Origin: Rhodospirillaceae bacterium
GTDB lineage: Bacteria > Pseudomonadota > Alphaproteobacteria > SHVP01
Direction of reading: 5' to 3'
Assembly: GCA_002722055.1 (NCBI GenBank)
Contig: PBKD01000006.1
Coordinates: forward strand, 1-64,000
DNA length: 64,000 nt
Position 1 is the first letter of the stretch. The number at the start of each line of letters is the position of its first letter. The notes beneath the pieces were generated by a model, which was not told where the DNA came from, searched no databases, and saw only the letters and a program-made list of their open reading frames with translations. This document shows, one piece after another, positions 1 through 64,000 of the stretch. Made by a program: the position numbers and the translations under genes.

Positions 1-531
1 AGCTTTTTCTTCAGTGCTAACAGTACCAATTACTGTTGCCCCAAGGTGTTTTGCCCATTGGCAGGCAATTAGGCCCACACCACCAGCAGCAGCATGGATA
101 AGTACTATATCACCTTTTTTAACATTATAAGTTTGCCTTAGCAGATATTGAGCAGTACAACCTTTTAGTAATGAAGCTGCTGCTAATTCATTTGGTATCG
201 AATTGGGTATGGGTATTAGAAATTTTTCATTTATGTTATTTCTTTGTGAATATCCTCCAAAATGGCTTACATAACCTACTCTATCACCTACTTTAAAGTT
301 TTTAACTGCTAGACCTGTTTCTTCTATAATGCCCACTGCCTCTCTTCCTAAAACTATAGGTAATTTAGGCGGTTTATAAGTACCATTTCTGAAATTTATA
401 TCTGCGTAGTTTACAGAGGTAAATAACTGCCTAATTGTTACTTCTTCAGGAAGTGGCGGCACATCAGGAATGTTCTGCCACACAAGATTAGCAGGACCAC
501 CATGTTTCTCTAATACAATTGCTTTTGTCAA
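1..531 (-). CDS. Zinc-independent quinone oxidoreductase, MDR family (partial, 3' end outside window)
   Basis: The visible 177 residues are the N-terminal half of a medium-chain dehydrogenase/reductase of the NAD(P)H:quinone oxidoreductase type, a soluble one- or two-electron reductase. They hold the GroES-like domain (PIVLGREAVG, VGDRVGY) and the start of the Rossmann domain, with the dinucleotide loop HAAAGGVGLIACQWAK at residues 146-161. No structural-zinc cysteine cluster is seen. The start is a TTG at 529-531, preceded by GAGG at a 6-nt spacing and lying 8 nt after the stop of the upstream paralogue (540-1505), so the two are probably co-transcribed. The reading frame is open to the window edge. 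The true substrate cannot be told from sequence. The family call is firm; the start codon is inferred. Confidence 0.88.
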   Translation of the reverse strand, partial: MTKAIVLEKHGGPANLVWQNIPDVPPLPEEVTIRQLFTSVNYADINFRNGTYKPPKLPIVLGREAVGIIEETGLAVKNFKVGDRVGYVSHFGGYSQRNNINEKFLIPIPNSIPNELAAASLLKGCTAQYLLRQTYNVKKGDIVLIHAAAGGVGLIACQWAKHLGATVIGTVSTEEKA

Positions 532-539
532 TTACAACC

Positions 540-1505
540 TCAGGGTTTAAGAATAATAGATCCTGTTGTTTTTCGATTTTCTAAATCACTATGTGCTCTT
601 GCTGCATCCTTTAGATCATAAGTTTGACCTATTTGAATGTTTAAATCACCATTTCCTAATAATTTTAAAAACTCTTTTGAAGATTCATGAAGCTTCTCTC
701 TGTTTTGAATTAATGTAGCAATAGATCCTTTTGTATATTGGATAGATGCTGGAAGATCCTCAATTGTTAAATTAGATGGTCCAGATGCGGCACCAAAGGT
801 ACAAAGAGTTCCAAATACTGATAAACATTTTATGGAGTTTCTAGGACTATCACTACCTATTCCATCATAAGCTGCTATTACCCCTTTCTGGTTTGTTATT
901 TCCATAACTTTTTCAGCGAAACTTTGTTCTTTATAATTAATTATTTTTTTTGCTCCGTATTTTAAAGCTAATTCTTTTTTTTCATTATTAGAAACAGTAC
1001 CAATTAAATTAAACCCTTTTGCTTTTGCCCATTGGCAGGCAATTAAGCCCACACCACCAGCAGCAGCATGAAAAAGTATCCAATCATCTTCTAGAATTTT
1101 TCTTGATTCATTAAATAGATGATGCACAGTAATACCTTTTGTTATCCCTGCTGCAGCATCTTCATCGGAAATATTGTCAGGAATCTTAATTAATATATCT
1201 TCATTAATTATTCTTTCTTCAGAATAAGCACCGATAGCAAGGGGATAACAAACTCTATCACCAACAGAGAAATTAGTTATGTTATTTCCAACTTTTATTA
1301 TCTTACCAGCTCCCTCAACTCCTAATATTGAAGGATAATTCATACCAGGGTATCTTCCAGTTCTATGATAAGTGTCTATAAAATTTACACCAATTGCAGT
1401 ATGAGATATTTTAACTTCATCATCCTTGGGGTCAGGAACATCTATATTTTCCCATTTTAAAACTTCTAAGCCACCAGGTTTTGAAGCTATAATTGCCATA
1501 GACAT
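540..1505 (-). CDS. qor: NADPH:quinone oxidoreductase (QorA-like)
   Basis: A 321-residue, full-length member of the zinc-independent quinone oxidoreductase family, which reduces quinones or related enones with NADPH in the cytoplasm. The GroES-like domain fills about residues 1-120 (YPSILGVEGAG, VGDRV) and the Rossmann domain about 125-270, with the loop HAAAGGVGLIACQWAK at 146-161. No catalytic or structural zinc ligands are present, as expected for this subfamily. The start ATG has a good AGGAG site. It lies between a dienelactone hydrolase (8 nt upstream) and a tandem paralogue (8 nt downstream), so these genes form one operon that looks like small-molecule detoxification. A stretch around the cofactor loop is almost identical in DNA to the downstream paralogue although the rest has diverged. 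Confidence 0.92.
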   Translation of the reverse strand: MSMAIIASKPGGLEVLKWENIDVPDPKDDEVKISHTAIGVNFIDTYHRTGRYPGMNYPSILGVEGAGKIIKVGNNITNFSVGDRVCYPLAIGAYSEERIINEDILIKIPDNISDEDAAAGITKGITVHHLFNESRKILEDDWILFHAAAGGVGLIACQWAKAKGFNLIGTVSNNEKKELALKYGAKKIINYKEQSFAEKVMEITNQKGVIAAYDGIGSDSPRNSIKCLSVFGTLCTFGAASGPSNLTIEDLPASIQYTKGSIATLIQNREKLHESSKEFLKLLGNGDLNIQIGQTYDLKDAARAHSDLENRKTTGSIILKP

Positions 1506-1513
1506 AATTTCTC

Positions 1514-2203
1514 CTATCTTAAAAATTTATTAAAAAAATTAATTGTTCTTTCTTCGGCCACACTAGCAATATCTTCAACATAAGAATCACCGCCAATTCG
1601 AGCAAAAGCATGATCTGCTTTATAATCATATATTGAAACTTTTGGATGATTATCTAGTTCATTATGAATCTTTATTTGAACATCTGGTGGTACAAATTGA
1701 TCTTCTGTTGCTATATGTAATACAAGATTACTTTTTATATCATCTTTTTCACTAAGTTTATTTTCAATGCCTACTCCATAATAACCAACATTAGCGTCTG
1801 AAGATGTGTGTATTGATGATAAATATGATAAAAAACCTCCTAAACAAAATCCCATTGTACCTACTTTACCCGTATCATTTTCAGATAAATTTTTTGCAGT
1901 CTGTACTGTATTTTCAATGTCGATTAAAGCCATATCAGAGTTAAATTTTCCATATAAGTCAAATGCCTTTCCAAAATCCTCTTCAGACTCACCATTAATT
2001 TGTACATTTGGCTGAATTCTCCAAAAAAGATCAGGGACTATTGCCACAAAACCTAGTGAAGATATTTTGTCTGCAATGTTACGCATCCATAAATTTACGC
2101 CAAAAATTTCTTGCAAACATACTATAACCGGACCTTTTTTATTTTCTGGTAGAGCCATATAACAAGAAAATGATTGGTTATCGCTTTTAATATTAATTTC
2201 CAT
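1514..2203 (-). CDS. Dienelactone hydrolase family protein
   Basis: A 229-residue alpha/beta-hydrolase of the dienelactone hydrolase (carboxymethylenebutenolidase) family. Members hydrolyse dienelactone in chlorocatechol breakdown, but many act on other esters or lactones. The Cys-Asp-His triad can be placed: C120 in GFCLGG, D168 in TEDQF and H198 in DHAF; E32 in QEIFG matches the conserved glutamate that activates the cysteine. No signal peptide, so cytoplasmic. The start has a strong AGGAGG site 5 nt upstream. It is first in the operon with the quinone oxidoreductases. No catechol-pathway genes are nearby, so the real substrate is open. Confidence 0.92.
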   Translation of the reverse strand: MEINIKSDNQSFSCYMALPENKKGPVIVCLQEIFGVNLWMRNIADKISSLGFVAIVPDLFWRIQPNVQINGESEEDFGKAFDLYGKFNSDMALIDIENTVQTAKNLSENDTGKVGTMGFCLGGFLSYLSSIHTSSDANVGYYGVGIENKLSEKDDIKSNLVLHIATEDQFVPPDVQIKIHNELDNHPKVSIYDYKADHAFARIGGDSYVEDIASVAEERTINFFNKFLR

Positions 2204-2217
2204 TCTTTCCTCCTGAA

Positions 2218-2685
2218 TTATAATTTAATATTTTCATGTTTAAGTAACCATCTTTTAGTCTCAATCCCATTTCCACAAGAATATCCGCCTAATTTTTTGT
2301 CACTTCGAAGAACTCTATGACATGGAATAATTAATGGTAAAGGGTTAATTGAACACGCATGACCAACGACCCTTGGATGTGTATTCAATTTTTTTGCCAA
2401 TGAACCGTATGTACAAAAATTACCGAATGGAATATCCATTATAGTTTCAAGTATCTTAATTTGTAATTTTGTTTTTTTTAAATCTATTGGAATAGAATAG
2501 AATCCTATTTTATTATTAAAATAATTTTTAACTTTAACTAATGTTTCTATAAGCAGTGGTGAAGTAGGTTTAAAAATTTTATCAGTCCAATGTACAGATA
2601 AAATTCTTTTGTTTTTTGCTAATACACCTATTATGCCTATAGGGGTATCTATAGAACCAAAAATATTTGTTTTATTTAAATTCAT
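2218..2685 (-). CDS. ogt: Methylated-DNA--protein-cysteine methyltransferase
   Basis: A suicide DNA-repair enzyme that moves the alkyl group from O6-alkylguanine or O4-alkylthymine to its own cysteine. The active site PCHRV is at residues 121-125 (C122), the helix-turn-helix with its arginine finger around R105 (HPRVVG), and the conserved NPLPL turn at 114-118. The N-terminal domain is short and lacks the Ada zinc cysteines, so this is the Ogt type. I chose the ATG at 2683-2685 (155 residues), which begins just before the family's usual N-terminal strand; a TTG at 2727 would add 14 residues without family support. No clear ribosome site precedes either. It is divergent from mnmE. Confidence 0.93.
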   Translation of the reverse strand: MNLNKTNIFGSIDTPIGIIGVLAKNKRILSVHWTDKIFKPTSPLLIETLVKVKNYFNNKIGFYSIPIDLKKTKLQIKILETIMDIPFGNFCTYGSLAKKLNTHPRVVGHACSINPLPLIIPCHRVLRSDKKLGGYSCGNGIETKRWLLKHENIKL

Positions 2686-2773
2686 TATATTGTTATTGGC
2701 TACAAAAAAAATTTGTTTTAATTTCAAAGTTTATTTTATTTTTTAGAAATAGTATAAACTCTAAAACAAATTT

Positions 2774-4126
2774 ATGGGATCTTTTTTGAAAAATTTTGGA
2801 AATAATTCAACAATTTTTGCTTTCTCATCTGGGAGTGTTCCGTCAGGAGTAGGAATAATACGTATTTCTGGCCCTTTATCTTTGAAATGCGCAAAAATTA
2901 TTACTGGTGATGAACCAAAAAAGCCTAGAATTGTTGAATTAAAGAACTTTGTAAATCCGAATACAAATGACTATATCGATCGAGGTTTAATGATATGGTT
3001 TAATAAACCTAATAGTTTTACAGGAGAGGATATCATAGAATTTCACACGCATGGTTCTATGGCAGTAGTCGATTTACTTTATGAAATATTATTGAGTATT
3101 GATAATGTTAGAATTGCTGAACCGGGAGAGTTTACAAGAAGGTCATTTGAAAATAATAAACTGAATCTAGAACAGGTTGAGGGCTTAGTGGATGTAATCA
3201 ATGCTGAGACAAAGATTCAATTGGATCATGCAAACAAACTTTTACTTGGTAATCTAGGTGAATTAACAGAAAACCTAAGAGTTAAATTGCTAGCACTATT
3301 ATCAGAAATTGAAGCTGCTATTGAATTTGAAGATGATGGAATAGTTTTAGATACTTTTAAAAATTTAAATTTAAAAATTGATAGTATCTCTGAGATAATT
3401 AATGATATTTTAGTAAATTATCAAAACTCACAGATTATTAGAGACGGTCTAATAATATCAATAATTGGTCCACCAAATGTTGGAAAATCAAGCATTATCA
3501 ATAGGTTAACTAATAGTGATGTTTCAATTATTACAAATATTCCAGGTACTACCAGAGATATTGTAGAAGTAAAATTAAAGTTATTTGGTTATCCTGTTCT
3601 ATTAAGAGATACGGCTGGTCTTAGACATGCACAGGATGTTGTTGAAAAAATAGGCGTAGAAAAATCTATTGAAAGTATTAAACAGTCAGATTTAATTATT
3701 TCTGTAACAGATAATGAGTTAGATTTGCCTATAGATTTAAATACTTATAACATTACTGATAACACCTCGATTATAGAAGTTCAAAATAAAAGTGATTTAA
3801 TTAGAGATTTCAATAAAAATGATATTATATATATATCTGCAAAAACTAATTTTGGTTTTGAAAAACTCTTAAGTCATATAAAAATTATTTTAGAAAGTAA
3901 ATTCAATCAAACTAAAAATAAAATGTATTTGATTTCAAGGAAAAGACATCATGAAATATTTCAGGAAATTTCTAATTCCTTAATAAGTTTTAAGAAACAA
4001 ACTGAACTCGAATTGAAAGCTGAAGATTTAAGATTTGGTATACAATCCTTAGGTAAAATTACAGGTAGAGTTGATGTTGAGGATATGCTAGATAAACTTT
4101 TTAATGAATTTTGTATTGGCAAATAA
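2774..4126 (+). CDS. mnmE: tRNA-5-carboxymethylaminomethyl-2-thiouridine GTPase MnmE
   Basis: A 450-residue GTPase that works with MnmG to install the carboxymethylaminomethyl group on U34 of certain tRNAs. The N-terminal folate-binding domain starts near residue 13 (IFAFSSG, GVGIIRISG). The helical domain is split by the G domain, whose motifs are clear: G1 GPPNVGKS at 232-239, G2 GTTRD at 258-262, G3 DTAG at 279-282, G4 NKSD at 338-341. The protein ends with CIGK, the family's C-terminal CxGK motif with the catalytic cysteine (C447). mnmG starts 3 nt downstream, so the two partner proteins are co-expressed. This is the classic alphaproteobacterial cluster next to parAB. Confidence 0.98.
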   Translation: MGSFLKNFGNNSTIFAFSSGSVPSGVGIIRISGPLSLKCAKIITGDEPKKPRIVELKNFVNPNTNDYIDRGLMIWFNKPNSFTGEDIIEFHTHGSMAVVDLLYEILLSIDNVRIAEPGEFTRRSFENNKLNLEQVEGLVDVINAETKIQLDHANKLLLGNLGELTENLRVKLLALLSEIEAAIEFEDDGIVLDTFKNLNLKIDSISEIINDILVNYQNSQIIRDGLIISIIGPPNVGKSSIINRLTNSDVSIITNIPGTTRDIVEVKLKLFGYPVLLRDTAGLRHAQDVVEKIGVEKSIESIKQSDLIISVTDNELDLPIDLNTYNITDNTSIIEVQNKSDLIRDFNKNDIIYISAKTNFGFEKLLSHIKIILESKFNQTKNKMYLISRKRHHEIFQEISNSLISFKKQTELELKAEDLRFGIQSLGKITGRVDVEDMLDKLFNEFCIGK

Positions 4127-4129
4127 ATT

Positions 4130-6004
4130 ATGTCTAAAAGAAAAATAAATTATGACGTTATAGTTATTGGAGGAGGACATGCTGGATGTGAAGCAGCCCA
4201 TGCCTCTGCAAGAAGGGGTGCAAGTACTTGTCTAATTACTCATTCTATTAAAACAATAGGTTTAATGTCATGTAACCCTGCTTTTGGTGGCGTTGGTAAG
4301 GGTCATCTGATTCGTGAGATAGATGCTTTAGATGGGCTTATGGGTATTGTTTCAGATTTCGCAGCGATACAATATAGAGAATTAAATAGAAGTAGAGGAC
4401 CAGCAGTAAGAGGTCCAAGAGTTCAAGCTGACAGAGAAATATATAAAGCTAAAATGCAGAATATTCTGTTAAATACCAGTAACTTAGAGATAATTGAAGG
4501 TAGCGTTATAAATTTAATAATTAAAAACAATTGTGCAAATGGAGTAATTTTAAATAACGGCAATGAGATTTTTTCAACATCCGTTGTACTTACAACAGGT
4601 ACTTTTTTAAGTGGTATAATCCATATAGGTAATAAAAAAGTTGTTGGTGGACGGGTTGGTGAGAAGTCAGAAACGGAATTATCAAAACAAATAAAAAATT
4701 TTGATTTTATAATTGGTAGGTTAAAAACTGGTACACCTCCCAGGTTACTGTCTAAAAGTATAAATTATAGTAATCTAGATAAACAGGAAGGAGATATTTC
4801 TCCTAAATTTATGTCTTTTTTAACAACAAAAACTCAAAACCCACAAATAAGTTGTTATCTAACACGTACAAATATTAATACCCACCATATTATAAATAAT
4901 AATATACATAATTCCGCTATATATAATGGAAATATAAATAGTTCAGGTCCAAGATATTGTCCTTCAATTGAAGATAAAGTTAATAGGTTTGCTCATAAGG
5001 ACAATCATCAAGTCTTTTTGGAGCCTGAAGGGTTAAATTCTAATATTATTTATCCAAATGGAATTTCAACCTCATTACCTCAAGATGTTCAAGAAAAGTT
5101 TATTAGAACGATACCTGGTTTGGAGGATTGTAAAATTACCCAACCTGGTTATGCTATTGAATATGATTTTATAGATCCTACTCAGTTAAAATCAACTCTA
5201 GAAACAAAAAAAATTAAATCACTTTTCTTTGCTGGGCAAATTAACGGTACTACTGGATACGAAGAAGCAGGAGCTCAAGGATTGATTGCTGGGGTTAACG
5301 CAGCATTGAAATCTTATAAAAATAAGTCTTTCATTATAGATAGAAGCCAAGCTTATATTGGTGTGCTTATAGATGATTTAATAATGGCTGGTGTTTCTGA
5401 ACCATACCGAATGTTCACTTCCAGGTCTGAATATAGACTTTTACTAAGAACTGATAACGCTGATGATAGGCTTACCGATATAGGTATACGTAATAGTATT
5501 ATTTCTAAAAATAGAATTTCTTTGTGGAAGAAGAAAAAACAAATAATTAACGATTTATTTGATTTTTCTAATAATAATACTATTACACCAAACCAGTTTA
5601 ATAAATATGGTTTTTCGATTAAATTAAATGGTAAACACAAATCTATATGTGATCTTTTGAGTTTACCTAATATTAATGTTGATCAACTTTATAATATCTG
5701 GCCTAAACTCGCAGAATTTCCCAAATATGCCATCGAGCAACTTGAGATTTCTGCAATTTATTCTGGTTACCTAGATAGGCAACTAAATGATATAGAAAGG
5801 TTTAGAAAAGATGAATCATTGTTAATACCGGAAGATATTTCATATTCAAGGATAGGTGGTATTAGCAACGAAATGATTGAAAAGTTAGAATTAAATAAGC
5901 CAAGAACTTTAGGTGCAGCAAGTAGGATTAAAGGTATTACACCTGGTTGTTTAACTGCATTGTTTTCACATGTAAAAAATTCAAATCATATATCAAAATT
6001 TTGA
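4130..6004 (+). CDS. mnmG: tRNA uridine 5-carboxymethylaminomethyl modification enzyme MnmG (GidA)
   Basis: The FAD- and NADH-dependent partner of MnmE in wobble-uridine modification; 624 residues, the usual length. The FAD-binding motif GGGHAGCEAA is at 14-23. The family signatures NPAFGGVGKGHL, RGPAVRGPRVQADR and GQINGTTGYEEAGAQG are all present, as is the C-terminal helical tRNA/MnmE-binding domain with RTLGAASRIKGITPG. It lies 3 nt after mnmE. Its stop codon sits immediately before the first parS site, so partition sites and the end of this gene are directly adjacent. Confidence 0.98.
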   Translation: MSKRKINYDVIVIGGGHAGCEAAHASARRGASTCLITHSIKTIGLMSCNPAFGGVGKGHLIREIDALDGLMGIVSDFAAIQYRELNRSRGPAVRGPRVQADREIYKAKMQNILLNTSNLEIIEGSVINLIIKNNCANGVILNNGNEIFSTSVVLTTGTFLSGIIHIGNKKVVGGRVGEKSETELSKQIKNFDFIIGRLKTGTPPRLLSKSINYSNLDKQEGDISPKFMSFLTTKTQNPQISCYLTRTNINTHHIINNNIHNSAIYNGNINSSGPRYCPSIEDKVNRFAHKDNHQVFLEPEGLNSNIIYPNGISTSLPQDVQEKFIRTIPGLEDCKITQPGYAIEYDFIDPTQLKSTLETKKIKSLFFAGQINGTTGYEEAGAQGLIAGVNAALKSYKNKSFIIDRSQAYIGVLIDDLIMAGVSEPYRMFTSRSEYRLLLRTDNADDRLTDIGIRNSIISKNRISLWKKKKQIINDLFDFSNNNTITPNQFNKYGFSIKLNGKHKSICDLLSLPNINVDQLYNIWPKLAEFPKYAIEQLEISAIYSGYLDRQLNDIERFRKDESLLIPEDISYSRIGGISNEMIEKLELNKPRTLGAASRIKGITPGCLTALFSHVKNSNHISKF

Positions 6005-6020
6005 TGTTTCACGTGAAACA
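6005..6020. promoter_or_regulatory. parS: parS centromere-like site 1
   Basis: A perfect 16-bp palindrome TGTTTCACGTGAAACA, identical to the conserved bacterial chromosomal parS sequence bound by ParB. It lies between mnmG and rsmG, less than 1.6 kb from the parB gene. It would nucleate ParB loading and spreading; the sequence match and the context are both direct evidence. Confidence 0.97.
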
Positions 6021-6036
6021 TTAAATTATTCATTGA

Positions 6037-6052
6037 TGTTTCACGTGAAACA
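6037..6052. promoter_or_regulatory. parS: parS centromere-like site 2
   Basis: A second perfect copy of the same 16-bp palindrome, 32 bp from the first centre to centre, about three helical turns, so both would face the same side of the DNA. Both copies are preceded by TTGA. It lies 15 bp before the rsmG start codon, so bound ParB may also affect transcription of rsmG-parA-parB (inference). Confidence 0.97.
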
Positions 6053-6067
6053 ATATAATAATAATAC

Positions 6068-6682
6068 ATGGACAAAAGTTTTTTTCTAACAAATTTCTGC
6101 AAGAATCCTAATCAAAAGAATTCGTTTTTATTGTATTGTGATTTGTTATTTGAGAGACAAAAAAAATTAAACTTAGTCTCTTCAAGTTCCTTAGAAAATG
6201 TTTGGTCACGGCATTTTATTGACTCAGCTCAAATAATTAAATATATTTTACCTTATAAGAACTTTAGTGGCTTAATTGATATAGGGAGTGGTGCTGGTTT
6301 TCCTGGTCTTGTAATCAGTTTACTTGGTGTCAATCCTGTATATTTAATTGAGTCAAATAGGCATAAAGCAGCGTTTCTATCAGATGTTATTAAAATAACC
6401 GGTTCTAGTGCAAAGGTGCTTAATGTAAAAATTGAAAAAGTTATTCTTCCAGATTTTAATATTGTTATTTCCAGAGCCTTCGCTTCTCTCCATAAATTAT
6501 TTACAATTCTTGAAAAAAAAGGGGTAGCAAATGTAAGGTGTATCTTTCCAAAAGGTATAAGCTATAATCATGAAATAAAAGAAACAAAAAAGAAATGGGA
6601 TATTAAATTTTCAACGCATGATAGCATAACTAATTCAAACTCAAAAATTGTTATAGTGGAGTCATTTCAACGTGTTACGTGA
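6068..6682 (+). CDS. rsmG: 16S rRNA (guanine527-N7)-methyltransferase RsmG (GidB)
   Basis: A 204-residue SAM-dependent methyltransferase that forms m7G527 in 16S rRNA. The SAM motif DIGSGAGFPG is at residues 71-80, preceded by the family's RHFIDSAQ at 48-55, and the later ISRAFASL segment is also typical. The gene starts 15 bp after the second parS site. Its 3' end overlaps the GTG start of parA by 11 bp, which implies translational coupling. Length and motifs are ordinary. Confidence 0.97.
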   Translation: MDKSFFLTNFCKNPNQKNSFLLYCDLLFERQKKLNLVSSSSLENVWSRHFIDSAQIIKYILPYKNFSGLIDIGSGAGFPGLVISLLGVNPVYLIESNRHKAAFLSDVIKITGSSAKVLNVKIEKVILPDFNIVISRAFASLHKLFTILEKKGVANVRCIFPKGISYNHEIKETKKKWDIKFSTHDSITNSNSKIVIVESFQRVT

Positions 6683-6686
6683 AAAA
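6671..6686. promoter_or_regulatory. Degenerate parS-like half-palindrome
   Basis: CGTGTTACGTGAAAAA matches the parS consensus at 12 of 16 positions, with the right half ACGTGAAA intact. It spans the rsmG stop and the parA start. It might be a weak ParB site or a decayed third parS. The match is partial and it lies inside coding sequence, so chance is possible. Confidence 0.3.
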
Positions 6687-7475
6687 AATCATATAAAACA
6701 GAAAGTTTTTGCGGTTGCAAATCAGAAAGGTGGAGTAGGTAAAACTACTACAGCAATTAATTTAGCTACTGGTCTAGCTGCTGTTGGTTTAAAAATACTA
6801 CTTATTGATTTAGATCCACAAGGTAATGCAAGCACTGGTCTTGGAATAGAAAAGAGTGATAGAAGTATAAATTCGTATTCAGTTATTTCAGGTGAAACCA
6901 ATATTTCTGATGCCATCAGAAAAAGTAAAATCCCAAATTTAGATATAATTGTTGCAACTGTTGATTTACTAGGTGCAGAAATAGAGTTGATAGATCAAGA
7001 TCAAAGGGGGTATAAGTTAGATAAACAAATTAAAAGTTTAAAAAAACAACTAAAATATGATTTTATTTTGATTGATTGCCCTCCGGCATTAGGTATTTTA
7101 ACACTAAATGCATTGACAGCAGCAGACTCTGTTCTGGTTCCTTTACAATGTGAGTTTTTTGCACTAGAGGGTTTAAGTCAATTAATGAAAACAGTTGAAA
7201 TGGTAAAATTATCATTTAATCCAAGTTTAAAATTGGAAGGTATAATTTTAACTATGTTTGATAAGCGTAACAATCTATCAGAACAAGTTGCGGATGATGC
7301 TAGAAAAAATTTAGGGGCAACCGTTTTTGATACTGTAATTCCCAGAAACGTAAGAGTTTCTGAGGCTCCTTCACATGGTATTCCTGCTCTTCTGTATGAT
7401 CATAAATGTTCCGGTAGCGTTGCATATATGAATTTAGCAAAAGAGTTTATAGAAAGAGAGTCTGTAGCCTTATAA
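6672..7475 (+). CDS. parA: Chromosome partitioning ATPase ParA
   Basis: A 267-residue Walker-type ATPase that forms dynamic gradients on the nucleoid and moves ParB-parS complexes. The deviant Walker A KGGVGKTT is at 19-26; IDLDPQGNAS follows, and the switch/Walker B region is FILIDCPPALGILT. There is no N-terminal helix-turn-helix, so this is the chromosomal (Soj) type. The start is GTG at 6672, inside the end of rsmG; no ATG in frame would keep the Walker A motif. parB follows after 86 nt. Confidence 0.97.
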   Translation: MLREKNHIKQKVFAVANQKGGVGKTTTAINLATGLAAVGLKILLIDLDPQGNASTGLGIEKSDRSINSYSVISGETNISDAIRKSKIPNLDIIVATVDLLGAEIELIDQDQRGYKLDKQIKSLKKQLKYDFILIDCPPALGILTLNALTAADSVLVPLQCEFFALEGLSQLMKTVEMVKLSFNPSLKLEGIILTMFDKRNNLSEQVADDARKNLGATVFDTVIPRNVRVSEAPSHGIPALLYDHKCSGSVAYMNLAKEFIERESVAL

Positions 7476-7561
7476 ATAGGTTTTATTATTATACTATAAT
7501 ATTATAAAAAGAATAATTAGGTTTAATTAATAAACTTATAATTAAAAAGAAAGGTAAATAC

Positions 7562-8473
7562 TTGGAAAAAGAATCAGAAAGGTTTAATAAAGAAACCATT
7601 GAAACTAGCTCATCCCAAAAAAAGGGTCTAGGTAGAGGCTTGTCTGCTCTTCTTGGTAATGATGCTGAAGATTTAAGAGATTTACAAAAAATAAAAACCT
7701 CATCAAGGGAGATTCCTATTGAGAATATCTTTCCAAACCATAATCAGCCAAGAAAATTTTTTGATAAAAAAGAATTAGATAGTCTTGCTGAATCAATAAG
7801 CAGAAAAGGTATACTACAACCAATAATTGTCAGACAACTAGATGAAGACAAAGAGAAATATGAAATAATTGCAGGAGAGAGAAGATGGAGAGCTGCACAG
7901 TTAGCAAAATTAGATAAAATACCTGTAACTATAAAACATATAAATGACATGCAATTGCTAGAAATTGCAATTATAGAAAATATTCAACGAGAAAATCTAA
8001 ACCCAATTGAAGAAGCGGAAGCATATAAAAAATTAGTTGAAAATTATTCTGTGACACAGGATGCAATATCAAAAGAAGTTGGTAAAAGTAGAAGTCATGT
8101 TGCAAATACCATTAGGCTATTGAATTTACCTCAAGAAGTAAAAGATCTTTTAGCTGAAGGTAAAATTTCTGCAGGGCACGGAAGGGCATTGCTAAAAAAT
8201 AGCAACCCAATTGAAGCAGCTAGAAAAATAATTAAAGAAGGACTTAATGTTAGATCTACAGAAAAGATAGGTCATAACGTCTCTAAAAGTAAAGTTTTTG
8301 AAAAAAATAAAGATGCAAATACTATAGCACTTGAAAAAGATATATCACAAGCTTTAGGTTATTCTGTTGATATAGATTATACAAGTGAAGATAAAGAGGG
8401 AAAAATAAAAATCGTATTTAAAAATTTAGACCAATTAGACGATATTGTGCATAGACTATTAAGTCCTAGATAA
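7562..8473 (+). CDS. parB: Chromosome partitioning protein ParB
   Basis: A 303-residue ParB/Spo0J protein, the CTP-dependent clamp that loads at parS. The N-terminal ParA-stimulating segment KKGLGRGLSALLG is at 20-32, the CTP-binding GERRWRAA at 105-112, and the parS-reading helix-turn-helix around 160-182 (TQDAISKEVGKSRSHVANTIRLL region). The C-terminus is a short dimerisation domain. The start is TTG at 7562 with GAAAGG upstream; no ATG gives the complete N-terminus. The 3' end overlaps the end of convergent holA by 8 bp. Two cognate parS sites lie 1.5 kb upstream. Confidence 0.97.
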   Translation: MEKESERFNKETIETSSSQKKGLGRGLSALLGNDAEDLRDLQKIKTSSREIPIENIFPNHNQPRKFFDKKELDSLAESISRKGILQPIIVRQLDEDKEKYEIIAGERRWRAAQLAKLDKIPVTIKHINDMQLLEIAIIENIQRENLNPIEEAEAYKKLVENYSVTQDAISKEVGKSRSHVANTIRLLNLPQEVKDLLAEGKISAGHGRALLKNSNPIEAARKIIKEGLNVRSTEKIGHNVSKSKVFEKNKDANTIALEKDISQALGYSVDIDYTSEDKEGKIKIVFKNLDQLDDIVHRLLSPR

Positions 8474-9500
8474 CTGATTTTTTGCTAAACCCAGTAGAAA
8501 TAGAAAGTAAAGCCTGCTCACATATTATATTTGCAATACTAGAATTTTTTTTACAAAGTAATTCTGCGTACAACAGTGTGCTTGTAGCTTTAAATAACAA
8601 ATCTAAATTCCAATTATTAACTTGATAAATAAAAGAATTTTGCTTTTTGAAAAATACTCTAGGTTTTAATAAATTCATAGCATCTGCTAACGAAAGATGC
8701 ATACCTATCTTTTGTTTAACAAATAAAAGTCTTTCAAAGTGATAGTTACAGGATCTTATAATAGATATAGGACTTGTTCCAACCATGTAAGCTGATTTTA
8801 AATTTTTAAGAAGTGATTTTTTTTGACCTCCCCCAACAGAATAAGAAATATTTTCTAGGGAGAAATCATTTGATGCACTCAGAGTCATAAGTATTATATT
8901 TGAATTAATATGTTCACTATTTCCATTAATATAGGTAATAAATTTATTTAGTTCCTGTTTATTTATAAGCCTATCTGTAGACAAATAATTTGCAATCTCC
9001 TCTATATAATTTTCCGGAACTACCAAATTATTTTTAATAAAAGTTTCTTTAATAAAAGAAATATTTTCATTTAAACCATCTTCATAGCAAGGTAATGATG
9101 CTAATAATGCATTGTTTTCAAAAAGTGTTCTTAAACTGGATCTTGGGCCCATTTCATCATTTTTAATTATAATTTTAATATCTTCGTAATTAGAAAAATT
9201 TATTTCCTTGAATAATTTAGTGATTGCGTCTGAGCAATTTGATATAGAAATAATAGTAAGATTTGAAATAAGAGACATAGAATTTAAATTATCAAATAAA
9301 AGTGAATTATTTTTTAAAATATCAGCACCCTCTAGTTTAATAATCTCAGTTTTACTATTAGAACAATTAAACCAATCTGTGTATAATGTTTCAGCTCTAA
9401 GTGAAACCAAACCTTTATTTGGTCCATAAAGTAATACTCCAAAAATTTGTTGAGGAACAGAGGATAAAAAATTATCAGCTTTGGTTGGGGGTATTTTCAT
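8466..9500 (-). CDS. holA: DNA polymerase III subunit delta
   Basis: A 344-residue HolA, the clamp-loader subunit that opens the beta clamp. It starts with the typical MKIPP..FL and has the early motif VLLYGPNKGLVSLRAE (degenerate nucleotide loop, as in all delta subunits), then the lid and collar domains. Sequence conservation in the family is low, so the call rests on this N-terminus, the length and the place directly after lptE, the normal alphaproteobacterial order leuS-lptE-holA. lptE's stop and the holA ATG abut. Confidence 0.93.
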   Translation of the reverse strand: MKIPPTKADNFLSSVPQQIFGVLLYGPNKGLVSLRAETLYTDWFNCSNSKTEIIKLEGADILKNNSLLFDNLNSMSLISNLTIISISNCSDAITKLFKEINFSNYEDIKIIIKNDEMGPRSSLRTLFENNALLASLPCYEDGLNENISFIKETFIKNNLVVPENYIEEIANYLSTDRLINKQELNKFITYINGNSEHINSNIILMTLSASNDFSLENISYSVGGGQKKSLLKNLKSAYMVGTSPISIIRSCNYHFERLLFVKQKIGMHLSLADAMNLLKPRVFFKKQNSFIYQVNNWNLDLLFKATSTLLYAELLCKKNSSIANIICEQALLSISTGFSKKSVI

Positions 9501-10019
9501 CTAATTACTATCTTGTAAGTTAATTAGATAAAACCCAATCAACCTTGTAATGTTTTTACTCAAATCTAAAACAGCTCTTTCTTCTGCATCTTTAGCTGCA
9601 GATAGGTTTGCAAATTCAGAAGAAACAACACTATAAGATGCTATAGAGCTTGAAGTTCCAGAAGTCATAACTTTACCATTTTCTAAGTTTTTTAGAGTGT
9701 ACTCAGCATCTATTATTACGTTAAATCTAGTTACAGTTTTATCTCTTCTAAATGCTAAGGGAACGATAGATTTATTTAAAACGATATCTAAAGATATAGT
9801 TTTATTCTTGTGAGCGTCAGATCCTAATTTCTCTAGAAGAGAATTCCGTAATATTTGTCCAGTTCTTCCGTTAATATTTTTAATCTCAATTTGAGACTCT
9901 AATACTGAAAGGTTTATGCCGTCTTTAACAACGTAAAGCGGTTCAAAACCACAATTATTAAAAATGAAAATTACGATAATAAATAAGATGCATTTATTAA
10001 TTTTATTTGGATATAACAA
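9501..10019 (-). CDS. lptE: LPS-assembly lipoprotein LptE
   Basis: A 172-residue outer-membrane lipoprotein that plugs and helps assemble the LptD translocon for lipopolysaccharide. A hydrophobic signal runs from about residue 9 to 22 and ends with [10 protein letters not shown]; the CGFxPLY after the lipidated cysteine (C23) is the alphaproteobacterial LptE hallmark. The lipobox (F-N-N-C) is poorer than the consensus. The gene overlaps the end of leuS by 17 bp and touches holA. It implies an LPS-bearing outer membrane. Confidence 0.9.
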
Positions 10020-12582
10020 AGTTTAAAATCCTGCCAGGAACGAATATAGTTTTAATTAATTTACCTTCAGATAATAATTTATTTATATTTTTATTTTTAA
10101 TAGCTATTTTTTCTACATCTTCTTTTTTTGATGACATGAAGGTATTTAAAGTAGTTTTATGTTTGCCGTTTATTTGTACAGATATTTTTGCAGTATCTTC
10201 TTCGTATAACGATTTTATTGGTGAGGGCCAAGGTTCTTTACAAAGCAATGTATCTTTCCCAATTTTTTGCCATAGTTCCTCGGTGATATGAGGCAACATA
10301 GGGTTAGATAGTCTAAGTATTGTCTCGATACACTCCCTTTTAACCCAATCATTAGTTTTATTATTATTTATATATTCTTGTAAATAATTTACTAATTCAT
10401 GAACCTTAGCTACAGCTACATTAAATCTGAAATCTTCTAAACAGTCAGTAATATCTTTTATACCTTTATGATTTTTCTTTCTTAATTCTAAACTATTAGT
10501 GTCCATGTTTATCGGTTCATTACTTAAATTGACTGGTAAACTTTTATAATTAGATATTACAAGTTTCCATAATTTATTAATAAATTTCCATGCTCCATGA
10601 ACACCTGAATCAGTCCACTCTAGATCTCTATCAGGAGGGCTATCAGATAACATGAACCACCTAGCAGTATCTGCTCCGTACTGTCTAATTATTGAGCCAG
10701 GATCAACAACATTCTTTTTCGATTTAGACATAGATTCTGATCTGCCAATTTTAACATCAGATTTATCTGATAATCGTTTTGCTTGACCATTTTTTAAAAT
10801 CTCAATTTCTTCTGGGTAAAGCCATTCATTTTTTGAACTTCTATACGTTTCGTGACATACCATACCCTGAGTAAATAAACCCTCAAAAGGCTCAGAAATA
10901 TTAAGATGCCCACAATCCCGCATGGCCTTTACAAAAAAACGAGAGTATAGGAGGTGTAAAATAGCATGCTCAATACCACCAATATATTGGTCAACAGGTA
11001 ACCAATAATCTGCAAAATCTTTGTTAACGACATGTTTATCTCTAGGTGAACAAAATCTTGCAAAATACCATGATGAATCAACAAAAGTATCTAATGTATC
11101 AGTTTCTCTTATCGCTTTTTTGGAACAATTTGGACATTTAGTCTCATACCAATTCTTTTTATTTTCGAGTGGATTACCTACTGAATTTAAGTCAATCTCT
11201 TCTGGTAATTTAACAGGTAGCTGCTCAGATGGAACAGGTACAGTTCCACAATAATCACAGTAAACAATTGGTACCGGGCAGCCCCAGTACCTTTGCCTTG
11301 ATGCTCCCCAATCTCTTAATCTAAAATTTGTTACACCTTGACCAATCCCATTTTTTTCTAATCGATTAATTATTTCTTTTTGAGCTGATTTGATATCAAG
11401 GTTATTTAAAAACTCTGAATTAATTAAAATTCCATCACCAGTATAAGCATCTTTCTTAATTTCAAAAAGTGAATCATTAATATCTTTAGGCATTACAACA
11501 GGTATAACTTTTAGATCCATTTTGTTTGCAAAATCTAAGTCTCGTTGGTCATGGGCTGGGCAACCAAAAATTGCTCCTGTTCCGTATTCCATCAATACAA
11601 AATTCGCAATAAAAATTGGTAATTTCTTTTCTGTAAATGGATGAATAGCTTCAAGTTCAGTTTTAAATCCTTTTTTTTCAGCTTTCTCAATAACAGCTTC
11701 ACTTGTACCAAGTCTATTACATTCTTCTATAAATTTTTTTGCTTTAATGGAATTCTTCGAAAGGTTTTTTGCTAATGGATGTTCAGGTGAAATTGCACAG
11801 AATGTCGCACCGAATATAGTATCAGGTCTAGTTGTGTATATTGATAAAGTTTCAGAATAATTAATTATATTAAATTCTATCTGAGCACCTTGTGATTTTC
11901 CAATCCAGTTTTCTTGCATTAGTCTAACTCGATTAGGCCAATTTTTTAAATTGTCTAACTCAGCTAGTAAATCGTCTTGGTATTTTGTAATTCTAAAAAA
12001 CCATTGGGACAATTCTTTTTTTTCAACTGGAGAGCCAGATCTCCAACCTTTTCCATCTATTACCTGTTCGTTAGCTAAGACAGTTTTATCTACAGGATCC
12101 CAATTGACCATTGATTTCTTTCTATACACTAAGTTTTTTTTAAACATATCTATGAATAGCTGTTGTTGGAACTTATAGTAATCCGGGTGGCATGTCGCGA
12201 TTTCTCGATCCCAGTCAATTGACAAGCCCATCCTTTTAAGTTCTGCTCGCATGTTTGATATATTTTCATATGTCCAATTTGAAGGATGAATACTTTTATC
12301 CTTTGCTGCATTTTCTGCTGGTAATCCAAAGGCATCCCAACCCATTGGATGAAGAACATTAAAACCCTTTGATCTTTTATACCGAGCTACTACATCTCCT
12401 AAAGTATAATTTCTAACATGTCCCATATGAATTCTACCTGATGGGTAAGGGAACATCTCTAATACATAGTATTTGGGTTTAGAAGTATCTATCTCAGCCT
12501 TAAATGCATCATGTTTATGCCATTCGCTTTGCCATTTTATTTCATTAACTTCAAAGTTATAACGTTCGAAATATTCTTTCAT
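10003..12582 (-). CDS. leuS: Leucyl-tRNA synthetase
   Basis: An 859-residue class I aminoacyl-tRNA synthetase that charges tRNA-Leu. The HIGH-type motif is HMGH at 52-55, in the family context [20 protein letters not shown] appears as SMSKSKKN near residue 620. The CP1 editing domain ([26 protein letters not shown]) is intact, as is the zinc-finger region CDYCG/CPNC. The start ATG gives the usual N-terminus. It is the first gene of leuS-lptE-holA. Confidence 0.98.
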
Positions 12583-12652
12583 AAATACTACCTAATCAGG
12601 AAAGTTGAAAAACATTCAAGTTATTATGGATTAATAAGAAAAAATTATAAAC

Positions 12653-13216
12653 TTATTTTGGCTTTATGGATGCAATTTTAAGTTCTCTTGCTCGTGATAG
12701 AATTGTATCTTCAAGTTTTCTAACTAAGTTTTTATCAAATTTAGTATTTACCCAGTTACCATCAATATTTCTTTTTTGTTTGAACAAAGAAATTTTTAGA
12801 CCATCAGCTCTAAGCTGTTTATCAAGTATATATATAGTTAATTTAAATCTTTCATCAGGGGACTCAATTGGCAAATACCAATCAGTAATAATTACACCCC
12901 CAAAAGGGTCAGCTGATAAAAGTGGAACGAAGGATGTAGTATCCAGTGTCGCTCTCCACAAAAAAACATTTACTCCAATACCAGTCCCACCACCTCTCTC
13001 CCTTTGATCATTGAAAAGTGGAACACCACTATCTCCAAAAATTGAACCAGCTGATTTTTCATCTACAACACTTTGGGGCACCCATACACTAGCTTCACCT
13101 GTACCTGGCATTTTTACTATTGGGTCATTATTTGTTTCGATAGCTGCACAGTTAGCTAGAAATATAAAAAAAAGGATGTAAAAACAATACCTACTCTTAT
13201 TCAAATATTCCAGCAT
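12653..13216 (-). CDS. DUF3576 lipoprotein
   Basis: A 187-residue predicted lipoprotein. The signal peptide has a hydrophobic core at about 11-21 and the lipobox FLANC (C23). The rest matches the alphaproteobacterial DUF3576 family, recognised by GIGVNVFLWRATLDTTSF, SADPFGGVIITDWY and the segment from RFKLTIYILDKQLRADG. The family is conserved upstream of leuS in this class; its function is not known to me. The neighbourhood with lptE suggests an envelope role, by inference only. Confidence 0.87.
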   Translation of the reverse strand: MLEYLNKSRYCFYILFFIFLANCAAIETNNDPIVKMPGTGEASVWVPQSVVDEKSAGSIFGDSGVPLFNDQRERGGGTGIGVNVFLWRATLDTTSFVPLLSADPFGGVIITDWYLPIESPDERFKLTIYILDKQLRADGLKISLFKQKRNIDGNWVNTKFDKNLVRKLEDTILSRARELKIASIKPK

Positions 13217-13564
13217 TTAAAAAACCTATAAAAAAAGAAAAAACGACAAATTATTGAAATATAATGCTTTATTATCCAAACAATTGAAGAATTAAATAAA
13301 AAATTACAAAATGTAAGTATCAATATGTATGATAAATAAACAAAAATACATGGTGACTAAAATGCAACATATTGGGAGTTTTTTCAAGTAAAACAATACC
13401 TATGTTTTATTTTTCAATAATTCAAAGTATTTTTAATGTTGCTAATTTACAACACACATTAAAAACAATCCTTCAAGACCTGGACATTTGTGACGAATAT
13501 CACTTTAATACTACCGTCGTAAATGGTTGCGACATTTTTCTTTGTAAACAAAGGACTAGTATAA
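13217..13564. other. 348-bp intergenic region upstream of the porin
   Basis: A non-coding, AT-rich stretch between the divergent DUF3576 gene and the porin gene. It holds a CRP-like palindrome (13489-13504), a porin ribosome site AAGGA at 13551-13555 (9 nt before the ATG), and one near-match to a DnaA box (13272-13280). No ORF with coding character is present. Its size is exceptional in this compact window and suggests layered control or a long leader for the porin. Confidence 0.6.
13489..13504. promoter_or_regulatory. CRP/FNR-type palindrome upstream of the porin gene
   Basis: TGTGACGAATATCACT has the perfect half-site spacing TGTGA-N6-TCAC of the CRP family. It ends 60 bp before the porin start codon. 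A regulator of the CRP family is not encoded in the window; the cyclic-nucleotide-binding protein at 35650-36099 has no DNA-binding domain. The site is seen directly, its function is inferred. Confidence 0.5.
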
Positions 13565-14656
13565 ATGAAAAGATCATTAATTGGTACTACGGCTATAGTT
13601 ACAGCCGGAATGCTTGCTGCTTCAGCAACTGCTAATGCAGCAGACCCAATCAAGCTAAGCGTTGGTGGTTACATGAACGCCGCAATTGGTTGGATTTCAG
13701 AGGATGATACTTCTGTAGCAAATGTCAGAAGTGAAGCCATCCAAGTAGACAGTGAAATTGTTTTTAGAGGTGCAACAGTTCTTGATAACGGCCTAGAAGT
13801 TGGTGTTAAAGTAGAAATGGCTACTGATGGTGCTAACGCTGCTATTGACGAACAAATGCTCTATATTGAAAACGAAGAATCATGGGGTCGTATCGAAATT
13901 GGTAGTGAAGATGGTGCTTCCGATCAATTTAGACACCTTGGACCGTTTGTAATTGGTGGTTCTATAACAGGTTGTGCAACTTTCTCAGGTGCAACTGGTA
14001 CTAACGGCGTAGTTCCATTTGTTTGCGGTGGTGCTGAAGGTGATAGAACAAAAATCACATACAGAGGCCCAAAACTATTAGGCATGCAGTGGGGTATTTC
14101 ATATACACCTGAAAGAACTGATTTTGCTACATTAGGCGACCGTGATGATGGAACAGCTGGCGAATTCGGTGGAACAACTGAGTTTGGTGCAAACTATTCA
14201 ACATCTATTGGTGGCGCAGCTATCAGTCTTGGTGGTGGTTTAGCTCAATTTAGTGCTGAAGCCGCTGGTGAGAATGACTCACAACAATGGAACTTTGGTG
14301 GTACTGTAACAGTTGGAAACATCAGAATTGGTGGTAGTTGGAAAAACCAAGAAGCAGGACCTCCTGCTGCACAAGATACTGATGTAACTCACTATAGACT
14401 AGGTATTGTAACTAGTTTAAGTGGAACAACAGTTGGTGTTGAGTACTATGCTGGTGAAAACGAAGTAGTTAACAGTGGTGTTGCTGAAGGTGATGATGAG
14501 ACAACAGTTCTCAGTATTGCTGCAAACAGATCAATTGGTCCAGGAGTATCAATTGGTGCAAAAATCGCTTCATGGGATATGACCGATAATGCAAGTGCTG
14601 CTGCTAATGAAAACAGTGTAACAGAATTCTTAGTTATTACATCTGTAGGATTCTAA
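13565..14656 (+). CDS. Outer-membrane porin, Gram-negative general porin family
   Basis: A 363-residue beta-barrel porin. A signal peptide (MKRSLIG then an Ala-rich core) is cleaved around ANA-AD at residue 25. The mature part begins IKLSVGGYMNAAIG, alternates short polar/aromatic strands with Gly/Asp/Asn loops, and ends with phenylalanine (VGF), the C-terminal signal for BAM insertion. The acidic eyelet-type loops fit a cation- or small-solute channel, but selectivity cannot be read. Codon use is richer in GCT/GGT/ACA than the neighbours, a sign of high expression, and it has its own terminator. Single-gene unit with a long upstream region. Confidence 0.93.
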   Translation: MKRSLIGTTAIVTAGMLAASATANAADPIKLSVGGYMNAAIGWISEDDTSVANVRSEAIQVDSEIVFRGATVLDNGLEVGVKVEMATDGANAAIDEQMLYIENEESWGRIEIGSEDGASDQFRHLGPFVIGGSITGCATFSGATGTNGVVPFVCGGAEGDRTKITYRGPKLLGMQWGISYTPERTDFATLGDRDDGTAGEFGGTTEFGANYSTSIGGAAISLGGGLAQFSAEAAGENDSQQWNFGGTVTVGNIRIGGSWKNQEAGPPAAQDTDVTHYRLGIVTSLSGTTVGVEYYAGENEVVNSGVAEGDDETTVLSIAANRSIGPGVSIGAKIASWDMTDNASAAANENSVTEFLVITSVGF

Positions 14657-14681
14657 TTTAGCTGATTTATAAGCTATTAAG

Positions 14682-14710
14682 AGGCAGGTCTTCGGACCTG
14701 CCTTTTTTTA
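14682..14710 (+). terminator. Rho-independent terminator of the porin gene
   Basis: A perfect 9-bp stem AGGCAGGTC / GACCTGCCT closed by the very stable TTCG tetraloop, followed directly by a run of seven T. It begins 26 bp after the porin stop codon. It is the best intrinsic terminator in the window. Confidence 0.96.
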
Positions 14711-15910
14711 TTATTTTTTTATTATAAGGCTCATATTTGATAGATCTTCAACTAGCTGTGTAACAGTATCCAAGTCAAGATTGTTTGATTTTTTTTGGGC
14801 TTCTTCTATGGTGAATTCATTTACTGAAATTAATTCTTTGACAGTATGAATATACATATCTGGAATTTTAATACCTTTTTTATTTACTTCTAATATAATT
14901 TTATTTCCAACATTCTTTAAAATTACATTGTTTTTAAAGGAAAATTTTTGGTTAGTATTTAATGTTATATCATTTGGAAAATTATAATTTCCTCTGGTTA
15001 GTTTATAATTACTAATTTGATGGTTAATTTTATTATTGAAACTTTCACTTTTAATTATTTCTGATAAATTATTATTAAATTCATTTAACCACATTTGAGT
15101 TTTGTTTTTACCCTGAAATTCCATGGGTGTATTTGATCTAAAAAAGGATTTTGTCATAGCTTCATTAAATAAGATACTTAAAATATCATGACCAATTAAA
15201 TGAGTTACACTGAAAGACAAATGCATTGATCTATCACTTGAAGCTAGAGCTTCATGAAATTGACCTCTAGGAATATAAAGTATATCACCAGGCTTCATAT
15301 GAACTTTTTTTAAAATCTTGCCACAATTTTCTTTAGCGTATTCTTTGTCCAATTCTATATAAGCAACACTATTTATAGGATTATCTAATCTTCCTTCATA
15401 AATATTCCAAACTTTTTCCCCTATAAGATTAATAGCAAAAACCTCGTGGACATCAAAATGTACATCAAAACCTTGACGACCTTGTTTGGAAAAATAAATA
15501 TTACATTGTGTTTTAGATGAAAATTTATCTTCTAAAATTCTAGCTATAGAACTTATATTTGTGTCTAAAGTATCGACTTCATTAGCAATTAAAGTTGCGC
15601 CTTTATTTAAAAATTCTACAATTTTATTTGGCTGAGGTTGAAAAATTTCATTCCCATCTCTGTCTACGCTTGGGTAACAATAATCTTCAGGAGTAATTTT
15701 ATTTTTATCTAAAACTAACTGAAGACTTGATGAAGTCCAAATAGATGTCATATTCAAAATTTTTGTGAACGAACTCCAATCAAATATATCAAGAAACTTA
15801 TCAGATTTTCCAGCCTTAACATGTAAAAATTTTTTATCATAATATTCATCAAAAAAATTTTTTTCTTTAATAGGGTTAATTAGGTCTTCAAAAAAATTTA
15901 AATTTTTCAT
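14711..15910 (-). CDS. JmjC/cupin-4 2-oxoglutarate oxygenase (ribosomal oxygenase-like)
   Basis: A 399-residue Fe(II)/2-oxoglutarate-dependent oxygenase of the cupin-4 family that includes bacterial RoxA/YcfD (hydroxylates ribosomal protein L16) and human MINA53/NO66. The iron triad is visible: H151 and D153 in HFDVHEVF and H219 in GQFHEA, after the loop GDILYIPRG. The C-terminal 150 residues resemble the family's winged-helix end. Cytoplasmic. The substrate is uncertain because animal- and YcfD-like members differ; it does not sit beside a ribosomal gene. It is downstream of the ThiE-like gene on the same strand. Confidence 0.82.
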   Translation of the reverse strand: MKNLNFFEDLINPIKEKNFFDEYYDKKFLHVKAGKSDKFLDIFDWSSFTKILNMTSIWTSSSLQLVLDKNKITPEDYCYPSVDRDGNEIFQPQPNKIVEFLNKGATLIANEVDTLDTNISSIARILEDKFSSKTQCNIYFSKQGRQGFDVHFDVHEVFAINLIGEKVWNIYEGRLDNPINSVAYIELDKEYAKENCGKILKKVHMKPGDILYIPRGQFHEALASSDRSMHLSFSVTHLIGHDILSILFNEAMTKSFFRSNTPMEFQGKNKTQMWLNEFNNNLSEIIKSESFNNKINHQISNYKLTRGNYNFPNDITLNTNQKFSFKNNVILKNVGNKIILEVNKKGIKIPDMYIHTVKELISVNEFTIEEAQKKSNNLDLDTVTQLVEDLSNMSLIIKK

Positions 15911-15925
15911 TTATTTACTACGCAA

Positions 15926-16549
15926 TTAATTAATAACAAATCCAGAAATAGCTGCGATGCCATTTACCCCCGTGCCGGTTAGACTACAGGCTGTTTTGGA
16001 GTTTATTCCTCCTAATGCAATAGAGAATACACCAAATTCTCTTACCAATCTACTAATATAAAGTTTACCAAGTGGTCTCTTATCTGGATGACTACTTGTA
16101 TTAAAAACTGGAGATAAAAATATTATATTAGCTCCTAAGGTTTGAACCTTACGGTATGATCGCCGATCGTGAACAGATGTGGATATAATCCAGTTAGAGT
16201 TCTTGCTTTTAAGATATGGGAGTATTTGTTTATTAAATTCTGGAATATGTACGCCTGCCGCTCCTACTTGTAAAGCAAGTTTTGCATCTCCTCCTATGAT
16301 TAATATTAATTGTTTTTTTCTGCAGAATTCTGCCATTTTAGCAGCTTTATAATTCCTTTTTTGAATAAAATAATCTCTAAAAACAATACCTGAATTTTTT
16401 GGTAGTTGATTTAAAATTGTATATGGGTCAGGATTTCTAGAGTTATCTGTGAAAAACCAAAGGGTTGGATAGGATCTCAAGTTTTTTACTAAAGCATTGT
16501 TATTCAAATACTCAGATTTTTTTAACAGTTTATTTATAGATGAATTCAC
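15926..16549 (-). CDS. Thiamine phosphate synthase/TenI family protein
   Basis: A 207-residue TIM-barrel protein of the ThiE/TenI family. ThiE joins hydroxymethylpyrimidine-PP and thiazole-P; TenI-like members aromatise the thiazole. Visible features are GAAGVHIPE (strand 4), STSVHDRRS, the loop FLSPVFNTSSHPDKRPLG and ALGGI near the phosphate site. Several ThiE pyrophosphate-binding residues are not clear, so TenI or a diverged role is possible. The start is GTG at 16549, with about 25 extra residues before the first barrel strand, so the true start could be downstream. No other thiamine gene is near; thiE-like, yggS and L,D-transpeptidase are common neighbours in alphaproteobacteria. Confidence 0.8.
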   Translation of the reverse strand: MNSSINKLLKKSEYLNNNALVKNLRSYPTLWFFTDNSRNPDPYTILNQLPKNSGIVFRDYFIQKRNYKAAKMAEFCRKKQLILIIGGDAKLALQVGAAGVHIPEFNKQILPYLKSKNSNWIISTSVHDRRSYRKVQTLGANIIFLSPVFNTSSHPDKRPLGKLYISRLVREFGVFSIALGGINSKTACSLTGTGVNGIAAISGFVIN

Positions 16550-16564
16550 AACTTACCTGATGAT

Positions 16565-17242
16565 ATGACTGATAATTTAATAATTAAAAATTTAAATAAA
16601 ATCCGTGAGGATATTAATTTATCATCTAAATCTATAAACAAAAATCAAAAAAAAGTAAAACTTCAAATAGTTTCTAAACAGCAAAAAGAAGAAAAAATTC
16701 AATTATTAATTAATTATGGTCACCTATTATTTGGTGAGAATAAGGTGCAAGAGGCTAAATTAAAATGGGAAAATATTAAAAAAAAATACCCTAAAATAAG
16801 ACTTCACTATATAGGCTCTCTTCAAACTAATAAAGCTAAAGATGCTGTATCTATTTTTGACACTATAGAATGTCTAGATCGATATAAACTAGCCGAAAAA
16901 TTAGATTATTATGAAAAAGAAATTGATAAAAAACTTGAATACTATATTCAAGTAAATACTGGAATGGAAAAGCAAAAAGGTGGAGTAAATATAGATGAGT
17001 GCGAAGATTTTTTAAATAAATGCAGAAAAAATTTAAATTTAAATATAACAGGCCTTATGTGTATACCTCCAATTAATGAGGAACCTAGTTTACATTTTGC
17101 ATTAATTAATAATTTAGCAGATAAACTGAAACTAAAAGAAAAAAGTATGGGTATGTCTTCTGATTACAAAGTCGCAATTGAATTCGGATCTTCTCAAATA
17201 AGAATAGGGCAAAATATTTTTGGGCCAAGGGAAAAAATTTAA
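16565..17242 (+). CDS. YggS/PLPBP family pyridoxal-phosphate-binding protein
   Basis: A 225-residue single-domain alanine-racemase-fold protein that binds PLP and controls vitamin B6 and amino-acid homeostasis without known catalysis. The PLP lysine is K38 in IVSKQQ. Family motifs HYIGSLQTNK, the substrate-side GLMCIPP, GMSSDYKVAIEFGSSQIRIG and the terminal FGPR are present. Full length. Its ATG lies only 15 bp from the divergent GTG of the ThiE-like gene. Its end overlaps the convergent L,D-transpeptidase by 4 bp. Confidence 0.95.
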   Translation: MTDNLIIKNLNKIREDINLSSKSINKNQKKVKLQIVSKQQKEEKIQLLINYGHLLFGENKVQEAKLKWENIKKKYPKIRLHYIGSLQTNKAKDAVSIFDTIECLDRYKLAEKLDYYEKEIDKKLEYYIQVNTGMEKQKGGVNIDECEDFLNKCRKNLNLNITGLMCIPPINEEPSLHFALINNLADKLKLKEKSMGMSSDYKVAIEFGSSQIRIGQNIFGPREKI

Positions 17243-17745
17243 AAGATTTTAATTTGTGTTTGATCATCAATTGTCTCAACAAGTTGAAGAAGTTGCTCTT
17301 TCTTAAGAGAAATACAACCTTTAGTTGGTGTTTTAAGTTTAGCTTCGCAATGTATGAATATTGCGCTTCCGCTATAAGGTACAATTGGATTATCGTTGTA
17401 CCCAATAACGACTAATAAATCATATAAATTATCTTCTCTCCAGATAGATTCGTAAGAAGATTCATATGGCCCTATCAAAAACTTATTATAATTTCGATCA
17501 GTAGGATCATCACACCACTTAAAATTTTTATTTATTTTAATTTTTTTAACAGTTGTATTTAGATTTTTTACCCTGTCTGCTCTATACATGATTTCTCTAA
17601 GAGGATAAGTTCCACTTGGAGTACACTTATCACCCTCTATTTTATTTGAACTTATTCCACCTATCCCAATATTACAAGGGAAATTAAATTCTTTCCATTT
17701 TAAGGATTTTGATTTTCCCGAAATTTCTATTATATTTGAATACAT
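17239..17745 (-). CDS. L,D-transpeptidase (YkuD domain)
   Basis: A 168-residue YkuD-fold protein. The catalytic motif is H132 (IFIHCE) followed by TKGCISL with nucleophile C144. N-terminal GIGGI..KIEGDKCTPSGTYPL is the family's substrate-loop start. Such enzymes make 3-3 peptidoglycan cross-links or attach proteins to peptidoglycan. No signal peptide or membrane segment is seen, which is common in this short alphaproteobacterial subgroup and leaves the export route open. Four-base overlap with yggS at the 3' end. Confidence 0.9.
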   Translation of the reverse strand: MYSNIIEISGKSKSLKWKEFNFPCNIGIGGISSNKIEGDKCTPSGTYPLREIMYRADRVKNLNTTVKKIKINKNFKWCDDPTDRNYNKFLIGPYESSYESIWREDNLYDLLVVIGYNDNPIVPYSGSAIFIHCEAKLKTPTKGCISLKKEQLLQLVETIDDQTQIKIF

Positions 17746-17806
17746 ATATTTTCACACAAATCTGAATTTTGGCAATCGGTAAAAATTAAGCTAATAAAAT
17801 TATATA

Positions 17807-18499
17807 ATGAGTAACCAAAAAAATATATTAATATATCTTGAAGATAAAAATTTACAAACAGAAATTTATAGTTTGTTTAAACAAACTTTAATTTATTCTC
17901 CCACAATTTTTGAAGAAATAAAAATAGAAAATAAATATATTAATATAGAAAACTACGATTGTTTGATATGCGATAATAAATTTGTATATTTCTTAGAATA
18001 CCTTGACAAGGATGTATTAATTAAACATGAGTCACATTTACTAGTGTATATAATTTCTGAATATCAAATAGATTTTAGCGATAAATTTTATTCAAGTATT
18101 ATTTTTGTTCATAAAAGACTTCCTATATATTTTAGAGATTTTGTAAATTCTATAGAAAAAAATCTTCAATTATTAAATAACAAAAAAAATAAAAAAATAC
18201 TTATAGGTGACCTAATTTTCTATCCATATTATAAAAAAATTGTAAATAAAAATGAATTAGAAAAAATAATTAAATTAACTGATAAAGAAAATTCAATTAT
18301 TGAGTATTTATCTAAAGAAGAAAATTTTGTTGTATCAAAAGATGTTTTACTAAAAGAGGTTTGGGGTTACAATGAGTTTGTAGATACACATACTCTGGAA
18401 ACACATATTTATAAACTCAGAAGGAAAATTGAAGTAGATCATAAAAAACCTAGATATTTAATGAATGAAGAGGGTGGATATAAATTAAATTTTAATTAA
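17807..18499 (+). CDS. OmpR/PhoB-type response regulator with diverged receiver
   Basis: A 230-residue two-domain regulator. The C-terminal half (about 135-230) is a clear winged helix: LTDKENSIIEYL, ..VSKDVLLKEVWGYNEFVDTHTLETHIYKLRRKIE, and a YKLNF wing. The N-terminal receiver is diverged and very AT-rich, but key residues can be aligned: acidic pair E12/D13, phospho-acceptor D56 in YDCLICD, and a lysine in FVHKRLP. No histidine kinase is adjacent. The MBL hydrolase begins 25 nt downstream. Targets are unknown. Confidence 0.85.
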   Translation: MSNQKNILIYLEDKNLQTEIYSLFKQTLIYSPTIFEEIKIENKYINIENYDCLICDNKFVYFLEYLDKDVLIKHESHLLVYIISEYQIDFSDKFYSSIIFVHKRLPIYFRDFVNSIEKNLQLLNNKKNKKILIGDLIFYPYYKKIVNKNELEKIIKLTDKENSIIEYLSKEENFVVSKDVLLKEVWGYNEFVDTHTLETHIYKLRRKIEVDHKKPRYLMNEEGGYKLNFN

Positions 18500-18524
18500 A
18501 ATAACAACTATACAGATAGATATT

Positions 18525-19373
18525 TTGGATGGGCTGGATTTGAGTAAAAATTTTGAATTTTATGTAAAATTTTGGGGTGTAAGAGGTAGTATTGCATGTC
18601 CGGACCAAGATGTATTTAAGTATGGAGGGAATACTTCCTGTGTTGAGATAAGGTGTGGAAATGAGATACTTATTTTTGACTCAGGCACAGGTATTAGATA
18701 TTTAGGTAATGAATTAGCTAAGGAAGATAAATCTAATTATAGAATTTTATATTCTCATACTCATTATGATCATATATGTGGGCTTCCATTTTTTTCCCCT
18801 GCCTTCAACCCAAAAAATAAAATCGAATTTCTTGCTGGACACCTTAAGCCTAGAAATAACATCAAGAATGTTTTATCAAGTATAATGAGTGATCCAGTAT
18901 GGCCTGTTGGCTTGGATATTTTTCCTTGCAGTATTGAATTTAAAGATTTCATAGCTGGAGAAACTTTATCATTCTCAGAAAATATAATTATTAATACTTG
19001 CCCCCTAAACCATGAAAATGGAGCTACAGGTTATAGAGTTAATTTTAATGGAAAGTCTATTTGCTATATTACTGATACGAATCATCTTCCAGATCAGCCA
19101 GATAAAAATATAATTAATCTAATCAAAGAAGCTGACCTTGTAATATATGATTCTATGTTTACAGAAGAAGAATTTAAAGATAGGCCTCATTGGGGTCACT
19201 CAACTTGGGAGGAAGGTGCAAAATTATGTGATTTAGCAAACGCTGATCGATTATGTATTTTTCATCATGACCCTTCGCATAATGATTTATTTATGGATAA
19301 AATTGCTATTGATGCAAATAAAAAAAGGCCTGGTACCATAGTAGCTAGAGAAGGCCTAAAAATAGTCCCATAG
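18525..19373 (+). CDS. Metallo-beta-lactamase-fold hydrolase
   Basis: A 282-residue MBL-fold protein. The metal motif HTHYDH is at 78-83, further ligands are H163, D184 (TDTNH) and the C-terminal HHDPSHND (H247/H248). The N-terminal FWGVRGSIACP and YGGNTSCVEIR are typical of the cyclic-phosphodiesterase/PhnP-like branch, so a nucleotide or phosphodiester substrate is plausible but not shown. The start is uncertain: I used TTG at 18525 because no in-frame ATG precedes the first strand; TTG at 18540 is an alternative. Likely co-transcribed with the response regulator and the methyltransferase 11 nt downstream. Confidence 0.88.
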   Translation: MDGLDLSKNFEFYVKFWGVRGSIACPDQDVFKYGGNTSCVEIRCGNEILIFDSGTGIRYLGNELAKEDKSNYRILYSHTHYDHICGLPFFSPAFNPKNKIEFLAGHLKPRNNIKNVLSSIMSDPVWPVGLDIFPCSIEFKDFIAGETLSFSENIIINTCPLNHENGATGYRVNFNGKSICYITDTNHLPDQPDKNIINLIKEADLVIYDSMFTEEEFKDRPHWGHSTWEEGAKLCDLANADRLCIFHHDPSHNDLFMDKIAIDANKKRPGTIVAREGLKIVP

Positions 19374-19384
19374 GTCATTTTAGA

Positions 19385-20206
19385 ATGATAAAAAGAAAAA
19401 TATATGAGTTACTGACCTTTACCGGTTTATCACAAAGGGGAATATTTATCCCTCATAGGTATATTTCTAGTTTTAAAAATAAGAGATATAGCAATTTAGA
19501 AAAAATATTTAAAAAATATACATATAAGATTAAGGAAAATATTAACTTACTAAGTGAGTACGAGAATAATCTCTCAATTCTTGATGAATCATTTAAAAAC
19601 CCACCGCGATGGGATCAGGATTGGTTTCCAAGATTAGATGCTGCCTCAACTTACTTAATGGTAAGGAAAAAATTGCCAAAAAAAATTGTCGAAATAGGTT
19701 CTGGTCACTCTACCAGGTTTATTACTAAAGGCATTAAAGATAATAAAAACAATTGCAATCTAATATGTATAGACCCTCAACCTAGGGCTAATATAAGTAA
19801 TTTACCATACTTAACTCATATTGTTACTAAATTACAAGATTTTGAAATTGAAAAATTTCCATTTGAAAAGATTGACATTTTATTCATTGACTCCAGTCAT
19901 ATACTTATGCCAGGGAGTGATGTTGATATAATATTTAACCACATAATTCCAGAATTGAATTCAGGATGTTTAGTCCATATACATGATATTTTTCTTCCTG
20001 AGGTTTATCCTAGCTTATGGAGGTGGAGAAATTATAATGAGCAAACGATTGTTGCAAATCTACTTACATCAAATAATTGGCATATAGAGTGGTCTAGTAA
20101 TTATATCAATACCAACCTTAAAGAAGATATTGATAAAAATTTTTTATCACAGTTACCATTGGTGAAGGGCGCAATTGAATCAAGTTTGTGGTTGCAAAAA
20201 ATATAA
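19385..20206 (+). CDS. Class I SAM-dependent methyltransferase (Methyltransf_24 type)
   Basis: A 273-residue protein with a Rossmann methyltransferase core. Motif I VEIGSGHSTR is at 102-111, CIDPQP the acidic loop, ILFIDSSHI motif II/III. It has an N-terminal helical extension of about 75 residues. This family often acts in glycan or lipid modification, but no substrate can be assigned. The gene ends one base before the convergent ABC permease. It follows the MBL hydrolase by 11 nt. Confidence 0.82.
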   Translation: MIKRKIYELLTFTGLSQRGIFIPHRYISSFKNKRYSNLEKIFKKYTYKIKENINLLSEYENNLSILDESFKNPPRWDQDWFPRLDAASTYLMVRKKLPKKIVEIGSGHSTRFITKGIKDNKNNCNLICIDPQPRANISNLPYLTHIVTKLQDFEIEKFPFEKIDILFIDSSHILMPGSDVDIIFNHIIPELNSGCLVHIHDIFLPEVYPSLWRWRNYNEQTIVANLLTSNNWHIEWSSNYINTNLKEDIDKNFLSQLPLVKGAIESSLWLQKI

Positions 20207-20207
20207 A

Positions 20208-21377
20208 TTATTTATATGGATCTGCAGCATCTCTAAGACCATCACCAAAAAAATTAAGAGCTAGAACTGTAATTATTACAGGAACAACAGGAAATATTAA
20301 CCATGGATGAAGCGCTACAGCATTAATATTTTGAGCTTCATTTAATAAAACACCCCAACTTGTAATTGGTGGCCTTAGGCCTAAGCCCAAAAAAGAAAGA
20401 GCTGTTTCTCCTAGAATCATTGCTGGAATCGAGAGAGTTGCTGAAGCTATCAAGTGGCTCATAAATGATGGTAAAAGATGTCTTCCTATTACTCTTTTGG
20501 GGCTTGCACCCATTAGAACAGCTGCAGTTGCAAAGTCCTCCTCTCTTAAAGATAGTAATTTAGATCTTACTGCGCGAGCTAATCCAGTCCAGTCAATTAA
20601 TCCTAAAATAATTGTTATTCCCAAATAAATTAAAATCGGACTCCAAGTTGCAGGCAATGCAGCTGATAATGCCATCCATAGAGGTAATTCGGGAAAAGAT
20701 CTAATTATTTCTATACTTCTTTGAACCAAGCTATCAACCCAACCCCCAAAGTAACCTGCTAACCCTCCCAAAGTTATACCTAGTATGAAACTTATTGTAA
20801 TTCCGATTAGTCCAACTGTTAATGAAATTCTAGTACCATAAATTATTCTTGATAGCATATCTCTACCAAGTCGGTCTGTTCCTAAAATATATAGATAACC
20901 CTTTTTAGAGGGACAAAATAAATGAAAATTTGAATTAAACATTCCCCAAAATTTATACGTATCTCCGTTGCATAAAAATCTAATTTTATAGATTTTATTT
21001 TTGCTTATTGTGTATTCTCTCTCCAAAGTTTCAGTATTTAAAACCTTTTTATATCCATACACAAAAGGCCCAACAAATTTTCCATCGTGAAATAAATTTA
21101 TGGACTGTGGTGGGGCAAAAATATTTCTTCTATCTCTTGAGTCTAAAGCGTAAGGTGCTAAAAATTCACTTACTAAAATAGAAAAATACATAAATAAAAG
21201 TATACATCCAGAGTAAATTGCTAATTTATGTCTCAATAATTTCCACCACATCATTTTCCATTGAGATGCCATGAAAAATTTTTCTTGAGATGCTGTCATC
21301 TTTTCAACAGATAGAGGGTCGAAAGGTTTTTTATTTACATAATGTTCTATTATCTCATTATTTTCAGTATTACTCAT
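20208..21377 (-). CDS. Family-5 ABC importer, permease 2 (DppC/YejE-like)
   Basis: A 389-residue inner-membrane permease of the peptide/nickel/oligosaccharide type. It has an N-terminal helix (about 48-70), a large periplasmic loop holding LGTDRLGRDMLSRIIYG (a hallmark of DppC/OppC), then five more helices with the EAA loop around GASPKRVIGRHLLPS that docks the ATPase. The N-terminal loop is longer than in DppC and resembles YejE. It overlaps permease 1 by 4 bp (ATGA), so translation is coupled. Last gene of the long minus-strand array. Confidence 0.92.
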   Translation of the reverse strand: MSNTENNEIIEHYVNKKPFDPLSVEKMTASQEKFFMASQWKMMWWKLLRHKLAIYSGCILLFMYFSILVSEFLAPYALDSRDRRNIFAPPQSINLFHDGKFVGPFVYGYKKVLNTETLEREYTISKNKIYKIRFLCNGDTYKFWGMFNSNFHLFCPSKKGYLYILGTDRLGRDMLSRIIYGTRISLTVGLIGITISFILGITLGGLAGYFGGWVDSLVQRSIEIIRSFPELPLWMALSAALPATWSPILIYLGITIILGLIDWTGLARAVRSKLLSLREEDFATAAVLMGASPKRVIGRHLLPSFMSHLIASATLSIPAMILGETALSFLGLGLRPPITSWGVLLNEAQNINAVALHPWLIFPVVPVIITVLALNFFGDGLRDAADPYK

Positions 21378-22399
21378 TTTGCTGCACTTTCACCTAATCT
21401 TATTCTTGGATCAAGGGCTGCTAATGCTAAATCGGAGATAAACATCCCTACTACTGTTAGAAGAGCTAGTCCCATTAGAAAGGATCCAGCTAAATACTGA
21501 TCTTGTGATTGAAGAGCTTGTAATAGCATTGGGCCGGTAGTAGGAAGAGATAAAACTACTGAAACTATTGCAGCTCCTGATACAACTTGAGGTAAAAGAT
21601 TCCCTATATCTGCTATAAATGGATTTAAAGACATTCTTAATGGATATTTTACTAAAGTTTTGAAGTCATGAAGACCTTTTGCTTTAGCAGTAGTAACATA
21701 TTGTTTTTGTAGTTCGTCTAATAAATTAGCTCTTAGCCTTCTTATCATGCCGGCAGTACCTGATGTTCCAATAACAACTACTGGCACCCATAAATGCTCT
21801 AACACAGACATAAATTTATCAAATGACCATGGTTGATCTAGAAATTTTTCATCCATTAATCCGCCAATTTCAGTTCCAAACCAAACATTAGCAAAATATA
21901 GTAAAACTAAAGCTAAAAGAAAGTTAGGGGTAGCTAGCCCTAAGAAGCCAATTAGTGTGAGAGAATGATCCCCTATGCTATATTGATGAGTGGCTGAGTA
22001 AACGCCAATAGGAAAAGAAATTACCCATGTAAAAATTATTGTAGCAAAGGAAACAATTATCGATAACCATATTTTATCACCTATAACATCACTGACAGGC
22101 ATATCAAACTCAAAAGATTGACCAAAGTCTCCCTGAAGAAGACCAGAAAACCCTTCATTCCCAGGCAGAACACCTAACCAAATCCCATACTGTTGCATAA
22201 AGGGTTTATCAAGACCGTACTGTTCTCTTAAAAAAGCAATACGTTCCGCAGCAGCAGAGTCACCCTGAGATTGAAGTTCTAAAAGTTGATTTGATAAATA
22301 ATCTCCAGGGGGGAGTTGTATTATTAAAAATATAAGAAAGCTAATTACCAGTAGGGTTGGTATCATAACAAAAATTCTTTGAATTAGATAATTGAACAT
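21374..22399 (-). CDS. Family-5 ABC importer, permease 1 (DppB/YejB-like)
   Basis: A 341-residue inner-membrane permease. It begins with MFNYLIQRIFVMIPTLLVIS, the usual DppB start, followed by a periplasmic segment with REQYGLDKPFMQQYGIWL and GDFGQSF, five more helices, and an EAA loop (TTAKAKGLHDFKTLVKYPLR). Pairs with the next gene to form the channel. It lies 18 nt after the solute-binding protein gene. Confidence 0.93.
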   Translation of the reverse strand: MFNYLIQRIFVMIPTLLVISFLIFLIIQLPPGDYLSNQLLELQSQGDSAAAERIAFLREQYGLDKPFMQQYGIWLGVLPGNEGFSGLLQGDFGQSFEFDMPVSDVIGDKIWLSIIVSFATIIFTWVISFPIGVYSATHQYSIGDHSLTLIGFLGLATPNFLLALVLLYFANVWFGTEIGGLMDEKFLDQPWSFDKFMSVLEHLWVPVVVIGTSGTAGMIRRLRANLLDELQKQYVTTAKAKGLHDFKTLVKYPLRMSLNPFIADIGNLLPQVVSGAAIVSVVLSLPTTGPMLLQALQSQDQYLAGSFLMGLALLTVVGMFISDLALAALDPRIRLGESAAK

Positions 22400-22417
22400 T
22401 AATTTTTAAACCCTTAA

Positions 22418-24352
22418 TTATTCTAACCAAAATGTATCTGGCATATAGATACCAAAATGAGCGCCTGGGTCCCAATTATATATCCCATCTTTAGGAACAT
22501 TTTTTAGATTTTTTTTTACTACAATGGGTTGTTTTACGCCAGAAACAATTCCAATAGTGTAGACTTGTTCTGCGTGGATATCGAGCATATCTTGCCAAAT
22601 TCTCTTTCTTAATTTTTGATCAGATGTATTTTGCCATTTAACCAATAATTCATTAAGTAATTGAACTTCTTTTAGTTCCACTTTTTCTCCAGACAACCCT
22701 CTTGTTTCAATATATTGACCCCACTTTGGCCATTGAAACTGTTGTTGAGAGGTTACAGCTAATTCTCTTGGTTCAAAATTTCTAGTTGGAATTCCATTTT
22801 CTAGACCCGACCAGACAGCCATCATTGTTTCACCAGAAAAAATCCTATTTCTTAAAACGTCTCTTTGTGATGGTTTAGAAAATAATTTTATACCAATTTC
22901 TTCCCAGCTTTCTTTTATTAATTCTAAAACATCTGTTTCTTCTTCACTTTCGCCAGAAGTTTCAACAATTATTTCCAGTCTTTTTCCATTTTCCATTATT
23001 CTGAAGCCATCACTATCTTTATTAATTGTTCCAATTTCATCAAGTAGATCATTTGCTTTATCCGTATCATATTGTGTCCAAGAAGTTTTATATTTTTCTT
23101 TGTAAAGCTCACTTTCTTGCAAAACAGTATTATTACTCTCCGAAGCCAGGCCAAAATATAATGCTTCGTTCACTAGTTCTCTATCTATGCTTAATGAGAG
23201 AGCTCTTCTAAATCTCACATCCCTAAATAATTTTTTTAGAATCTCATTATTAACGTTTAGATTTGGGAAAAGAGCTATATGAGATCCTTTAGCTCCCTTC
23301 CAAAGATATGTTTTATACTTTGAGTCGTCTCCAAGTTTAATCTCATTCTTTTTCAAGAAAGGAAAACTTTTTAGACTTATATTTCTCGCTTGTAAATCAG
23401 ACTCACCCGCACCTGCCTTTGCCGCTATAAGTGAGGCAGAAACTTGTGAAAACTTTACTTGATTTAAATAAGGTAATTGTCTTCCATTTTGATCTACCCT
23501 GTGAAAGTATGGGTTTTTTTTAAATATATATCTTGTTGCAGGGGGTCTAGTTGAGTTGAACCATGGTTGAAGAGTAGGAAGGTCTGGGTTATCAAATTTG
23601 TATAAGTTATCCTTCTTGTTATGTATAGCTGCCCAATTTCTTTTACTCTTATTATTTTTTTTTATTTTTTCTTCAGAAGTATATTTAATATGAAATTGTT
23701 TTAGATAATGGGCTGGCCGGTATATGAATAGTGGAGAGGCGCTAGCTAACCGATTTAAAAAAGATACTTTGGGGTTTTTCCATTCATATTGAACTGTATA
23801 CTTATCAATGATTCTGAAAATTGGAGGTTCATTATTCTGTATCATATCATTTGGTGGGCCCGAAGGAGATAGTTTTTTATTATTTGCTACATCCTGCCAC
23901 CAATATCTGAAATCTTCTGAGGTAAAATCTGCGCCATCTGACCATTTATGACCTTTTCTTAAATATAAAGTAAATTTTTTATTATCTTCAATTTCAAATT
24001 TCTCAAGTATATCAGGAATTAGTTCTCTATTTATATTATACCCGACTAATCTAGAGTATCCGTATACAACCATAAGACGAATATCTTTAGCACGTCCAAT
24101 AAACATTCTGATCTCTCCTCCATTTTTCCCAGGTTCTTTGACATTAATTACTCTAGGTTTTCTTGGAAGGCGATCTTGAATAGAAGGTAAAGTATTATTC
24201 TCAACTCTCTGAATAAAGTATTCAGATTCTATATATTTTTCAGCTTGAAGTTTCATTGGTATTAGAATAATTAGAGCCACAATCATTGAATATTTAATGA
24301 AGACTCGAGATTTTAACAAATTTGAATTTTTACTTTCTTCACAGTTAAACAT
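22418..24352 (-). CDS. Family-5 extracellular solute-binding protein
   Basis: A 644-residue periplasmic binding protein. A signal peptide (SMIVALIILIPMKLQA, cleaved after LQA) is followed by the SBP_bac_5 fold; LRKGHKWSDGADFTSEDFRYWW is the family signature, and VRFRRALSLSIDRELVN is the second. At over 600 residues it is of the large YejA-like kind that binds peptides, microcin-like or oligosaccharide ligands; the ligand is unknown. I chose the ATG at 24352, which overlaps the ATPase stop by 8 bp; an ATG at 24385 would add 11 residues. Part of the ATPase-SBP-permease-permease operon. Confidence 0.9.
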   Translation of the reverse strand: MFNCEESKNSNLLKSRVFIKYSMIVALIILIPMKLQAEKYIESEYFIQRVENNTLPSIQDRLPRKPRVINVKEPGKNGGEIRMFIGRAKDIRLMVVYGYSRLVGYNINRELIPDILEKFEIEDNKKFTLYLRKGHKWSDGADFTSEDFRYWWQDVANNKKLSPSGPPNDMIQNNEPPIFRIIDKYTVQYEWKNPKVSFLNRLASASPLFIYRPAHYLKQFHIKYTSEEKIKKNNKSKRNWAAIHNKKDNLYKFDNPDLPTLQPWFNSTRPPATRYIFKKNPYFHRVDQNGRQLPYLNQVKFSQVSASLIAAKAGAGESDLQARNISLKSFPFLKKNEIKLGDDSKYKTYLWKGAKGSHIALFPNLNVNNEILKKLFRDVRFRRALSLSIDRELVNEALYFGLASESNNTVLQESELYKEKYKTSWTQYDTDKANDLLDEIGTINKDSDGFRIMENGKRLEIIVETSGESEEETDVLELIKESWEEIGIKLFSKPSQRDVLRNRIFSGETMMAVWSGLENGIPTRNFEPRELAVTSQQQFQWPKWGQYIETRGLSGEKVELKEVQLLNELLVKWQNTSDQKLRKRIWQDMLDIHAEQVYTIGIVSGVKQPIVVKKNLKNVPKDGIYNWDPGAHFGIYMPDTFWLE

Positions 24353-26198
24353 TTGATAATACCCAGTGATTATTTCCGATTTCATTCATTTTAGGTGAAA
24401 ATTTTTCATTTATTATATATTTTTCTGGCCACTTAGATGGGTCTGAAGCTTTTCCATCCATAAGATTTTGAAAATTTAATTTTTTATTTGGATTGGGATC
24501 AGGTACCGCTGCTAAGAGTGCTTTTGTATATGGGTGTTGAGCATTATTGAAAAAATCATATTTTGGCGCTTTTTCTACAATCTTGCCAGCGCACATGACG
24601 ATTATATAATCAGAAATATAATCAATTACAGCTAAATTATGAGAAATAAATAGATAAGTTAATCCTAAGTCTTTTTTTAAATCTTTAAGTAAATTAAGGA
24701 CTTGGGCTTGAATAGAAACATCTAAAGCTGATACAGGCTCGTCACAAATTAGAAACTCTGGTTCTAAAGCTAGTGCTCTAGCAATACCAATTCTTTGTCT
24801 TTGTCCTCCAGAAAAGCTATGTGGATACCTTCTTAATGAAGTTATTGGAAGTCCTACAATATCAATTAGTGATTTTACTTTATTGAATCTATCTTCTTCT
24901 GATCCTAAATTATGTATAATCAATGGCTCATTGATAATATCAAAAACTGTCATTCTTGGATTCAAAGAGCTAAATGGATCTTGGAAAATATATTGAGAAT
25001 TTTTTCTAAAATATAAGATTTCTGATCTTTTTTTTATACTTAATACATCTATCGTATTTTTACTCGTATTTAAGATTATTTGTCCTTTGTCTGGTTTAAG
25101 TGCCCCCATTATAATCTTACTTGTTGTAGTTTTTCCACAACCTGACTCACCCACTAAACCAACACACTCTCCTCTAGGCACATCAAAACTAACATTATCA
25201 ATCGCTTTAATCGTGTTATGCGAAGAATTACTCAAAAATGATTTTTTTCTTGTTATAAATGTTTTGCTCAAGTTTTTAACTTTAAGCACAACTTTATTAT
25301 CTGTTTTTATATTAATTTCCGATCCCAGTGTGGAAATTTTAGAATTGATTTCCCTAATTGGTATTAACCTCTCATTTGAGGACATACCAAATCTAGGGAC
25401 TGCCTTCAATAAAGATTTTAGATAGGGGTGTTGAGCGTTATGAAAAATATCTTTAAGACTTCCGTATTCCATAATTTCTCCATGGTACATAACAATTATT
25501 TCGTCAGCCATGTTTGCTACTACACCTAGATCGTGAGTTATCATAAGTATAGCCATCTTCATTTTGGATTGAAGGTCTTTCATGAGTTTTAAAATCTGGG
25601 CCTGAACGGTTACATCTAGAGCTGTGGTAGGTTCGTCTGCGATTAAAAGGGCTGGTCTACAAATCATAGCCATAGCAATCATAGCCCTTTGTCTTAGACC
25701 GCCAGATAATTCAAAAGGATAAATATCAATTGATTTTGAGGGGCTTGGAAAACCTACTAAATTTAGTATTTCAGCAGTGGCCTCTCTTGCCTCATTATTT
25801 CCTACTTTGTTGTGTAAAAGAAAGCCTTCAGCAATTTGATTTCCAATTGTATGCAAAGGAGATAATGAAGTCATTGGTTCCTGAAAAATTATTGATATTC
25901 CAGAACCTCTAAGCTTTCTCATTTCAAGACTGTTATTTTTTATAGATGTGATTATTGTTTTTTTAAATGAATGTTTAGGATCATAAAATGTTATTTGTCC
26001 TTTTGATACTGTGCCAGTTTTTGGTAAAATTCCCATAATAGATTGAGAAATTACTGATTTTCCAGATCCAGACTCACCCACTATAGCAACAGTTTTGCCC
26101 ATTTGAATCGAAAACGAAACTCCTTTTACTGCTTTGATTAAACCCTCAGGAGCATTAAATTCAACATGAAGGTTGTTTACTGAAAGAATATTATCCAT
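24345..26198 (-). CDS. Double ABC ATPase of the family-5 importer (YejF-like)
   Basis: A 617-residue protein with two complete ATP-binding cassettes in one chain, as in YejF or GsiA. First cassette: Walker A GESGSGKS at 41-48, signature SGGLRQR, Walker B LLIADEPT. Second: Walker A GESGCGKTT around 348-356, signature SGGQRQR, Walker B FLICDEPVSALD. Each is followed by the oligopeptide-transporter C-terminal motif (HPYLKSLLKAVP, HPYTKALLAAVPDP). It powers the two permeases encoded downstream. It begins 17 nt after the PH-like membrane protein gene, so the importer seems to share a transcript with the glycan genes. Confidence 0.95.
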   Translation of the reverse strand: MDNILSVNNLHVEFNAPEGLIKAVKGVSFSIQMGKTVAIVGESGSGKSVISQSIMGILPKTGTVSKGQITFYDPKHSFKKTIITSIKNNSLEMRKLRGSGISIIFQEPMTSLSPLHTIGNQIAEGFLLHNKVGNNEAREATAEILNLVGFPSPSKSIDIYPFELSGGLRQRAMIAMAMICRPALLIADEPTTALDVTVQAQILKLMKDLQSKMKMAILMITHDLGVVANMADEIIVMYHGEIMEYGSLKDIFHNAQHPYLKSLLKAVPRFGMSSNERLIPIREINSKISTLGSEINIKTDNKVVLKVKNLSKTFITRKKSFLSNSSHNTIKAIDNVSFDVPRGECVGLVGESGCGKTTTSKIIMGALKPDKGQIILNTSKNTIDVLSIKKRSEILYFRKNSQYIFQDPFSSLNPRMTVFDIINEPLIIHNLGSEEDRFNKVKSLIDIVGLPITSLRRYPHSFSGGQRQRIGIARALALEPEFLICDEPVSALDVSIQAQVLNLLKDLKKDLGLTYLFISHNLAVIDYISDYIIVMCAGKIVEKAPKYDFFNNAQHPYTKALLAAVPDPNPNKKLNFQNLMDGKASDPSKWPEKYIINEKFSPKMNEIGNNHWVLSNV

Positions 26199-26215
26199 GA
26201 CTAGCTCTTTGATTT

Positions 26216-26746
26216 TTATTTATCCTTATTATACAAATTAATACCCATAGCTTTAAAGTTTTTTTCTGTATAATAATTAAATAAATAATTATATGAGTAA
26301 GTTTTTGAGGCTATTTCCTCCAGTATTTTGTCAAAACCAGGTATTGAGGAGTGAATTGCTATCTTTTTCTTATTATTAAATAACAATAAAACCATCCAAC
26401 CCTTTTCTTTATCCCTTCTGGTAGAATAATAGTGTAATTTTACTTCAGAAATATCTTTCCATTTTATAATATTTTTATTTATTAGGTTAGTTCTAATAAC
26501 CTCTTTATCAGTGAAGGTAATTTTTGAAAGACTCTTTATAATGAGAAAAGCAAAATATATTGAAAATAATAAAATAAATAAAATAGAAAGAATAAGTATG
26601 GTTTTTGTTATATTCATGATCAGTGAAACATATATTAAGATTGATAACCATAAGACAGTTTGAAATATATTCCATAAATTTGATTGAAGTTTATACTTAA
26701 ATTCTTTTTCTATTTTTATTGTATTATCTTTTTTATTGAGTGCCAT
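26216..26746 (-). CDS. Two-helix membrane protein with bacterial PH-like domain
   Basis: A 176-residue protein that I do not recognise at family level. Two hydrophobic helices lie at about 28-44 and 48-71. They are followed by a beta-rich segment ITFTDKEVIRTNLINKNIIKWKDISEVKLHYY then WMVLLLFNNKKKIAIHSSIPGFDKILEEI, the pattern of a bPH (DUF304-type) domain: strands, a KWKDI turn and a C-terminal helix. It overlaps the deacetylase gene by 31 bp. Its place between glycan and importer genes suggests an envelope role; no function can be given. Confidence 0.7.
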   Translation of the reverse strand: MALNKKDNTIKIEKEFKYKLQSNLWNIFQTVLWLSILIYVSLIMNITKTILILSILFILLFSIYFAFLIIKSLSKITFTDKEVIRTNLINKNIIKWKDISEVKLHYYSTRRDKEKGWMVLLLFNNKKKIAIHSSIPGFDKILEEIASKTYSYNYLFNYYTEKNFKAMGINLYNKDK

Positions 26747-27480
26747 TGAGATCCAGACTTTATTGTAATTCTTATTAACTTATCTAAAAATAAAAACGAA
26801 TCCTCATTCATTACATTATGATGTGTTAGTATACCAATAGGCTCTCTGATCCTGCTATTATTCTCTCTTCTAACTTTAAGTTCAAATATTAATTGATCAA
26901 CTAAATCTTTTTCTCCAGCAAATACTTTATTTTTCTTCCAATCAATTATATCAATATTAGTATTGATTATTTTTGAATACTCTATATTAGTTGAGTGTCC
27001 ACATAAGTTTTTATTGAAAGAAGATACTGCTGTTATCCCTATACATTTAATATGAGGTAAAAGCAGGTGACTCATTCGGTTCCAGGGCGGCACAAAAATT
27101 GGTTGGTATGCTGTCTCAAAATATTCGGAAACTAATTTGGCTCCGTGATGTATATCTTCAAGCATATGTTCTATATTTCTGCTTTCCCCAAATTCAGATT
27201 TTTTCTGTCCATTTGGCTCATAGTTTTTATGTTTAAATCCATGCTGTAAAATCGAAATTAAATCTATAGAATTTAAAATTTTTACTAAGCTTTTTTCTAT
27301 TAAAAATGGAATAACTGCTAGTGAAATAGGAATATTAAATTCTTTTGTGAAACTAATTAGTCTTGTTAATTTTTGCGTTTCTTTGTATGCATCATCATCT
27401 CTTATCCAAAATATTGGATAGATAGATTGGTCGCTCCATTTGGATAATTCTTTTTCTAATTTGCACCAAACTTCATTCAT
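26716..27480 (-). CDS. Polysaccharide deacetylase-like protein
   Basis: A 254-residue NodB-fold (carbohydrate esterase 4-like) protein. WIRDDDAY at 25-32 carries the metal/catalytic aspartates, H80 and H84 in QHGFKH fit the His-x3-His metal site, and FVPPWNR matches the RxPW-like motif 3. The C-terminal LTHHN is the motif 5 region. No signal peptide is present, so it probably acts in the cytoplasm on a sugar precursor or lipid-linked glycan, unlike secreted chitin or peptidoglycan deacetylases. It overlaps the glycosyltransferase by 4 bp (ATGA). Confidence 0.82.
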   Translation of the reverse strand: MNEVWCKLEKELSKWSDQSIYPIFWIRDDDAYKETQKLTRLISFTKEFNIPISLAVIPFLIEKSLVKILNSIDLISILQHGFKHKNYEPNGQKKSEFGESRNIEHMLEDIHHGAKLVSEYFETAYQPIFVPPWNRMSHLLLPHIKCIGITAVSSFNKNLCGHSTNIEYSKIINTNIDIIDWKKNKVFAGEKDLVDQLIFELKVRRENNSRIREPIGILTHHNVMNEDSFLFLDKLIRITIKSGSQWHSIKKIIQ

Positions 27481-28634
27481 TTTATAATATCAGCTATAAA
27501 TTTGTATGTATTTTCTGAACCATTAAATTCTGGTATGCTAAGTTTTAATGGATCTATTTTTATCAACTGTGGTATGTAATTTTTAAGCTTAGATGGGCTT
27601 AGTTCATTTTCTTGTATGATTTTAATATAATTTAAATAGCTATAGTGTCCGGCTCGAATAATTTGATCGCTCTTAATATCCTCCGAAAATGGAATAATGA
27701 TTGATTTTACCCTACCAGATATAATCTCCATAAGAGTATTATAACCTCCCTGGTTAATTGAAATTAAGCAATTTTGAAGGTGTCTATGAAAATTTTTACT
27801 AAATTTTTCAAATACTATATTTCCACCTAATTCTTTTGCTAGTTTGTAGTATTCTTTTTTATTAAAATTACTTTCGTTTATTCCAATTATAATCCTCCAT
27901 TTAAAGTCCATGTTGGGAAAAAGTGATGAAGCTTTAATTGAATTTATAATTATTTTTTTACCAACTGCACCTCCTCCTGCAGAAACTAAAATTTCCTTAT
28001 TATTTTTAAAACCTACATTTATTTTTTTTTGTTTTTCACATACATAACCAGTATAAAATATTTTTTTTATATTTGATTTTTCTAATTTTAGTTTTTGCCC
28101 GATTGAATATACGCTTTCTTCTCCATGAACAAGTATATAGTTATAGTATTTAGAGAGTATAAAATTCAGCTGATCTATCTTTTCTTTTTTTAAGTCACTA
28201 ATTATTATATCTCTTATAGAAGAAATAATAACAGTTTTACCTTTTGTGGCTTGCTTTAAAAGGGGTAAAATTTCGAACTTCATTTGATTTCGACCAAATG
28301 GAAACATTTCGGTGATTAGTATTTCAGGTCTAATTTTATTAAATATTTTTAAGAGTAATTCTTGCCTTTTCTTTTTCAATGCAGCATCAATTTTATTCCC
28401 TTTTTCATCTAATAAGTTTTTAAAATCAGCATTTTCTGATTTTATTGGAGGAAGTTGGACAAATGTCGCGTTGCCAAAATCTATACTAGATATTTTACTT
28501 CCACCCGAAATAACTGTTATATCTAGACCTTTTTTCGATATTAAATTTACAATTATGGAAACCCTTTTTAAATGGCCTATTCCAAGAAGGTGCTGAACAT
28601 AAAATATTATTTTTTTATTCATACTATTTATCAA
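27477..28634 (-). CDS. Glycosyltransferase, GT28/MurG-like (paralogue A)
   Basis: A 385-residue GT-B protein. The N-terminus (FYVQHLLGIGHLKR) contains the GxGHxxR nucleotide-sugar glycosyltransferase start; VSAGGGAVGKK begins the C-terminal Rossmann domain, and SINQGGYNTLMEIISG is the GT28 donor-binding region. It is a diverged paralogue of the gene at 31585-32832. ATG at 28634 or a second ATG four codons later (MNKK) could be the start. Coupled by 4-bp overlaps to both neighbours. Donor and acceptor are unknown. Confidence 0.83.
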   Translation of the reverse strand: MINSMNKKIIFYVQHLLGIGHLKRVSIIVNLISKKGLDITVISGGSKISSIDFGNATFVQLPPIKSENADFKNLLDEKGNKIDAALKKKRQELLLKIFNKIRPEILITEMFPFGRNQMKFEILPLLKQATKGKTVIISSIRDIIISDLKKEKIDQLNFILSKYYNYILVHGEESVYSIGQKLKLEKSNIKKIFYTGYVCEKQKKINVGFKNNKEILVSAGGGAVGKKIIINSIKASSLFPNMDFKWRIIIGINESNFNKKEYYKLAKELGGNIVFEKFSKNFHRHLQNCLISINQGGYNTLMEIISGRVKSIIIPFSEDIKSDQIIRAGHYSYLNYIKIIQENELSPSKLKNYIPQLIKIDPLKLSIPEFNGSENTYKFIADIIK

Positions 28635-29206
28635 ATCATGGAAATTGTAGATGAATAAGTTAATTTATTTATACTGCTAAGATTAAAACTATAAGCATTC
28701 CCACTTTCAATCCTTATTGGAATTTTTCCTATCATTTCCCAGTCTGTAGCTAGAGCAATCGCAGCTCTTATTACACCTTTATGTGTTACACAAACATGAT
28801 TTTTCCCAAATTTTTCAATTGTTTTTAACCATTTTAAGACTCTATTCTGAACCTCCCTCGGTGTTTCACCATTTGTTGGTTTCATATCCAAACCTAAATT
28901 TTCATTTACAATCATCTTTTCACCAAATTCTTTTCGTAAATCAGATAATTTTTTTCCTTCCCAATTACCCCAATTCATTTCAATTAGTGCTGCCTCAATT
29001 TTTGGTTTCTCAGAAAATATTATCTCTGCTGTTTTGGTTGCTCTTTGAAGTGGACTTGACCATAGAGTATAATTTTGAAGATTGATATTCCATTTTTTCG
29101 CATTTTCTTCCCCCTGTCTGCAAATAGGAATATCAGAATGTCCTTGAAGAAGACCAGACAAATTCCATTCTGTCTCCGCATGTCTTATAAATATTATATT
29201 AGTCAT
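28631..29206 (-). CDS. Histidine phosphatase family protein (phosphoglycerate mutase-like)
   Basis: A 191-residue branch-1 histidine phosphatase. The phospho-histidine is H9 in IRHAETEW; R55 (QRATKTA), E76 (EMNWGNWEG) and H142 (THKGVIRA) complete the site. Members dephosphorylate sugars, nucleotides or lipids; given its four-base overlaps with two glycosyltransferase genes, a sugar phosphate (or phospho-glycan) substrate is the best inference. No signal peptide. Confidence 0.9.
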   Translation of the reverse strand: MTNIIFIRHAETEWNLSGLLQGHSDIPICRQGEENAKKWNINLQNYTLWSSPLQRATKTAEIIFSEKPKIEAALIEMNWGNWEGKKLSDLRKEFGEKMIVNENLGLDMKPTNGETPREVQNRVLKWLKTIEKFGKNHVCVTHKGVIRAAIALATDWEMIGKIPIRIESGNAYSFNLSSINKLTYSSTISMI

Positions 29207-30351
29207 TTATCTTTTATATAATTTTCTGAGACTGTATGTAATATTTTGTTTAGTTTTTCAGATGTTATTTTTAAAGATCTATTTGAGTGAATGAAATTTT
29301 CAGCATCAATGCTCATATTATCTCTAAGCATAACATCAGTAAGAAGTTTTTCGACAGCTTTACTAAAATAAATGGGGTTTTTATTTGTAATATCTACTAA
29401 AAATCCACTTTTATTATGTTCTATTATTTCTGAGACACCACCAGACTTTCCTGCAATAATGGGCAGCCCACAAGCTTGTGCTTCTAGGTATGATAAACCA
29501 AAAGCCTCATTTACACCTGGCCATACAAATATATCGCAGCAGTTATACAAGTCAGCTAATTCTGATTGTCCCATTTCTCCAAGAAAAAAAACTTTTTCAT
29601 ACAAAGCGTCTTTTAATATTTTCTCTACATGAGTTTTTTCAGGCCCGATACCAACAATCAAATGAAAAAATTTTTGACTAACTAATTTCATTGATTTTGA
29701 AAGTATTTCATAAGATTCAAGTTTTGAATTATCATTTCTCATCATGGCTACTGTTAAGATCCATGGATCATATTTTGGAATATTAAACTTTGTAGCAAAT
29801 TGTTTTTTTAAAGAAATTTTATTTAAATTTTTTTTGTAAAATATAGATGTATCTGGAAAAGGAGGTAAAATATAATTTTGTTTTTTATTTTCAAAAATTT
29901 TATCTATCTCAATCATATCTCTTTTGGTAAAATTAATAATTGCGTTTGCTTTAGATATTGATTTAAGAGCACTTTTACTTCCATTCATCCATTCTCCAGT
30001 TTCTCTTTTTTTTGCATAGGATGCCTCCAAAATTATATATGGAATTGAAAGTTTTTCACTTATAATTGGGCCAATATAATCAGGAGCTTTATAGTAGCTA
30101 TGGTATGTAAACCAGAGATTAGGTTTTCCGAACTCAATTTTATTTAAGATTCTGTCTATTTCATCTGCAGAGTTATTGTAAATATTTTTTTGTTCAGTGG
30201 ACTTACTTGCATAACTTCTAAAGCGAGAGGGGATAATAACTTCATGACCTAGGTTGTTTAATAATTTAATTATACTTCTTGCAATGTTTCTATCGCCTGA
30301 AACTATATTATGATCAAACGGTTTTAGTGGAGAATAAAATGCTATTTTCAT
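29203..30351 (-). CDS. Glycosyltransferase family 4
   Basis: A 382-residue retaining GT-B enzyme. The C-terminal donor-binding domain shows GPEKTHVEKIL, VFFLGEMGQSELADLYNCCDIFVWPG and the EX7E motif in EAFGLSYLEAQACGLPIIA. The N-terminal acceptor domain starts at once with MKIAFYSPLKPFDHNIVSGDR, the usual form without signal peptide. It overlaps the histidine phosphatase gene by 4 bp and lies 9 nt after the next glycosyltransferase. Sugar specificity cannot be told. Confidence 0.92.
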   Translation of the reverse strand: MKIAFYSPLKPFDHNIVSGDRNIARSIIKLLNNLGHEVIIPSRFRSYASKSTEQKNIYNNSADEIDRILNKIEFGKPNLWFTYHSYYKAPDYIGPIISEKLSIPYIILEASYAKKRETGEWMNGSKSALKSISKANAIINFTKRDMIEIDKIFENKKQNYILPPFPDTSIFYKKNLNKISLKKQFATKFNIPKYDPWILTVAMMRNDNSKLESYEILSKSMKLVSQKFFHLIVGIGPEKTHVEKILKDALYEKVFFLGEMGQSELADLYNCCDIFVWPGVNEAFGLSYLEAQACGLPIIAGKSGGVSEIIEHNKSGFLVDITNKNPIYFSKAVEKLLTDVMLRDNMSIDAENFIHSNRSLKITSEKLNKILHTVSENYIKDK

Positions 30352-30360
30352 CAGTAATAT

Positions 30361-31575
30361 TTAATTTAAAAAAAGTTTTGAAATTTTTTCTATACCGTTA
30401 TGCATAGAAAATTTTTCTTCGATTATTTTTTGGCCCTCTTTCGCTAATTTTTTTCTTTTAATAGGGTTATTTATGAGTTCAAGTATAGCTTTTTTAAGTT
30501 CTTGTACAGATTCGCTTTTTACTAAAATTCCAGAAATATTATTTATAATTAACTCTTCGATACCAGGTAGAGAGGTGCTTATACAAGCTAGGCCCTGACT
30601 TTGGGCTTCCATGAGAACATTAGGAATTCCATCCCTGTCCCCTGTATCAGTAACCTTACTAGCTAATACAAATATATCAGACTCTCTATAAAAATTAAGA
30701 ACTCTATCTTGTGTTAATGTTCCATTCCAATTAATTTTATTGCTTATCCCAAGTTTATCTGAAAGTTTTTTTAATTTTTTATTTAGCGGTCCATCACCTA
30801 TATGTTCTAATTTCCAGTTCAATTCTTTTGGTAATAGTGATAAAGAATTTAATAAAATATCGAAGCCTTTTTTTTCAACCAATCTTCCAACAGATAGTAT
30901 AATTACAGAGTAATCAATTTTTAAATCTTTATGATTTTTTTCTATAATATTTGATGTAGGAAAACGATCAAAGTCAATTCCATGATATACTAAATTTATA
31001 TTTGAGCTTGGACAAATGTCCGAGAGATGTTTAAAGTTTTGTTTTGTACATGTCGTTACCCACAATGCCTCGTCAAGTTTTTTTTTCTTTTCCCATTCAT
31101 TTATTGTCCATATATCTTTAGCATGTGCAGAAATAGAATATGGTTTCTCTAAAATTTTAGAGGCATAGTATGTTACTGATGTTGGTGTATGGAGAAAATG
31201 GGCATGAAGGTGAGTTATTGTTTTAGGCATTTCTTTAGAAAGAACTATTGCTTGAGCAAACCTTCTAATTCTATTAATCGAGAAATCTTTTTTTAGATCA
31301 TTTATCCATTCTTTCTTAGATAACTTATAACCCGGAAGTTTTTTTATTTTTAACCATGATAAAAAAATTTTCAGTGGAGAGAGATATATATACTCAGGTA
31401 GATAATAGACCTTTGCCTTAATTTTTTTATTTAATTGATGTGTAAATTTTTCTCTCGGTCTTCTGAGAGAAAAAATATCTATTTTAAAACCTTTTTGTTC
31501 TAATGCTAAAATTTCTTGAGCAATAAAAGTTTCTGATATTCTTGGATAACCTTTTAAAATAAATGCTATATGCAT
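30361..31575 (-). CDS. Glycosyltransferase family 4 (WcaL-like)
   Basis: A 404-residue GT4 enzyme resembling the colanic-acid transferase WcaL: MHIAFILKGYPRISETFI at the N-terminus, THLHAHFLHTPTSVTYYASK in the acceptor domain, SVGRLVEKKGFDIL and GIPNVLMEAQSQGLACIST in the donor domain. Cytosolic or membrane-associated. It lies 9 nt from both neighbours in the array. Probably adds one sugar to a lipid-linked exopolysaccharide or surface-glycan repeat unit. Confidence 0.92.
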   Translation of the reverse strand: MHIAFILKGYPRISETFIAQEILALEQKGFKIDIFSLRRPREKFTHQLNKKIKAKVYYLPEYIYLSPLKIFLSWLKIKKLPGYKLSKKEWINDLKKDFSINRIRRFAQAIVLSKEMPKTITHLHAHFLHTPTSVTYYASKILEKPYSISAHAKDIWTINEWEKKKKLDEALWVTTCTKQNFKHLSDICPSSNINLVYHGIDFDRFPTSNIIEKNHKDLKIDYSVIILSVGRLVEKKGFDILLNSLSLLPKELNWKLEHIGDGPLNKKLKKLSDKLGISNKINWNGTLTQDRVLNFYRESDIFVLASKVTDTGDRDGIPNVLMEAQSQGLACISTSLPGIEELIINNISGILVKSESVQELKKAILELINNPIKRKKLAKEGQKIIEEKFSMHNGIEKISKLFLN

Positions 31576-31584
31576 ATTTAAAAT

Positions 31585-32832
31585 TTAGGCTCTCTTTAAG
31601 GTTGTGATATTTTTTTCAGTTCTGATATTTAATTTATTATTTACTCTAGGTTCAATAAGCCTATTTACATTCTCTAATCCTTCTAAAAGCCCAGGAACAA
31701 TAATTTCAGATGGTTTTTTTTGTTTTGGCATTTCTTTTAATGCCTGAGCCATTAATTGATAATCAAGTTTACCGTTATCTTCAAGCATTTTGACTAAGCC
31801 TAAGTCTTGAGCTCTAGAAGCCCTAATGTATTGTTCAAATCTAGGAGATGTTCTCGGTATTATTATTGCTTTTTTATCAAGAGATAAGATCTCACAAAAA
31901 GTATTATAACCACCCATGGCAACAATTCCGACCGCATTAGATTCCAGATCTTCCATTTGTACATCAAAAGTTATTGCTTGAACACGCTTGCTTTTTTTAC
32001 ATCTTTTTTTGAACTCTTCTTGAAGTTCAGGTTGCATAAATGGACCAAGCACAAATAAAGCAGAGTAAGGTAAAAGAGGATCATTTTCATAAGCTCTAAG
32101 TACCCACTCAATTAGCTCTTCTCCATCCCCGCCTCCACCAGTTGTTACCAATAAATATGGTTCTTTTTTTGAAAAAAATCTCTCAGTAGAGCTTGAAATA
32201 TTTTTTACTGAACGTCGTAAATAACCAGTATAAGTTATCTTATCTATAACTTTTTTTGGCAAAGGAAGGTCATTAAGAGGTTCATAAATTTGTGGAAGAC
32301 CATAAATCCAGATTTCATCATATAGTTTTCTTAAGACTGGAAGCACATTTTTTCTTTTCCATTCAGGCTCGAGTGCAGCTGATGAGTCTAGGATGTCTCT
32401 TAGCCCAAGAACAAGATGTTTTCCTCTTTCCTTAAGCATTTTAAGTGTGTCAAGAACTTCGCCTCTTAAACCTGTCGGTTCCTTATCCACTATAAAAACA
32501 TCTGGATCAAATATATCTGCGGTATGTTTAATAATAGAAGATCTCATTGAAATTGTTTTATCTATGTCTATAGCTAAATTTAACGTAGTATATTCACCAT
32601 TTTTTAGTTTAATTACCCCAGGAATTCTAACGAAATCCACTCTTGCACTAAAGTCAAAACTTCCAATAATTGGTGAGCCAGATAGAATAAGAACTGATAA
32701 ATCTTCATATTTTTCTACTAGAGAATTAGCTATTGCTCTGCAACGTCTTAAATGGCCAAGGCCCATAGTATCATGGCTATAAATAAGTACCCTTGAGCCA
32801 GAGTGGTTAGATTTAACTAGATTATTATCCAT
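31585..32832 (-). CDS. Glycosyltransferase, GT28/MurG-like (paralogue B)
   Basis: A 415-residue GT-B protein, first gene of the minus-strand array. YSHDTMGLGHLRR at 18-30 holds the GxGHxRR motif; LLVTTGGGGDGEEL begins the donor domain; AMGGYNTFCEILSLDKKAIIIPR is the GT28 donor loop. It shares its layout and several motifs with the gene at 27477-28634, so the array carries an internal gene pair. It is transcribed away from the ABC/CNBD operon, with 133 bp between start codons. Confidence 0.83.
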   Translation of the reverse strand: MDNNLVKSNHSGSRVLIYSHDTMGLGHLRRCRAIANSLVEKYEDLSVLILSGSPIIGSFDFSARVDFVRIPGVIKLKNGEYTTLNLAIDIDKTISMRSSIIKHTADIFDPDVFIVDKEPTGLRGEVLDTLKMLKERGKHLVLGLRDILDSSAALEPEWKRKNVLPVLRKLYDEIWIYGLPQIYEPLNDLPLPKKVIDKITYTGYLRRSVKNISSSTERFFSKKEPYLLVTTGGGGDGEELIEWVLRAYENDPLLPYSALFVLGPFMQPELQEEFKKRCKKSKRVQAITFDVQMEDLESNAVGIVAMGGYNTFCEILSLDKKAIIIPRTSPRFEQYIRASRAQDLGLVKMLEDNGKLDYQLMAQALKEMPKQKKPSEIIVPGLLEGLENVNRLIEPRVNNKLNIRTEKNITTLKRA

Positions 32833-32907
32833 ATTGTAATATTATCCTATACTTTTGGTTCAAGATAGAAAAGTTTTGATTTATTATGCTAAAATAGGTT
32901 TATAGCT

Positions 32908-32923
32908 TTGACCTATAGATCAA
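32908..32923. promoter_or_regulatory. Palindrome between the divergent glycan array and the ABC/CNBD operon
   Basis: TTGACCTATAGATCAA is an inverted repeat with only one symmetric pair mismatched (TTGAyCTATAGrTCAA). It lies 43 bp before the ABC transporter start and 76 bp from the divergent start. It could be an operator shared by both units. The half-sites TTGA/TCAA are FNR-like but the spacing (8 bp) is wider than the FNR consensus. Confidence 0.35.
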
Positions 32924-32965
32924 TCAAGAGTAGGTATTAAAATATAAAAATTTTAGGAAATTAAT

Positions 32966-35638
32966 ATGGAAAAAAGCATATTTAAGTATATTCTTAGGTT
33001 TAGTAGTAGACAGCAAATAATGTTGACTTTAATGGCTGTGCTTTCTTTTCCTGTTCTTTACATTTTTTATGAATTACCTAAACAAATAATAAATGGTGCT
33101 ATTCAAGGTGATCCAGGGACATTTCCTCAAAAAGCAGAATTATTTGGTATAAATTTTGGCTTTTCTGTCGGCCATATCCAATGGTTAATAATTTTATGTG
33201 TTTTATTTTTAGTTTTAGTGATTATCAACCAAGCATTTAAATATGTCATAAATGTTTATAAAGGCCTTACTGGTGAGAGGATGCTTAGGAGATTAAGATA
33301 TGATCTTTACAGCAGGGTTTTGAGATTTCCAAAAGGAACTTTTAAAAATATGTCTCAAGGGGAGATAATACCAATGATTACTGCTGAGGTGGAGCCCCTT
33401 GGTGGTTTTATTGGAGATGCATTTGCTCAGCCAATTTTTCAAGGAGGTCAACTTTTGGTCATTCTTGGCTTTTTATTTGCCCAAAACCCTTTTATGGCTG
33501 CTGCTGCTGTAGCACTTTATCCTATCCAGCTTTACCTAATTCCTAAATTACAAATGAGAGTTAACCTATTAGGAAAAGAACGAGTCAGAAGAGTCAGGAC
33601 CTTGTCTGATAGAATAGGAGAAACTGTTCAAGGTGTTGAAGAAGTACATGTTCATGACACCTCAAGGAGAGAAAGAGCAGAATTTTCATATCAATTAGGT
33701 GGTATTTTTCAAGTAAGATATAAGATTTATAGACAAAAGTTTTTTATAAAATTTGTAAATAATTTTATTCAACAATTAGGTCCATTTTTCTTTTATTCAA
33801 TTGGAGGGTATTTAGTAATTAAGGGCAGTCTTGAAGTTGGAACATTAATGGCTGCTATCGCTGCTCATAAAGATTTAGCGTCACCATGGAAAGAGCTTTT
33901 AGGCTATTATCAAAAACAAGCAGACTCAAAAATAAAATATGATCAAGTTATTTCTCAGTTTGAGCCTGTAGATATGATTGATGAATCTGCTCAAACAGAA
34001 GAACCTAAAGATAATAACACATTATCCGGAGAGCTATCACTAACAAATGTTATTCTAAACGATGATCAAGATACTCCTATTGTTGATGGCGCAAATATAA
34101 AATTTTCATTAAATGAGTCTGTAGCGCTTGTCGGAGCTCCTGGGAGTGGACGAGAGGATTTAGCAATGCTACTTGCCCGTGTTATACAACCGTCTTCTGG
34201 TTCAATAAATTTAGCAGGAAATGATATAGCAAATGCCCCAGAGTCTCTTACTGGAAGACGTATGTCTTATGTTGGTTCAGGAGGATACGTTTTTTCGTCT
34301 TCATTAGCTGATAACTTATATTATGGATTAAGGCATAAACAAATAAGTGAAAATCCAGACCAAGAAAAAGCAAGAGAATTTCAATCAACAATTACAACCT
34401 CAGAAGCTTCTGGAAATTCTACTGATGATCCAAATGCAATCTGGACAGATTATACAGCTGCTGGAGCCTCCGATGATGACTCTCTTGTTGAGCAAGCTTT
34501 AAGAGTTTTAGAAATAGCTGATCTAACAGATGACGTTTATCAATTGGGTCTTAGAGGAACTATAAACCCGGAATCAAAAAAACAAACAGCAGATCTTGTT
34601 TTAGAAGCTAGAAACAAGTTTCTTGAAAAAATATCTAATGAAAAAGATTTAGCCAGTCTTGTAGAGTCATTCGATATCAAGGCATATAATACTAATGCAA
34701 CGGTAGGAGAAAATTTAATTTTTGGTAACCCTACTAGTGATGAATTTGATATGAATCATCTAGGAAATCATGAATACGTAATTAAAGTTCTTGATAAAGC
34801 GGGTTTAAAAGCAAAAATGCTTCATACCGGCTATCAAGTAGCCGCAACAATGGTTGAGTTATTTGCCGACTTACCTCCAGATCATGAATTTTTTCAGCAA
34901 TTTAGCTTTATTTCTTCTGAAGAACTCCCAGACTTTCAAGCAATTCTTGGTAGAGTTAGTAAGGATCATTTAGATCAGCTTAAAGAAGATGAGGCAGCAA
35001 AGTTAGTTGGTCTTCCTTTCCTTCTTGTCCCTGCCAGACATAGACTGGGTATTGTTACTGAAGATTTCCAGAGAGATATTCTTGCTGCAAGAAAAATATT
35101 TGCTGACGAACTTCCTGATAGATTAAAGAAAGATATTGAGTTTTATAACTCAAGTAAATATATAAAAGGGGCAACGATTCAAGATAATATTTTATTTGGA
35201 AAAATAGCTTATGGTGAAGCGGAGGCGTCTGACAGAGTTGGCAAGGTTTTAGCTGAGGTAATTGCTGAAATAGGTTTGAGGAAGGCAATAGTAAGTGTAG
35301 GGTTAGACTTTAATGTTGGCATTTCAGGCTCAAGATTAACTCTTGCTCAAAGACAAAAATTAATATTAGCAAGATCTATTATAAAAAAACCCGATGTACT
35401 TATAGTTTCTGATGGTTTATCTGCTATTGAGACTAATGTAGTTGAAGATATAATGAAAAAGCTAGTCAATGAAATGAGTGATAGATGTTTAATCTGGGTT
35501 CTTCCTTCAATTTCGCAAGCATCTTTCTTTAATAAAATAATTGCTATGAAAAAAGGAAAAATAATAAAGTCTGGTAGTTATGAAGAACTTAATTCTGGTG
35601 ATGGTATAGCAAAACTAATTGAAGATAAGAATACATAA
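32966..35638 (+). CDS. Unusual ABC half-transporter with degenerate, expanded nucleotide-binding domain
   Basis: An 890-residue protein; usual half-exporters have about 600. Residues about 15-330 are an ABC exporter membrane domain (helices near 19-36, 73-90, 155-190, 270-290). The ATP-binding domain then departs from the norm: Walker A is GAPGSGRED at 390-398 with R396 instead of lysine; the Q-loop reads YVGSGGYVFS without glutamine; the signature is SRLTLAQRQ at 789-797; Walker B is VLIVSDGLSA (811-820), lacking the D-E pair; the H-loop position is L846/P847. Nearly 400 residues separate Walker A from the signature (about 100-130 normally), and this insert contains three NLxxG-type segments. 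ATP hydrolysis is doubtful. It is followed after 11 nt by a cyclic-nucleotide-binding protein. It probably moves, or senses, a glycan or lipid made by the divergent genes. Confidence 0.85.
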   Translation: MEKSIFKYILRFSSRQQIMLTLMAVLSFPVLYIFYELPKQIINGAIQGDPGTFPQKAELFGINFGFSVGHIQWLIILCVLFLVLVIINQAFKYVINVYKGLTGERMLRRLRYDLYSRVLRFPKGTFKNMSQGEIIPMITAEVEPLGGFIGDAFAQPIFQGGQLLVILGFLFAQNPFMAAAAVALYPIQLYLIPKLQMRVNLLGKERVRRVRTLSDRIGETVQGVEEVHVHDTSRRERAEFSYQLGGIFQVRYKIYRQKFFIKFVNNFIQQLGPFFFYSIGGYLVIKGSLEVGTLMAAIAAHKDLASPWKELLGYYQKQADSKIKYDQVISQFEPVDMIDESAQTEEPKDNNTLSGELSLTNVILNDDQDTPIVDGANIKFSLNESVALVGAPGSGREDLAMLLARVIQPSSGSINLAGNDIANAPESLTGRRMSYVGSGGYVFSSSLADNLYYGLRHKQISENPDQEKAREFQSTITTSEASGNSTDDPNAIWTDYTAAGASDDDSLVEQALRVLEIADLTDDVYQLGLRGTINPESKKQTADLVLEARNKFLEKISNEKDLASLVESFDIKAYNTNATVGENLIFGNPTSDEFDMNHLGNHEYVIKVLDKAGLKAKMLHTGYQVAATMVELFADLPPDHEFFQQFSFISSEELPDFQAILGRVSKDHLDQLKEDEAAKLVGLPFLLVPARHRLGIVTEDFQRDILAARKIFADELPDRLKKDIEFYNSSKYIKGATIQDNILFGKIAYGEAEASDRVGKVLAEVIAEIGLRKAIVSVGLDFNVGISGSRLTLAQRQKLILARSIIKKPDVLIVSDGLSAIETNVVEDIMKKLVNEMSDRCLIWVLPSISQASFFNKIIAMKKGKIIKSGSYEELNSGDGIAKLIEDKNT

Positions 35639-35649
35639 GGAGATTTTTT

Positions 35650-36099
35650 GTGAGTCTTAATGATGAAGTTGAATTACTTAGACAAGTTCCTATATTTGCA
35701 AATATAGAACCAGCAAAGCTAAAATTATTGGCTTTCACTAGCGAAAGACTAACTTTTCGAAAGGGCCTTGATTTATGTGTTCAGGGTGATCCTGGTGATG
35801 CGGCTTTCATAATCATCGAAGGAGAAGCAGACATCATAATTAAAATGGATAACGGCGAATCGAAAACTGTAAATAAAATAGGTAAACATCAGATTGTTGG
35901 TGAAATAGCTATTTTGTGTGATGTTCCTAGAACAGCTACTGTTAGAGCCTCCTCAGATGTAATTGTATTAAGAATCTCAAAGGATTTATTTTTTAGACTT
36001 GTAGGAGAGTTTCCTCAAATGGCAGTTCAAATTCTAAGGGAGTTAGCAGCTAGGCTTGAAAATACTACAACTCAATTAGCAAAAGCACTTGGTAAGTAG
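35650..36099 (+). CDS. Stand-alone cyclic-nucleotide-binding domain protein
   Basis: A 149-residue protein that is almost only a CNBD. The phosphate-binding cassette is intact: G84-E85 in VGEIAIL and R94 in PRTATVRA, so cAMP or cGMP binding is likely. There is a C-terminal helix (about 118-145) but no helix-turn-helix, so it is not a CRP-type DNA-binding regulator. The start is GTG with AGGAG 7 nt upstream, which overlaps the end of the ABC gene region by design. Pairing with the ABC protein suggests that it acts as its ligand-responsive subunit or regulator (inference). Confidence 0.9.
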   Translation: MSLNDEVELLRQVPIFANIEPAKLKLLAFTSERLTFRKGLDLCVQGDPGDAAFIIIEGEADIIIKMDNGESKTVNKIGKHQIVGEIAILCDVPRTATVRASSDVIVLRISKDLFFRLVGEFPQMAVQILRELAARLENTTTQLAKALGK

Positions 36100-36139
36100 C
36101 TTAATTTTCAATCAGTCAACTTTACTTAGCAATACGAAG

Positions 36140-36167
36140 TCCAAATTCTAAAAAATATTAATTTGGA
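36140..36167. terminator. Weak hairpin between convergent CNBD and xthA genes
   Basis: TCCAAATT and AATTTGGA form an 8-bp stem with a 12-nt AT-rich loop, between the ends of the plus-strand CNBD gene and minus-strand xthA. No T-run follows on either side, so termination is only a suggestion from its location. Confidence 0.25.
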
Positions 36168-36221
36168 TTACTCACTACCAAACTGTATATATTATTTTAG
36201 GTATTTTATTTATAGATTAAT

Positions 36222-37010
36222 CTAATTCTTTAATTCAATCATAATAGGTATATGGTCTGATGGTTTTATATGTTGACGCGTGTTAGATAAAATTTTTAAA
36301 TCTTTAATTTTTTTTGTAAGAGATTTTTCAACCCAAATGTGATCAAGTCTTCTACCTTTATTAGCTTTTTTCCAATCAGAATTTCTATAACTCCACCATG
36401 TAAAAATTTTTTTGTCTTCTCCCATAAAGTATCTAATTGCATCCACCCAATCTAGGCTTTTGAAAAGAGAATTATAATACTCTATTTCTATTGGGGTATG
36501 GCTAACTACATTTATAAGTTTTTTATGACACCAAACATCTAGTGGACTTGGTGCTATATTCATATCGCCAAGAAGAATTAATTTTCTTTTATTTTTTTTA
36601 TTTGCAAACCATCTGGTAACTTTATTGTAGTATTCTAATTTTTCTTTAAATTTAATGTTCGTTTTAACATCTGGATCCATTCCACCAGCAGGAAAATAAA
36701 AATTGTGAATTTCTATTCCATTTTTTAATTTAATACATATATGACGTTTTTCTTCTTTATTACAAAAATCTTTAGTATATGAACTATCAAAAGGTATTCT
36801 AGAAATTATTGCAACGCCATTGTATTGTTTTTGACCATTTAAACATAAATATTTAAACCCATTTTCAATAAATATTTTTTGTGGAAACAAACTATCAGTT
36901 ACTTTAATTTCTTGAAGGCACAAAATATCAATATTTTCTTTCAAAAGAATCTTTATGACTTGGTCAATTCTGACTCTAATACTATTTATATTCCACGAAG
37001 CTATTTTCAT
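36222..37010 (-). CDS. xthA: Exodeoxyribonuclease III
   Basis: A 262-residue AP endonuclease/3'-5' exonuclease of base-excision repair. Motifs of the endonuclease/exonuclease/phosphatase fold are clear: ASWNINSIRVR at the N-terminus (N7), LQEIKV (E34, metal), LLGDMNIAPSPLD (catalytic D and N), and the C-terminal RLDHIWV and SDHIPI with the catalytic histidine. Normal length. It follows the unknown gene upstream without a gap. Confidence 0.96.
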   Translation of the reverse strand: MKIASWNINSIRVRIDQVIKILLKENIDILCLQEIKVTDSLFPQKIFIENGFKYLCLNGQKQYNGVAIISRIPFDSSYTKDFCNKEEKRHICIKLKNGIEIHNFYFPAGGMDPDVKTNIKFKEKLEYYNKVTRWFANKKNKRKLILLGDMNIAPSPLDVWCHKKLINVVSHTPIEIEYYNSLFKSLDWVDAIRYFMGEDKKIFTWWSYRNSDWKKANKGRRLDHIWVEKSLTKKIKDLKILSNTRQHIKPSDHIPIMIELKN

Positions 37011-37589
37011 TTAAAAAATTGAAAAAGTATTACCAATTATTCCTAATGGAAGTCTGCCATTTTCAAATAGCTGAAATTTTAATGAAAATGGATGATCTTG
37101 ATCAGCACTAGCAGATAGAACTAAGGCAGCTTGATATGCAGACGCAATTGCCATTCCAGCTGCAGCATTTACAAAAGACTGATAATAATCAATATCCTCC
37201 GAGTCTTTCGTAAATTTTTCAAATGCGACTGCTTCTAGGGATTGACCAGCTGTTTGGGATGTTACATGATTTAATGCATGACTTAATTCCTCCTCTTCGA
37301 TATACCGAAGTGACTCATTAATTAGCGATACTTTGAGTTGTTCTTCTATTTCCCACCAATTTGAGTTCCAGTTAGGATTTTCAGCTATACCTGCAGCTTC
37401 ATTCCAATCAAAAACATAAGCAATATTCGATTCTGGTAATCCAACTGCAGAAATATATTTTTCAGATAACTTAAGATCATAATCAGATAAGGATTGATTA
37501 ATTCTGCTAAACCAATTGATATTAAGAATATTTTTAGTAAACTTTGCAATTTGTTTAAGTCTAATAATTTGGGTTTCTTCATCTATCAT
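37011..37589 (-). CDS. Conserved-looking protein of unknown function
   Basis: A 192-residue soluble protein that I do not recognise. It starts with a helical, charged segment, has a tryptophan-rich middle (NPNWNSNWWEIEEQLK) and an alanine-rich helix near the end (NAAAGMAIASAYQAALVLSASA), followed by SLKFQLFENGRLPLGIIGNTFSIF. No signal peptide or known motif is visible. It ends where xthA starts and begins 15 nt after the C26 hydrolase gene, so it is co-expressed with a repair nuclease and an amidohydrolase. Codon use is normal, so it is a real gene. Confidence 0.75.
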   Translation of the reverse strand: MIDEETQIIRLKQIAKFTKNILNINWFSRINQSLSDYDLKLSEKYISAVGLPESNIAYVFDWNEAAGIAENPNWNSNWWEIEEQLKVSLINESLRYIEEEELSHALNHVTSQTAGQSLEAVAFEKFTKDSEDIDYYQSFVNAAAGMAIASAYQAALVLSASADQDHPFSLKFQLFENGRLPLGIIGNTFSIF

Positions 37590-37604
37590 TTGATTAATTA
37601 TTAC

Positions 37605-38345
37605 CTATTTTTTTCTACAAGCATTTCCATAAGATTCAAAAAGTTTTTTTGAAATACAATCGTGATCCAAGCTTAATTCTGGGTGCCATTGAACACCTAA
37701 TATCCATGAATTCGAGTTTTTAAGACTTATAGCTTCGATTGTTGTATCCTCCGCAAAGGCTTCTATTTGCAAATTTTTACCAAGCCTATTAATTCCTTGT
37801 CCATGCAATGAGTTAACTTTAATAACTTTCCTTTTTATAATTTTGTATATTAAACCATTTTCATTTATTGTAACATTATGTGAAGGTAAAGTTTGACACT
37901 CTATAGTTTTAGTTCTATCTCTTCTATGATCAAACTTACCTGGTACTTCGTGTAGATAGGAATGAAGAGAACCACCTAGAGCTACATTTACTTCCTGAAA
38001 ACCACGACAGACTGCAAAAACAGGCAGGCCCATTTTAATTGCTAGTTTTATCAAAGGTATAGAAGTGCGATCTCTTTTTTCATCATATATGTCTCTATCC
38101 CTAGGAATATTACTTGAATAATTAAATGGATGAATATTTGTTGCCCCACCAGTTAAAAACAAACCGTCAATATTGATAAGAATATCCATAAAGTTTAATT
38201 TTTCACCTAAGGCAGGAATAATTATAGGATTACACTTAGATATTTCATTAAGTGCAAATAAATTTGATTCTCCCACAGTATGCCATAAAATAGAGTTCGT
38301 TTCCATAGTTCCAGCGACTATACCTATAGTAGGTCTATTTTGCAT
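37605..38345 (-). CDS. Gamma-glutamyl-gamma-aminobutyrate hydrolase family protein (peptidase C26)
   Basis: A 246-residue class I glutamine-amidotransferase-fold hydrolase. The nucleophile is C113 in FAVCRGFQE; the catalytic His-Glu pair is in QWHPE near 219-221. Members (PuuD) split gamma-glutamyl amides such as gamma-Glu-GABA in putrescine breakdown, but no other Puu gene is present here, so the substrate may differ. Cytoplasmic. Same strand as xthA. Confidence 0.9.
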   Translation of the reverse strand: MQNRPTIGIVAGTMETNSILWHTVGESNLFALNEISKCNPIIIPALGEKLNFMDILINIDGLFLTGGATNIHPFNYSSNIPRDRDIYDEKRDRTSIPLIKLAIKMGLPVFAVCRGFQEVNVALGGSLHSYLHEVPGKFDHRRDRTKTIECQTLPSHNVTINENGLIYKIIKRKVIKVNSLHGQGINRLGKNLQIEAFAEDTTIEAISLKNSNSWILGVQWHPELSLDHDCISKKLFESYGNACRKK

Positions 38346-38382
38346 ATTGAATTAAAACCTCATAAAATCTTAGCACTTATAT

Positions 38383-39042
38383 TTAATTAGGTATAAAAGT
38401 TTTATTTATTTCTTTAATTTTTTTATTATAGTCAAATTTAAATTTTTTTTCATCTAACTTTATTTCAGTATTTACATCTTCGAGAGAAATTCTCGTTTTA
38501 TAACCCTGAGAGTCTTCAATAATCCACTGTCTTAAAATTAGTGGATTATTCTCAAATAAAAGTTTTATTTTATTAGTAAGCATATTTTTATTATATTGCA
38601 TTGATAATATTATAACATTTCCTTCATATTCTATATTTTTTATAACTATATCATTATTCTTAAAAGAAAAATTATTATTAACTAAAAATTTAATTGGAAC
38701 CTTGTTAATACTAATTCTATTTAATTGATTTAGGTTTTTGTCATAAAAAATAACATATTGTCCGTCACTAACAATTAATATTGATGATGGTTTTTTGTAC
38801 TCAAATATAATTTTTCCTGGTTTTGATATCATCAAAATTCCATTTTTATAACTACCGTCTTCATCAAGTTGAATAAATTTAGCTTGTAGAGTGGTGATAT
38901 TATTAAAGTAATTTTCAATTTTATTAATTATTATATCAGAATTATTTGAAAAACTATTTGATGATAAAGATAGAGAAAATATCAATATTAAAAAAGTAAA
39001 TTTTAAATTAACTAATCTATGTTTTATTAGGTTATTCATCAT
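38383..39042 (-). CDS. lolA: Outer-membrane lipoprotein carrier protein LolA
   Basis: A periplasmic carrier (about 219 residues) that ferries lipoproteins from LolCDE to the outer membrane. The signal peptide (LKFTFLILIFSLSLSSNSFS) precedes a half-barrel domain; IENYFNNITTLQAKFIQ, GILMISKPGKIIFEY and IVSDGQYVIFYDKNLNQ are LolA signatures. The first ATG codons (39042 and 39039) overlap the ftsK stop as ATGATGAATAA; the TTG at 39057 is less likely. The ftsK-lolA-xthA order is usual in alphaproteobacteria. Confidence 0.92.
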   Translation of the reverse strand: MMNNLIKHRLVNLKFTFLILIFSLSLSSNSFSNNSDIIINKIENYFNNITTLQAKFIQLDEDGSYKNGILMISKPGKIIFEYKKPSSILIVSDGQYVIFYDKNLNQLNRISINKVPIKFLVNNNFSFKNNDIVIKNIEYEGNVIILSMQYNKNMLTNKIKLLFENNPLILRQWIIEDSQGYKTRISLEDVNTEIKLDEKKFKFDYNKKIKEINKTFIPN

Positions 39043-41503
39043 TAGTTGTTCTTGCAAGGATTTCCCTTTTGCCTACTCTATTTGGTTTTGAGATAATTCC
39101 TTCTTTCTCCATTCTTTCAATTATTCTAGCTGCTCGATTATATCCAATCTGAAAATGTCTTTGTATAAAGCTAGTTGAAACTCTTCCTTCACGACAGATT
39201 AGGTCGGTTGCTTTATTAAAGATATCTTCATCCTTATCATTACTATCGTTAGCTGTATAATTTAAACTATTATTATGATTAGTTTCATCTACGTCCTCAA
39301 TTATTTCTTCTATATATGTGGGACTTTGTTGCCTTCTTAAAAAATCAACTATTTTTTCTACCTCTGTGTCGCTAACAAAAGGCCCATGTACTCTTCTTAA
39401 TTTACCCCCAGATTGCATAAAGAGCATATCTCCTGATCCTAAAAGTGACTCAGCTCCAGGTTCTCCAAGTATTGTTCGGCTATCTATTTTGGATGTAACT
39501 TGAAAACTAATTCTAGTTGGAAAATTTGCTTTTATTGTTCCTGTTATTACATCTACCGAGGGTCTTTGAGTTGCCATAATAAGGTGTATTCCTGCAGCTC
39601 TTGCCATTTGAGCAAGTCTTTGAACTGATGCTTCTATGTCTTTTCCTGCGATTAACATAAGATCTGCCATTTCATCAACCACAACAACAATGTAGGGCAT
39701 TGTTTTCAAGTCAAGTATCTGATCTTCAAATATCGGTTTACCAGTTTCTTCATCAAAACCAGTTTGAACAGTTCTTGTTAGTGTTTCTTTATTTTTTAAA
39801 GCCTGGTTAAGACGCTGATTATAACCAGCTATATTTCTTACCCCTAAGTGAGACATAGAATTATAACGTTTTTCCATTTCCCTTACTGTCCATTTAAGTG
39901 CAATGACAGCTTTTCCAGGTTCAGTAACAACTGGAGTTAATAGGTGTGGGATATTGTCATATACTGAAAGTTCTAACATCTTAGGATCAATCAGTATTAA
40001 CTTGCATTGTTCTGGACTTAATCTATACAAAATAGATAATATCATTGAGTTTACAGCGACTGATTTTCCGGAGCCTGTTGTTCCTGCAACAAGTAGATGA
40101 GGCATTCTTGTAAGATCTGCAAAGATTGGCTCCCCACCTATATCTTTTCCAAGTGCTAAAGTTAATTTTCCTCCAGAACTTTCATAGTCTTTTGAAGAGA
40201 GTAACTCTCTCAAATAAACAGTTTCTCTATTTGAGTTAGGTAATTCAATACCTATGGCATTTTGTCCAGGAATCACTGCTACTCTCGCAGAAATTGCACT
40301 CATCGATCTCGCTATATCATCAGCAAGACTGATAACTCTAGATGCTTTTATCCCCCTTGCAGGCTCTAGTTCATAGAGTGTTACAACAGGTCCAGGTCTT
40401 ACTTTAATTATCTCTCCACTAATTCCAAAATCACTAAGAACGCTCTCTAACATTCTTGCATTTTGCTCCAAGGCTTCTTCACTAATTGTTCGTTTCTTGT
40501 TTGTGTTCATTGAAAGTAAATGAAGTGGGGGTAATTCTAAAATATTATTATCTAGACCTAAATTCGTTTGTGCTTCTTTTTCCTCTCTCCTGCTTTTTGA
40601 AAGCTCCAGATTAGATTTTGAAATTCGTCCCTTCTTTTCAATTTCACTCTCTTTAGGTGAAATTGAATTTGTTTTTCTAATTTTGTCACCTAAAGTAGGT
40701 TCAATTTTTTGTTTAGATTTAACTTTTTTACCTAGTAAAAATTGATTATAAAATTTTTTAGAAAGAACTAAGTTTATGAATTTAAGTATACTAGTTTTTT
40801 GCGAATCATCATCAGTTACTTGTATATTACTTTTTTTGAATGATGGTTTAAAAGCAAGTTTCTCTCCAGTTCTAGAGAACCATAATACTGAATTAAATAT
40901 TTTTAATAAAATTAGTTGACAAAATTTATTAATTTTCTTCCATTCATAAGGTCCAAGGCCCAAAGTATAGATAAAAGTGATTATACCAAGAGCAATAAAA
41001 AGAAAAAAAGTTAAATAATAAATATTCACATTAGGTGAAATAAGACCAAGAGAATATTTATAAGTTAAAGATCCAACTAAACCAGTTAATCCACTTAATG
41101 GCAATTTATTTATAAAATTTAGAATTAATTCATGGTTAAATGAGAAAATACTTAAAGTGAATATTAAGGTGATGAATTTAAGCCAAATATTTCTTATTAT
41201 TTTATTTGAAAGTAACCTCCAAGACCAGCTTATCAATATTGGGATAAGTAAATAAATAGAAAGTCCAAAAACTTGGATGGATATATCAGCTATGATAGCC
41301 CCTGGAAACCCAAACCAATTTGATATTTGTGAGTTAGTTAAATTATTTAAACTGGGATCGTTTTCTGAGAAAGAAACAAGGGATAAAAATAAAAAAACAG
41401 ATAAAAGAAGCAGTATTAACGCAAATACTTCAATAACTCTCTTTTTAAAAAAATTAGTCGCACCCTTAGGTAAGAATGATGTATCTCTGTTAGTATTTGT
41501 CAT
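39032..41503 (-). CDS. ftsK: DNA translocase FtsK
   Basis: An 823-residue septal DNA pump that clears the chromosome dimer junction at division. Four N-terminal membrane helices (within about 20-185), a charged linker (210-330), then the RecA-like motor with Walker A GTTGSGKS near 474-481, Walker B YIVVVVDEMADLM, and the gamma winged helix at the C-terminus (STSFIQRHFQIGYNRAARIIERME) that reads KOPS. The linker is shorter than in E. coli. Its start is followed upstream by a 341-bp non-coding region. Confidence 0.97.
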   Translation of the reverse strand: MTNTNRDTSFLPKGATNFFKKRVIEVFALILLLLSVFLFLSLVSFSENDPSLNNLTNSQISNWFGFPGAIIADISIQVFGLSIYLLIPILISWSWRLLSNKIIRNIWLKFITLIFTLSIFSFNHELILNFINKLPLSGLTGLVGSLTYKYSLGLISPNVNIYYLTFFLFIALGIITFIYTLGLGPYEWKKINKFCQLILLKIFNSVLWFSRTGEKLAFKPSFKKSNIQVTDDDSQKTSILKFINLVLSKKFYNQFLLGKKVKSKQKIEPTLGDKIRKTNSISPKESEIEKKGRISKSNLELSKSRREEKEAQTNLGLDNNILELPPLHLLSMNTNKKRTISEEALEQNARMLESVLSDFGISGEIIKVRPGPVVTLYELEPARGIKASRVISLADDIARSMSAISARVAVIPGQNAIGIELPNSNRETVYLRELLSSKDYESSGGKLTLALGKDIGGEPIFADLTRMPHLLVAGTTGSGKSVAVNSMILSILYRLSPEQCKLILIDPKMLELSVYDNIPHLLTPVVTEPGKAVIALKWTVREMEKRYNSMSHLGVRNIAGYNQRLNQALKNKETLTRTVQTGFDEETGKPIFEDQILDLKTMPYIVVVVDEMADLMLIAGKDIEASVQRLAQMARAAGIHLIMATQRPSVDVITGTIKANFPTRISFQVTSKIDSRTILGEPGAESLLGSGDMLFMQSGGKLRRVHGPFVSDTEVEKIVDFLRRQQSPTYIEEIIEDVDETNHNNSLNYTANDSNDKDEDIFNKATDLICREGRVSTSFIQRHFQIGYNRAARIIERMEKEGIISKPNRVGKREILARTTNDE

Positions 41504-41844
41504 AAAATTTTTTATAGATAAATAGCCTTGATAAGATAATAAAATTTAATTTATATTAGACAATATATATAAAAATTCAAAAAAATTTAATTTAATTTTA
41601 GCCTATTCTAATTTTTTTAGGAAATCTATGTTTATATCGCTAAAAGCTATCTTTTGATGTATATTTGAATACTTTGTAGGGGGTAAATATTTTTAATTTT
41701 CAAAATTCTTAAAAATTTATTTAATGATTATTTGGTATCATTTTGAATATAATTTTTTAAATTTTACTTTAGAACACATTTAATGGTTGAAATTTATATA
41801 AATATAGCTAAATCATTGGTTATTAAATTTCCTCAGGATTTATT
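41504..41844. other. 341-bp intergenic region between divergent ftsK and UbiH-family genes
   Basis: Very AT-rich and without a convincing ORF. It must hold promoters for both divergent genes. A perfect TATAAT lies at 41748-41753, but the base composition makes such matches likely by chance. A ribosome site CAGGA at 41833-41837 serves the plus-strand gene. I see no riboswitch, RNA gene or repeat. Confidence 0.5.
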
Positions 41845-43062
41845 ATGGCAGATAAGTTATATGCAGATATTTCAATTATAGGCGCCGGTTTAGTTGGAAG
41901 TATTTGTGCAAATTTTGCAGCTGATGCTGGTTTTAATGTTATAATTATAGATAAGGCAAGTCATAAAGATCTGATCAAAAATGATTTTGACGGAAGAGCT
42001 AGTGCAATTTCATTTGGTAATAAGCGTTTACTGGAAGTAAATAACTTATGGGATGAAATTAGTAATTATGCTCAGCCTATTTTAGAAATAAGAGTTTCAG
42101 AAGAGGGATCTAATTCTTTTTTACACTTTGATCATTTAGATGTAGGATCGGATCCTCTTGGGTATATGGTTGAAAATAGATATTTGCGAAAAGTTTTTTT
42201 TGAGAAAATTCTTAAAAAGAAAAATATTAAATTATTAGATGAGAATGAAATAATAGATTTCGCCACTGAGAACAGTCGAGGTGAGTGTTTTCTTAGTAAT
42301 TCAAAAATAATTGAATCTGAAATTATTATAGCTGCTGACGGGGTAAATTCAAAAATAAGAAAAAAATCATATATTGATGTTTTTGAAAAGGATTACAGAC
42401 AAACAGCAATAGTTACTACTGTTGAACACGAAAAACCTCACAATGGTATAGCTCATGAAAGATTCAGAGAGCCAGGCCCTTTTGCAATTTTACCTCTTCA
42501 GGGAAATTTTTCATCATTAGTTTGGGTAGAAAGCAATGCTACTGCAGATAGGTTATTAAAATTAAATAGTAAAAAATTTAATTTTGAGTTAGAGAAGAGG
42601 TTTGGCAATTTTTTAGGAAATGTTAAATCAGTTCCTCCAAACTGGAAATATAGACTAAAACTATCTCATGCTAAGCAATACTATCAAAAAAGAGTAGCAT
42701 TAATTGGTGATGCTGCTCATGCTACACATCCTTTAGCAGGCCAAAATTTTAATGCGTCTATCCAAGATATCTCATTACTAGTTTATATGTTAAAAAAGAA
42801 ATCCATTTTAGGTTTAGATATTGGCTCAATAGATACGTTAAAAAAATATGATAGATTAAGAAGGCCAAGCAATGATAGACTTATAGCTATGACTACTTTT
42901 TTAAATTCTTTGTTTTCGACCAATAATCCATTAAATAAATTTTCGAGAAAAACAGGAATTGCTTTAGTTCAAAATAGCCGTATTGCCAAGAATTTTTTTA
43001 TGAATTATGCTGGTAATAAAGAAACCAAAATTCCAAATTTTTCAGATATAAATATTTTTTAG
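41845..43062 (+). CDS. UbiH/UbiF/Coq6-family FAD monooxygenase
   Basis: A 405-residue flavin hydroxylase of ubiquinone biosynthesis. The dinucleotide motif GAGLVGS is at 13-19, the GDAAHATHPLAGQ FAD motif begins at 288, and the DGVNSKIRK segment is present. After GDAAH the family normally has GQGxN; here it is GQNFN, a small deviation. Such enzymes hydroxylate the ring at C1, C5 or C6; which position cannot be told. It ends exactly where the convergent DUF971 gene ends. Confidence 0.92.
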   Translation: MADKLYADISIIGAGLVGSICANFAADAGFNVIIIDKASHKDLIKNDFDGRASAISFGNKRLLEVNNLWDEISNYAQPILEIRVSEEGSNSFLHFDHLDVGSDPLGYMVENRYLRKVFFEKILKKKNIKLLDENEIIDFATENSRGECFLSNSKIIESEIIIAADGVNSKIRKKSYIDVFEKDYRQTAIVTTVEHEKPHNGIAHERFREPGPFAILPLQGNFSSLVWVESNATADRLLKLNSKKFNFELEKRFGNFLGNVKSVPPNWKYRLKLSHAKQYYQKRVALIGDAAHATHPLAGQNFNASIQDISLLVYMLKKKSILGLDIGSIDTLKKYDRLRRPSNDRLIAMTTFLNSLFSTNNPLNKFSRKTGIALVQNSRIAKNFFMNYAGNKETKIPNFSDINIF

Positions 43063-43440
43063 TTAACCTAACTCTCTTGATAAGTTACGTTTTTCTAATC
43101 CTTTGGTGTAAGTGTTCCAGTTTTTCTCAAAATCAGAACCTAACTCATATAAATACTCCCAAGTATAAATTCCAGTATCATGTCCATCATTAAACACTAT
43201 TCTAATTGCATAATTCCCAACTTTTTCAATATTAGATATATCTACATATCTTTTTCCAGGAACAAAAAGTCTAGTTTGAGGGTTATGGGTTTGCACCTCA
43301 GCTGAGGGGCTAGAAATCCTTAGATATTCAGCTGAAAGTTTGTAATTTTCATCATTAGAAAAAAAAACTGTTAAAGTTTTATTTTTTTTTGAATATGATA
43401 TTTCTAAAGGGTATTTTTTTTTATTTCTATTACTACTCAT
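43063..43440 (-). CDS. DUF971 (gamma-butyrobetaine hydroxylase N-terminal-like) protein
   Basis: A 125-residue protein made of one DUF971/GBBH-like_N domain: [31 protein letters not shown] and [25 protein letters not shown]. In bacteria it occurs alone and is linked by context to iron-sulfur or ubiquinone genes. I chose the ATG at 43440, which overlaps the stop of the Trm112 gene (ATGAGTAG), rather than an upstream start that would lie inside that gene. Confidence 0.88.
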
Positions 43441-43606
43441 CAATATTTCTAGCTTCTTCAACAATTAATATGGGCACACCATCTTGTATTGGATACGCGA
43501 GTTTAGCTTGTTTACTAATCAGTTCTTGATTTTTTTCATCATAAATAAGCCTTGTTTTTGTAAGTGGGCAGACAAGTATTTCAAGAATTTCACTATCGAA
43601 TGTCAT
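43433..43606 (-). CDS. Trm112/UPF0434 family small protein
   Basis: A 57-residue protein, too short for a common 60-residue cut-off. [20 protein letters not shown] at the start and the [12 protein letters not shown] motif are typical of the YcaR/Trm112 family (Trm112 partners activate methyltransferases in eukaryotes and archaea; bacterial members are uncharacterised). It has CP but lacks the full zinc-cysteine set. The stop overlaps the DUF971 start by 8 bp; DUF971-Trm112-LON-CnoX is a familiar alphaproteobacterial order. Confidence 0.93.
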
Positions 43607-43623
43607 TTTAAAATCCTATAATA

Positions 43624-44289
43624 TCATTGGAGTGTAGATTTTTGATTGACTATATTTTGTGAATTAACAGACATCTCTATAATGGAATAAAATAAATTAG
43701 CTCTTTCTATAATGTTACTTGCCTCTAATAATAGCTGTTTTTCCCTTGGCTCAAAAGGGCAGCTCATTGATAGTGATTGAATAATAGCATCATCTGAAAA
43801 AGATTCTAAATTTTCTATATCAATATCAATTTGATTTATTGTAAAATATTTTTTTAATAAAGGTATTAATTTATTTCTATCAACTATATTATCTAAGTCA
43901 TTTTTAGTATCATAGTCAAAATTATATTTTTCATAATTAACTTCAATCAGTCTAAAATCATTACTTGATTTATATTCATCTATTAGTTCAAATCTGCAAA
44001 TACCGTTTAAAGTAAAGTAATACCTTCCGTCAGTAGTTTCTTTAAATGCTGTTATTCTTCCCACACAACCTATCTTGTATAGTTCATTTCCTGGAGACAT
44101 GTCTAGAGGCTGAATCATTCCAATTATTCTATCTCCTTTTAAGGACTCAGAGAACATAGTTTTATAACGCTCTTCAAAAATATGTAATGGTAAATCGGTT
44201 CCTGGTAATAGAATGGTTCCTTGAAGGGGAAAAATTGGAATTATTCTAGGAAGATTTTTAATTGGGGGAGTATTTGTAAAACTTTGCAT
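43624..44289 (-). CDS. LON peptidase substrate-binding domain protein
   Basis: A 221-residue stand-alone Lon N-terminal (LON_substr_bdg) domain, without ATPase or protease parts. LPRIIPIFPLQGTILLPGTDLPLHIFEERYKTM and GCVGRITAFKETTDGRYYFTLNGICRFEL are the signature. It may bind unfolded proteins, in keeping with its partner CnoX. I chose the ATG at 44289, 4 nt after the CnoX stop; the longer 247-residue reading starts inside CnoX. Confidence 0.9.
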   Translation of the reverse strand: MQSFTNTPPIKNLPRIIPIFPLQGTILLPGTDLPLHIFEERYKTMFSESLKGDRIIGMIQPLDMSPGNELYKIGCVGRITAFKETTDGRYYFTLNGICRFELIDEYKSSNDFRLIEVNYEKYNFDYDTKNDLDNIVDRNKLIPLLKKYFTINQIDIDIENLESFSDDAIIQSLSMSCPFEPREKQLLLEASNIIERANLFYSIIEMSVNSQNIVNQKSTLQ

Positions 44290-44293
44290 TAAT

Positions 44294-45199
44294 TTAACTA
44301 AATATAATAGAAGACATCTTTCTTCTACTCGTTTTAGTGAGTTCATTATCAGGTCCAAGTACTTCAAAAATTTTCAAAAGTTTTTCTTTTGCCTCACCAT
44401 TATTCCATTCTTTATTTTTTTTCATTATTTGAAGAAGCGTTTCGATTGCATTATCAAATTCATTTTCAGCTGCAAATGAAGTAGCTAAATCAAATTTTGC
44501 TTTTAAATTGTTTGGTTCTTTATTAATTATATCAATAAGCGATTCTTTGCTTATTAAATTCTCTTTATTTTCTACAAGAGAAAGAGCTGAAAGTGCTGAT
44601 TTAACAGCATCATGGTGTAAAATTTCTTCACTGAGGCCATTAAGTAACTCTTTTGCTTTGTCAAAATCATCATTTTTTATATATACTTTTGCTAAACCAG
44701 CAATTGCTTCTGGATTCATTGATTCAAAGCCAATTACTTGCAAATATAAATTCTCAGCAGCAGAAAAGTTGTTATTTTGGAATTCATTCTCAGCCGCAGC
44801 TAGAGCTTGTTCAACAGGTGAGGGCCCAATTGGGCCTGTTAATTTCTCTATAAAAGATTTAATTTGTGTTTCTGTTTGTGCTCCAACAAATGCATCAATT
44901 GGTTGGCCGTCCTTAAATGCAAATACAGCAGGAATTGATTGAATCTGGAGTTGCTGAGGTATTTGAGGGTCATCATCAATATTGAGCTTTACAAGTTTTA
45001 TTTTACCTTCAGAATTTGTAACAACCTTTTCAAGCATTGGGGCAAGTTGTTTGCATGGTTCGCACCAGGGAGCCCAAAAGTCAACCAATACCGGAACTTC
45101 TTTGGATGCCTCTATCACATCGTCCATGAAATTTTCAGTAGAGGTTTCTTTAACCACATTAGAAGAATTTTGATTTGTTCCTATTAACTGCTCAACCAT
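44294..45199 (-). CDS. cnoX: CnoX-type thioredoxin-TPR co-chaperone
   Basis: A 301-residue protein with an N-terminal thioredoxin domain (active site WCEPC, C46/C49) and C-terminal TPR helices (about 120-290) that bind clients. CnoX/YbbN shields oxidised proteins and passes them to GroEL. The E. coli protein has lost the redox pair; alphaproteobacterial members keep CxxC, as here. Cytoplasmic. First gene of the cnoX-LON-Trm112-DUF971 unit. Confidence 0.9.
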   Translation of the reverse strand: MVEQLIGTNQNSSNVVKETSTENFMDDVIEASKEVPVLVDFWAPWCEPCKQLAPMLEKVVTNSEGKIKLVKLNIDDDPQIPQQLQIQSIPAVFAFKDGQPIDAFVGAQTETQIKSFIEKLTGPIGPSPVEQALAAAENEFQNNNFSAAENLYLQVIGFESMNPEAIAGLAKVYIKNDDFDKAKELLNGLSEEILHHDAVKSALSALSLVENKENLISKESLIDIINKEPNNLKAKFDLATSFAAENEFDNAIETLLQIMKKNKEWNNGEAKEKLLKIFEVLGPDNELTKTSRRKMSSIIFS

Positions 45200-45270
45200 T
45201 GTATATCCTGCTCATATTAAGACAAATAATAACTTAGTTTAGAATATCAATACCACTTTATATCTATATT

Positions 45271-45783
45271 TCATAAATATTTTTGAGGTATTTCCATAAT
45301 TTTAAATGTATTACCAAAATGTGAGATAAATTTAATAAGATCATTACTATTGATTGTTGTTGTAGCTTGATTGTGTAGGGGGTGATAATTCAATTTATTA
45401 GACTCAAGCATTTTTTTATCAAGAATTATATTAACATCCCTAGCATCGTCTGAAATTATTGCAAATGGAGTAACTGAACCAGGCTCTACATTGAGAATTT
45501 TAATCATAATATCTGATGAACAAAAGGAAAGTCTTCCAGCCTCTATTTTTTTAGCCAAACTATTCAGATTTATCATACAATCTTCTGATACAACAACTAA
45601 CCAAAAACGATTTTTTTTATCTTTTAAAAATAAAGTTTTGCAATGAGTTCCAGGAATATCTCCTCGGAATTTTTGGCTGTCCTCAACTGTGTAAAGGGCC
45701 TCATGTCGATAAGTTTTAAAACTTATATCGATCAATTTAAATAAATTAAATAATTCTTGCTCTTTTTTTAATATTTCTGTCAT
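45271..45783 (-). CDS. Prolyl-tRNA editing protein (ProXp/YbaK-like)
   Basis: A 170-residue member of the YbaK/ProRS-associated domain family, which deacylates mischarged tRNA (ProXp-ala acts on Ala-tRNA-Pro). Typical parts are TYRHEALYTVEDS near the N-terminus, IPGTHCKTLFLKDKKNRFWLVV, and the C-terminal ARDVNIILDKKML and HPLHNQATTTI. I chose the ATG at 45783; one at 45807 would add 8 residues. No ribosome site is clear. Monocistronic on the minus strand, divergent from tRNA-Gly. Confidence 0.85.
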   Translation of the reverse strand: MTEILKKEQELFNLFKLIDISFKTYRHEALYTVEDSQKFRGDIPGTHCKTLFLKDKKNRFWLVVVSEDCMINLNSLAKKIEAGRLSFCSSDIMIKILNVEPGSVTPFAIISDDARDVNIILDKKMLESNKLNYHPLHNQATTTINSNDLIKFISHFGNTFKIMEIPQKYL

Positions 45784-45898
45784 TTTATTTATGTAAGTAA
45801 ATATCATGTGAAAAAAATAAAAAATTTGGTTATTTTTTGTTTTTTTATATTTTTATATGTATAAAATTAGCATATAAGTATAAATCAATGCAATATTT

Positions 45899-45973
45899 GC
45901 GGGCGTAGCTCAGGGGTAGAGCGCAACCTTGCCAAGGTTGATGTCGTGAGTTCGAATCTCATCGCCCGCTCCA
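45899..45973 (+). tRNA. tRNA-Gly (anticodon GCC)
   Basis: A perfect acceptor stem GCGGGCG/CGCCCGC, D-arm TAGCTCAGGGGTAGA, anticodon stem CAACC/GGTTG with GCC at 45931-45933, T-arm with TTCGAATC, discriminator T and an encoded CCA (45971-45973). 75 nt. The next coding start is 20 nt after it and no terminator lies between. Confidence 0.98.
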
Positions 45974-45993
45974 AAATAGAGAATGAGGGTTTG

Positions 45994-46992
45994 ATGAAAA
46001 CAGTTCCAATTATTGATATTCAGCCATTTCTGAAGGGAAATGATTCTCAAAAAGCGACTGTCGCAAGTAAAGTTGACGAGGCCTGTTCAGATATTGGTTT
46101 TTTAGTAATCACAGGACATGGCGTTGATAAAACTCTTATTGAATCGATGTATAAAGTAAGTGAAGAGTATTTCAATAGACCTATATGGGAAAAAATGAAA
46201 TATAAAATGCCCCCAGACAGATATAGAGGTTACACTTCATTTGGATCTGAAAATTTAGCCAACAGTTTGGATGAAATGTCTCCTCCAGATTTGAAAGAAT
46301 CTTTTTCGATTGGGCCGTTTCATCACGAGAGTGATGAATACCATTTTGGTGAAGCTGGAGCCAGGTATTTTGCTCCAAATTTTTGGCCTTCATATCCTAA
46401 GAATATGCAAAAAGTATTTGAAGATTACTATTCAGAAATGGAGAGGCTATCAAAAGATTTAATGAAAATTTTTGCAATTGCTCTAGGCTTGGAAGAAAAC
46501 TGGTTCAAAGATAAAATAGATAAGCATATAACTAATTTCTCTGTAATTCATTATCCTGGGCAAGAGATAAATAAGCCAAGAAAAAATCAACTAAGGGCAG
46601 GTGCTCATTCTGATTATGGCAGTTTAACTATTGTTCAGACTAATACAGATGTTGGTGGTCTAGAAATATTGAATAAAAATGGAAATTGGGACCCTGTTCC
46701 ATGGATTGACGGCGCTTTTGTGGTAAATTTGGGTGACTTGATGGCTGAATGGACAAATGATAAATGGGTTTCAACAATGCATAGAGTTGTAAACCCACCT
46801 GAAGATAAATCCAATATTTCCAAAACTTCTATGACATTTTTTCATCAACCAAATTATGATGCTATTATTGAATGTATCCCAACCTGTATAAAGCCTGGAG
46901 AATCAGCAAAATATTCAAAAATAACCTCTGGTGAACATGTAACAATGAAAATAAATAAACATCGAACAGTTGTAGATGAGTTAGAAAGTTGA
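45994..46992 (+). CDS. Isopenicillin-N-synthase-like 2-oxoglutarate/Fe(II) oxygenase
   Basis: A 332-residue oxygenase of the IPNS/2OG-FeII family. N-terminal VPIIDIQPFLKG and DIGFLVITGHGVD form the DIOX_N domain; the iron ligands are H205 and D207 (GAHSDYGS) and H263 (TMHRVVNP). The 2-oxoglutarate RxS motif appears as K277-T-S279. A longer reading frame begins inside the tRNA (45946) but the true start is the ATG at 45994 with GAGGG upstream. First gene of a unit with an NTF2-like protein, SHMT and a double hydrolase; the substrate is unknown. Confidence 0.9.
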   Translation: MKTVPIIDIQPFLKGNDSQKATVASKVDEACSDIGFLVITGHGVDKTLIESMYKVSEEYFNRPIWEKMKYKMPPDRYRGYTSFGSENLANSLDEMSPPDLKESFSIGPFHHESDEYHFGEAGARYFAPNFWPSYPKNMQKVFEDYYSEMERLSKDLMKIFAIALGLEENWFKDKIDKHITNFSVIHYPGQEINKPRKNQLRAGAHSDYGSLTIVQTNTDVGGLEILNKNGNWDPVPWIDGAFVVNLGDLMAEWTNDKWVSTMHRVVNPPEDKSNISKTSMTFFHQPNYDAIIECIPTCIKPGESAKYSKITSGEHVTMKINKHRTVVDELES

Positions 46993-46996
46993 ATCA

Positions 46997-47389
46997 ATGA
47001 ATACACTTAATTCCAGTGAACTTGAAGATATAGCTATAAATAAATATTTCGGAAATGTTGATAAGAAAAATCTTGATGAGGTTATTTCATTATTAGATCA
47101 TGATATTTGTATAAATATTGTTACAGATCATCTTACTCACAATGGTGTAGATGAAGTATCAAATATGTTATCTGGCTATTTTAATAACTATAATAAACTA
47201 TGGCATGGTAATTTTAGATCTATAGTAGATGAGGAGAGGCAGTCAATCGTTCTAAAATTTGACTGGAAAATTTATGATAAAGATAATACGGAGGACTCAG
47301 GTTCCAACGTTAATGTATTTTATTTTAAAAAAAATAAAATATATAGAATATGGATTTTTATGAGCACTCAAGATAACCCATTAAAGTAA
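46997..47389 (+). CDS. NTF2-like (SnoaL-type) protein
   Basis: A 130-residue alpha+beta barrel protein of the nuclear transport factor 2 superfamily: an N-terminal helix (KYFGNVDKKNLDEVISLLDHD), then strands with the WHGNFRSIVDEERQSIVLKFDW pattern. These are small ligand-binding or isomerase/hydrolase domains. It begins 4 nt after the oxygenase, so it probably works on the same metabolite. No residues allow a definite reaction. Confidence 0.78.
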   Translation: MNTLNSSELEDIAINKYFGNVDKKNLDEVISLLDHDICINIVTDHLTHNGVDEVSNMLSGYFNNYNKLWHGNFRSIVDEERQSIVLKFDWKIYDKDNTEDSGSNVNVFYFKKNKIYRIWIFMSTQDNPLK

Positions 47390-47410
47390 CTTTTTTGTAC
47401 TGGAAAATAT

Positions 47411-48685
47411 ATGCTAGATAGTGTTTTAGAAAAAAACAGGTCTTATTTACAAAATACTGACCCAGAAGTATTTAATGCTCTTGTCGGAGAAGAAAAAAGA
47501 CAAAGGTTTGGTATAGAACTTATTCCGTCAGAAAACTTTGCCTTTCCAGAAGTCTTGGCTTTGTTAGGCTCTGCTTTTACAAACAAATATTCTGAAGGTT
47601 ATCCTGGTAAAAGATATTATGGTGGGCAAGATTACACTGATATAATTGAAGATCTTGCAAGGGAGAGAGCTAAAAAAATTTTCCGAGGAGAGCATGCAAA
47701 TGTTCAGCCATTATCAGGTTCAGCAATGAACCAAGCAATATATCATGCCTATCTTGATCCGGGAGATACTGTTCTTGGAATGGAATTATCTCATGGAGGT
47801 CATCTAACTCATGGTGCACCTGTTTCTCACATGGGAAAGATTTATAATTTTTTAAGATACAAAACTATCATTAATAAAGGTGGGATCATAGATTGGGATG
47901 AAGTAGAGGATTTAACATTAAGGTATAAACCAAAAATATTACTTTGTGGCCATTCCTCATATCCTAAAGACCTTGATTACACAAAATTCAAATCTATCGC
48001 AGACAAAGTGGGTGCTTTAACTATGGCTGATGTTTCACATATCGGAGGTTGGATTGCAACAAATCATCTTAATAACCCTTTGGATGCCGGCTTTGATTTT
48101 ATGACTACTACAACTCATAAATCAATGCGTGGTCCAAGAGGTGGGCTTATTTTGTCAAAGAAAGAACATGCTAAAAAAATAGACTCTTCTATTTTTCCAG
48201 GATTACAAGGTGGGCCTCATATGAATCAAGTAGCTGCAACTGCGCTGACAATGAAGAAGGTGGCAACTAGTGAGTTTAATAACTATGCCCTAATGGTATT
48301 AAAAAATGCAAAAAAACTAGCTGAAGAACTTTTAGCAGAAGGCTTTGATTTAATTACCGGTGGAACAGAAAACCACCTTATTGTAATTGATACTGTAAAA
48401 AGTTTAGGCTTAGACGGAAAAAAAGCAGAGGAACTACTTGATGAATATGGAATAACAACAAATAAACAAGTTATTCCAGATGATCCTAATCCTCCTCTAA
48501 GGCCTAGTGGTATAAGGCTGGGAACTCCTGCTGTAACAACAAGAGGTATGGAGGAAGAAGATATGAAGATAATTGCAAAATGGATTTCCAAAATTTTAAA
48601 GGAAAAAGAAAATCTTAAATCTTTAACAGGTTTGAAAAATGATATTAAAAATTTTTCAGATAAATTTGTTTTACCTGGTATATAA
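47411..48685 (+). CDS. glyA: Serine hydroxymethyltransferase
   Basis: A 424-residue PLP enzyme converting serine and tetrahydrofolate to glycine and methylene-THF. The PLP lysine is K237 in TTTTHKSMRGPRGG; LIPSENFAF, YSEGYPGKRYYGGQ and VQPLSGSAMNQA are all in place. The protein is somewhat diverged from the usual bacterial SHMT (for example SSYPKDLDY for SAYPRxxDF) and may be a second, catabolic copy. It lies downstream of tRNA-Gly and between the oxygenase/NTF2 and hydrolase genes. Confidence 0.95.
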   Translation: MLDSVLEKNRSYLQNTDPEVFNALVGEEKRQRFGIELIPSENFAFPEVLALLGSAFTNKYSEGYPGKRYYGGQDYTDIIEDLARERAKKIFRGEHANVQPLSGSAMNQAIYHAYLDPGDTVLGMELSHGGHLTHGAPVSHMGKIYNFLRYKTIINKGGIIDWDEVEDLTLRYKPKILLCGHSSYPKDLDYTKFKSIADKVGALTMADVSHIGGWIATNHLNNPLDAGFDFMTTTTHKSMRGPRGGLILSKKEHAKKIDSSIFPGLQGGPHMNQVAATALTMKKVATSEFNNYALMVLKNAKKLAEELLAEGFDLITGGTENHLIVIDTVKSLGLDGKKAEELLDEYGITTNKQVIPDDPNPPLRPSGIRLGTPAVTTRGMEEEDMKIIAKWISKILKEKENLKSLTGLKNDIKNFSDKFVLPGI

Positions 48686-48708
48686 TTTATGTAGGGAGAT
48701 ATTCAATT

Positions 48709-50382
48709 ATGAGTGAAGACCCGAATAGAATTACTAGACACTTTCTAACTTTAGAAAACAAAAGACAGATTCACTATCGAAAAGCCGGAAAGGGCCCTCC
48801 AGTTTTACTTCTTCATCAATCGCCCAAATCCTCTAAAGAACTTATCCCAGTCATCAATGGCTTAAAGAAAAACTTTACATGTATAGCACCAGATACTCCG
48901 GGTAATGGTAACTCAGATCCTTTAAAAGAAAAAACCCCAACCATGATTGATTACGGTAGAAATATTAAAATTTTTCTTGATGAGCTTGGTATAGAAAAGG
49001 TTTGTGTCTATGGCTTTCATACTGGAGCATCTGTGGGAGGTTCATTTGCTAGTCAATTTCCAGAAAGAGTAAATGTTGCAGTTTTAAATGGTTTTGTTGC
49101 TCTTAATGATGAAGAGCGAAATGATATTATGAGCAATTACTTAACCCCTTTAGAATATAATTGGGCTGGAGGGCACTTACTTTGGTCTTGGTCAAGACTT
49201 CGTGAACAACATATTTTTTTCCCATGGTATAAGATTTCTCAAGAAACTAGAATGCAATCAAATTTGCCTGTTCCAGATCAAATTCAGGAAAATCTAATGG
49301 AATTTTTTCGTTCCGGTGATGAATATAGAAAACCATATGGCGCTGCTTTTATGTTTGAAGGTGACAAGGTGGCAAAAACATTTAGGTCGCCAACAATTAT
49401 ATGTGCATCTGACTGGGATCCTACAGTTCGATTTATTCCAAGACTACCAGAAAATCTTCCCTCTTGTGTTCAAATCGAAATGTTAAGAGATAAAAGAGGT
49501 AATGAGGTTACTGAATGGCTTGAAAGTATATTTGTAAAATATGCTTCTGGTGATACACCACATTTTCAAGATCCTAAACCTTTGACAGATAGTTATTGGC
49601 AGGATTTTATAGATCTGGACGGGGTGCAATTAAATATAAAGAGAATTAATGGGAAAAGTAGACCTGTAATTTTTCAGCATGAATTAGGAGATGATAATAA
49701 TTCTTTAACGAGATATTCAAATTCAAATGTTAATGCCATTGCTTTTGACTTACCTGGACATGGTGAGTCTAATAATCTTGATTTAGATACAGATTTTAAT
49801 ATAGATTCTATTTCAGAACTTTTAAGCAATGCAATTAGAAAAATTGGTATTGATGATTTTGATTTTATTTCAATGCAAAATAGCAGTGCTATTTCTTTGA
49901 AAACTTGTAATAATTTATCTGATAAAGTTAATAAACTATGTTTGGTAAATTTTCAATATTTTTCAAATACGGATAAGAAAGAATTTTATGATAAGTTTTC
50001 TTTTGAAATTAACCCCGAAAGATACGGAGAGCATTTAATTAAATGCTGGAATTTTATAAGAGATCAATCTCTTTTCTACCCATGGTATAGCAATAAGAGA
50101 GAAAATCTAATTCTTAATAAAAGTAATCTAGATATTAATTATTTGCATAGAAGAGTTGTTGCATTATTAAAATCTGAAAAAAATTGGCATAAAATGTGTC
50201 GTATGTTATCAAATGTTGATGAAAATCTTTTGATAAAATCTTCCAAGGTAAATATAAATTTTGCTGGAAGCACAACTCATCCACACTTTAAATATAAAGA
50301 AAAACTAATCCAGGATGACGAAAAATTATGGATAGACCTGCCAGAAGAAACAAGTTTATGGGTAGAAAAAATATTAGGATAG
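48709..50382 (+). CDS. Tandem alpha/beta-hydrolase (two homologous domains)
   Basis: A 557-residue protein with two alpha/beta-hydrolase domains in tandem. Domain 1 (about 10-290) has the oxyanion HQSP, FDxPGxG-like APDTPGNGNSD and the elbow GFHTG at 102-106, where the usual nucleophile serine is H104. Domain 2 (about 305-557) has AFDLPGHGESN, but its elbow is SMQNS with Q390 in the nucleophile place. The duplication is shown by REQHIFFPWY (165-174) and RDQSLFYPWY (451-460). Catalysis by either domain is uncertain. It follows SHMT by 24 nt with GGGAG upstream. Its stop codon lies in the hairpin at 50377-50413. Confidence 0.88.
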   Translation: MSEDPNRITRHFLTLENKRQIHYRKAGKGPPVLLLHQSPKSSKELIPVINGLKKNFTCIAPDTPGNGNSDPLKEKTPTMIDYGRNIKIFLDELGIEKVCVYGFHTGASVGGSFASQFPERVNVAVLNGFVALNDEERNDIMSNYLTPLEYNWAGGHLLWSWSRLREQHIFFPWYKISQETRMQSNLPVPDQIQENLMEFFRSGDEYRKPYGAAFMFEGDKVAKTFRSPTIICASDWDPTVRFIPRLPENLPSCVQIEMLRDKRGNEVTEWLESIFVKYASGDTPHFQDPKPLTDSYWQDFIDLDGVQLNIKRINGKSRPVIFQHELGDDNNSLTRYSNSNVNAIAFDLPGHGESNNLDLDTDFNIDSISELLSNAIRKIGIDDFDFISMQNSSAISLKTCNNLSDKVNKLCLVNFQYFSNTDKKEFYDKFSFEINPERYGEHLIKCWNFIRDQSLFYPWYSNKRENLILNKSNLDINYLHRRVVALLKSEKNWHKMCRMLSNVDENLLIKSSKVNINFAGSTTHPHFKYKEKLIQDDEKLWIDLPEETSLWVEKILG

Positions 50383-50413
50383 AAGAAAAGCTAAGATAAG
50401 TTTTCTTCTATCC
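50377..50413. terminator. Bidirectional-type hairpin between convergent hydrolase and gdhA genes
   Basis: GGATAGAAGAAAA and TTTTCTTCTATCC form a perfect 13-bp stem with an 11-nt loop. It contains the stop codon of the hydrolase gene. On the minus strand a T-rich stretch (TAATATTTTTT) follows, so it should end gdhA transcription; on the plus strand there is no T-run. Confidence 0.7.
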
Positions 50414-50424
50414 AGAAATATAGT

Positions 50425-51783
50425 CTAAACAACTCCATATGCAATCATTGCATTGGCTACTTTTATGAAACCTGCTAGGTTTGCTCCTTTAACATAATCA
50501 ACAAAATTCTCATTATTCTCTTTACCGTATTCTACGCATTGATCGTGAATACTATGCATAATTGATTTAAGTTGTTTTTGAAGATCTTCACTTGTCCATG
50601 ATAACCTCTGAAGGTTTTGTGTTATTTCTAAACCTGAAACGGCTACCCCTCCAGCATTAGCTGCTTTTGATGGACCAAAAAGGACCTTAGCATCTAGAAA
50701 AGCATGAATACCGTCTTGTTCAGTAGGCATATTCGCGCCTTCTGAAATGGCTTTAATGCCATTACTAATCATAACTTTTGCTTCATCTGTTGATATTTCA
50801 TTTTGAGTAGCACAAGGAAGAGCTAAGTCAGCTTCAACTATCCAAGGTCTTTTTCCTTTATGAAACTCTGAGCCTTTGAATTGACTGGCATATTCACTTA
50901 TTCTTCCTCTTTTTATAGTCTTAAGCTCCTTAACCCAATCAAGTTTTTCTTGTGTAATTCCTGAAGGATCGTAAATAAAACCCTCAGAATCTGATAAAGT
51001 GAGTGGTATTCCTCCTCGATGCAATATTTTTTCTGCTGCATGCGTAGCTACATTTCCAGAACCGGAGATTATAGCTTTTTTGCCTTCAATAGCTGTGCCT
51101 GCTTGCTTTAACATGTCCTCTAAGAAATAAACTGCACCATAGCCAGTTGCTTCAGTTCTAACTAGGCTTCCTCCATATTCAAGGCCTTTTCCAGTAAGTA
51201 CCCCTGTATATTGATTGGTGATTCTCTTATATTGTCCAAACATATAGCCAATTTCTCTTGCCCCAACCCCTATATCTCCAGCAGGTACATCAACATCAAC
51301 TCCCACATGTCTGTATAGTTCTGTCATAAAAGATTGACAAAATCTCATAACTTCATTGTCAGATTTTCCTTTTGGATTAAAGTCAGAACCACCTTTGCCT
51401 CCCCCCATAGGCAAACCAGTAAGACTATTTTTGAAGGTTTGTTCAAATGCTAAAAACTTTAAAATACTTTGATTAACACTGGGATGAAACCTTAATCCAC
51501 CCTTGTATGGGCCTATAGCGTTATTATTTTGAACCCTATAACCTCTTTGGACTCTAACATTTCCATTATCGTCTTCCCAGCATACTCTAAAACTAACTAC
51601 TCTATCTGGTTCAGCGATCCTTCTAAGAATTTGATGCTCATGATAAATTTCCTTATCTTTTATATAATCGAATATGTACTGAGCAACTTCATAAACTGCT
51701 TGATGAAATTCATTCTCACCAGGATTTCTTTTTTTTACCCCATCCATAAAACCTTGGAGATCAACATGATCAGATACTGCCAT
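50425..51783 (-). CDS. gdhA: NADP-specific glutamate dehydrogenase
   Basis: A 452-residue hexameric-type glutamate dehydrogenase that assimilates ammonia into 2-oxoglutarate. The substrate and catalytic motifs are KGGLRFHPSV, LPMGGGKGGSDFNPKG and VDVPAGDIGVGAREIGYMFG; the nucleotide fold has ISGSGNVATHAAEK. Length and motifs are standard for the bacterial biosynthetic form. Single-gene unit with the hairpin 50377-50413 at its end. Confidence 0.97.
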   Translation of the reverse strand: MAVSDHVDLQGFMDGVKKRNPGENEFHQAVYEVAQYIFDYIKDKEIYHEHQILRRIAEPDRVVSFRVCWEDDNGNVRVQRGYRVQNNNAIGPYKGGLRFHPSVNQSILKFLAFEQTFKNSLTGLPMGGGKGGSDFNPKGKSDNEVMRFCQSFMTELYRHVGVDVDVPAGDIGVGAREIGYMFGQYKRITNQYTGVLTGKGLEYGGSLVRTEATGYGAVYFLEDMLKQAGTAIEGKKAIISGSGNVATHAAEKILHRGGIPLTLSDSEGFIYDPSGITQEKLDWVKELKTIKRGRISEYASQFKGSEFHKGKRPWIVEADLALPCATQNEISTDEAKVMISNGIKAISEGANMPTEQDGIHAFLDAKVLFGPSKAANAGGVAVSGLEITQNLQRLSWTSEDLQKQLKSIMHSIHDQCVEYGKENNENFVDYVKGANLAGFIKVANAMIAYGVV

Positions 51784-51906
51784 TTTACATTCCTCGCCAT
51801 TTAATTAATTTATATAAAAATACTAATCATAACTTATATACTAAGCTAAATCTTATTTCCAGATATTAAAAAGACTAACAAAAGTATTTTGTATTTTATT
51901 AATATT

Positions 51907-53499
51907 TTAGTGTTTAAAATGTCTTATTCCACAAAATACCATAGCAATTTTAAGTTTATTAGCAGCCTTAATAACATCTTTATCTTTAATTGATCCGCCA
52001 GGTTGAATAACAGCCTTTGCACCGGCTTTAACTACAGTTTCTAGTCCGTCAGGAAAAGGGAAAAAAGCATCTGATGCTGCAACAGAGTTATTAGTTAACT
52101 TTTCAGATAATTTTGCTTCCTTGGCAGCAATATCAGATTTATGCGCTGCAATAAAAGCTGAGTCTAATCTACTCATTTGCCCAGCACCAATTCCAACGGT
52201 TGCTAGATTTTTTGCATATACTATTGCATTAGACTTAACATGTTTAGCTACTTTAAAAGCAAATAGTAGGTCATTAGTTTGTTCAACATTAGGATTTAAA
52301 TTTGTAACTACTTCTAAATTATTTCTAGAAACTGAAGTTGTATCTCTATCTTGCACTAGATATCCTCCGGAAATAGATTTAATTAAATGTTTACCATATA
52401 CTAATTTTACTAGATTTTTATTCTCTAAAATTCTTAGATTTTGATTTTTTTGAAGTATTGTTAACGCTTCATCTTCATACTCCGGAGCAATAATTACCTC
52501 TGTAAAAATTTTAGCTAATTTCTCTGCGATACTTTTATCAATTTTTCTATTTGTAGCTATTATCCCCCCAAATGCACTTATAGGGTCACACTTAAGAGCA
52601 TTTTCATAAGCTTTTTTTAGACTTTTATTAATCGCTATACCACATGGATTAGCATGTTTTATAATTACTACTGTTGGCAGATCAAAGAATTCTAATTCGT
52701 TAATTATCTCAACTGCTGCCTCAGTATCATTTATATTATTATAACTTAATGGCTTGCCGTGTAATTGTTTGGAAGAAAAAATACTGTTTTGTTCAGGTTC
52801 ATCAAAATAGATTGCTGCTTTTTGATGAGGGTTTTCACCATATCTTAGAATAGACTTTCTTTTTAAATTAAGATCTAAATTTAGAGGAAAATATTCTTCA
52901 TCAACTTTATTATCAGTAAAACCGGAAAGCCATCTATAAATATTTTTATCGTATTCAGTTGTTTTTTTAAATGCTTTGATAGCCATAGATTTTCTAAAAT
53001 TCAAGGTCGTTCCACTTGAATTGCTTTCCATCTCATCTAATAATTTATTGTAATCATTCGGGTCAGTTATAACTGTGATAAATTCATGGTTTTTTGCAGC
53101 GCTTCTTATCATAGCTGGTCCACCTATATCAATATTTTCTATACATTCATTATAAGAATTATCTCTTTTTATAGTTTCTTCAAATGGATAAAGATTTATT
53201 ATTACTAGATCAATAAATTCTATAGAATTATTTTTTGCATCATTTAGGTGTTTTTCATTTTTTCTTATAGCTAAAATTCCACCGTGTATAAGAGGATGAA
53301 GTGTTTTAACCCTACCATTCATTATTTCAGGAAATTTTGTGTAATTTGATACATCTCTAATTTCAATATCATGATTTCTTAATTCTGATGCTGTTCCTCC
53401 TGTAGAAAGTATTTCTACATCATGTTTAACAAGTCTTCTTACGAATCCTACCAGTCCAGTTTTATTTGAAACAGATATTAGTGCTCTTCTAATTTTCAT
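51907..53499 (-). CDS. purH: Bifunctional AICAR transformylase/IMP cyclohydrolase
   Basis: A 530-residue enzyme for the last two steps of purine synthesis. The N-terminal MGS-like cyclohydrolase domain (RALISVSNKTGL, LSTGGTASELR, GRVKTLHPLIHGG) is followed by the transformylase with HGKPLSYNN, KHANPCG and the C-terminal AGQMSRLDSA and GIRHFKH. I chose the ATG at 53499 with GGGAG 5 nt upstream, not the TTG four codons before. It is downstream of the glycan cassette on the same strand. Confidence 0.97.
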   Translation of the reverse strand: MKIRRALISVSNKTGLVGFVRRLVKHDVEILSTGGTASELRNHDIEIRDVSNYTKFPEIMNGRVKTLHPLIHGGILAIRKNEKHLNDAKNNSIEFIDLVIINLYPFEETIKRDNSYNECIENIDIGGPAMIRSAAKNHEFITVITDPNDYNKLLDEMESNSSGTTLNFRKSMAIKAFKKTTEYDKNIYRWLSGFTDNKVDEEYFPLNLDLNLKRKSILRYGENPHQKAAIYFDEPEQNSIFSSKQLHGKPLSYNNINDTEAAVEIINELEFFDLPTVVIIKHANPCGIAINKSLKKAYENALKCDPISAFGGIIATNRKIDKSIAEKLAKIFTEVIIAPEYEDEALTILQKNQNLRILENKNLVKLVYGKHLIKSISGGYLVQDRDTTSVSRNNLEVVTNLNPNVEQTNDLLFAFKVAKHVKSNAIVYAKNLATVGIGAGQMSRLDSAFIAAHKSDIAAKEAKLSEKLTNNSVAASDAFFPFPDGLETVVKAGAKAVIQPGGSIKDKDVIKAANKLKIAMVFCGIRHFKH

Positions 53500-53526
53500 T
53501 TGTGCTCCCAATTGAATTAAAAAACA

Positions 53527-55449
53527 TTAATTAATAGGTTTAGTATATTCGTTAACCATTTTATTTAGTAATTTTATTGCATTGTTGCTTTTACCAGCGT
53601 CTGATAAAGTTTTTAAATGTTCTAAATGTGTGTTAATTTCATTTAAATCAGGGGCAAAAAGTTTTGCTTCTCTTATCCCTGCAATTTTTGTTTCTACTAA
53701 AACTTCCTCATCATAAAACAATGATTCATGAATTTTTTCACCCTGCCTTAAACCTATATAACTTATTTTTATATCTTTATCAGGCTCAAGGCCCTCCATT
53801 CTGATTAGTTGCCTGGCTAAATCTTGAATTTTAATAGGTTCTCCCATGTCTAATATAAATATTCTATTTAAATACTCATCATTTTCTTGGATAGTTGAAG
53901 CATGCAAAACTAATTTTACTGCTTCTTTGGATGTCATAAAATATCTAGTTACATCTGGGTGAGTAACTGTAATTGGGCCTCCAAGTGCTATTTGTCTTTG
54001 AAATAATGGCACAACTGAACCAGTAGAACCGAGAACATTTCCAAACCTAACAATTACAAATGAAGTATTTTTTGACTCTTTTTTTGATGATAAAGCTAGT
54101 GACTGACAATAATACTCTGCAATCCTCTTAGTCTGGCCCATAATACTAGAAGGGTAGACAGCTTTATCGCTTGATATAAATACCATAACTTTACAGTCTG
54201 AGTTTTTTGCTGCATTTGCTATATTTTTAGTTCCCAGGATATTCGTTTTAATAGCTTCAGTTGGATTATCTTCTACAAGTGGCACATGCTTAAGTGCGGC
54301 TGCATGGAAAACAATATCTGGTTTAAAATCATCAAAAATTCTATTTATAACATTATTATTTTTTATATCACCTAATATAATAGACTTATTCAAATTAGGA
54401 TATCTTTCATTAATTTCTGTTTCTATTTTATATAAAGCAAACTCGTTATTATCTAAAATACATATTTTAGATGGGTTTAAGTTTATAATTTGTCTAACTA
54501 TCTCTGAACCGATAGTTCCTCCAGCACCGGTAACCAAGATTTTCTGATTATTGAACATAGAGTCGATTCTATCATTATTAAGAATTTGTTGAGGCCTCTG
54601 TAAAAGATCTTCAAGAGCTAATGGTTGAAGAGTAGAGTAAATTGGAAGGTTAAGTTTATCAGTCCTGTCAGCATTAAAGAGTTCGGTTATTCTAGGAAGT
54701 TTTGAAACTGTTAGCCCCAGCCTTTGTGAATTATTTAACAAGGAATTTAATTTATCAGGATTTATTTTAGAATTTGAAAGTATTATTTTTTGTGGGTTTA
54801 AATTCTTGGAATTAAGTTTCAAAATAATCTTTTCTAAGTCAATTAATGTTCCCCATACTCGTACACCTCTAATATCTCTTCCTATATTTTTAGAAGAATT
54901 ATCAATTATTCCTATAACTTTATATGGAGATGAGCTATGCCTATTTGCCTCTCTGATAAATCTCTCACTTTCGTTATCTGCGCCAACCATCAGAACTTGT
55001 ATTTTATTTTTAGTATTTTTTTCAAAAATATTTTCTAAATTTCTATCTTTGATTATTCTATATAATAATCTCGGAGTAGATAGAAAAATAACTAAGAGTG
55101 GAAAGAGAAAAAATAGAGCAGTTCTTGGGAAGGACTCTAATCTAGTTATTAGGAACATAAGTGGGATAAATAAAAGTATAGAAAATGTTACTGCCTTAGC
55201 TATAGTTAAAAGGTCTGTAATTGAAGCATAATGCCATAAACCTCTATAAAGACCTAATTTCCAGAAAGTAAAGGAGCAGATTAAAACAAAAGATAATGTT
55301 CCAGGCCATAAAAAAAATATTTCTTGTGGGTACCCAATTATTTCATATCTAGCTAAAATAGAAATCTCAAATGCCAAGCATGCCATAATTAGATCATGAG
55401 CCGCGACGACAAAGACCCTTAAAAATGGTATTTGATTTGAATATTTCAT
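53527..55449 (-). CDS. CapD/WbpM-like nucleotide-sugar 4,6-dehydratase/epimerase
   Basis: A 640-residue membrane-bound SDR protein. The N-terminal part has four helices within about 10-115, then a first nucleotide-binding-like domain (about 145-280, including VLMVGADNESERFIREA), then a full SDR with GAGGTIGSE near 302-310, ISSDKAVYPSSIMGQTKR and RFGNVLGSTGSVVPLF. The catalytic tyrosine is replaced by methionine in the SxMGxTK motif, as is usual in this CapD/WbpM branch. It makes UDP-4-keto-6-deoxy sugars for surface polysaccharide. It overlaps the GlcNAc-1-P transferase gene by 4 bp. Confidence 0.93.
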   Translation of the reverse strand: MKYSNQIPFLRVFVVAAHDLIMACLAFEISILARYEIIGYPQEIFFLWPGTLSFVLICSFTFWKLGLYRGLWHYASITDLLTIAKAVTFSILLFIPLMFLITRLESFPRTALFFLFPLLVIFLSTPRLLYRIIKDRNLENIFEKNTKNKIQVLMVGADNESERFIREANRHSSSPYKVIGIIDNSSKNIGRDIRGVRVWGTLIDLEKIILKLNSKNLNPQKIILSNSKINPDKLNSLLNNSQRLGLTVSKLPRITELFNADRTDKLNLPIYSTLQPLALEDLLQRPQQILNNDRIDSMFNNQKILVTGAGGTIGSEIVRQIINLNPSKICILDNNEFALYKIETEINERYPNLNKSIILGDIKNNNVINRIFDDFKPDIVFHAAALKHVPLVEDNPTEAIKTNILGTKNIANAAKNSDCKVMVFISSDKAVYPSSIMGQTKRIAEYYCQSLALSSKKESKNTSFVIVRFGNVLGSTGSVVPLFQRQIALGGPITVTHPDVTRYFMTSKEAVKLVLHASTIQENDEYLNRIFILDMGEPIKIQDLARQLIRMEGLEPDKDIKISYIGLRQGEKIHESLFYDEEVLVETKIAGIREAKLFAPDLNEINTHLEHLKTLSDAGKSNNAIKLLNKMVNEYTKPIN

Positions 55450-56480
55450 TTGAATCTCTTTGAGGCTATTTGAAAAAATAAAACCATTAATGATGTTAAT
55501 ATTAATCCTATGAAAACTACAATATTTTTTAAGTTGTTATTCAAAGTTCCGACAATAGAGAGAATAATCAAAAAGGTATTTAAGATTGATATGTATATCA
55601 CTATTTTTGAATGCTGATAGATATTAGTTACCTTTTGATAAAAATGTTTTCTATGTGCATCAAAAATTTTTTCTCTTCTAAACATTCTATTTAATAAAGT
55701 CAAGGTTGAGTCGAAAAAATAATACATTGGTAAAAGTAAACTTACATGCCAAAGTTCAATAATAGCTAGCTCAAATATAATCCAACCTATAAGGAATCCA
55801 ATAGGTATAGAGCCAACATCACCTAAAAAAATTTTTGCAGGATACCAATTCCAAAAAAGGAAACCAATTAGCGCACAAGTAATTATAATCAAGAAAGTTG
55901 TGATAAATGAACTATTATTAAATTCTAAAGTTTCTCCAATTAATAAGAAGATAATTAGTGATCCAAAAAAAATACTAATACCCTCAATACTAGTAATACC
56001 ATCGATACCATCCATAAAATTTGTAAGATTAATTATCCATACCCACAATATAATAGTTAGTATGATATCTATAAAGTTTGGGAATATTCCTTGGAAAACA
56101 ATTCCGGGTTCTGATAAACAATTTACACCAATTCCAGCAGCTATAATATGAAAAATTATTCTGAAAAATCTTGAAGTGCTATTCAAGTCATCTCTCCAGG
56201 AAATATATCCTAGTGTTAAAACTGATATAAATAAAAGTAAATTTGAAAAATCAAAAGAACTATATATAAAAAAATTAATTGAAGTGAATAAAAATATATA
56301 AAGCAAAATTATAAATATGATTACTACACCAGCACCGATCGGTATTGCTGTTGAGTGGCTAGATCTTAAGTTAGGTTTATCAAGTATTTTTTTTTTAGAC
56401 AATACGCCAATAGCAAGTCTACATCCAAAGAATGAAAGTAGAAAAGTTAACACAGATATAAACCCAATATACCAAAACAT
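55446..56480 (-). CDS. Undecaprenyl-phosphate sugar-1-phosphate transferase (WecA/WbpL/MraY family)
   Basis: A 344-residue integral membrane protein with about ten helices. It starts glycan assembly by linking a sugar phosphate to undecaprenyl phosphate. The family motif NLTNFMDGIDGI (about 155-166) with the Mg-binding aspartates, KPNLRSSHS near the N-terminus and FLGDVGSIPIGFL are present. WbpL-like members use UDP-FucNAc or QuiNAc; the adjacent CapD-like enzyme would supply such a 6-deoxy sugar. Confidence 0.92.
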   Translation of the reverse strand: MFWYIGFISVLTFLLSFFGCRLAIGVLSKKKILDKPNLRSSHSTAIPIGAGVVIIFIILLYIFLFTSINFFIYSSFDFSNLLLFISVLTLGYISWRDDLNSTSRFFRIIFHIIAAGIGVNCLSEPGIVFQGIFPNFIDIILTIILWVWIINLTNFMDGIDGITSIEGISIFFGSLIIFLLIGETLEFNNSSFITTFLIIITCALIGFLFWNWYPAKIFLGDVGSIPIGFLIGWIIFELAIIELWHVSLLLPMYYFFDSTLTLLNRMFRREKIFDAHRKHFYQKVTNIYQHSKIVIYISILNTFLIILSIVGTLNNNLKNIVVFIGLILTSLMVLFFQIASKRFK

Positions 56481-56510
56481 TTTATAATTTGTTTCTTTTA
56501 TAGTTCAAAA

Positions 56511-57653
56511 TTAATCTATTTTTTTTAGTATAGTTTCATAAACATTCATAGATCTAAAAATAAAATCCTTGGAAGTAAAATTTTTTACTACCAGTTTTCT
56601 ACCTTCTATCCCCATTTCTTTTTGCATATCTTTATTCTCAATAAGTTTTTTTAATGCTAAAGATAAATTTTTGCTATCTCTTACAGGTACTAATAGGCCA
56701 TTTCTTTCATTAATTACAATTTCTCTACAGCCAGGTACATCAGTCGTTACTATTGGTTTTTCTAAAGCAGCAGCTTCAATAAGCACTTTCGGTAATCCTT
56801 CTCTATATGAGGGAAGGCAAATAATTGTTGCTTTAGAGAGTGTTTCACTCATATTTTCAGAGAAGCCCCACCATTCTATGATATTCTCTTCTATAAGTTT
56901 TTTAATTTTTATCTCGTCTATATTTGTAGGATTATCAGGATCAGTTCGCCCAACTATTACAAATCTTGCAATAATACCTTCATTTTTTAAAATTTTTGCA
57001 GCATCAAAGAACTCATTAGCCCCTTTATCTCCTATGATCCTAGCAGGAAACATAATAATTCTATTATCAACGAATTTATTTATTGGAGTAAATACATCTA
57101 CATCTACTCCACAACCTTTAATCATAACAGTTTTTGTTCTATCTACTAAGTTTCTGTCTATAAAAAGCTCTAGGTCATCGCTATTTTGAAAAATCGAGAT
57201 ACTGTTTTTGTGGTTAAGTGAGAATTTATAAATAAGTAAAACAAATTTTCTAATTATTTTATTTAAAAAATTTGATGTTACAAATAAAAAACCAAGCCCA
57301 GTTATAGCATTGACAGTTCCTTGTATATTAAGAAGCCTTGCTATTATGCCACCATACAAGACTGGCTTCATTGATACAAAATGAATTAGATTTGGTTTAT
57401 TTTTTGAAATTAGTCTCCAAATAGAAATAAATAATTTTAATTCCAAAAAAGGATTTTTCCCACCTCTTTTTAGAGGTATGCTATGAAACTGAATATTGTA
57501 TTCGTTTATAATTTCTAAACTTTTTTTATGATAAGGCGCGAGAACATGAACTTCTAAGCCATTTTTTTTAGCTTCTAATGCTAAAGGTAATCTATGTGTT
57601 ATAAAAAAAGGTAAATCATTTAAAACAATAAATATTTTTAGATTTTTATACAT
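56511..57653 (-). CDS. Glycosyltransferase family 4 (PglA-like)
   Basis: A 380-residue GT4 enzyme. N-terminal IFIVLNDLPFFITHRLPLALEAKKNGLEVHVLAP is typical of the PglA/WbpT-like group; the donor domain has FPARIIGDKGANEFF and the EX7E region SYREGLPKVLIEAAALEKPIVTTDVPGCREIV. It would add the second sugar after the WbpL-like transferase. Cytoplasmic face of the membrane. Confidence 0.92.
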   Translation of the reverse strand: MYKNLKIFIVLNDLPFFITHRLPLALEAKKNGLEVHVLAPYHKKSLEIINEYNIQFHSIPLKRGGKNPFLELKLFISIWRLISKNKPNLIHFVSMKPVLYGGIIARLLNIQGTVNAITGLGFLFVTSNFLNKIIRKFVLLIYKFSLNHKNSISIFQNSDDLELFIDRNLVDRTKTVMIKGCGVDVDVFTPINKFVDNRIIMFPARIIGDKGANEFFDAAKILKNEGIIARFVIVGRTDPDNPTNIDEIKIKKLIEENIIEWWGFSENMSETLSKATIICLPSYREGLPKVLIEAAALEKPIVTTDVPGCREIVINERNGLLVPVRDSKNLSLALKKLIENKDMQKEMGIEGRKLVVKNFTSKDFIFRSMNVYETILKKID

Positions 57654-57659
57654 AACTTA

Positions 57660-59573
57660 TTATTTAGATAACCATGATTGAAACATAAGAATACTCCAAA
57701 GTTGGTTTTGTCTATTAAAAGTGCCTGATTTATGTTCATTCCAGTAGCTCTTAACTTTACTTGAGTCAAAAAAACCTTCCTTAATAATTTTTTCTTCAGA
57801 TAGCAAATCTTCAGCCCACTCCTGCAACGGACCTCTTAGCCAGTCTCCTAAAGGTACTGTGAAGCCTTGTTTTGGTCTATTTATATAATTAACAGGTAAA
57901 TGTTTTGATAAAATACTTCTTAACAATTTTTTACCCTTTCCTTTGCTAATTTTCATTTTGTCAGGAAGATTGATTGCTCTTTCAATTATTCTGTGGTCAA
58001 TAAGAGGAACGCGAGCTTCTAAACTTAATGACATTGAAGTTCTATCAAGCTTAGTTAGGATATCATTTGGAAGATAGTTTGTAAGATCTAGTACTTGCAT
58101 ATTATATAAATTACTTTTTGATGATTCAAAATTTATACTTTCTTTGAATTCTTCACCTTCTTCACTAATTACAATTTCATGTGGTTTTTGCCATTGTGAT
58201 ATAAGCTTATTATATACAATTGATTGATCATCAATATCAAATATTGAAGCAAGTTTTATTAATCTATCAGATGCTTGAGGTGGTCTGAATTTATTTGGTA
58301 TAAATTTAGATATTTTATTAGTTATATTTGGGGAGGTGTTTAGAATAATATCACTAATTACGGTTCTAATTTTTCTTGGAATAATTTTAATTTTATTGGA
58401 ATATTGACTAGACCAAATGTAACGAGTATAGCCAGCAAATACTTCATCTCCTCCATCACCAGAAAGAACGACAGAAACTGACTTTTTTGCTAATTCTGAA
58501 ACAAAATAAGTTGGAATTTGAGAAACATCAGCAAATGGCTCATCAAAAATATATGGAAGTCTGTTAATAATTATTTGAGCTTCTGACTCAGAGATATAAT
58601 GCTCAGTATGGTCTGTGCCTAAGTACCCTGCAATTTTTTTTGCATATATTGCTTCATTGTAATCTTGATTATTAAAACCAATCGTAAAAGTTTTAATTGG
58701 CCTCGGACTCTCTTTTTGCATTAAAGCTACTACTAAAGAAGAATCTATACCTCCAGAGAGAAAAGCACCTAATGGAACATCTGATATCATCCTACGTTTG
58801 ATTGAGTCAGTAATTAAGCTTTCAATTTCTTCTTCAGTTTCTTTTGGATCTTTATAAGAATTAAAATTATTTGAAAGATGTTTTACATCCCAAAATTTTC
58901 TTATCTCCTTACAACCATTAGGCTGGATTGTAAGTATAGAGCCTGGTTCCAATTTATAAATATTATCATAAATTGAAAGTGGTGATGAAATATAATTATA
59001 CTTCACGAGGCTTTTAAGAGCATCTCTATTTATTGAAAGTGCTACTCTTGGTATTTCTTCAAACGATTGGATCTCAGATGCAAAAGCAACGATTTTTCCA
59101 AAGTTGCCCCAATATAAAGGTTTTATCCCCAATCTATCTCTTACTAATTGTAGTGTCTTATTTTTTTTATCCCATAGTGCAAATGCAAACATTCCAATTA
59201 ATTTATTAAGGGCATTTTCAAGTCCCCAAGTTCTTATAGCCTCCAATAAGGTTTCAGTATCAGAATTTCCTCTAAATTTAACCTTGTAGTTTGAAAGTTC
59301 AGTTCTTATGTCTTCACTATTATAAATTTCACCATTATAAGCGATTACAAATCTTTCATCAGATGACATCATTGGTTGTGAGCCACGTTCAGATAAATCA
59401 ATTATAGATAATCTTTCATGGCCGATAGATATTCCATATTTATCATCAAACCATAAGCCTGATGAGTCTGGCCCTCTATGATTTACTCTATTCGACATAG
59501 ACTTTACAGTTGCGTTTAATATTTCAGTAGAAAAATTATTAAATCTATCTAAAATTCCGACAATCCCGCACAT
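57660..59573 (-). CDS. asnB: Asparagine synthase (glutamine-hydrolysing), surface-glycan type
   Basis: A 637-residue class II glutamine amidotransferase. C2 (MCGIVG) is the N-terminal nucleophile, and the synthetase domain has the SGGIDSS ATP-pyrophosphatase loop, VLSGDGGDEVFAGYTRY and RPKQGFTVPLGDWLRGPL. AsnB homologues in polysaccharide clusters may amidate a sugar acid rather than make asparagine; its place in the cassette makes this plausible. It abuts the heparinase gene. Confidence 0.95.
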   Translation of the reverse strand: MCGIVGILDRFNNFSTEILNATVKSMSNRVNHRGPDSSGLWFDDKYGISIGHERLSIIDLSERGSQPMMSSDERFVIAYNGEIYNSEDIRTELSNYKVKFRGNSDTETLLEAIRTWGLENALNKLIGMFAFALWDKKNKTLQLVRDRLGIKPLYWGNFGKIVAFASEIQSFEEIPRVALSINRDALKSLVKYNYISSPLSIYDNIYKLEPGSILTIQPNGCKEIRKFWDVKHLSNNFNSYKDPKETEEEIESLITDSIKRRMISDVPLGAFLSGGIDSSLVVALMQKESPRPIKTFTIGFNNQDYNEAIYAKKIAGYLGTDHTEHYISESEAQIIINRLPYIFDEPFADVSQIPTYFVSELAKKSVSVVLSGDGGDEVFAGYTRYIWSSQYSNKIKIIPRKIRTVISDIILNTSPNITNKISKFIPNKFRPPQASDRLIKLASIFDIDDQSIVYNKLISQWQKPHEIVISEEGEEFKESINFESSKSNLYNMQVLDLTNYLPNDILTKLDRTSMSLSLEARVPLIDHRIIERAINLPDKMKISKGKGKKLLRSILSKHLPVNYINRPKQGFTVPLGDWLRGPLQEWAEDLLSEEKIIKEGFFDSSKVKSYWNEHKSGTFNRQNQLWSILMFQSWLSK

Positions 59574-61184
59574 CTAGTGTAACTCTCTTTCAGGAAGACG
59601 TATAAATTTCCATAATATCTCTTGTTTTGGAGAATCAATATCAAATTCAACAACTATTTGCTGAGATCTTTTCATTTCTCCTTTTATCCCCATATAAACA
59701 CTCTCATCGACTTTTGCTTTTTGTAAATTAACTTTAAATAACCAACCAGGGCCTTTGTTAAGCCTTAATAAAACTTCATCAATATTCCCGGTCCTAGAAG
59801 CAGATACTAATGGATGAAGATGAAACCTCAATACTGCGTGATATTTATCATTTTTAATTAAATTATCAATTGCAATAATTGAATCATTTCCAACTATCTC
59901 CATTCCATCATGGTAAATATGGATTCTTCTGACATGAATAATCCCAAATTTTTTTCTATACCCGTGATGTCTTACCTCTAACCAAGAGTTTGTATCTTCA
60001 TCACCTCTTAATGGAGGCTCAAAAAATTTTTTTTCTGTCACAAAATCTGGATTAGAATCATTAATTGTAATAGTTGAATAAGCATGGTTATTTTTTGATA
60101 ATTTTTCCCATGTTTTATCTTCCCCTGAAAAGGTACCACAGTTAACAACTAATCTTTCTTTACCAATAGATGCTTCAAAACTTAAAGGACCAAGATAGTT
60201 TCTAGAGGAATTAAATTTACCTGACTTGATGATAATTGATAATCTTTTAAAACTTATTTTTTCAAACCCTAAACTTGATAAACTAACAAGAGTTTCGATA
60301 TCATTTTTTACCTTATTTAAATTTTTTAGTATAATTTTAAAATCATCATTATTTTCAAAACTACCGTTAAAAATTGATAATTTTTCATCATTATGCATTA
60401 AAGTTATTATTACTCTCAAAAAATAATCCACAAGATCATCTAAATGATTAATTGTAAGATTAAAAGTTTGCTGATTAATTATTTTAAGTAATGATAATAT
60501 TCTTAATAAAGTTAATGCTTCTGTAGCATTTGAACAGTCAAATAGATTTTTATCCTTAAAATTTTTTTCTATTTGAATATTTATTAATTTTACTGCTTTT
60601 TGTGAAAATTTTTTTTTATTTTTTAAAACACCCCATAAGTAAAGACTAAGCCTAGTTTGAAGGTAGTCAATATTATTATTGTTCAATGTATTCCATCTCA
60701 AAAGATGTTTTGATTGTTTCTGTATTGAGTCAAAAAAAATATCAATGAATTTTTGGTCCGCATCTTTGATAATAAAATTATAATTTAAAACCCAGCTCTC
60801 AATTCTCATTGCAATTAATGAAATATGCCATGTTAATTCATTCCAATTATTAAATTCCATAATCCATTTTTTTATTATTGTTTGTGAGAATCTGCTTGCT
60901 GCAATAGTATTTGAAGCTCTAAGGTGATGCAGCCAAAAAAAACTATGAAATTCTTTGTTCCATTCTCTTGTGGCTCTGATCTCCCAGGGGAGCTTATCTC
61001 TAAGATCAATAGTATGACCAGATAGGGTAAGTTTACCTTGAAAGATATGATTTCCAATTTCAATGCTTCCAGGATAAGTTTCTATTTCAATCTTTGAAGT
61101 ACTTTTAATTTTCTTTTCTTTTAATGTACTATTATAAATTTTCGAACTGAAAATTAATCTATGCAGAGCATTTTCTTTTGACAT
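59574..61184 (-). CDS. Heparinase II/III family protein
   Basis: A 536-residue member of the heparinase II/III-like family: an N-terminal alpha/alpha toroid (PWEIRATREWNKEFHSFFWLHHLR, about 70-260) and a C-terminal beta-sandwich (LSFEASIGKERLVVNCGT). No signal peptide is seen, unlike secreted lyases, so the biological substrate is uncertain. It is a fixed neighbour of rsmB and purH in alphaproteobacteria. It lies 25 nt after rpe. Confidence 0.88.
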   Translation of the reverse strand: MSKENALHRLIFSSKIYNSTLKEKKIKSTSKIEIETYPGSIEIGNHIFQGKLTLSGHTIDLRDKLPWEIRATREWNKEFHSFFWLHHLRASNTIAASRFSQTIIKKWIMEFNNWNELTWHISLIAMRIESWVLNYNFIIKDADQKFIDIFFDSIQKQSKHLLRWNTLNNNNIDYLQTRLSLYLWGVLKNKKKFSQKAVKLINIQIEKNFKDKNLFDCSNATEALTLLRILSLLKIINQQTFNLTINHLDDLVDYFLRVIITLMHNDEKLSIFNGSFENNDDFKIILKNLNKVKNDIETLVSLSSLGFEKISFKRLSIIIKSGKFNSSRNYLGPLSFEASIGKERLVVNCGTFSGEDKTWEKLSKNNHAYSTITINDSNPDFVTEKKFFEPPLRGDEDTNSWLEVRHHGYRKKFGIIHVRRIHIYHDGMEIVGNDSIIAIDNLIKNDKYHAVLRFHLHPLVSASRTGNIDEVLLRLNKGPGWLFKVNLQKAKVDESVYMGIKGEMKRSQQIVVEFDIDSPKQEILWKFIRLPERELH

Positions 61185-61209
61185 TTTATAATTAAGTCTA
61201 ATATTCCTA

Positions 61210-61872
61210 TTAATAAATACGAAGTTTCTCGATATTCATTTTATAATCATCTTTAGTTCCATTAAATATAGATGACCCGGCAACAATTGTATTTGCTCCG
61301 CAATTAACTACATCTTGAATATTATTTTCATTAATCCCACCATCTACTTCAAGAAGAGTATAACTGTTGCTTTTATCAATAATTTTTTTTGTAGCTACAA
61401 TTTTTTCTAATTGATCATTCATAAAACTTTGTCCTCCAAAGCCAGGATTAACAGTCATAATGAGAACAAGATCTAATTTTTCAATAACTTCATTGAGAAT
61501 CTCTATAGAAGAGCTTGGATTGAAAGCCAAACCAGCTTTTTTACCGTGGTTTTGTATTAATTTAATAGAATTTGAAATATTTTTACTGACTTCAGAATGA
61601 ATAGTAATTATATCTGCGCCCGCATTAGAGTATATGGGTATATATTTATCAACATTTTCAATCATTAGATGAACATCAAACATTAAATCAGTATGATTCC
61701 GAATTGACTTAATGATATCCGGTCCAATTGTAAGGTTTGGGACAAAATGACCATCCATTACATCGATATGTATCATGTCAGCTCCAGCATTTGTAATATC
61801 ACTAATTTCATCACCTAGCCGCGAGAAATCAGAGGACAGAATAGAAGGTGCAATAAGTAAGTTTTTTTTCAT
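61210..61872 (-). CDS. rpe: Ribulose-phosphate 3-epimerase
   Basis: A 220-residue TIM-barrel enzyme of the pentose phosphate pathway. APSILSSDFSRLGDEI, HIDVMDGHFVPNLTIGP, MFDVHLMIENVDKYI, MTVNPGFGGQSFM and VDGGI cover the metal ligands (His/Asp) and phosphate site. Normal length and start. Lies 41 nt from rsmB. Confidence 0.97.
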   Translation of the reverse strand: MKKNLLIAPSILSSDFSRLGDEISDITNAGADMIHIDVMDGHFVPNLTIGPDIIKSIRNHTDLMFDVHLMIENVDKYIPIYSNAGADIITIHSEVSKNISNSIKLIQNHGKKAGLAFNPSSSIEILNEVIEKLDLVLIMTVNPGFGGQSFMNDQLEKIVATKKIIDKSNSYTLLEVDGGINENNIQDVVNCGANTIVAGSSIFNGTKDDYKMNIEKLRIY

Positions 61873-61913
61873 TGTATTAATTATTAAATATTTTTTTTAA
61901 CTGTTTACTAAAA

Positions 61914-63215
61914 TCACTTTTTTTCAAATCGGGCAATAAAAAAACCATCAAGCCCTCCAAATTCACTCCAATAATGGGGTAGTATTTGTACAAAACCTTC
62001 ATTTGTAATTGATTCTTTCAATTTTGGTATTTCTTCACTGGTTATTTTTGACAATTTTATGTTGGGCAAATTAAGTATTTTCTTTGCTATATTTATACCT
62101 TCTTCAGGTTCGATAGAGCAGACTGTATAAACAACAGTTCCTCCAACCTTTAGAATTTTAAAACTATGTTCTAACAACTCCATTTGTATTTCACTAAGTT
62201 TCATAATATCACTTTTTTTTCTATGCCAAATTATATCCGGGTTACGTCTGAAAGTTCCAGTTCCACTACAGGGTGCATCTAAAAGTATAGCCGAAATATC
62301 AAGGTTAGTAGGTTCCCAATTTAGAAAGTTAGTATTAATAATGTTATGTTTTAAATTCATTCTATTAAAATTTTTAACCATAGTCTCTATTCTTTTTTTA
62401 TCATGATCAATTGAAAAAACATTTAAACCAGATCTTAAAAGTTGAATACTTTTTCCACCAGGCGCAGCGCAGGCATCAATTACTAACTTTTTCTTACGGT
62501 TGTTATTTATTCTATTCAACAAAAGATTTGCAGGTATTGTTGCCGCTGCATCCTGAACCCACCAATTTCCTTCCTTATACATAGGCAGTGAGGAGATTTT
62601 ATTATGTTTTCTTAACCTTATTGATCCATTAGGGAGAAGTTTAGCATTAAATTTTTTAAAAATTTTAGTTTGTGAAAAATCTATTGATATATCTAGGTAT
62701 GGCTCGCTTAATATACTTTTAATAATTAATTCAGTTGTTTCATTACCATAATTTCTTTTCCATTTATTTAAAATCCATGCAGGAAGCATATGATCTGTAG
62801 AATTAATTATGTGTATATAATCTTTTTGATTATTAATAACTTTTCTCAAAATTGCATTAACAAGTGGCTTAAAAGTCTTTAGTTTAGGTCTAATAATTCC
62901 AACAGTCTGATTTACTGAAGCATAATTTGGAGTACGCAAATAAATAATCTGTGCAACCCCTATTTGTAAAACTATCTTTATCTCCGGATTTCTTATTGGT
63001 TTTTCTAAATACAAATTTATTATTTTTTCTATATAACCTAACCTTCGTATTAATGTAACTACCAGCTGATATATATATTTCTTATCATTATCATTAAATT
63101 CATCAAACTCATTTTGATACTTAATTAATGCGTCAGAAAAGAAAACATTTTTATGTAAAATTTTATAGAGTATTTTTAAACAAAAAGCTCTGGTATTATT
63201 TTTTTTTATCCCCAA
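61914..63215 (-). CDS. rsmB: 16S rRNA (cytosine967-C5)-methyltransferase RsmB
   Basis: A 433-residue enzyme with an N-terminal NusB-like RNA-binding domain (about 10-135) and a C-terminal SAM methyltransferase domain. DACAAPGGKS is motif I, the catalytic cysteines lie in LLDAPCSGTGTFRRNP and YTVCSIEPEEG. Full length. It is divergent from the SDHAF4 gene; the 5' regions share only about 86 bp. Confidence 0.96.
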   Translation of the reverse strand: MGIKKNNTRAFCLKILYKILHKNVFFSDALIKYQNEFDEFNDNDKKYIYQLVVTLIRRLGYIEKIINLYLEKPIRNPEIKIVLQIGVAQIIYLRTPNYASVNQTVGIIRPKLKTFKPLVNAILRKVINNQKDYIHIINSTDHMLPAWILNKWKRNYGNETTELIIKSILSEPYLDISIDFSQTKIFKKFNAKLLPNGSIRLRKHNKISSLPMYKEGNWWVQDAAATIPANLLLNRINNNRKKKLVIDACAAPGGKSIQLLRSGLNVFSIDHDKKRIETMVKNFNRMNLKHNIINTNFLNWEPTNLDISAILLDAPCSGTGTFRRNPDIIWHRKKSDIMKLSEIQMELLEHSFKILKVGGTVVYTVCSIEPEEGINIAKKILNLPNIKLSKITSEEIPKLKESITNEGFVQILPHYWSEFGGLDGFFIARFEKK

Positions 63216-63301
63216 ATGAAATTCTTTCTTTTATTGAAAAATTGAGTATTATACATATATGTAATATAGCTAAATATTATATCATTTTGATGGATTATAT
63301 A

Positions 63302-63466
63302 ATGACTGAAAAAAAAATACAAAATATAGAAAATAATAAAACTCCTAAGCTAGAAGAAAAAAATCACAATAGTGAAATCAAAAATAATAATAATGTAAAA
63401 ACAAAAAAACTTGATCCAACTAGGTATGGTGATTGGGAGGTAAATGGTATTGCAGTAGATTTTTAA
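63302..63466 (+). CDS. Succinate dehydrogenase assembly factor 4 (DUF1674)
   Basis: A 54-residue protein. The C-terminus DPTRYGDWEVNGIAVDF is the conserved SDHAF4/DUF1674 motif; the N-terminal half is charged, low-complexity Lys/Asn/Glu. SDHAF4 binds flavinylated SdhA and aids complex II assembly. A longer reading frame (from 63128) overlaps rsmB antisense; the ATG at 63302 is the sensible start (63290 adds four residues). The neighbour rsmB is usual for this family in alphaproteobacteria. Ends 2 bp from the acs stop. Confidence 0.9.
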   Translation: MTEKKIQNIENNKTPKLEEKNHNSEIKNNNNVKTKKLDPTRYGDWEVNGIAVDF

Positions 63467-63468
63467 TT

Positions 63469-64000
63469 CTATAAATATTTTTTTCTTTCATTTATCAGTT
63501 CTTCTACTACACTAGGATCTGCAAGAGTTGAAGTATCTCCTAACTCTTTATATTGTTCTTCAGCAATTTTTCGTAATATTCTTCTCATAATTTTGCCTGA
63601 TCTAGTTTTTGGAAGACTGGGAGACCAATGTATAACGTCAGGACTAGCAATAGGTCCAATTTCTTTTTTCACCCAATTAATAAGCTCTTTTCTTAATTTA
63701 TCAGATGAATTAATGCTAACTTGCAATGTAACATATGCATATATCCCTTGGCCCTTTATCTGATGTGGGTATCCAACTACTGCAGATTCTGCAACATTTG
63801 GGTGGGAGACAAGAGCGCTTTCAATTTCAGCGGTTCCTAACCTATGTCCAGATACATTAATTACATCGTCAACCCTTCCAGTTATCCAATAGTAGCCATC
63901 TTTATCTCTTTTACATCCATCTCCTGTAAAATACATTCCAGGAAATTGATCAAAATATGTTTCTTTAAATCTTTTATGGTTTCCGTAGACCGTTCTCATT
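63469..64000 (-). CDS. acs: Acetyl-coenzyme A synthetase (partial, 5' end outside window)
   Basis: The C-terminal 176 residues of an AMP-forming acetyl-CoA synthetase. [38 protein letters not shown] contains the hinge (D-x-x-x-x-S-G-H) and motif A8, and [11 protein letters not shown] holds the catalytic lysine that is regulated by acetylation. The reading frame is open past base 64000. It activates acetate for central metabolism. Confidence 0.96.

Follow-up and report, generated by a model that had tools for sequence, protein, structure and literature searches.

A degenerate ABC-exporter-fold protein and its conserved cyclic-nucleotide-binding partner in a surface-polysaccharide cluster of alphaproteobacteria

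The type IV ABC exporters TM287/288 and TmrAB are heterodimers with one degenerate site, and in ordinary exporters the Q-loop is the element that couples the nucleotide-binding domain (NBD) to the membrane domain. SUR and CFTR are ABC exporters repurposed as a regulator or as a channel under regulatory control; both are eukaryotic and still bind ATP, and to our knowledge neither has a stand-alone cyclic-nucleotide-binding domain (CNBD) partner. SbmA has an ABC-type transmembrane domain (TMD), needs only the proton gradient to work and is a probable descendant of the TMD of an ABC transporter (PMC13316013). In Sinorhizobium meliloti, the PPP (phazolicin-protecting polysaccharide) cluster smb21252-smb21271 directs a surface polysaccharide that guards against the peptide antibiotic phazolicin; smb21252 and smb21265 mutants were hypersensitive to phazolicin, cyaA insertions were depleted in the screen, and the protective role has been published solely for S. 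meliloti (PMC10128002).

We analyzed a window of 64,000 nucleotides from a Rhodospirillaceae bacterium (GCA_002722055.1, contig PBKD01000006.1), in which an ABC-exporter-fold protein of 890 aa (32966..35638, + strand, ATG start; identified by ORF, domain search, AF2 and VIA-align) is followed after 11 nt by a stand-alone CNBD protein of 149 aa (35650..36099, +, GTG start; ORF, PF00027 and PDB match). Both ORFs are intact, and a glycosyltransferase operon that begins at 32832 runs away from them in the opposite direction. The minus-strand genes comprise a GT28-type glycosyltransferase next to the ABC gene (31585..32832; 57/79 loci), two GT4 glycosyltransferases, a (30361..31575; 62/79) and b (29203..30351; 57/79), the latter orthologous to the gene at the smb21252 position, a histidine phosphatase family protein (28631..29206; 53/79), a second GT28-type glycosyltransferase (27477..28634; 60/79) and a DUF2334-like, deacetylase-like protein scoring under the Pfam cut-off (26716..27480; homologues in 49/79). 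An oligopeptide-type ABC importer follows, with a double ATPase (24345..26198; 52/79), a family 5 solute-binding protein (22418..24385) and two OppB/OppC-type permeases (20208-21377 and 21374-22399, spanning 20208..22399). Neighbor counts refer to the loci with at least 6.5 kb of upstream sequence. No second ABC_membrane gene was present in the glycan cluster of the window, and no other polysaccharide exporter was recognized among the cluster genes examined.

This glycosyltransferase cluster is the orthologue of the S. meliloti PPP cluster. Both GT28 genes (GT28a, GT28b), both GT4 genes (GT4a, GT4b), DUF2334, the Opp-type importer (ATPase and solute-binding protein), the ABC gene and the CNBD gene were all found in a single locus at 822-845 kb of pSymB, where the gene numbers of the latter two were assigned by counting. 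The original prediction had linked the pair to the divergent glycan genes, and the pair does go with them, but the cluster itself was already known in its PPP form (PMC10128002). The ABC and CNBD genes are not discussed in the available portion of that text, and a search of the text of openly licensed papers retrieved no description of the pair, in line with its having been put forward as undescribed. The S. meliloti cluster contains a cyclase gene (SMb21257). In strain 1021, on which the phazolicin study was done, a poly-C tract disrupts the reading frame of the ABC gene; the PPP phenotype in that strain may therefore not need an intact ABC protein. R. johnstonii 3841 and S. meliloti 2011 are examples of strains whose ABC frame is unbroken. 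The gene pRL110056, required for root colonization (PMC11103875), could belong to the corresponding cluster of R. johnstonii.

The ABC protein has the TMD and NBD folds of type IV exporters (TM287/288, MsbA, Sav1866, TmrAB) on one chain, with the TMD at residues 1-345 (PF00664, E 5.9e-23) and a degenerate NBD core at 351-456 and 719-886 (PF00005, E 9e-12). The AF2 model had a pLDDT of 89.8 and a pTM of 0.86, and VIA-align superimposed it on the ComA NBD over 238 residues at 1.9 Å and on full type IV exporters over approximately 440 residues at 3-5 Å (Z approximately 29-30.5). In contrast to these clear matches, Foldseek with the whole model gave low TM-scores, probably owing to domain orientation. 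The NBD region is approximately 540 residues long (351-886) because it harbors a 260-aa insertion (residues 457-718; 34334..35119, +), a feature absent from the original prediction. Unlike type IV exporters, the protein carries this insertion together with two extra Q-loop-like elements: copy 2 within the insertion (NATVGENLIFG, 577-587) and copy 3 at residues 719-779 (TIQDNILFGK; 35120..35302, +). HHalign matched copy 2 to copy 3 with a probability of 97.7 (E 2.2e-12), vs. 0.2-0.4 % for control slices outside the copies. N583 in copy 2 and N741 and G745 in copy 3 were invariant in all 166 homologues.

All scored NBD motif positions of the window protein are degenerate, which sets it apart from type IV exporters: none of the eight canonical ATPase residues scored is present, in agreement with the motif losses listed in the original prediction. 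Walker A (GAPGSGRE, residues 390-397; 34133..34156, +) has R396 for Lys and E397 for Ser/Thr; the Q-loop position holds S438 instead of Gln (34277..34279, +); LTLAQRQ (791-797, with LTLAQ at 791-795; 35336..35356, +) stands at the position of LSGGQRQ; the Walker B region VLIVSD (811-816; 35396..35413, +) has S815 for Asp and D816 for the catalytic Glu; and P847 of L846-P847 occupies the H-loop position (35504..35506, +). Of five same-genome ABC paralogues, four showed in a pattern search a canonical Walker A together with one or more of the other motifs in canonical form, and reading of the fifth, where no pattern matched, showed GASASGKT and a DE pair. The degeneracy of the window protein therefore cannot be put down to sequencing errors or sequence composition.

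Across the 166 homologues, the Walker A Lys position was K in 85 and R in 55, and the following Ser/Thr was retained in 19 and replaced in 147 (acidic in 122). The Q-loop Gln was found in 36, Gly at signature position 794 in 19, Walker B Asp815 in 28, Glu816 in 82 and the H-loop His in 40. The number of canonical residues per homologue had a median of approximately 3/8 and a maximum of 6/8, and none of the 166 had all eight, ruling out both an oddity of the window alone and a canonical family with a single odd member. Motif loss is family-wide yet mosaic, with the window protein at an extreme. Judged from its sequence, the window protein likely lacks ATPase activity; because other members keep up to six residues, pseudo-ATPase status for the family is something we infer, not a proven property. 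Given the frequencies of Lys and Glu, and two members (L022 and L057) that retain Lys, Asp, Glu and His together, some members may hydrolyze ATP.

The CNBD protein (PF00027, E 3.8e-20) had as its best PDB match the PKA type I-alpha regulatory subunit (E 6e-23) and carries the fold and the cassette Glu and Arg of PKA-R/CRP-like CNBDs. Its phosphate-binding cassette, GEIAILCDVPRTATV (residues 84-98; 35899..35943, +), was strongly conserved among 145 CNBDs (G84 in 144, E85 in 141, R94 and A96 in all), and the residue right after R94 was Thr in 130/145, which is not decisive for cAMP vs. cGMP. The protein stops after its C-terminal helix, bearing out the predicted intact cassette and missing output domain; no DNA-binding domain follows, so the label 'Crp/Fnr regulator' in some Sinorhizobium records, implying a transcription factor, was rejected. 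Proteins of TIGR03896 (cyc_nuc_ocin) and a CNBD-HlyD protein in the window's own genome (L215) resemble this arrangement in that a CNBD is encoded beside an ABC exporter. The window CNBD scored 36.9 bits against a TIGR03896 cut-off of 161 and falls outside that family, and the C39-type exporter adjoining the CNBD-HlyD protein has a normal Walker A and DE pair, unlike the window ABC protein.

The ABC family occurred in 97/289 sampled genomes of its class and was rarer outside it. The CNBD gene was adjacent to the ABC gene in 139 of 161 testable loci and fused in frame to its C-terminus in a further 14, that is, adjacent or fused in 153. Genomes with the CNBD numbered 93/97 with the ABC gene vs. 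7/192 without it (odds ratio approximately 600, Fisher p 1e-61). Pairing is thus well shown, a check on co-occurrence having been proposed beforehand; chance neighborhood was ruled out, and the obligate CNBD partner is a further difference from type IV exporters. In the AF2 model of one fused protein (L133; pLDDT 80.8, pTM 0.67) the linker before the CNBD was of low confidence. A class III cyclase gene was an immediate same-strand neighbor in 6 of 120 loci (L059, L060, L061, L113, L127, L142), lay within approximately 1.5 kb in five more, and was part of the cluster in R. johnstonii and S. meliloti; the examined stretch of most loci contained none. The 2.16-Mb genome of the window encodes 11 class III cyclases.

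A motif-poor ABC protein and a CNBD in a sugar-coat cluster suggest a transporter or scaffold in which cAMP/cGMP takes the place of ATP as the switch. We consider it somewhat probable, a little beyond an even chance, that the ABC-fold protein is a pseudo-ATPase receiving cAMP/cGMP control through the CNBD and serving surface-polysaccharide production. The two proteins would form a conserved membrane module, the larger part being a full type IV (B-family) half-exporter fold whose NBD has lost ATP binding and hydrolysis residues and gained extra Q-loop copies, the smaller a PKA-like cyclic-nucleotide receptor. Because the CNBD is the C-terminal domain of the ABC protein in 14 loci, it most likely docks on the pseudo-NBD, and unfused members would do the same. 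Class III cyclases would supply cAMP or cGMP, and the bound CNBD, rather than ATP, would set the conformation of the ABC dimer, which would then open, close or assemble a step of PPP-type polysaccharide making or export. The cyclic nucleotide as ligand, the gating and the direction of control are what we infer here; the adjacent cyclase genes and the cyaA phenotype in the PPP screen (PMC10128002) are consistent with cAMP/cGMP gating.

A former exporter under relaxed constraint, its function fading, would also leave mosaic motif decay, and some S. meliloti records do carry frame-disrupted ABC alleles. Against this stand dN/dS values relative to two congeners of 0.034/0.060 for the ABC gene and 0.030/0.023 for the CNBD gene, which demonstrate strong purifying selection on both and, at 0.02-0.06, rule out a decaying pseudogene, as had been proposed from the intact ORF. 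With full-length conservation over approximately 100 sampled genomes, invariant residues, and a CNBD partner kept even when unlinked (G087, G200), we regard such a leftover as very improbable. That ATP still drives the protein in exporting or flipping a lipid-linked glycan, with the CNBD as a mere modulator, appears unlikely. ATP would then be bound by R/K and acidic residues outside the canonical positions, or a canonical half-transporter encoded elsewhere would serve as partner; the intact fold, a Walker A K or R in 140/166, Glu in 82/166, canonical half-exporters in the same genome and the lack of another recognized exporter among the examined cluster genes speak for it. The replaced Walker A Ser/Thr, the scarcity of the Walker B Asp, the mostly lost A-loop aromatic, the complete motif loss in the window protein and a cluster without a second ABC_membrane gene speak against it.

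Two narrower forms of the preferred cyclic-nucleotide-controlled module were also weighed. Transport on an ion gradient as in SbmA/BacA (SLiPT), or channel function, gated by the CNBD, is rather doubtful as a specific form. The precedent of an ABC-type TMD working without ATP (PMC13316013) supports it, as does the TMD being the most constrained part of the protein (dN/dS 0.012-0.041, with the NBD low as well) and rich in invariant charged residues; SbmA-like proteins, however, belong to a different TMD family and have no NBD, whereas a large conserved NBD fold spans residues 351-886 here. Alternatively, the ABC part might transport nothing and act as a membrane scaffold for the glycosyltransferases, its assembly regulated by the CNBD. 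The strong conservation of the ENLLFG/DNILFG motifs and the insertion, and glycosyltransferase neighbors in most loci, agree with a scaffold, but the pair persists where no window-type glycosyltransferases were detected (e.g., L059, L060, L065, L075), and we judge this form improbable.

If the cyclic-nucleotide-controlled module is real, an ABC exporter can leave ATP behind and pass under second-messenger control. It is possible, though on the doubtful side, that cyclic-nucleotide-controlled, ATP-independent ABC-fold transporters or channels are widespread, with a PKA-type receptor replacing ATP as the switch and controlling a protective surface polysaccharide. For the PPP cluster, two genes that the available text of its description leaves undiscussed are named here, with relevance to antimicrobial-peptide resistance. 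Some rhizobia and marine alphaproteobacteria hold numerous class III cyclases, and in these groups the module would constitute a direct, non-transcriptional cAMP/cGMP route to surface polysaccharide.

Both open reading frames of the original prediction were found intact on the forward strand, with one encoding an 890-aa ABC-exporter-fold protein (32966–35638) and, 11 nt after it, one encoding a 149-aa cyclic-nucleotide-binding domain (CNBD) protein (35650–36099); a glycosyltransferase operon is divergent from the pair. Pfam ABC_membrane matched the ABC protein at residues 62–298 and ABC_tran at 374–477 (first half only), and cNMP_binding matched the CNBD protein, whose closest solved structure is the PKA RI-alpha regulatory subunit. 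No NCBIfam equivalog passed its cut-off for either protein. A 192-aa protein without Pfam match is encoded at 37011–37589 and also lies near the pair in close relatives (L009–L011, L042).

The ABC–CNBD pairing is certain. The position of the CNBD gene could be judged at 161 loci with sufficient sequence: directly 3′ of the ABC gene on the same strand in 139, joined in frame to the end of the ABC reading frame as a C-terminal fusion in 14 (e.g., Thalassospira L163 and MarineAlpha3 L120), elsewhere within the locus sequence in 3, and not seen in 5. In two genomes (G087, G200), a close CNBD homologue and the ABC gene were on separate contigs. The co-occurrence also held by genome: close CNBD homologues were present in 93 of 97 ABC-positive vs. 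7 of 192 ABC-negative genomes (Fisher p 1e-61; the test assumes independence, which related genomes violate). The cyclic nucleotide (cNMP) cassette was conserved at Arg94 (145/145), Glu85 (141/145), and Gly84 (144/145). Family members L198–L200 (genomes G625, G622, and G267) had open frames of 1092–1133 aa, for which the listed match spanned only approximately the first half, with that of G267 in two blocks, a hint that these members have diverged or gained further insertions; L198 was scored as a CNBD fusion. The window's own genome carries a second ABC/CNBD arrangement (contig C3, L215:2824–6767), in which a C39-type exporter with a normal Walker A and DE pair is followed, with a 4-nt overlap, by an HlyD-type membrane fusion protein with an N-terminal cyclic-nucleotide-binding domain.

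The motif losses named for the window protein were all correct: R396/E397 at Walker A, S438 for the Q-loop Gln, LTLAQ for the signature, S815-D816 at Walker B/catalytic Glu, and L846-P847 at the H-loop. Across 166 aligned homologues, the Walker A Lys position held K in 85 sequences and R in another 55. The next residue, the Ser/Thr that binds Mg2+ in normal ATPases, was retained in only 19 and was acidic in 122. Retention was 28/166 for the Walker B Asp, 82/166 for the catalytic Glu, 36/166 for the Q-loop Gln, 19/166 for the signature Gly794, and 40/166 for the H-loop His, while N583, N741, G745, and E104 were invariant. None of the 166 homologues had all eight canonical residues (maximum six; window protein none). 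A pattern search found a canonical Walker A in four of five same-genome half-exporter paralogues tried, and the fifth (L002) read as GASASGKT with a DE pair. Loss is therefore a family trait, but its pattern is mosaic, so that some members may have ATPase activity; judged from its sequence, the window protein is likely a pseudo-ATPase.

The AlphaFold2 model (70 sequences; pLDDT 89.8, pTM 0.86) superposed at residues 351–886 on the ComA NBD (238/239 residues, 1.9 Å), and approximately 440 residues superposed on full exporters including TM287/288, MsbA, and Sav1866 (VIA-align), indicating that the protein, as modelled, keeps the whole exporter fold. An insertion of approximately 260 residues separates the first Q-loop region from the signature helix. 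Residues 561–622 are repeated at 719–779 (profile–profile HHalign probability 97.7, E 2.2e-12; control TMD slices 0.2–0.4%), and the first Q-loop region has only a 22-column element in common with the two copies (probability 67.5); thus, the NBD holds three Q-loop/ENxxFG versions, of which the two extra copies are better conserved than every catalytic motif.

Against two congeneric orthologues, dN/dS was 0.034 and 0.060 for the ABC gene (NBD core 0.061 and 0.067; TMD 0.012 and 0.041) and 0.030 and 0.023 for the CNBD gene, values that are approximate because dS was high. These ratios nevertheless ruled out neutral decay of both genes, bearing out the view that the ABC gene is not a decaying pseudogene. 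Full-length ABC homologues occurred in 97 of 289 genomes drawn evenly from the same class (86 of the 235 of good quality), in named isolates such as Azospirillum, Tistrella, Nisaea, Sneathiella, Kiloniella, and Thalassospira, and on Rhizobium and Sinorhizobium replicons. A few records, Marinobacterium zhoushanense among them, carried Gamma- or Betaproteobacteria labels. When 398 genomes drawn from across the phylum were searched with a strict threshold, all 27 positives fell in the same class, and the family is therefore rare outside it.

The window's 2.16-Mb genome encodes 11 class III adenylate/guanylate cyclases, vs. six CNBD matches. Of 120 loci, 6 had a class III cyclase gene immediately beside the pair and on its strand, and 5 more had one within approximately 1.5 kb; R. 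johnstonii and S. meliloti each have one inside the same cluster. Because the scanned stretches had an overall cyclase density only modestly above this genome's own, the supply argument rests on direct adjacency rather than counts. Near the pair at L155 (7763–9586), a class III cyclase carries a 2Fe-2S ferredoxin-type domain, suggesting a possible redox input to the cNMP signal there.

The divergent upstream genes encode two GT28 and two GT4 glycosyltransferases, a histidine phosphatase, a DUF2334-like protein, and a complete Opp-type importer; these six non-importer genes and the importer ATPase were each present in 49–62 of the 79 loci that extended far enough upstream. Orthologues lie on S. 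meliloti 1021 pSymB at ~822–845 kb. Counting genes from exoF3 (SMb21245), positioned according to PMC12542648, the GT4b orthologue is SMb21252, and smb21265 is a cluster glycosyltransferase, most likely GT28. The count agrees with SMb21257, named a truncated adenylate cyclase in the same paper and matching the cyclase found in the cluster, and with SMb21272, a LacI gene in PMC11387232 that matches the LacI ORF following the FkbM gene. The cluster is reported to be required for the phazolicin-protecting polysaccharide (PPP), an uncharacterised surface polysaccharide; the phazolicin MIC was eight-fold lower for smb21252 and smb21265 mutants, and the screen showed depletion of cyaA insertions (PMC10128002). 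Seven of nine PPP genes were up during Myxococcus attack (PMC10315480). The accessible portions of the literature on this cluster held no mention of the pair. The module is real and conserved and seems not to have been described before, and the cluster around it has been described in part.

The near-obligatory pairing, the fusions, the conserved cNMP cassette, the family-wide motif loss, the intact exporter fold, and the cluster orthology are established; cNMP gating of the ABC protein is the leading proposed mechanism. The CNBD protein would dock on the pseudo-NBD and, together with bound cAMP or cGMP, take the place of ATP as the input setting the conformation of the ABC dimer, which would thereby control glycan synthesis or export. 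Under cNMP gating, the ABC part may transport, as a channel or driven by ions like SbmA (PMC13316013), or serve as a scaffold only.

The S. meliloti 1021 reference shows a frame disruption of the ABC gene at a poly-C tract of 8 C (L208:30096–30180, pSymB). In the other records compared (L205, L211–L214), the frame was open only with 7 C, as in the three records that were read, Rm41, SM11, and R28; the 2011 record matched the 7-C allele exactly, unlike the closely related 1021, and several S. meliloti records had 6 C. This variable tract is possibly a contingency (phase-variable) locus, or else reflects homopolymer errors in some records. If 1021 truly is without the ABC protein, PPP-dependent phenotypes in this strain do not need it.

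Follow-up and report, generated by a model that had tools for sequence, protein, structure and literature searches.

An alphaproteobacterial family of ABC exporter-like proteins with a tandemly triplicated helical subdomain, degenerate ATPase motifs and a cyclic-nucleotide-binding partner

We found that an ABC exporter-like protein, P0001, encoded in a 64,000-nucleotide stretch of alphaproteobacterial DNA (the window), carries a nucleotide-binding domain (NBD) whose helical subdomain, the stretch that opens with the Q-loop strand and closes with the signature helix, has almost certainly been triplicated in tandem. In the family to which P0001 belongs, the residues for canonical ATP hydrolysis have been lost in most members and the NLxxG turn of each copy has been kept. 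The family is a variant of the ABC exporter kind that is undescribed in the papers we could search, and its duplication is supported. A preliminary description of the window had proposed the repeat; the family-wide decay of the ATPase motifs, the conserved cyclic-nucleotide-binding partner and the wide occurrence of the family go beyond it.

Table 1. Features of P0001 and its genomic neighbourhood, in window coordinates
Feature	Coordinates	Strand	Basis or remark
P0001, 890-aa pseudo-ABC half-exporter	32966..35638	+	ORF; PF00664 + PF00005; AlphaFold2 mean pLDDT 80.5
Transmembrane domain of P0001, residues 1-335, six long helices	32966..33970	+	PF00664; model helices; conservation
Degenerate Walker A, residues 390-397 (GAPGSGRE)	34133..34156	+	Family counts
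Unit A, residues 433-565	34262..34660	+	Profile comparisons, AlphaFold2 model
Unit B, residues 566-723	34661..35134	+	Profile comparisons, AlphaFold2 model, structure search
Extra helical insert within unit B, residues 634-690	34865..35035	+	Model, conservation; flanking conserved block ELFADLPPDHEFFQQFSFIS...ARHRLG
Unit C, residues 724-806	35135..35383	+	Profile comparisons, AlphaFold2 model
Degenerate Walker B / D-loop, residues 811-822 (VLIVSDGLSAIE; canonical LLLLDEATSALD)	35396..35431	+	Family counts
Cyclic-nucleotide-binding protein, 149 aa	35650..36099	+	PF00027, E 3.8e-20; fused to ABC C-terminus in some relatives
Glycosyltransferase, GT28-C / MJ1255-like	31585..32832	-	Divergently transcribed, conserved neighbour
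GT4-type glycosyltransferase (EpsE-like)	30361..31575	-	Conserved neighbour
GT4-type glycosyltransferase	29203..30351	-	Conserved neighbour
Rest of conserved cluster	26716..29206	-	
Histidine phosphatase	28631-29206	-	
Second GT28-like protein	27477-28634	-	
DUF2334 protein	26716-27480	-	

A Pfam scan of P0001 returned an ABC transmembrane region at residues 62-298 (PF00664, E = 5.9e-23) and an ABC ATPase domain that was split (PF00005, E = 9e-12). The same scan of the 890-residue protein gave no match to a C39 peptidase domain at the N-terminus, and no NCBIfam equivalog was reached. With its PF00664 match, six long helices and an NBD of ABC fold, P0001 has the build of a type IV ABC half-exporter, but it lacks the intact ATPase motifs of that type. 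The AlphaFold2 model was built on 22 sequences, and the pLDDT was about 90 within the NBD. When the modelled NBD was superposed on that of ComA, 239 of 239 ComA residues aligned (2.2 Å, Z = 29.9); since the whole ComA NBD is accounted for, the insert of P0001 is an addition to a complete NBD fold. We discarded a reading of P0001 as a pseudogene or assembly artefact, since its frame is open and 100 full-length relatives conserve it.

The preliminary description had placed three NLxxG-type turns in the NBD, SLADNLYYG at residues 446-454 (34301-34327), TVGENLIFG at 579-587 (34700-34726) and TIQDNILFG at 737-745 (35174-35200), and the translated reading frame bore these positions out (nucleotides 34301-35360 encode residues 446-799). 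Each turn belongs to a unit composed of a strand, an NLxxG helix, a helix pair and a long helix, in that order. In the AlphaFold2 model, units A, B and C open with strands at 433-436, 566-568 and 724-726, continue with NL helices at 447-451, 580-585 and 738-743, and close with long helices at 539-558, 699-714 and 793-806. The Q-loop strand of unit A has no Gln, and a private loop of about 50 residues (455-503; 34328-34474) separates its turn from the helix pair. This loop holds a conserved GNS..D..xDW.DY pattern, in which G483, N484, W493 and D495 are each conserved in over 90% of sequences. Unit B has a helical insert of about 57 residues between its helix pair and long helix that units A and C do not have. 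The conserved block around that insert (residues 631-695; 34856-35050) keeps H692 and R693 in 73 of 79 relatives, F633 in 77/79 and H640 in 68/79, and a metal or ligand site there is conceivable from this pattern. In unit C the helix pair is followed by the signature-like GSRLTLAQRQ, so that, as originally claimed, the third copy is the only one to lead to LTLAQRQ, and the helix that closes it is the genuine signature helix.

To compare the units we built profiles over 79 relatives with mutual identity below 80%, drawn from 100 aligned full-length sequences; separate unit profiles were needed because a canonical NBD compared with the whole family NBD gave one real alignment only. Using hhalign, all three pairs were found to be similar: B with C (98%, E = 5e-13 to 9e-14), A with B (91%, E = 1.3e-6) and A with C (57-64%, E = 1e-4). 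Reversed profiles and transmembrane segments reached 4% at most, and unrelated and column-shuffled controls found nothing. The unit-pair scores were 84.8, 41.7 and 35.7 against shuffle maxima of 17.5, 20.5 and 17.9 (150 column shuffles each), and a sliding profile scan across the whole of P0001 gave matching windows solely over units A, B and C. Once the private loops were removed, A and B aligned along the entire unit, through its last helix and on into the strand that follows (E = 7.5e-13). In HMMER searches the profile of unit B alone also picked up unit C, over profile positions 5-68, in three relatives at E-values between 3.5e-5 and 7.5e-4, and a canonical exporter profile over the NLxxG region matched unit A at 96%, unit B at 58% and unit C at 99.9%.

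The structural comparisons agreed with these results. Folded alone, unit B reached a pLDDT of 87, and in a VIA comparison its top four matches among 427 chains were exporter NBDs (4q7k 411-488, ComA 566-640, MsbA 440-511 and 415-494) with modest scores (Z = 4.2-4.5 over 70-78 residues; the next match, an unrelated one, had Z = 3.2). All four span the Q-loop to the signature helix, which is the helical subdomain. Since a Foldseek search with the isolated unit B gave no significant match, we take the VIA matches as support, short of proof. The same absence, together with a last helix of unit C that shows no sequence similarity above shuffles to the last helices of A and B, would fit an insert of unrelated helical fold whose likeness to NLxxG is chance or local convergence. 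Such an origin is highly improbable given E-values between 1e-4 and 1e-13 that stand against null controls, the detection of unit C by the unit B profile, the shared order of secondary structure and the identity of the top structural matches. Pfam gave no match for unit B alone, and a weak match of its profile to cytoglobin among PDB sequences (E = 0.72) was judged to be chance. Internal duplication of the helical subdomain, as first proposed, is thus well supported by profile similarity, by the parallel secondary structure that AlphaFold2 gave to the three units and by the structural matches of unit B. That the copies provide three surfaces for ligands or partners, which the preliminary description also put forward, is a possible consequence.

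We then examined how widely this architecture occurs. A strong match to P0001 was present in 109 of 289 sampled alphaproteobacterial genomes, and relatives with E < 1e-100 were found in 261 plasmid records, mostly from Rhizobium and Sinorhizobium; full-length relatives also occupied two dozen loci in genome contigs. Across 397 genomes of the phylum, the unit B profile matched solely within the same class, in frames of at least 863 residues, the one exception being a copy split between two frames (794 + 195 residues, genome G634), and no family member with fewer NBD units was found. The triplication predates the separation of the alphaproteobacterial lineages sampled. The only annotations that these proteins bear are 'ABC transporter ATP-binding protein' and 'transmembrane domain-containing protein'. 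Searchable papers, a set outside which subscription journals lie, held nothing on the family or on duplicated helical subdomains, and old locus tags guessed for the rhizobial copies led to no literature.

A second group of relatives, of about 275-410 residues, matched the transmembrane part of P0001 only (27-46% identity). No NBD was found in or beside these transmembrane-only proteins, and the next genes are unrelated (pirin, short-chain dehydrogenase, multicopper oxidase and copper-chaperone-like genes). Standalone loci of this kind include L134:4920-5927, L136:2690-3703, L137:3854-4795, L130:2914-4155 and L107:4-1149. In a quick tree of transmembrane domains, used solely to place these proteins, they sided with the P0001 family against 14 canonical exporters, on long branches. 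Their freedom from any NBD agrees with a membrane domain that is able to work without ATP hydrolysis.

The ATPase motifs of P0001 are degenerate throughout: Walker A reads GSGRE, the Q-loop lacks Gln, the signature reads LTLAQ, Walker B has SD and the H-loop has P. The same decay was seen across the 79 relatives. The residue after the Walker A basic residue is Ser or Thr in only 7/79 and mostly D or E instead; the Q-loop Gln is present in 14/79, SGGQ in 0/79, the Walker B Asp in 17/79, the catalytic Glu in 38/79 and the H-loop switch His in 18/79. The aromatic A-loop residue is mostly absent, and not one of the 79 has all six core ATPase residues together. Canonical exporters retrieved from relatives for comparison keep their ATPase motifs. 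The NLxxG turns of the family, by contrast, are nearly invariant (N450 in 78/79, N583 and N741 in 79/79, F586 in 76/79, F744 in 75/79 and G745 in 79/79), and the conserved N and FG may be structural caps. Judging from these motifs, the family has probably lost normal ATPase activity.

Some features of the site are retained. The P-loop position holds Lys in 38/79 and Arg in 33/79 (K or R in 71/79) and the D-loop Asp is kept in 69/79, so residual nucleotide binding is possible. The altered site, with its GSG-K/R-D/E P-loop, might on this account still bind and perhaps slowly hydrolyse ATP, or the protein might pair with an intact exporter encoded elsewhere, in the manner of the degenerate halves of heterodimeric exporters, with the extra subdomains only tuning the cycle. 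The E or D that stands in 53/79 where the catalytic Glu belongs, the QRQ that follows the signature and several canonical exporters encoded elsewhere in the window genome speak for this alternative. We consider it unlikely in light of the low counts for Ser/Thr, Walker B Asp, SGGQ and switch His, the finding of no exporter-type NBD beside the family gene within flanks of 4-6 kb, and the transmembrane-only relatives, which manage without any NBD.

The gene for the 149-residue cyclic-nucleotide-binding (cNMP) protein starts 11 bases downstream of that for P0001. Its product scored 72.1 bits against PF00027 (cut-off 27.5) and has an intact phosphate-binding cassette, VGEIAILCDVPRTATV (35896-35943), whose key residues are conserved among the partners (Gly in 63/63, Glu in 58/63 and Arg in 63/63). 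Of the 66 loci searched, 60 have a cNMP-binding domain that adjoins the ABC gene or is fused with it; the other six comprise two transmembrane-only relatives, one cut contig and three loci without a match over the cut-off. The fused form, in which this domain ends the ABC chain itself, was seen in at least 11 distinct relatives, with lengths of 1003-1103 residues. The region of the family copy on Mesorhizobium pWSM1497 encodes two class III cyclase-domain proteins and a metallo-beta-lactamase-fold protein. From this gene content, we hold it evenly balanced whether the P0001 family would be controlled by a cyclic nucleotide.

Class III cyclase domains number 11 in the 2.16-Mb window genome and cNMP-binding domains 6, a rich cyclic-nucleotide signalling set for a genome of that size. 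A metallo-beta-lactamase-fold protein at 18525-19373 of the window weakly matches a model of cyclic-nucleotide-degrading phosphodiesterases, and a 40% identical relative of it directly follows the cNMP gene in Mesorhizobium.

Glycosyltransferases adjoin the family gene in about half of the loci, several of which have short flanks. In the window, the glycosyltransferase/DUF2334 set lies upstream and is divergently transcribed, and it also accompanies the family gene on Rhizobium plasmids. A glycan-related role for the family is plausible but tentative; going by its neighbours, its cargo or client would come from the surface glycan or glycolipid pathway of the adjacent glycosyltransferases. An Opp-type peptide importer (permeases, double ATPase and binding protein) lies beside this cluster at 20208-26198, and is likewise close to the family gene set on Rhizobium plasmids.

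The neighbourhood could also be read without any transport, with P0001 as a transmembrane anchor or sensor whose NBD would be a scaffold through which cyclic-nucleotide signalling reaches glycosyltransferases at the membrane. The lost ATPase motifs, the constant cNMP partner, the nearby glycosyltransferases and the unrelated neighbourhoods of the transmembrane-only relatives would all suit such a role. Yet conservation is strongest in the membrane part, with a mean column identity of 0.64 for the transmembrane domain and 0.75 for intracellular loop 1 (ERMLRR..Y.LY.R.LRF....F....GE..PM..EVEP.GGF.G), the latter being the highest of the stretches averaged. Because these are the most conserved regions, a working membrane part is favoured, and we regard a pure scaffold as improbable.

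Our best explanation of the whole, held with modest confidence, is that P0001 is a pseudo-ABC exporter under cyclic-nucleotide control whose NBD serves as a non-ATPase platform. The evidence suggests a transporter-like machine for which some signal, and not the hydrolysis of ATP, is the drive or the gate. The RecA-like and helical subdomains of type IV exporters leave a groove between them that coupling helix 2 occupies (PMC12606247), and in CFTR the NBD1 residue F508 lies where this domain meets the intracellular loops (PMC3434365). In the mechanism we propose, the NBD dimer of P0001 would run no ATP cycle and would act as a docking and transmission platform, in which three subdomain copies per chain would offer six groove edges to two coupling helices. 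One copy would retain coupling to the transmembrane domain, and the added copies would hold the cyclic-nucleotide-binding domain, cytosolic partners or both. If so, it would be a cyclic nucleotide and not ATP that changes the membrane domain, binding of cAMP or cGMP causing it to open, close or flip with no ATP hydrolysis. That these are former ABC exporters whose membrane domain is now moved by a cyclic nucleotide as ligand, in the place of ATP, with the sensor docked at the coupling-helix sites of the triplicated subdomain, is a doubtful extension; if true, P0001 would in effect be a cyclic-nucleotide-gated ABC transporter or channel.

To our knowledge, every ABC exporter relies on the helical subdomain to couple the state of the nucleotide to the membrane. 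A family in nature with this coupler in triplicate, its ATPase residues lost and a cNMP sensor tied to it would separate coupling from ATP hydrolysis and would allow the contacts responsible for coupling to be told apart, in proteins that are common in Alphaproteobacteria, among them laboratory strains of Rhizobium and Sinorhizobium such as R. johnstonii 3841 (RL_RS29995, RL_RS29990) and S. meliloti 1021.

Several known systems share parts of this arrangement. Like P0001, the homodimeric type IV exporters (MsbA, Sav1866 and ComA, NBD structure 3vx4) have a six-helix transmembrane domain, two coupling loops and the NBD fold; P0001 differs in having about 280 residues more in the helical subdomain, in three copies, together with degenerate ATPase motifs and a cNMP partner. 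The heterodimeric exporters TM287/288 and TmrAB also carry a degenerate nucleotide site in an exporter-type half, and there a canonical half, encoded beside the degenerate one, completes the pair. In the P0001 family, however, residues are lost on both sides of the site, and a canonical half was not met in the 4-6 kb flanks. CFTR resembles P0001 in combining an ABC exporter fold with altered ATPase function and is regulated by the cAMP pathway, and its F508 motif, ENIIFG, is what we take to be the same NLxxG turn that is repeated in P0001. Unlike P0001, CFTR is regulated by phosphorylation, binds ATP and has one copy of the turn per NBD, and the two are not closely akin. Bacteriocin-type ABC exporters annotated with a cyclic-nucleotide-binding domain join an exporter to a CAP-family domain, as the P0001 family does. 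The NBDs of those exporters are canonical, and their additions are mostly peptidases or N-terminal, whereas the P0001 family has a degenerate NBD and a cNMP domain that either lies at the C-terminus or is encoded by a gene of its own. Finally, the partner protein shares the full phosphate-binding cassette of the CAP/CNBD family (PF00027), but is without a DNA-binding domain and is tied to a transporter-like gene.
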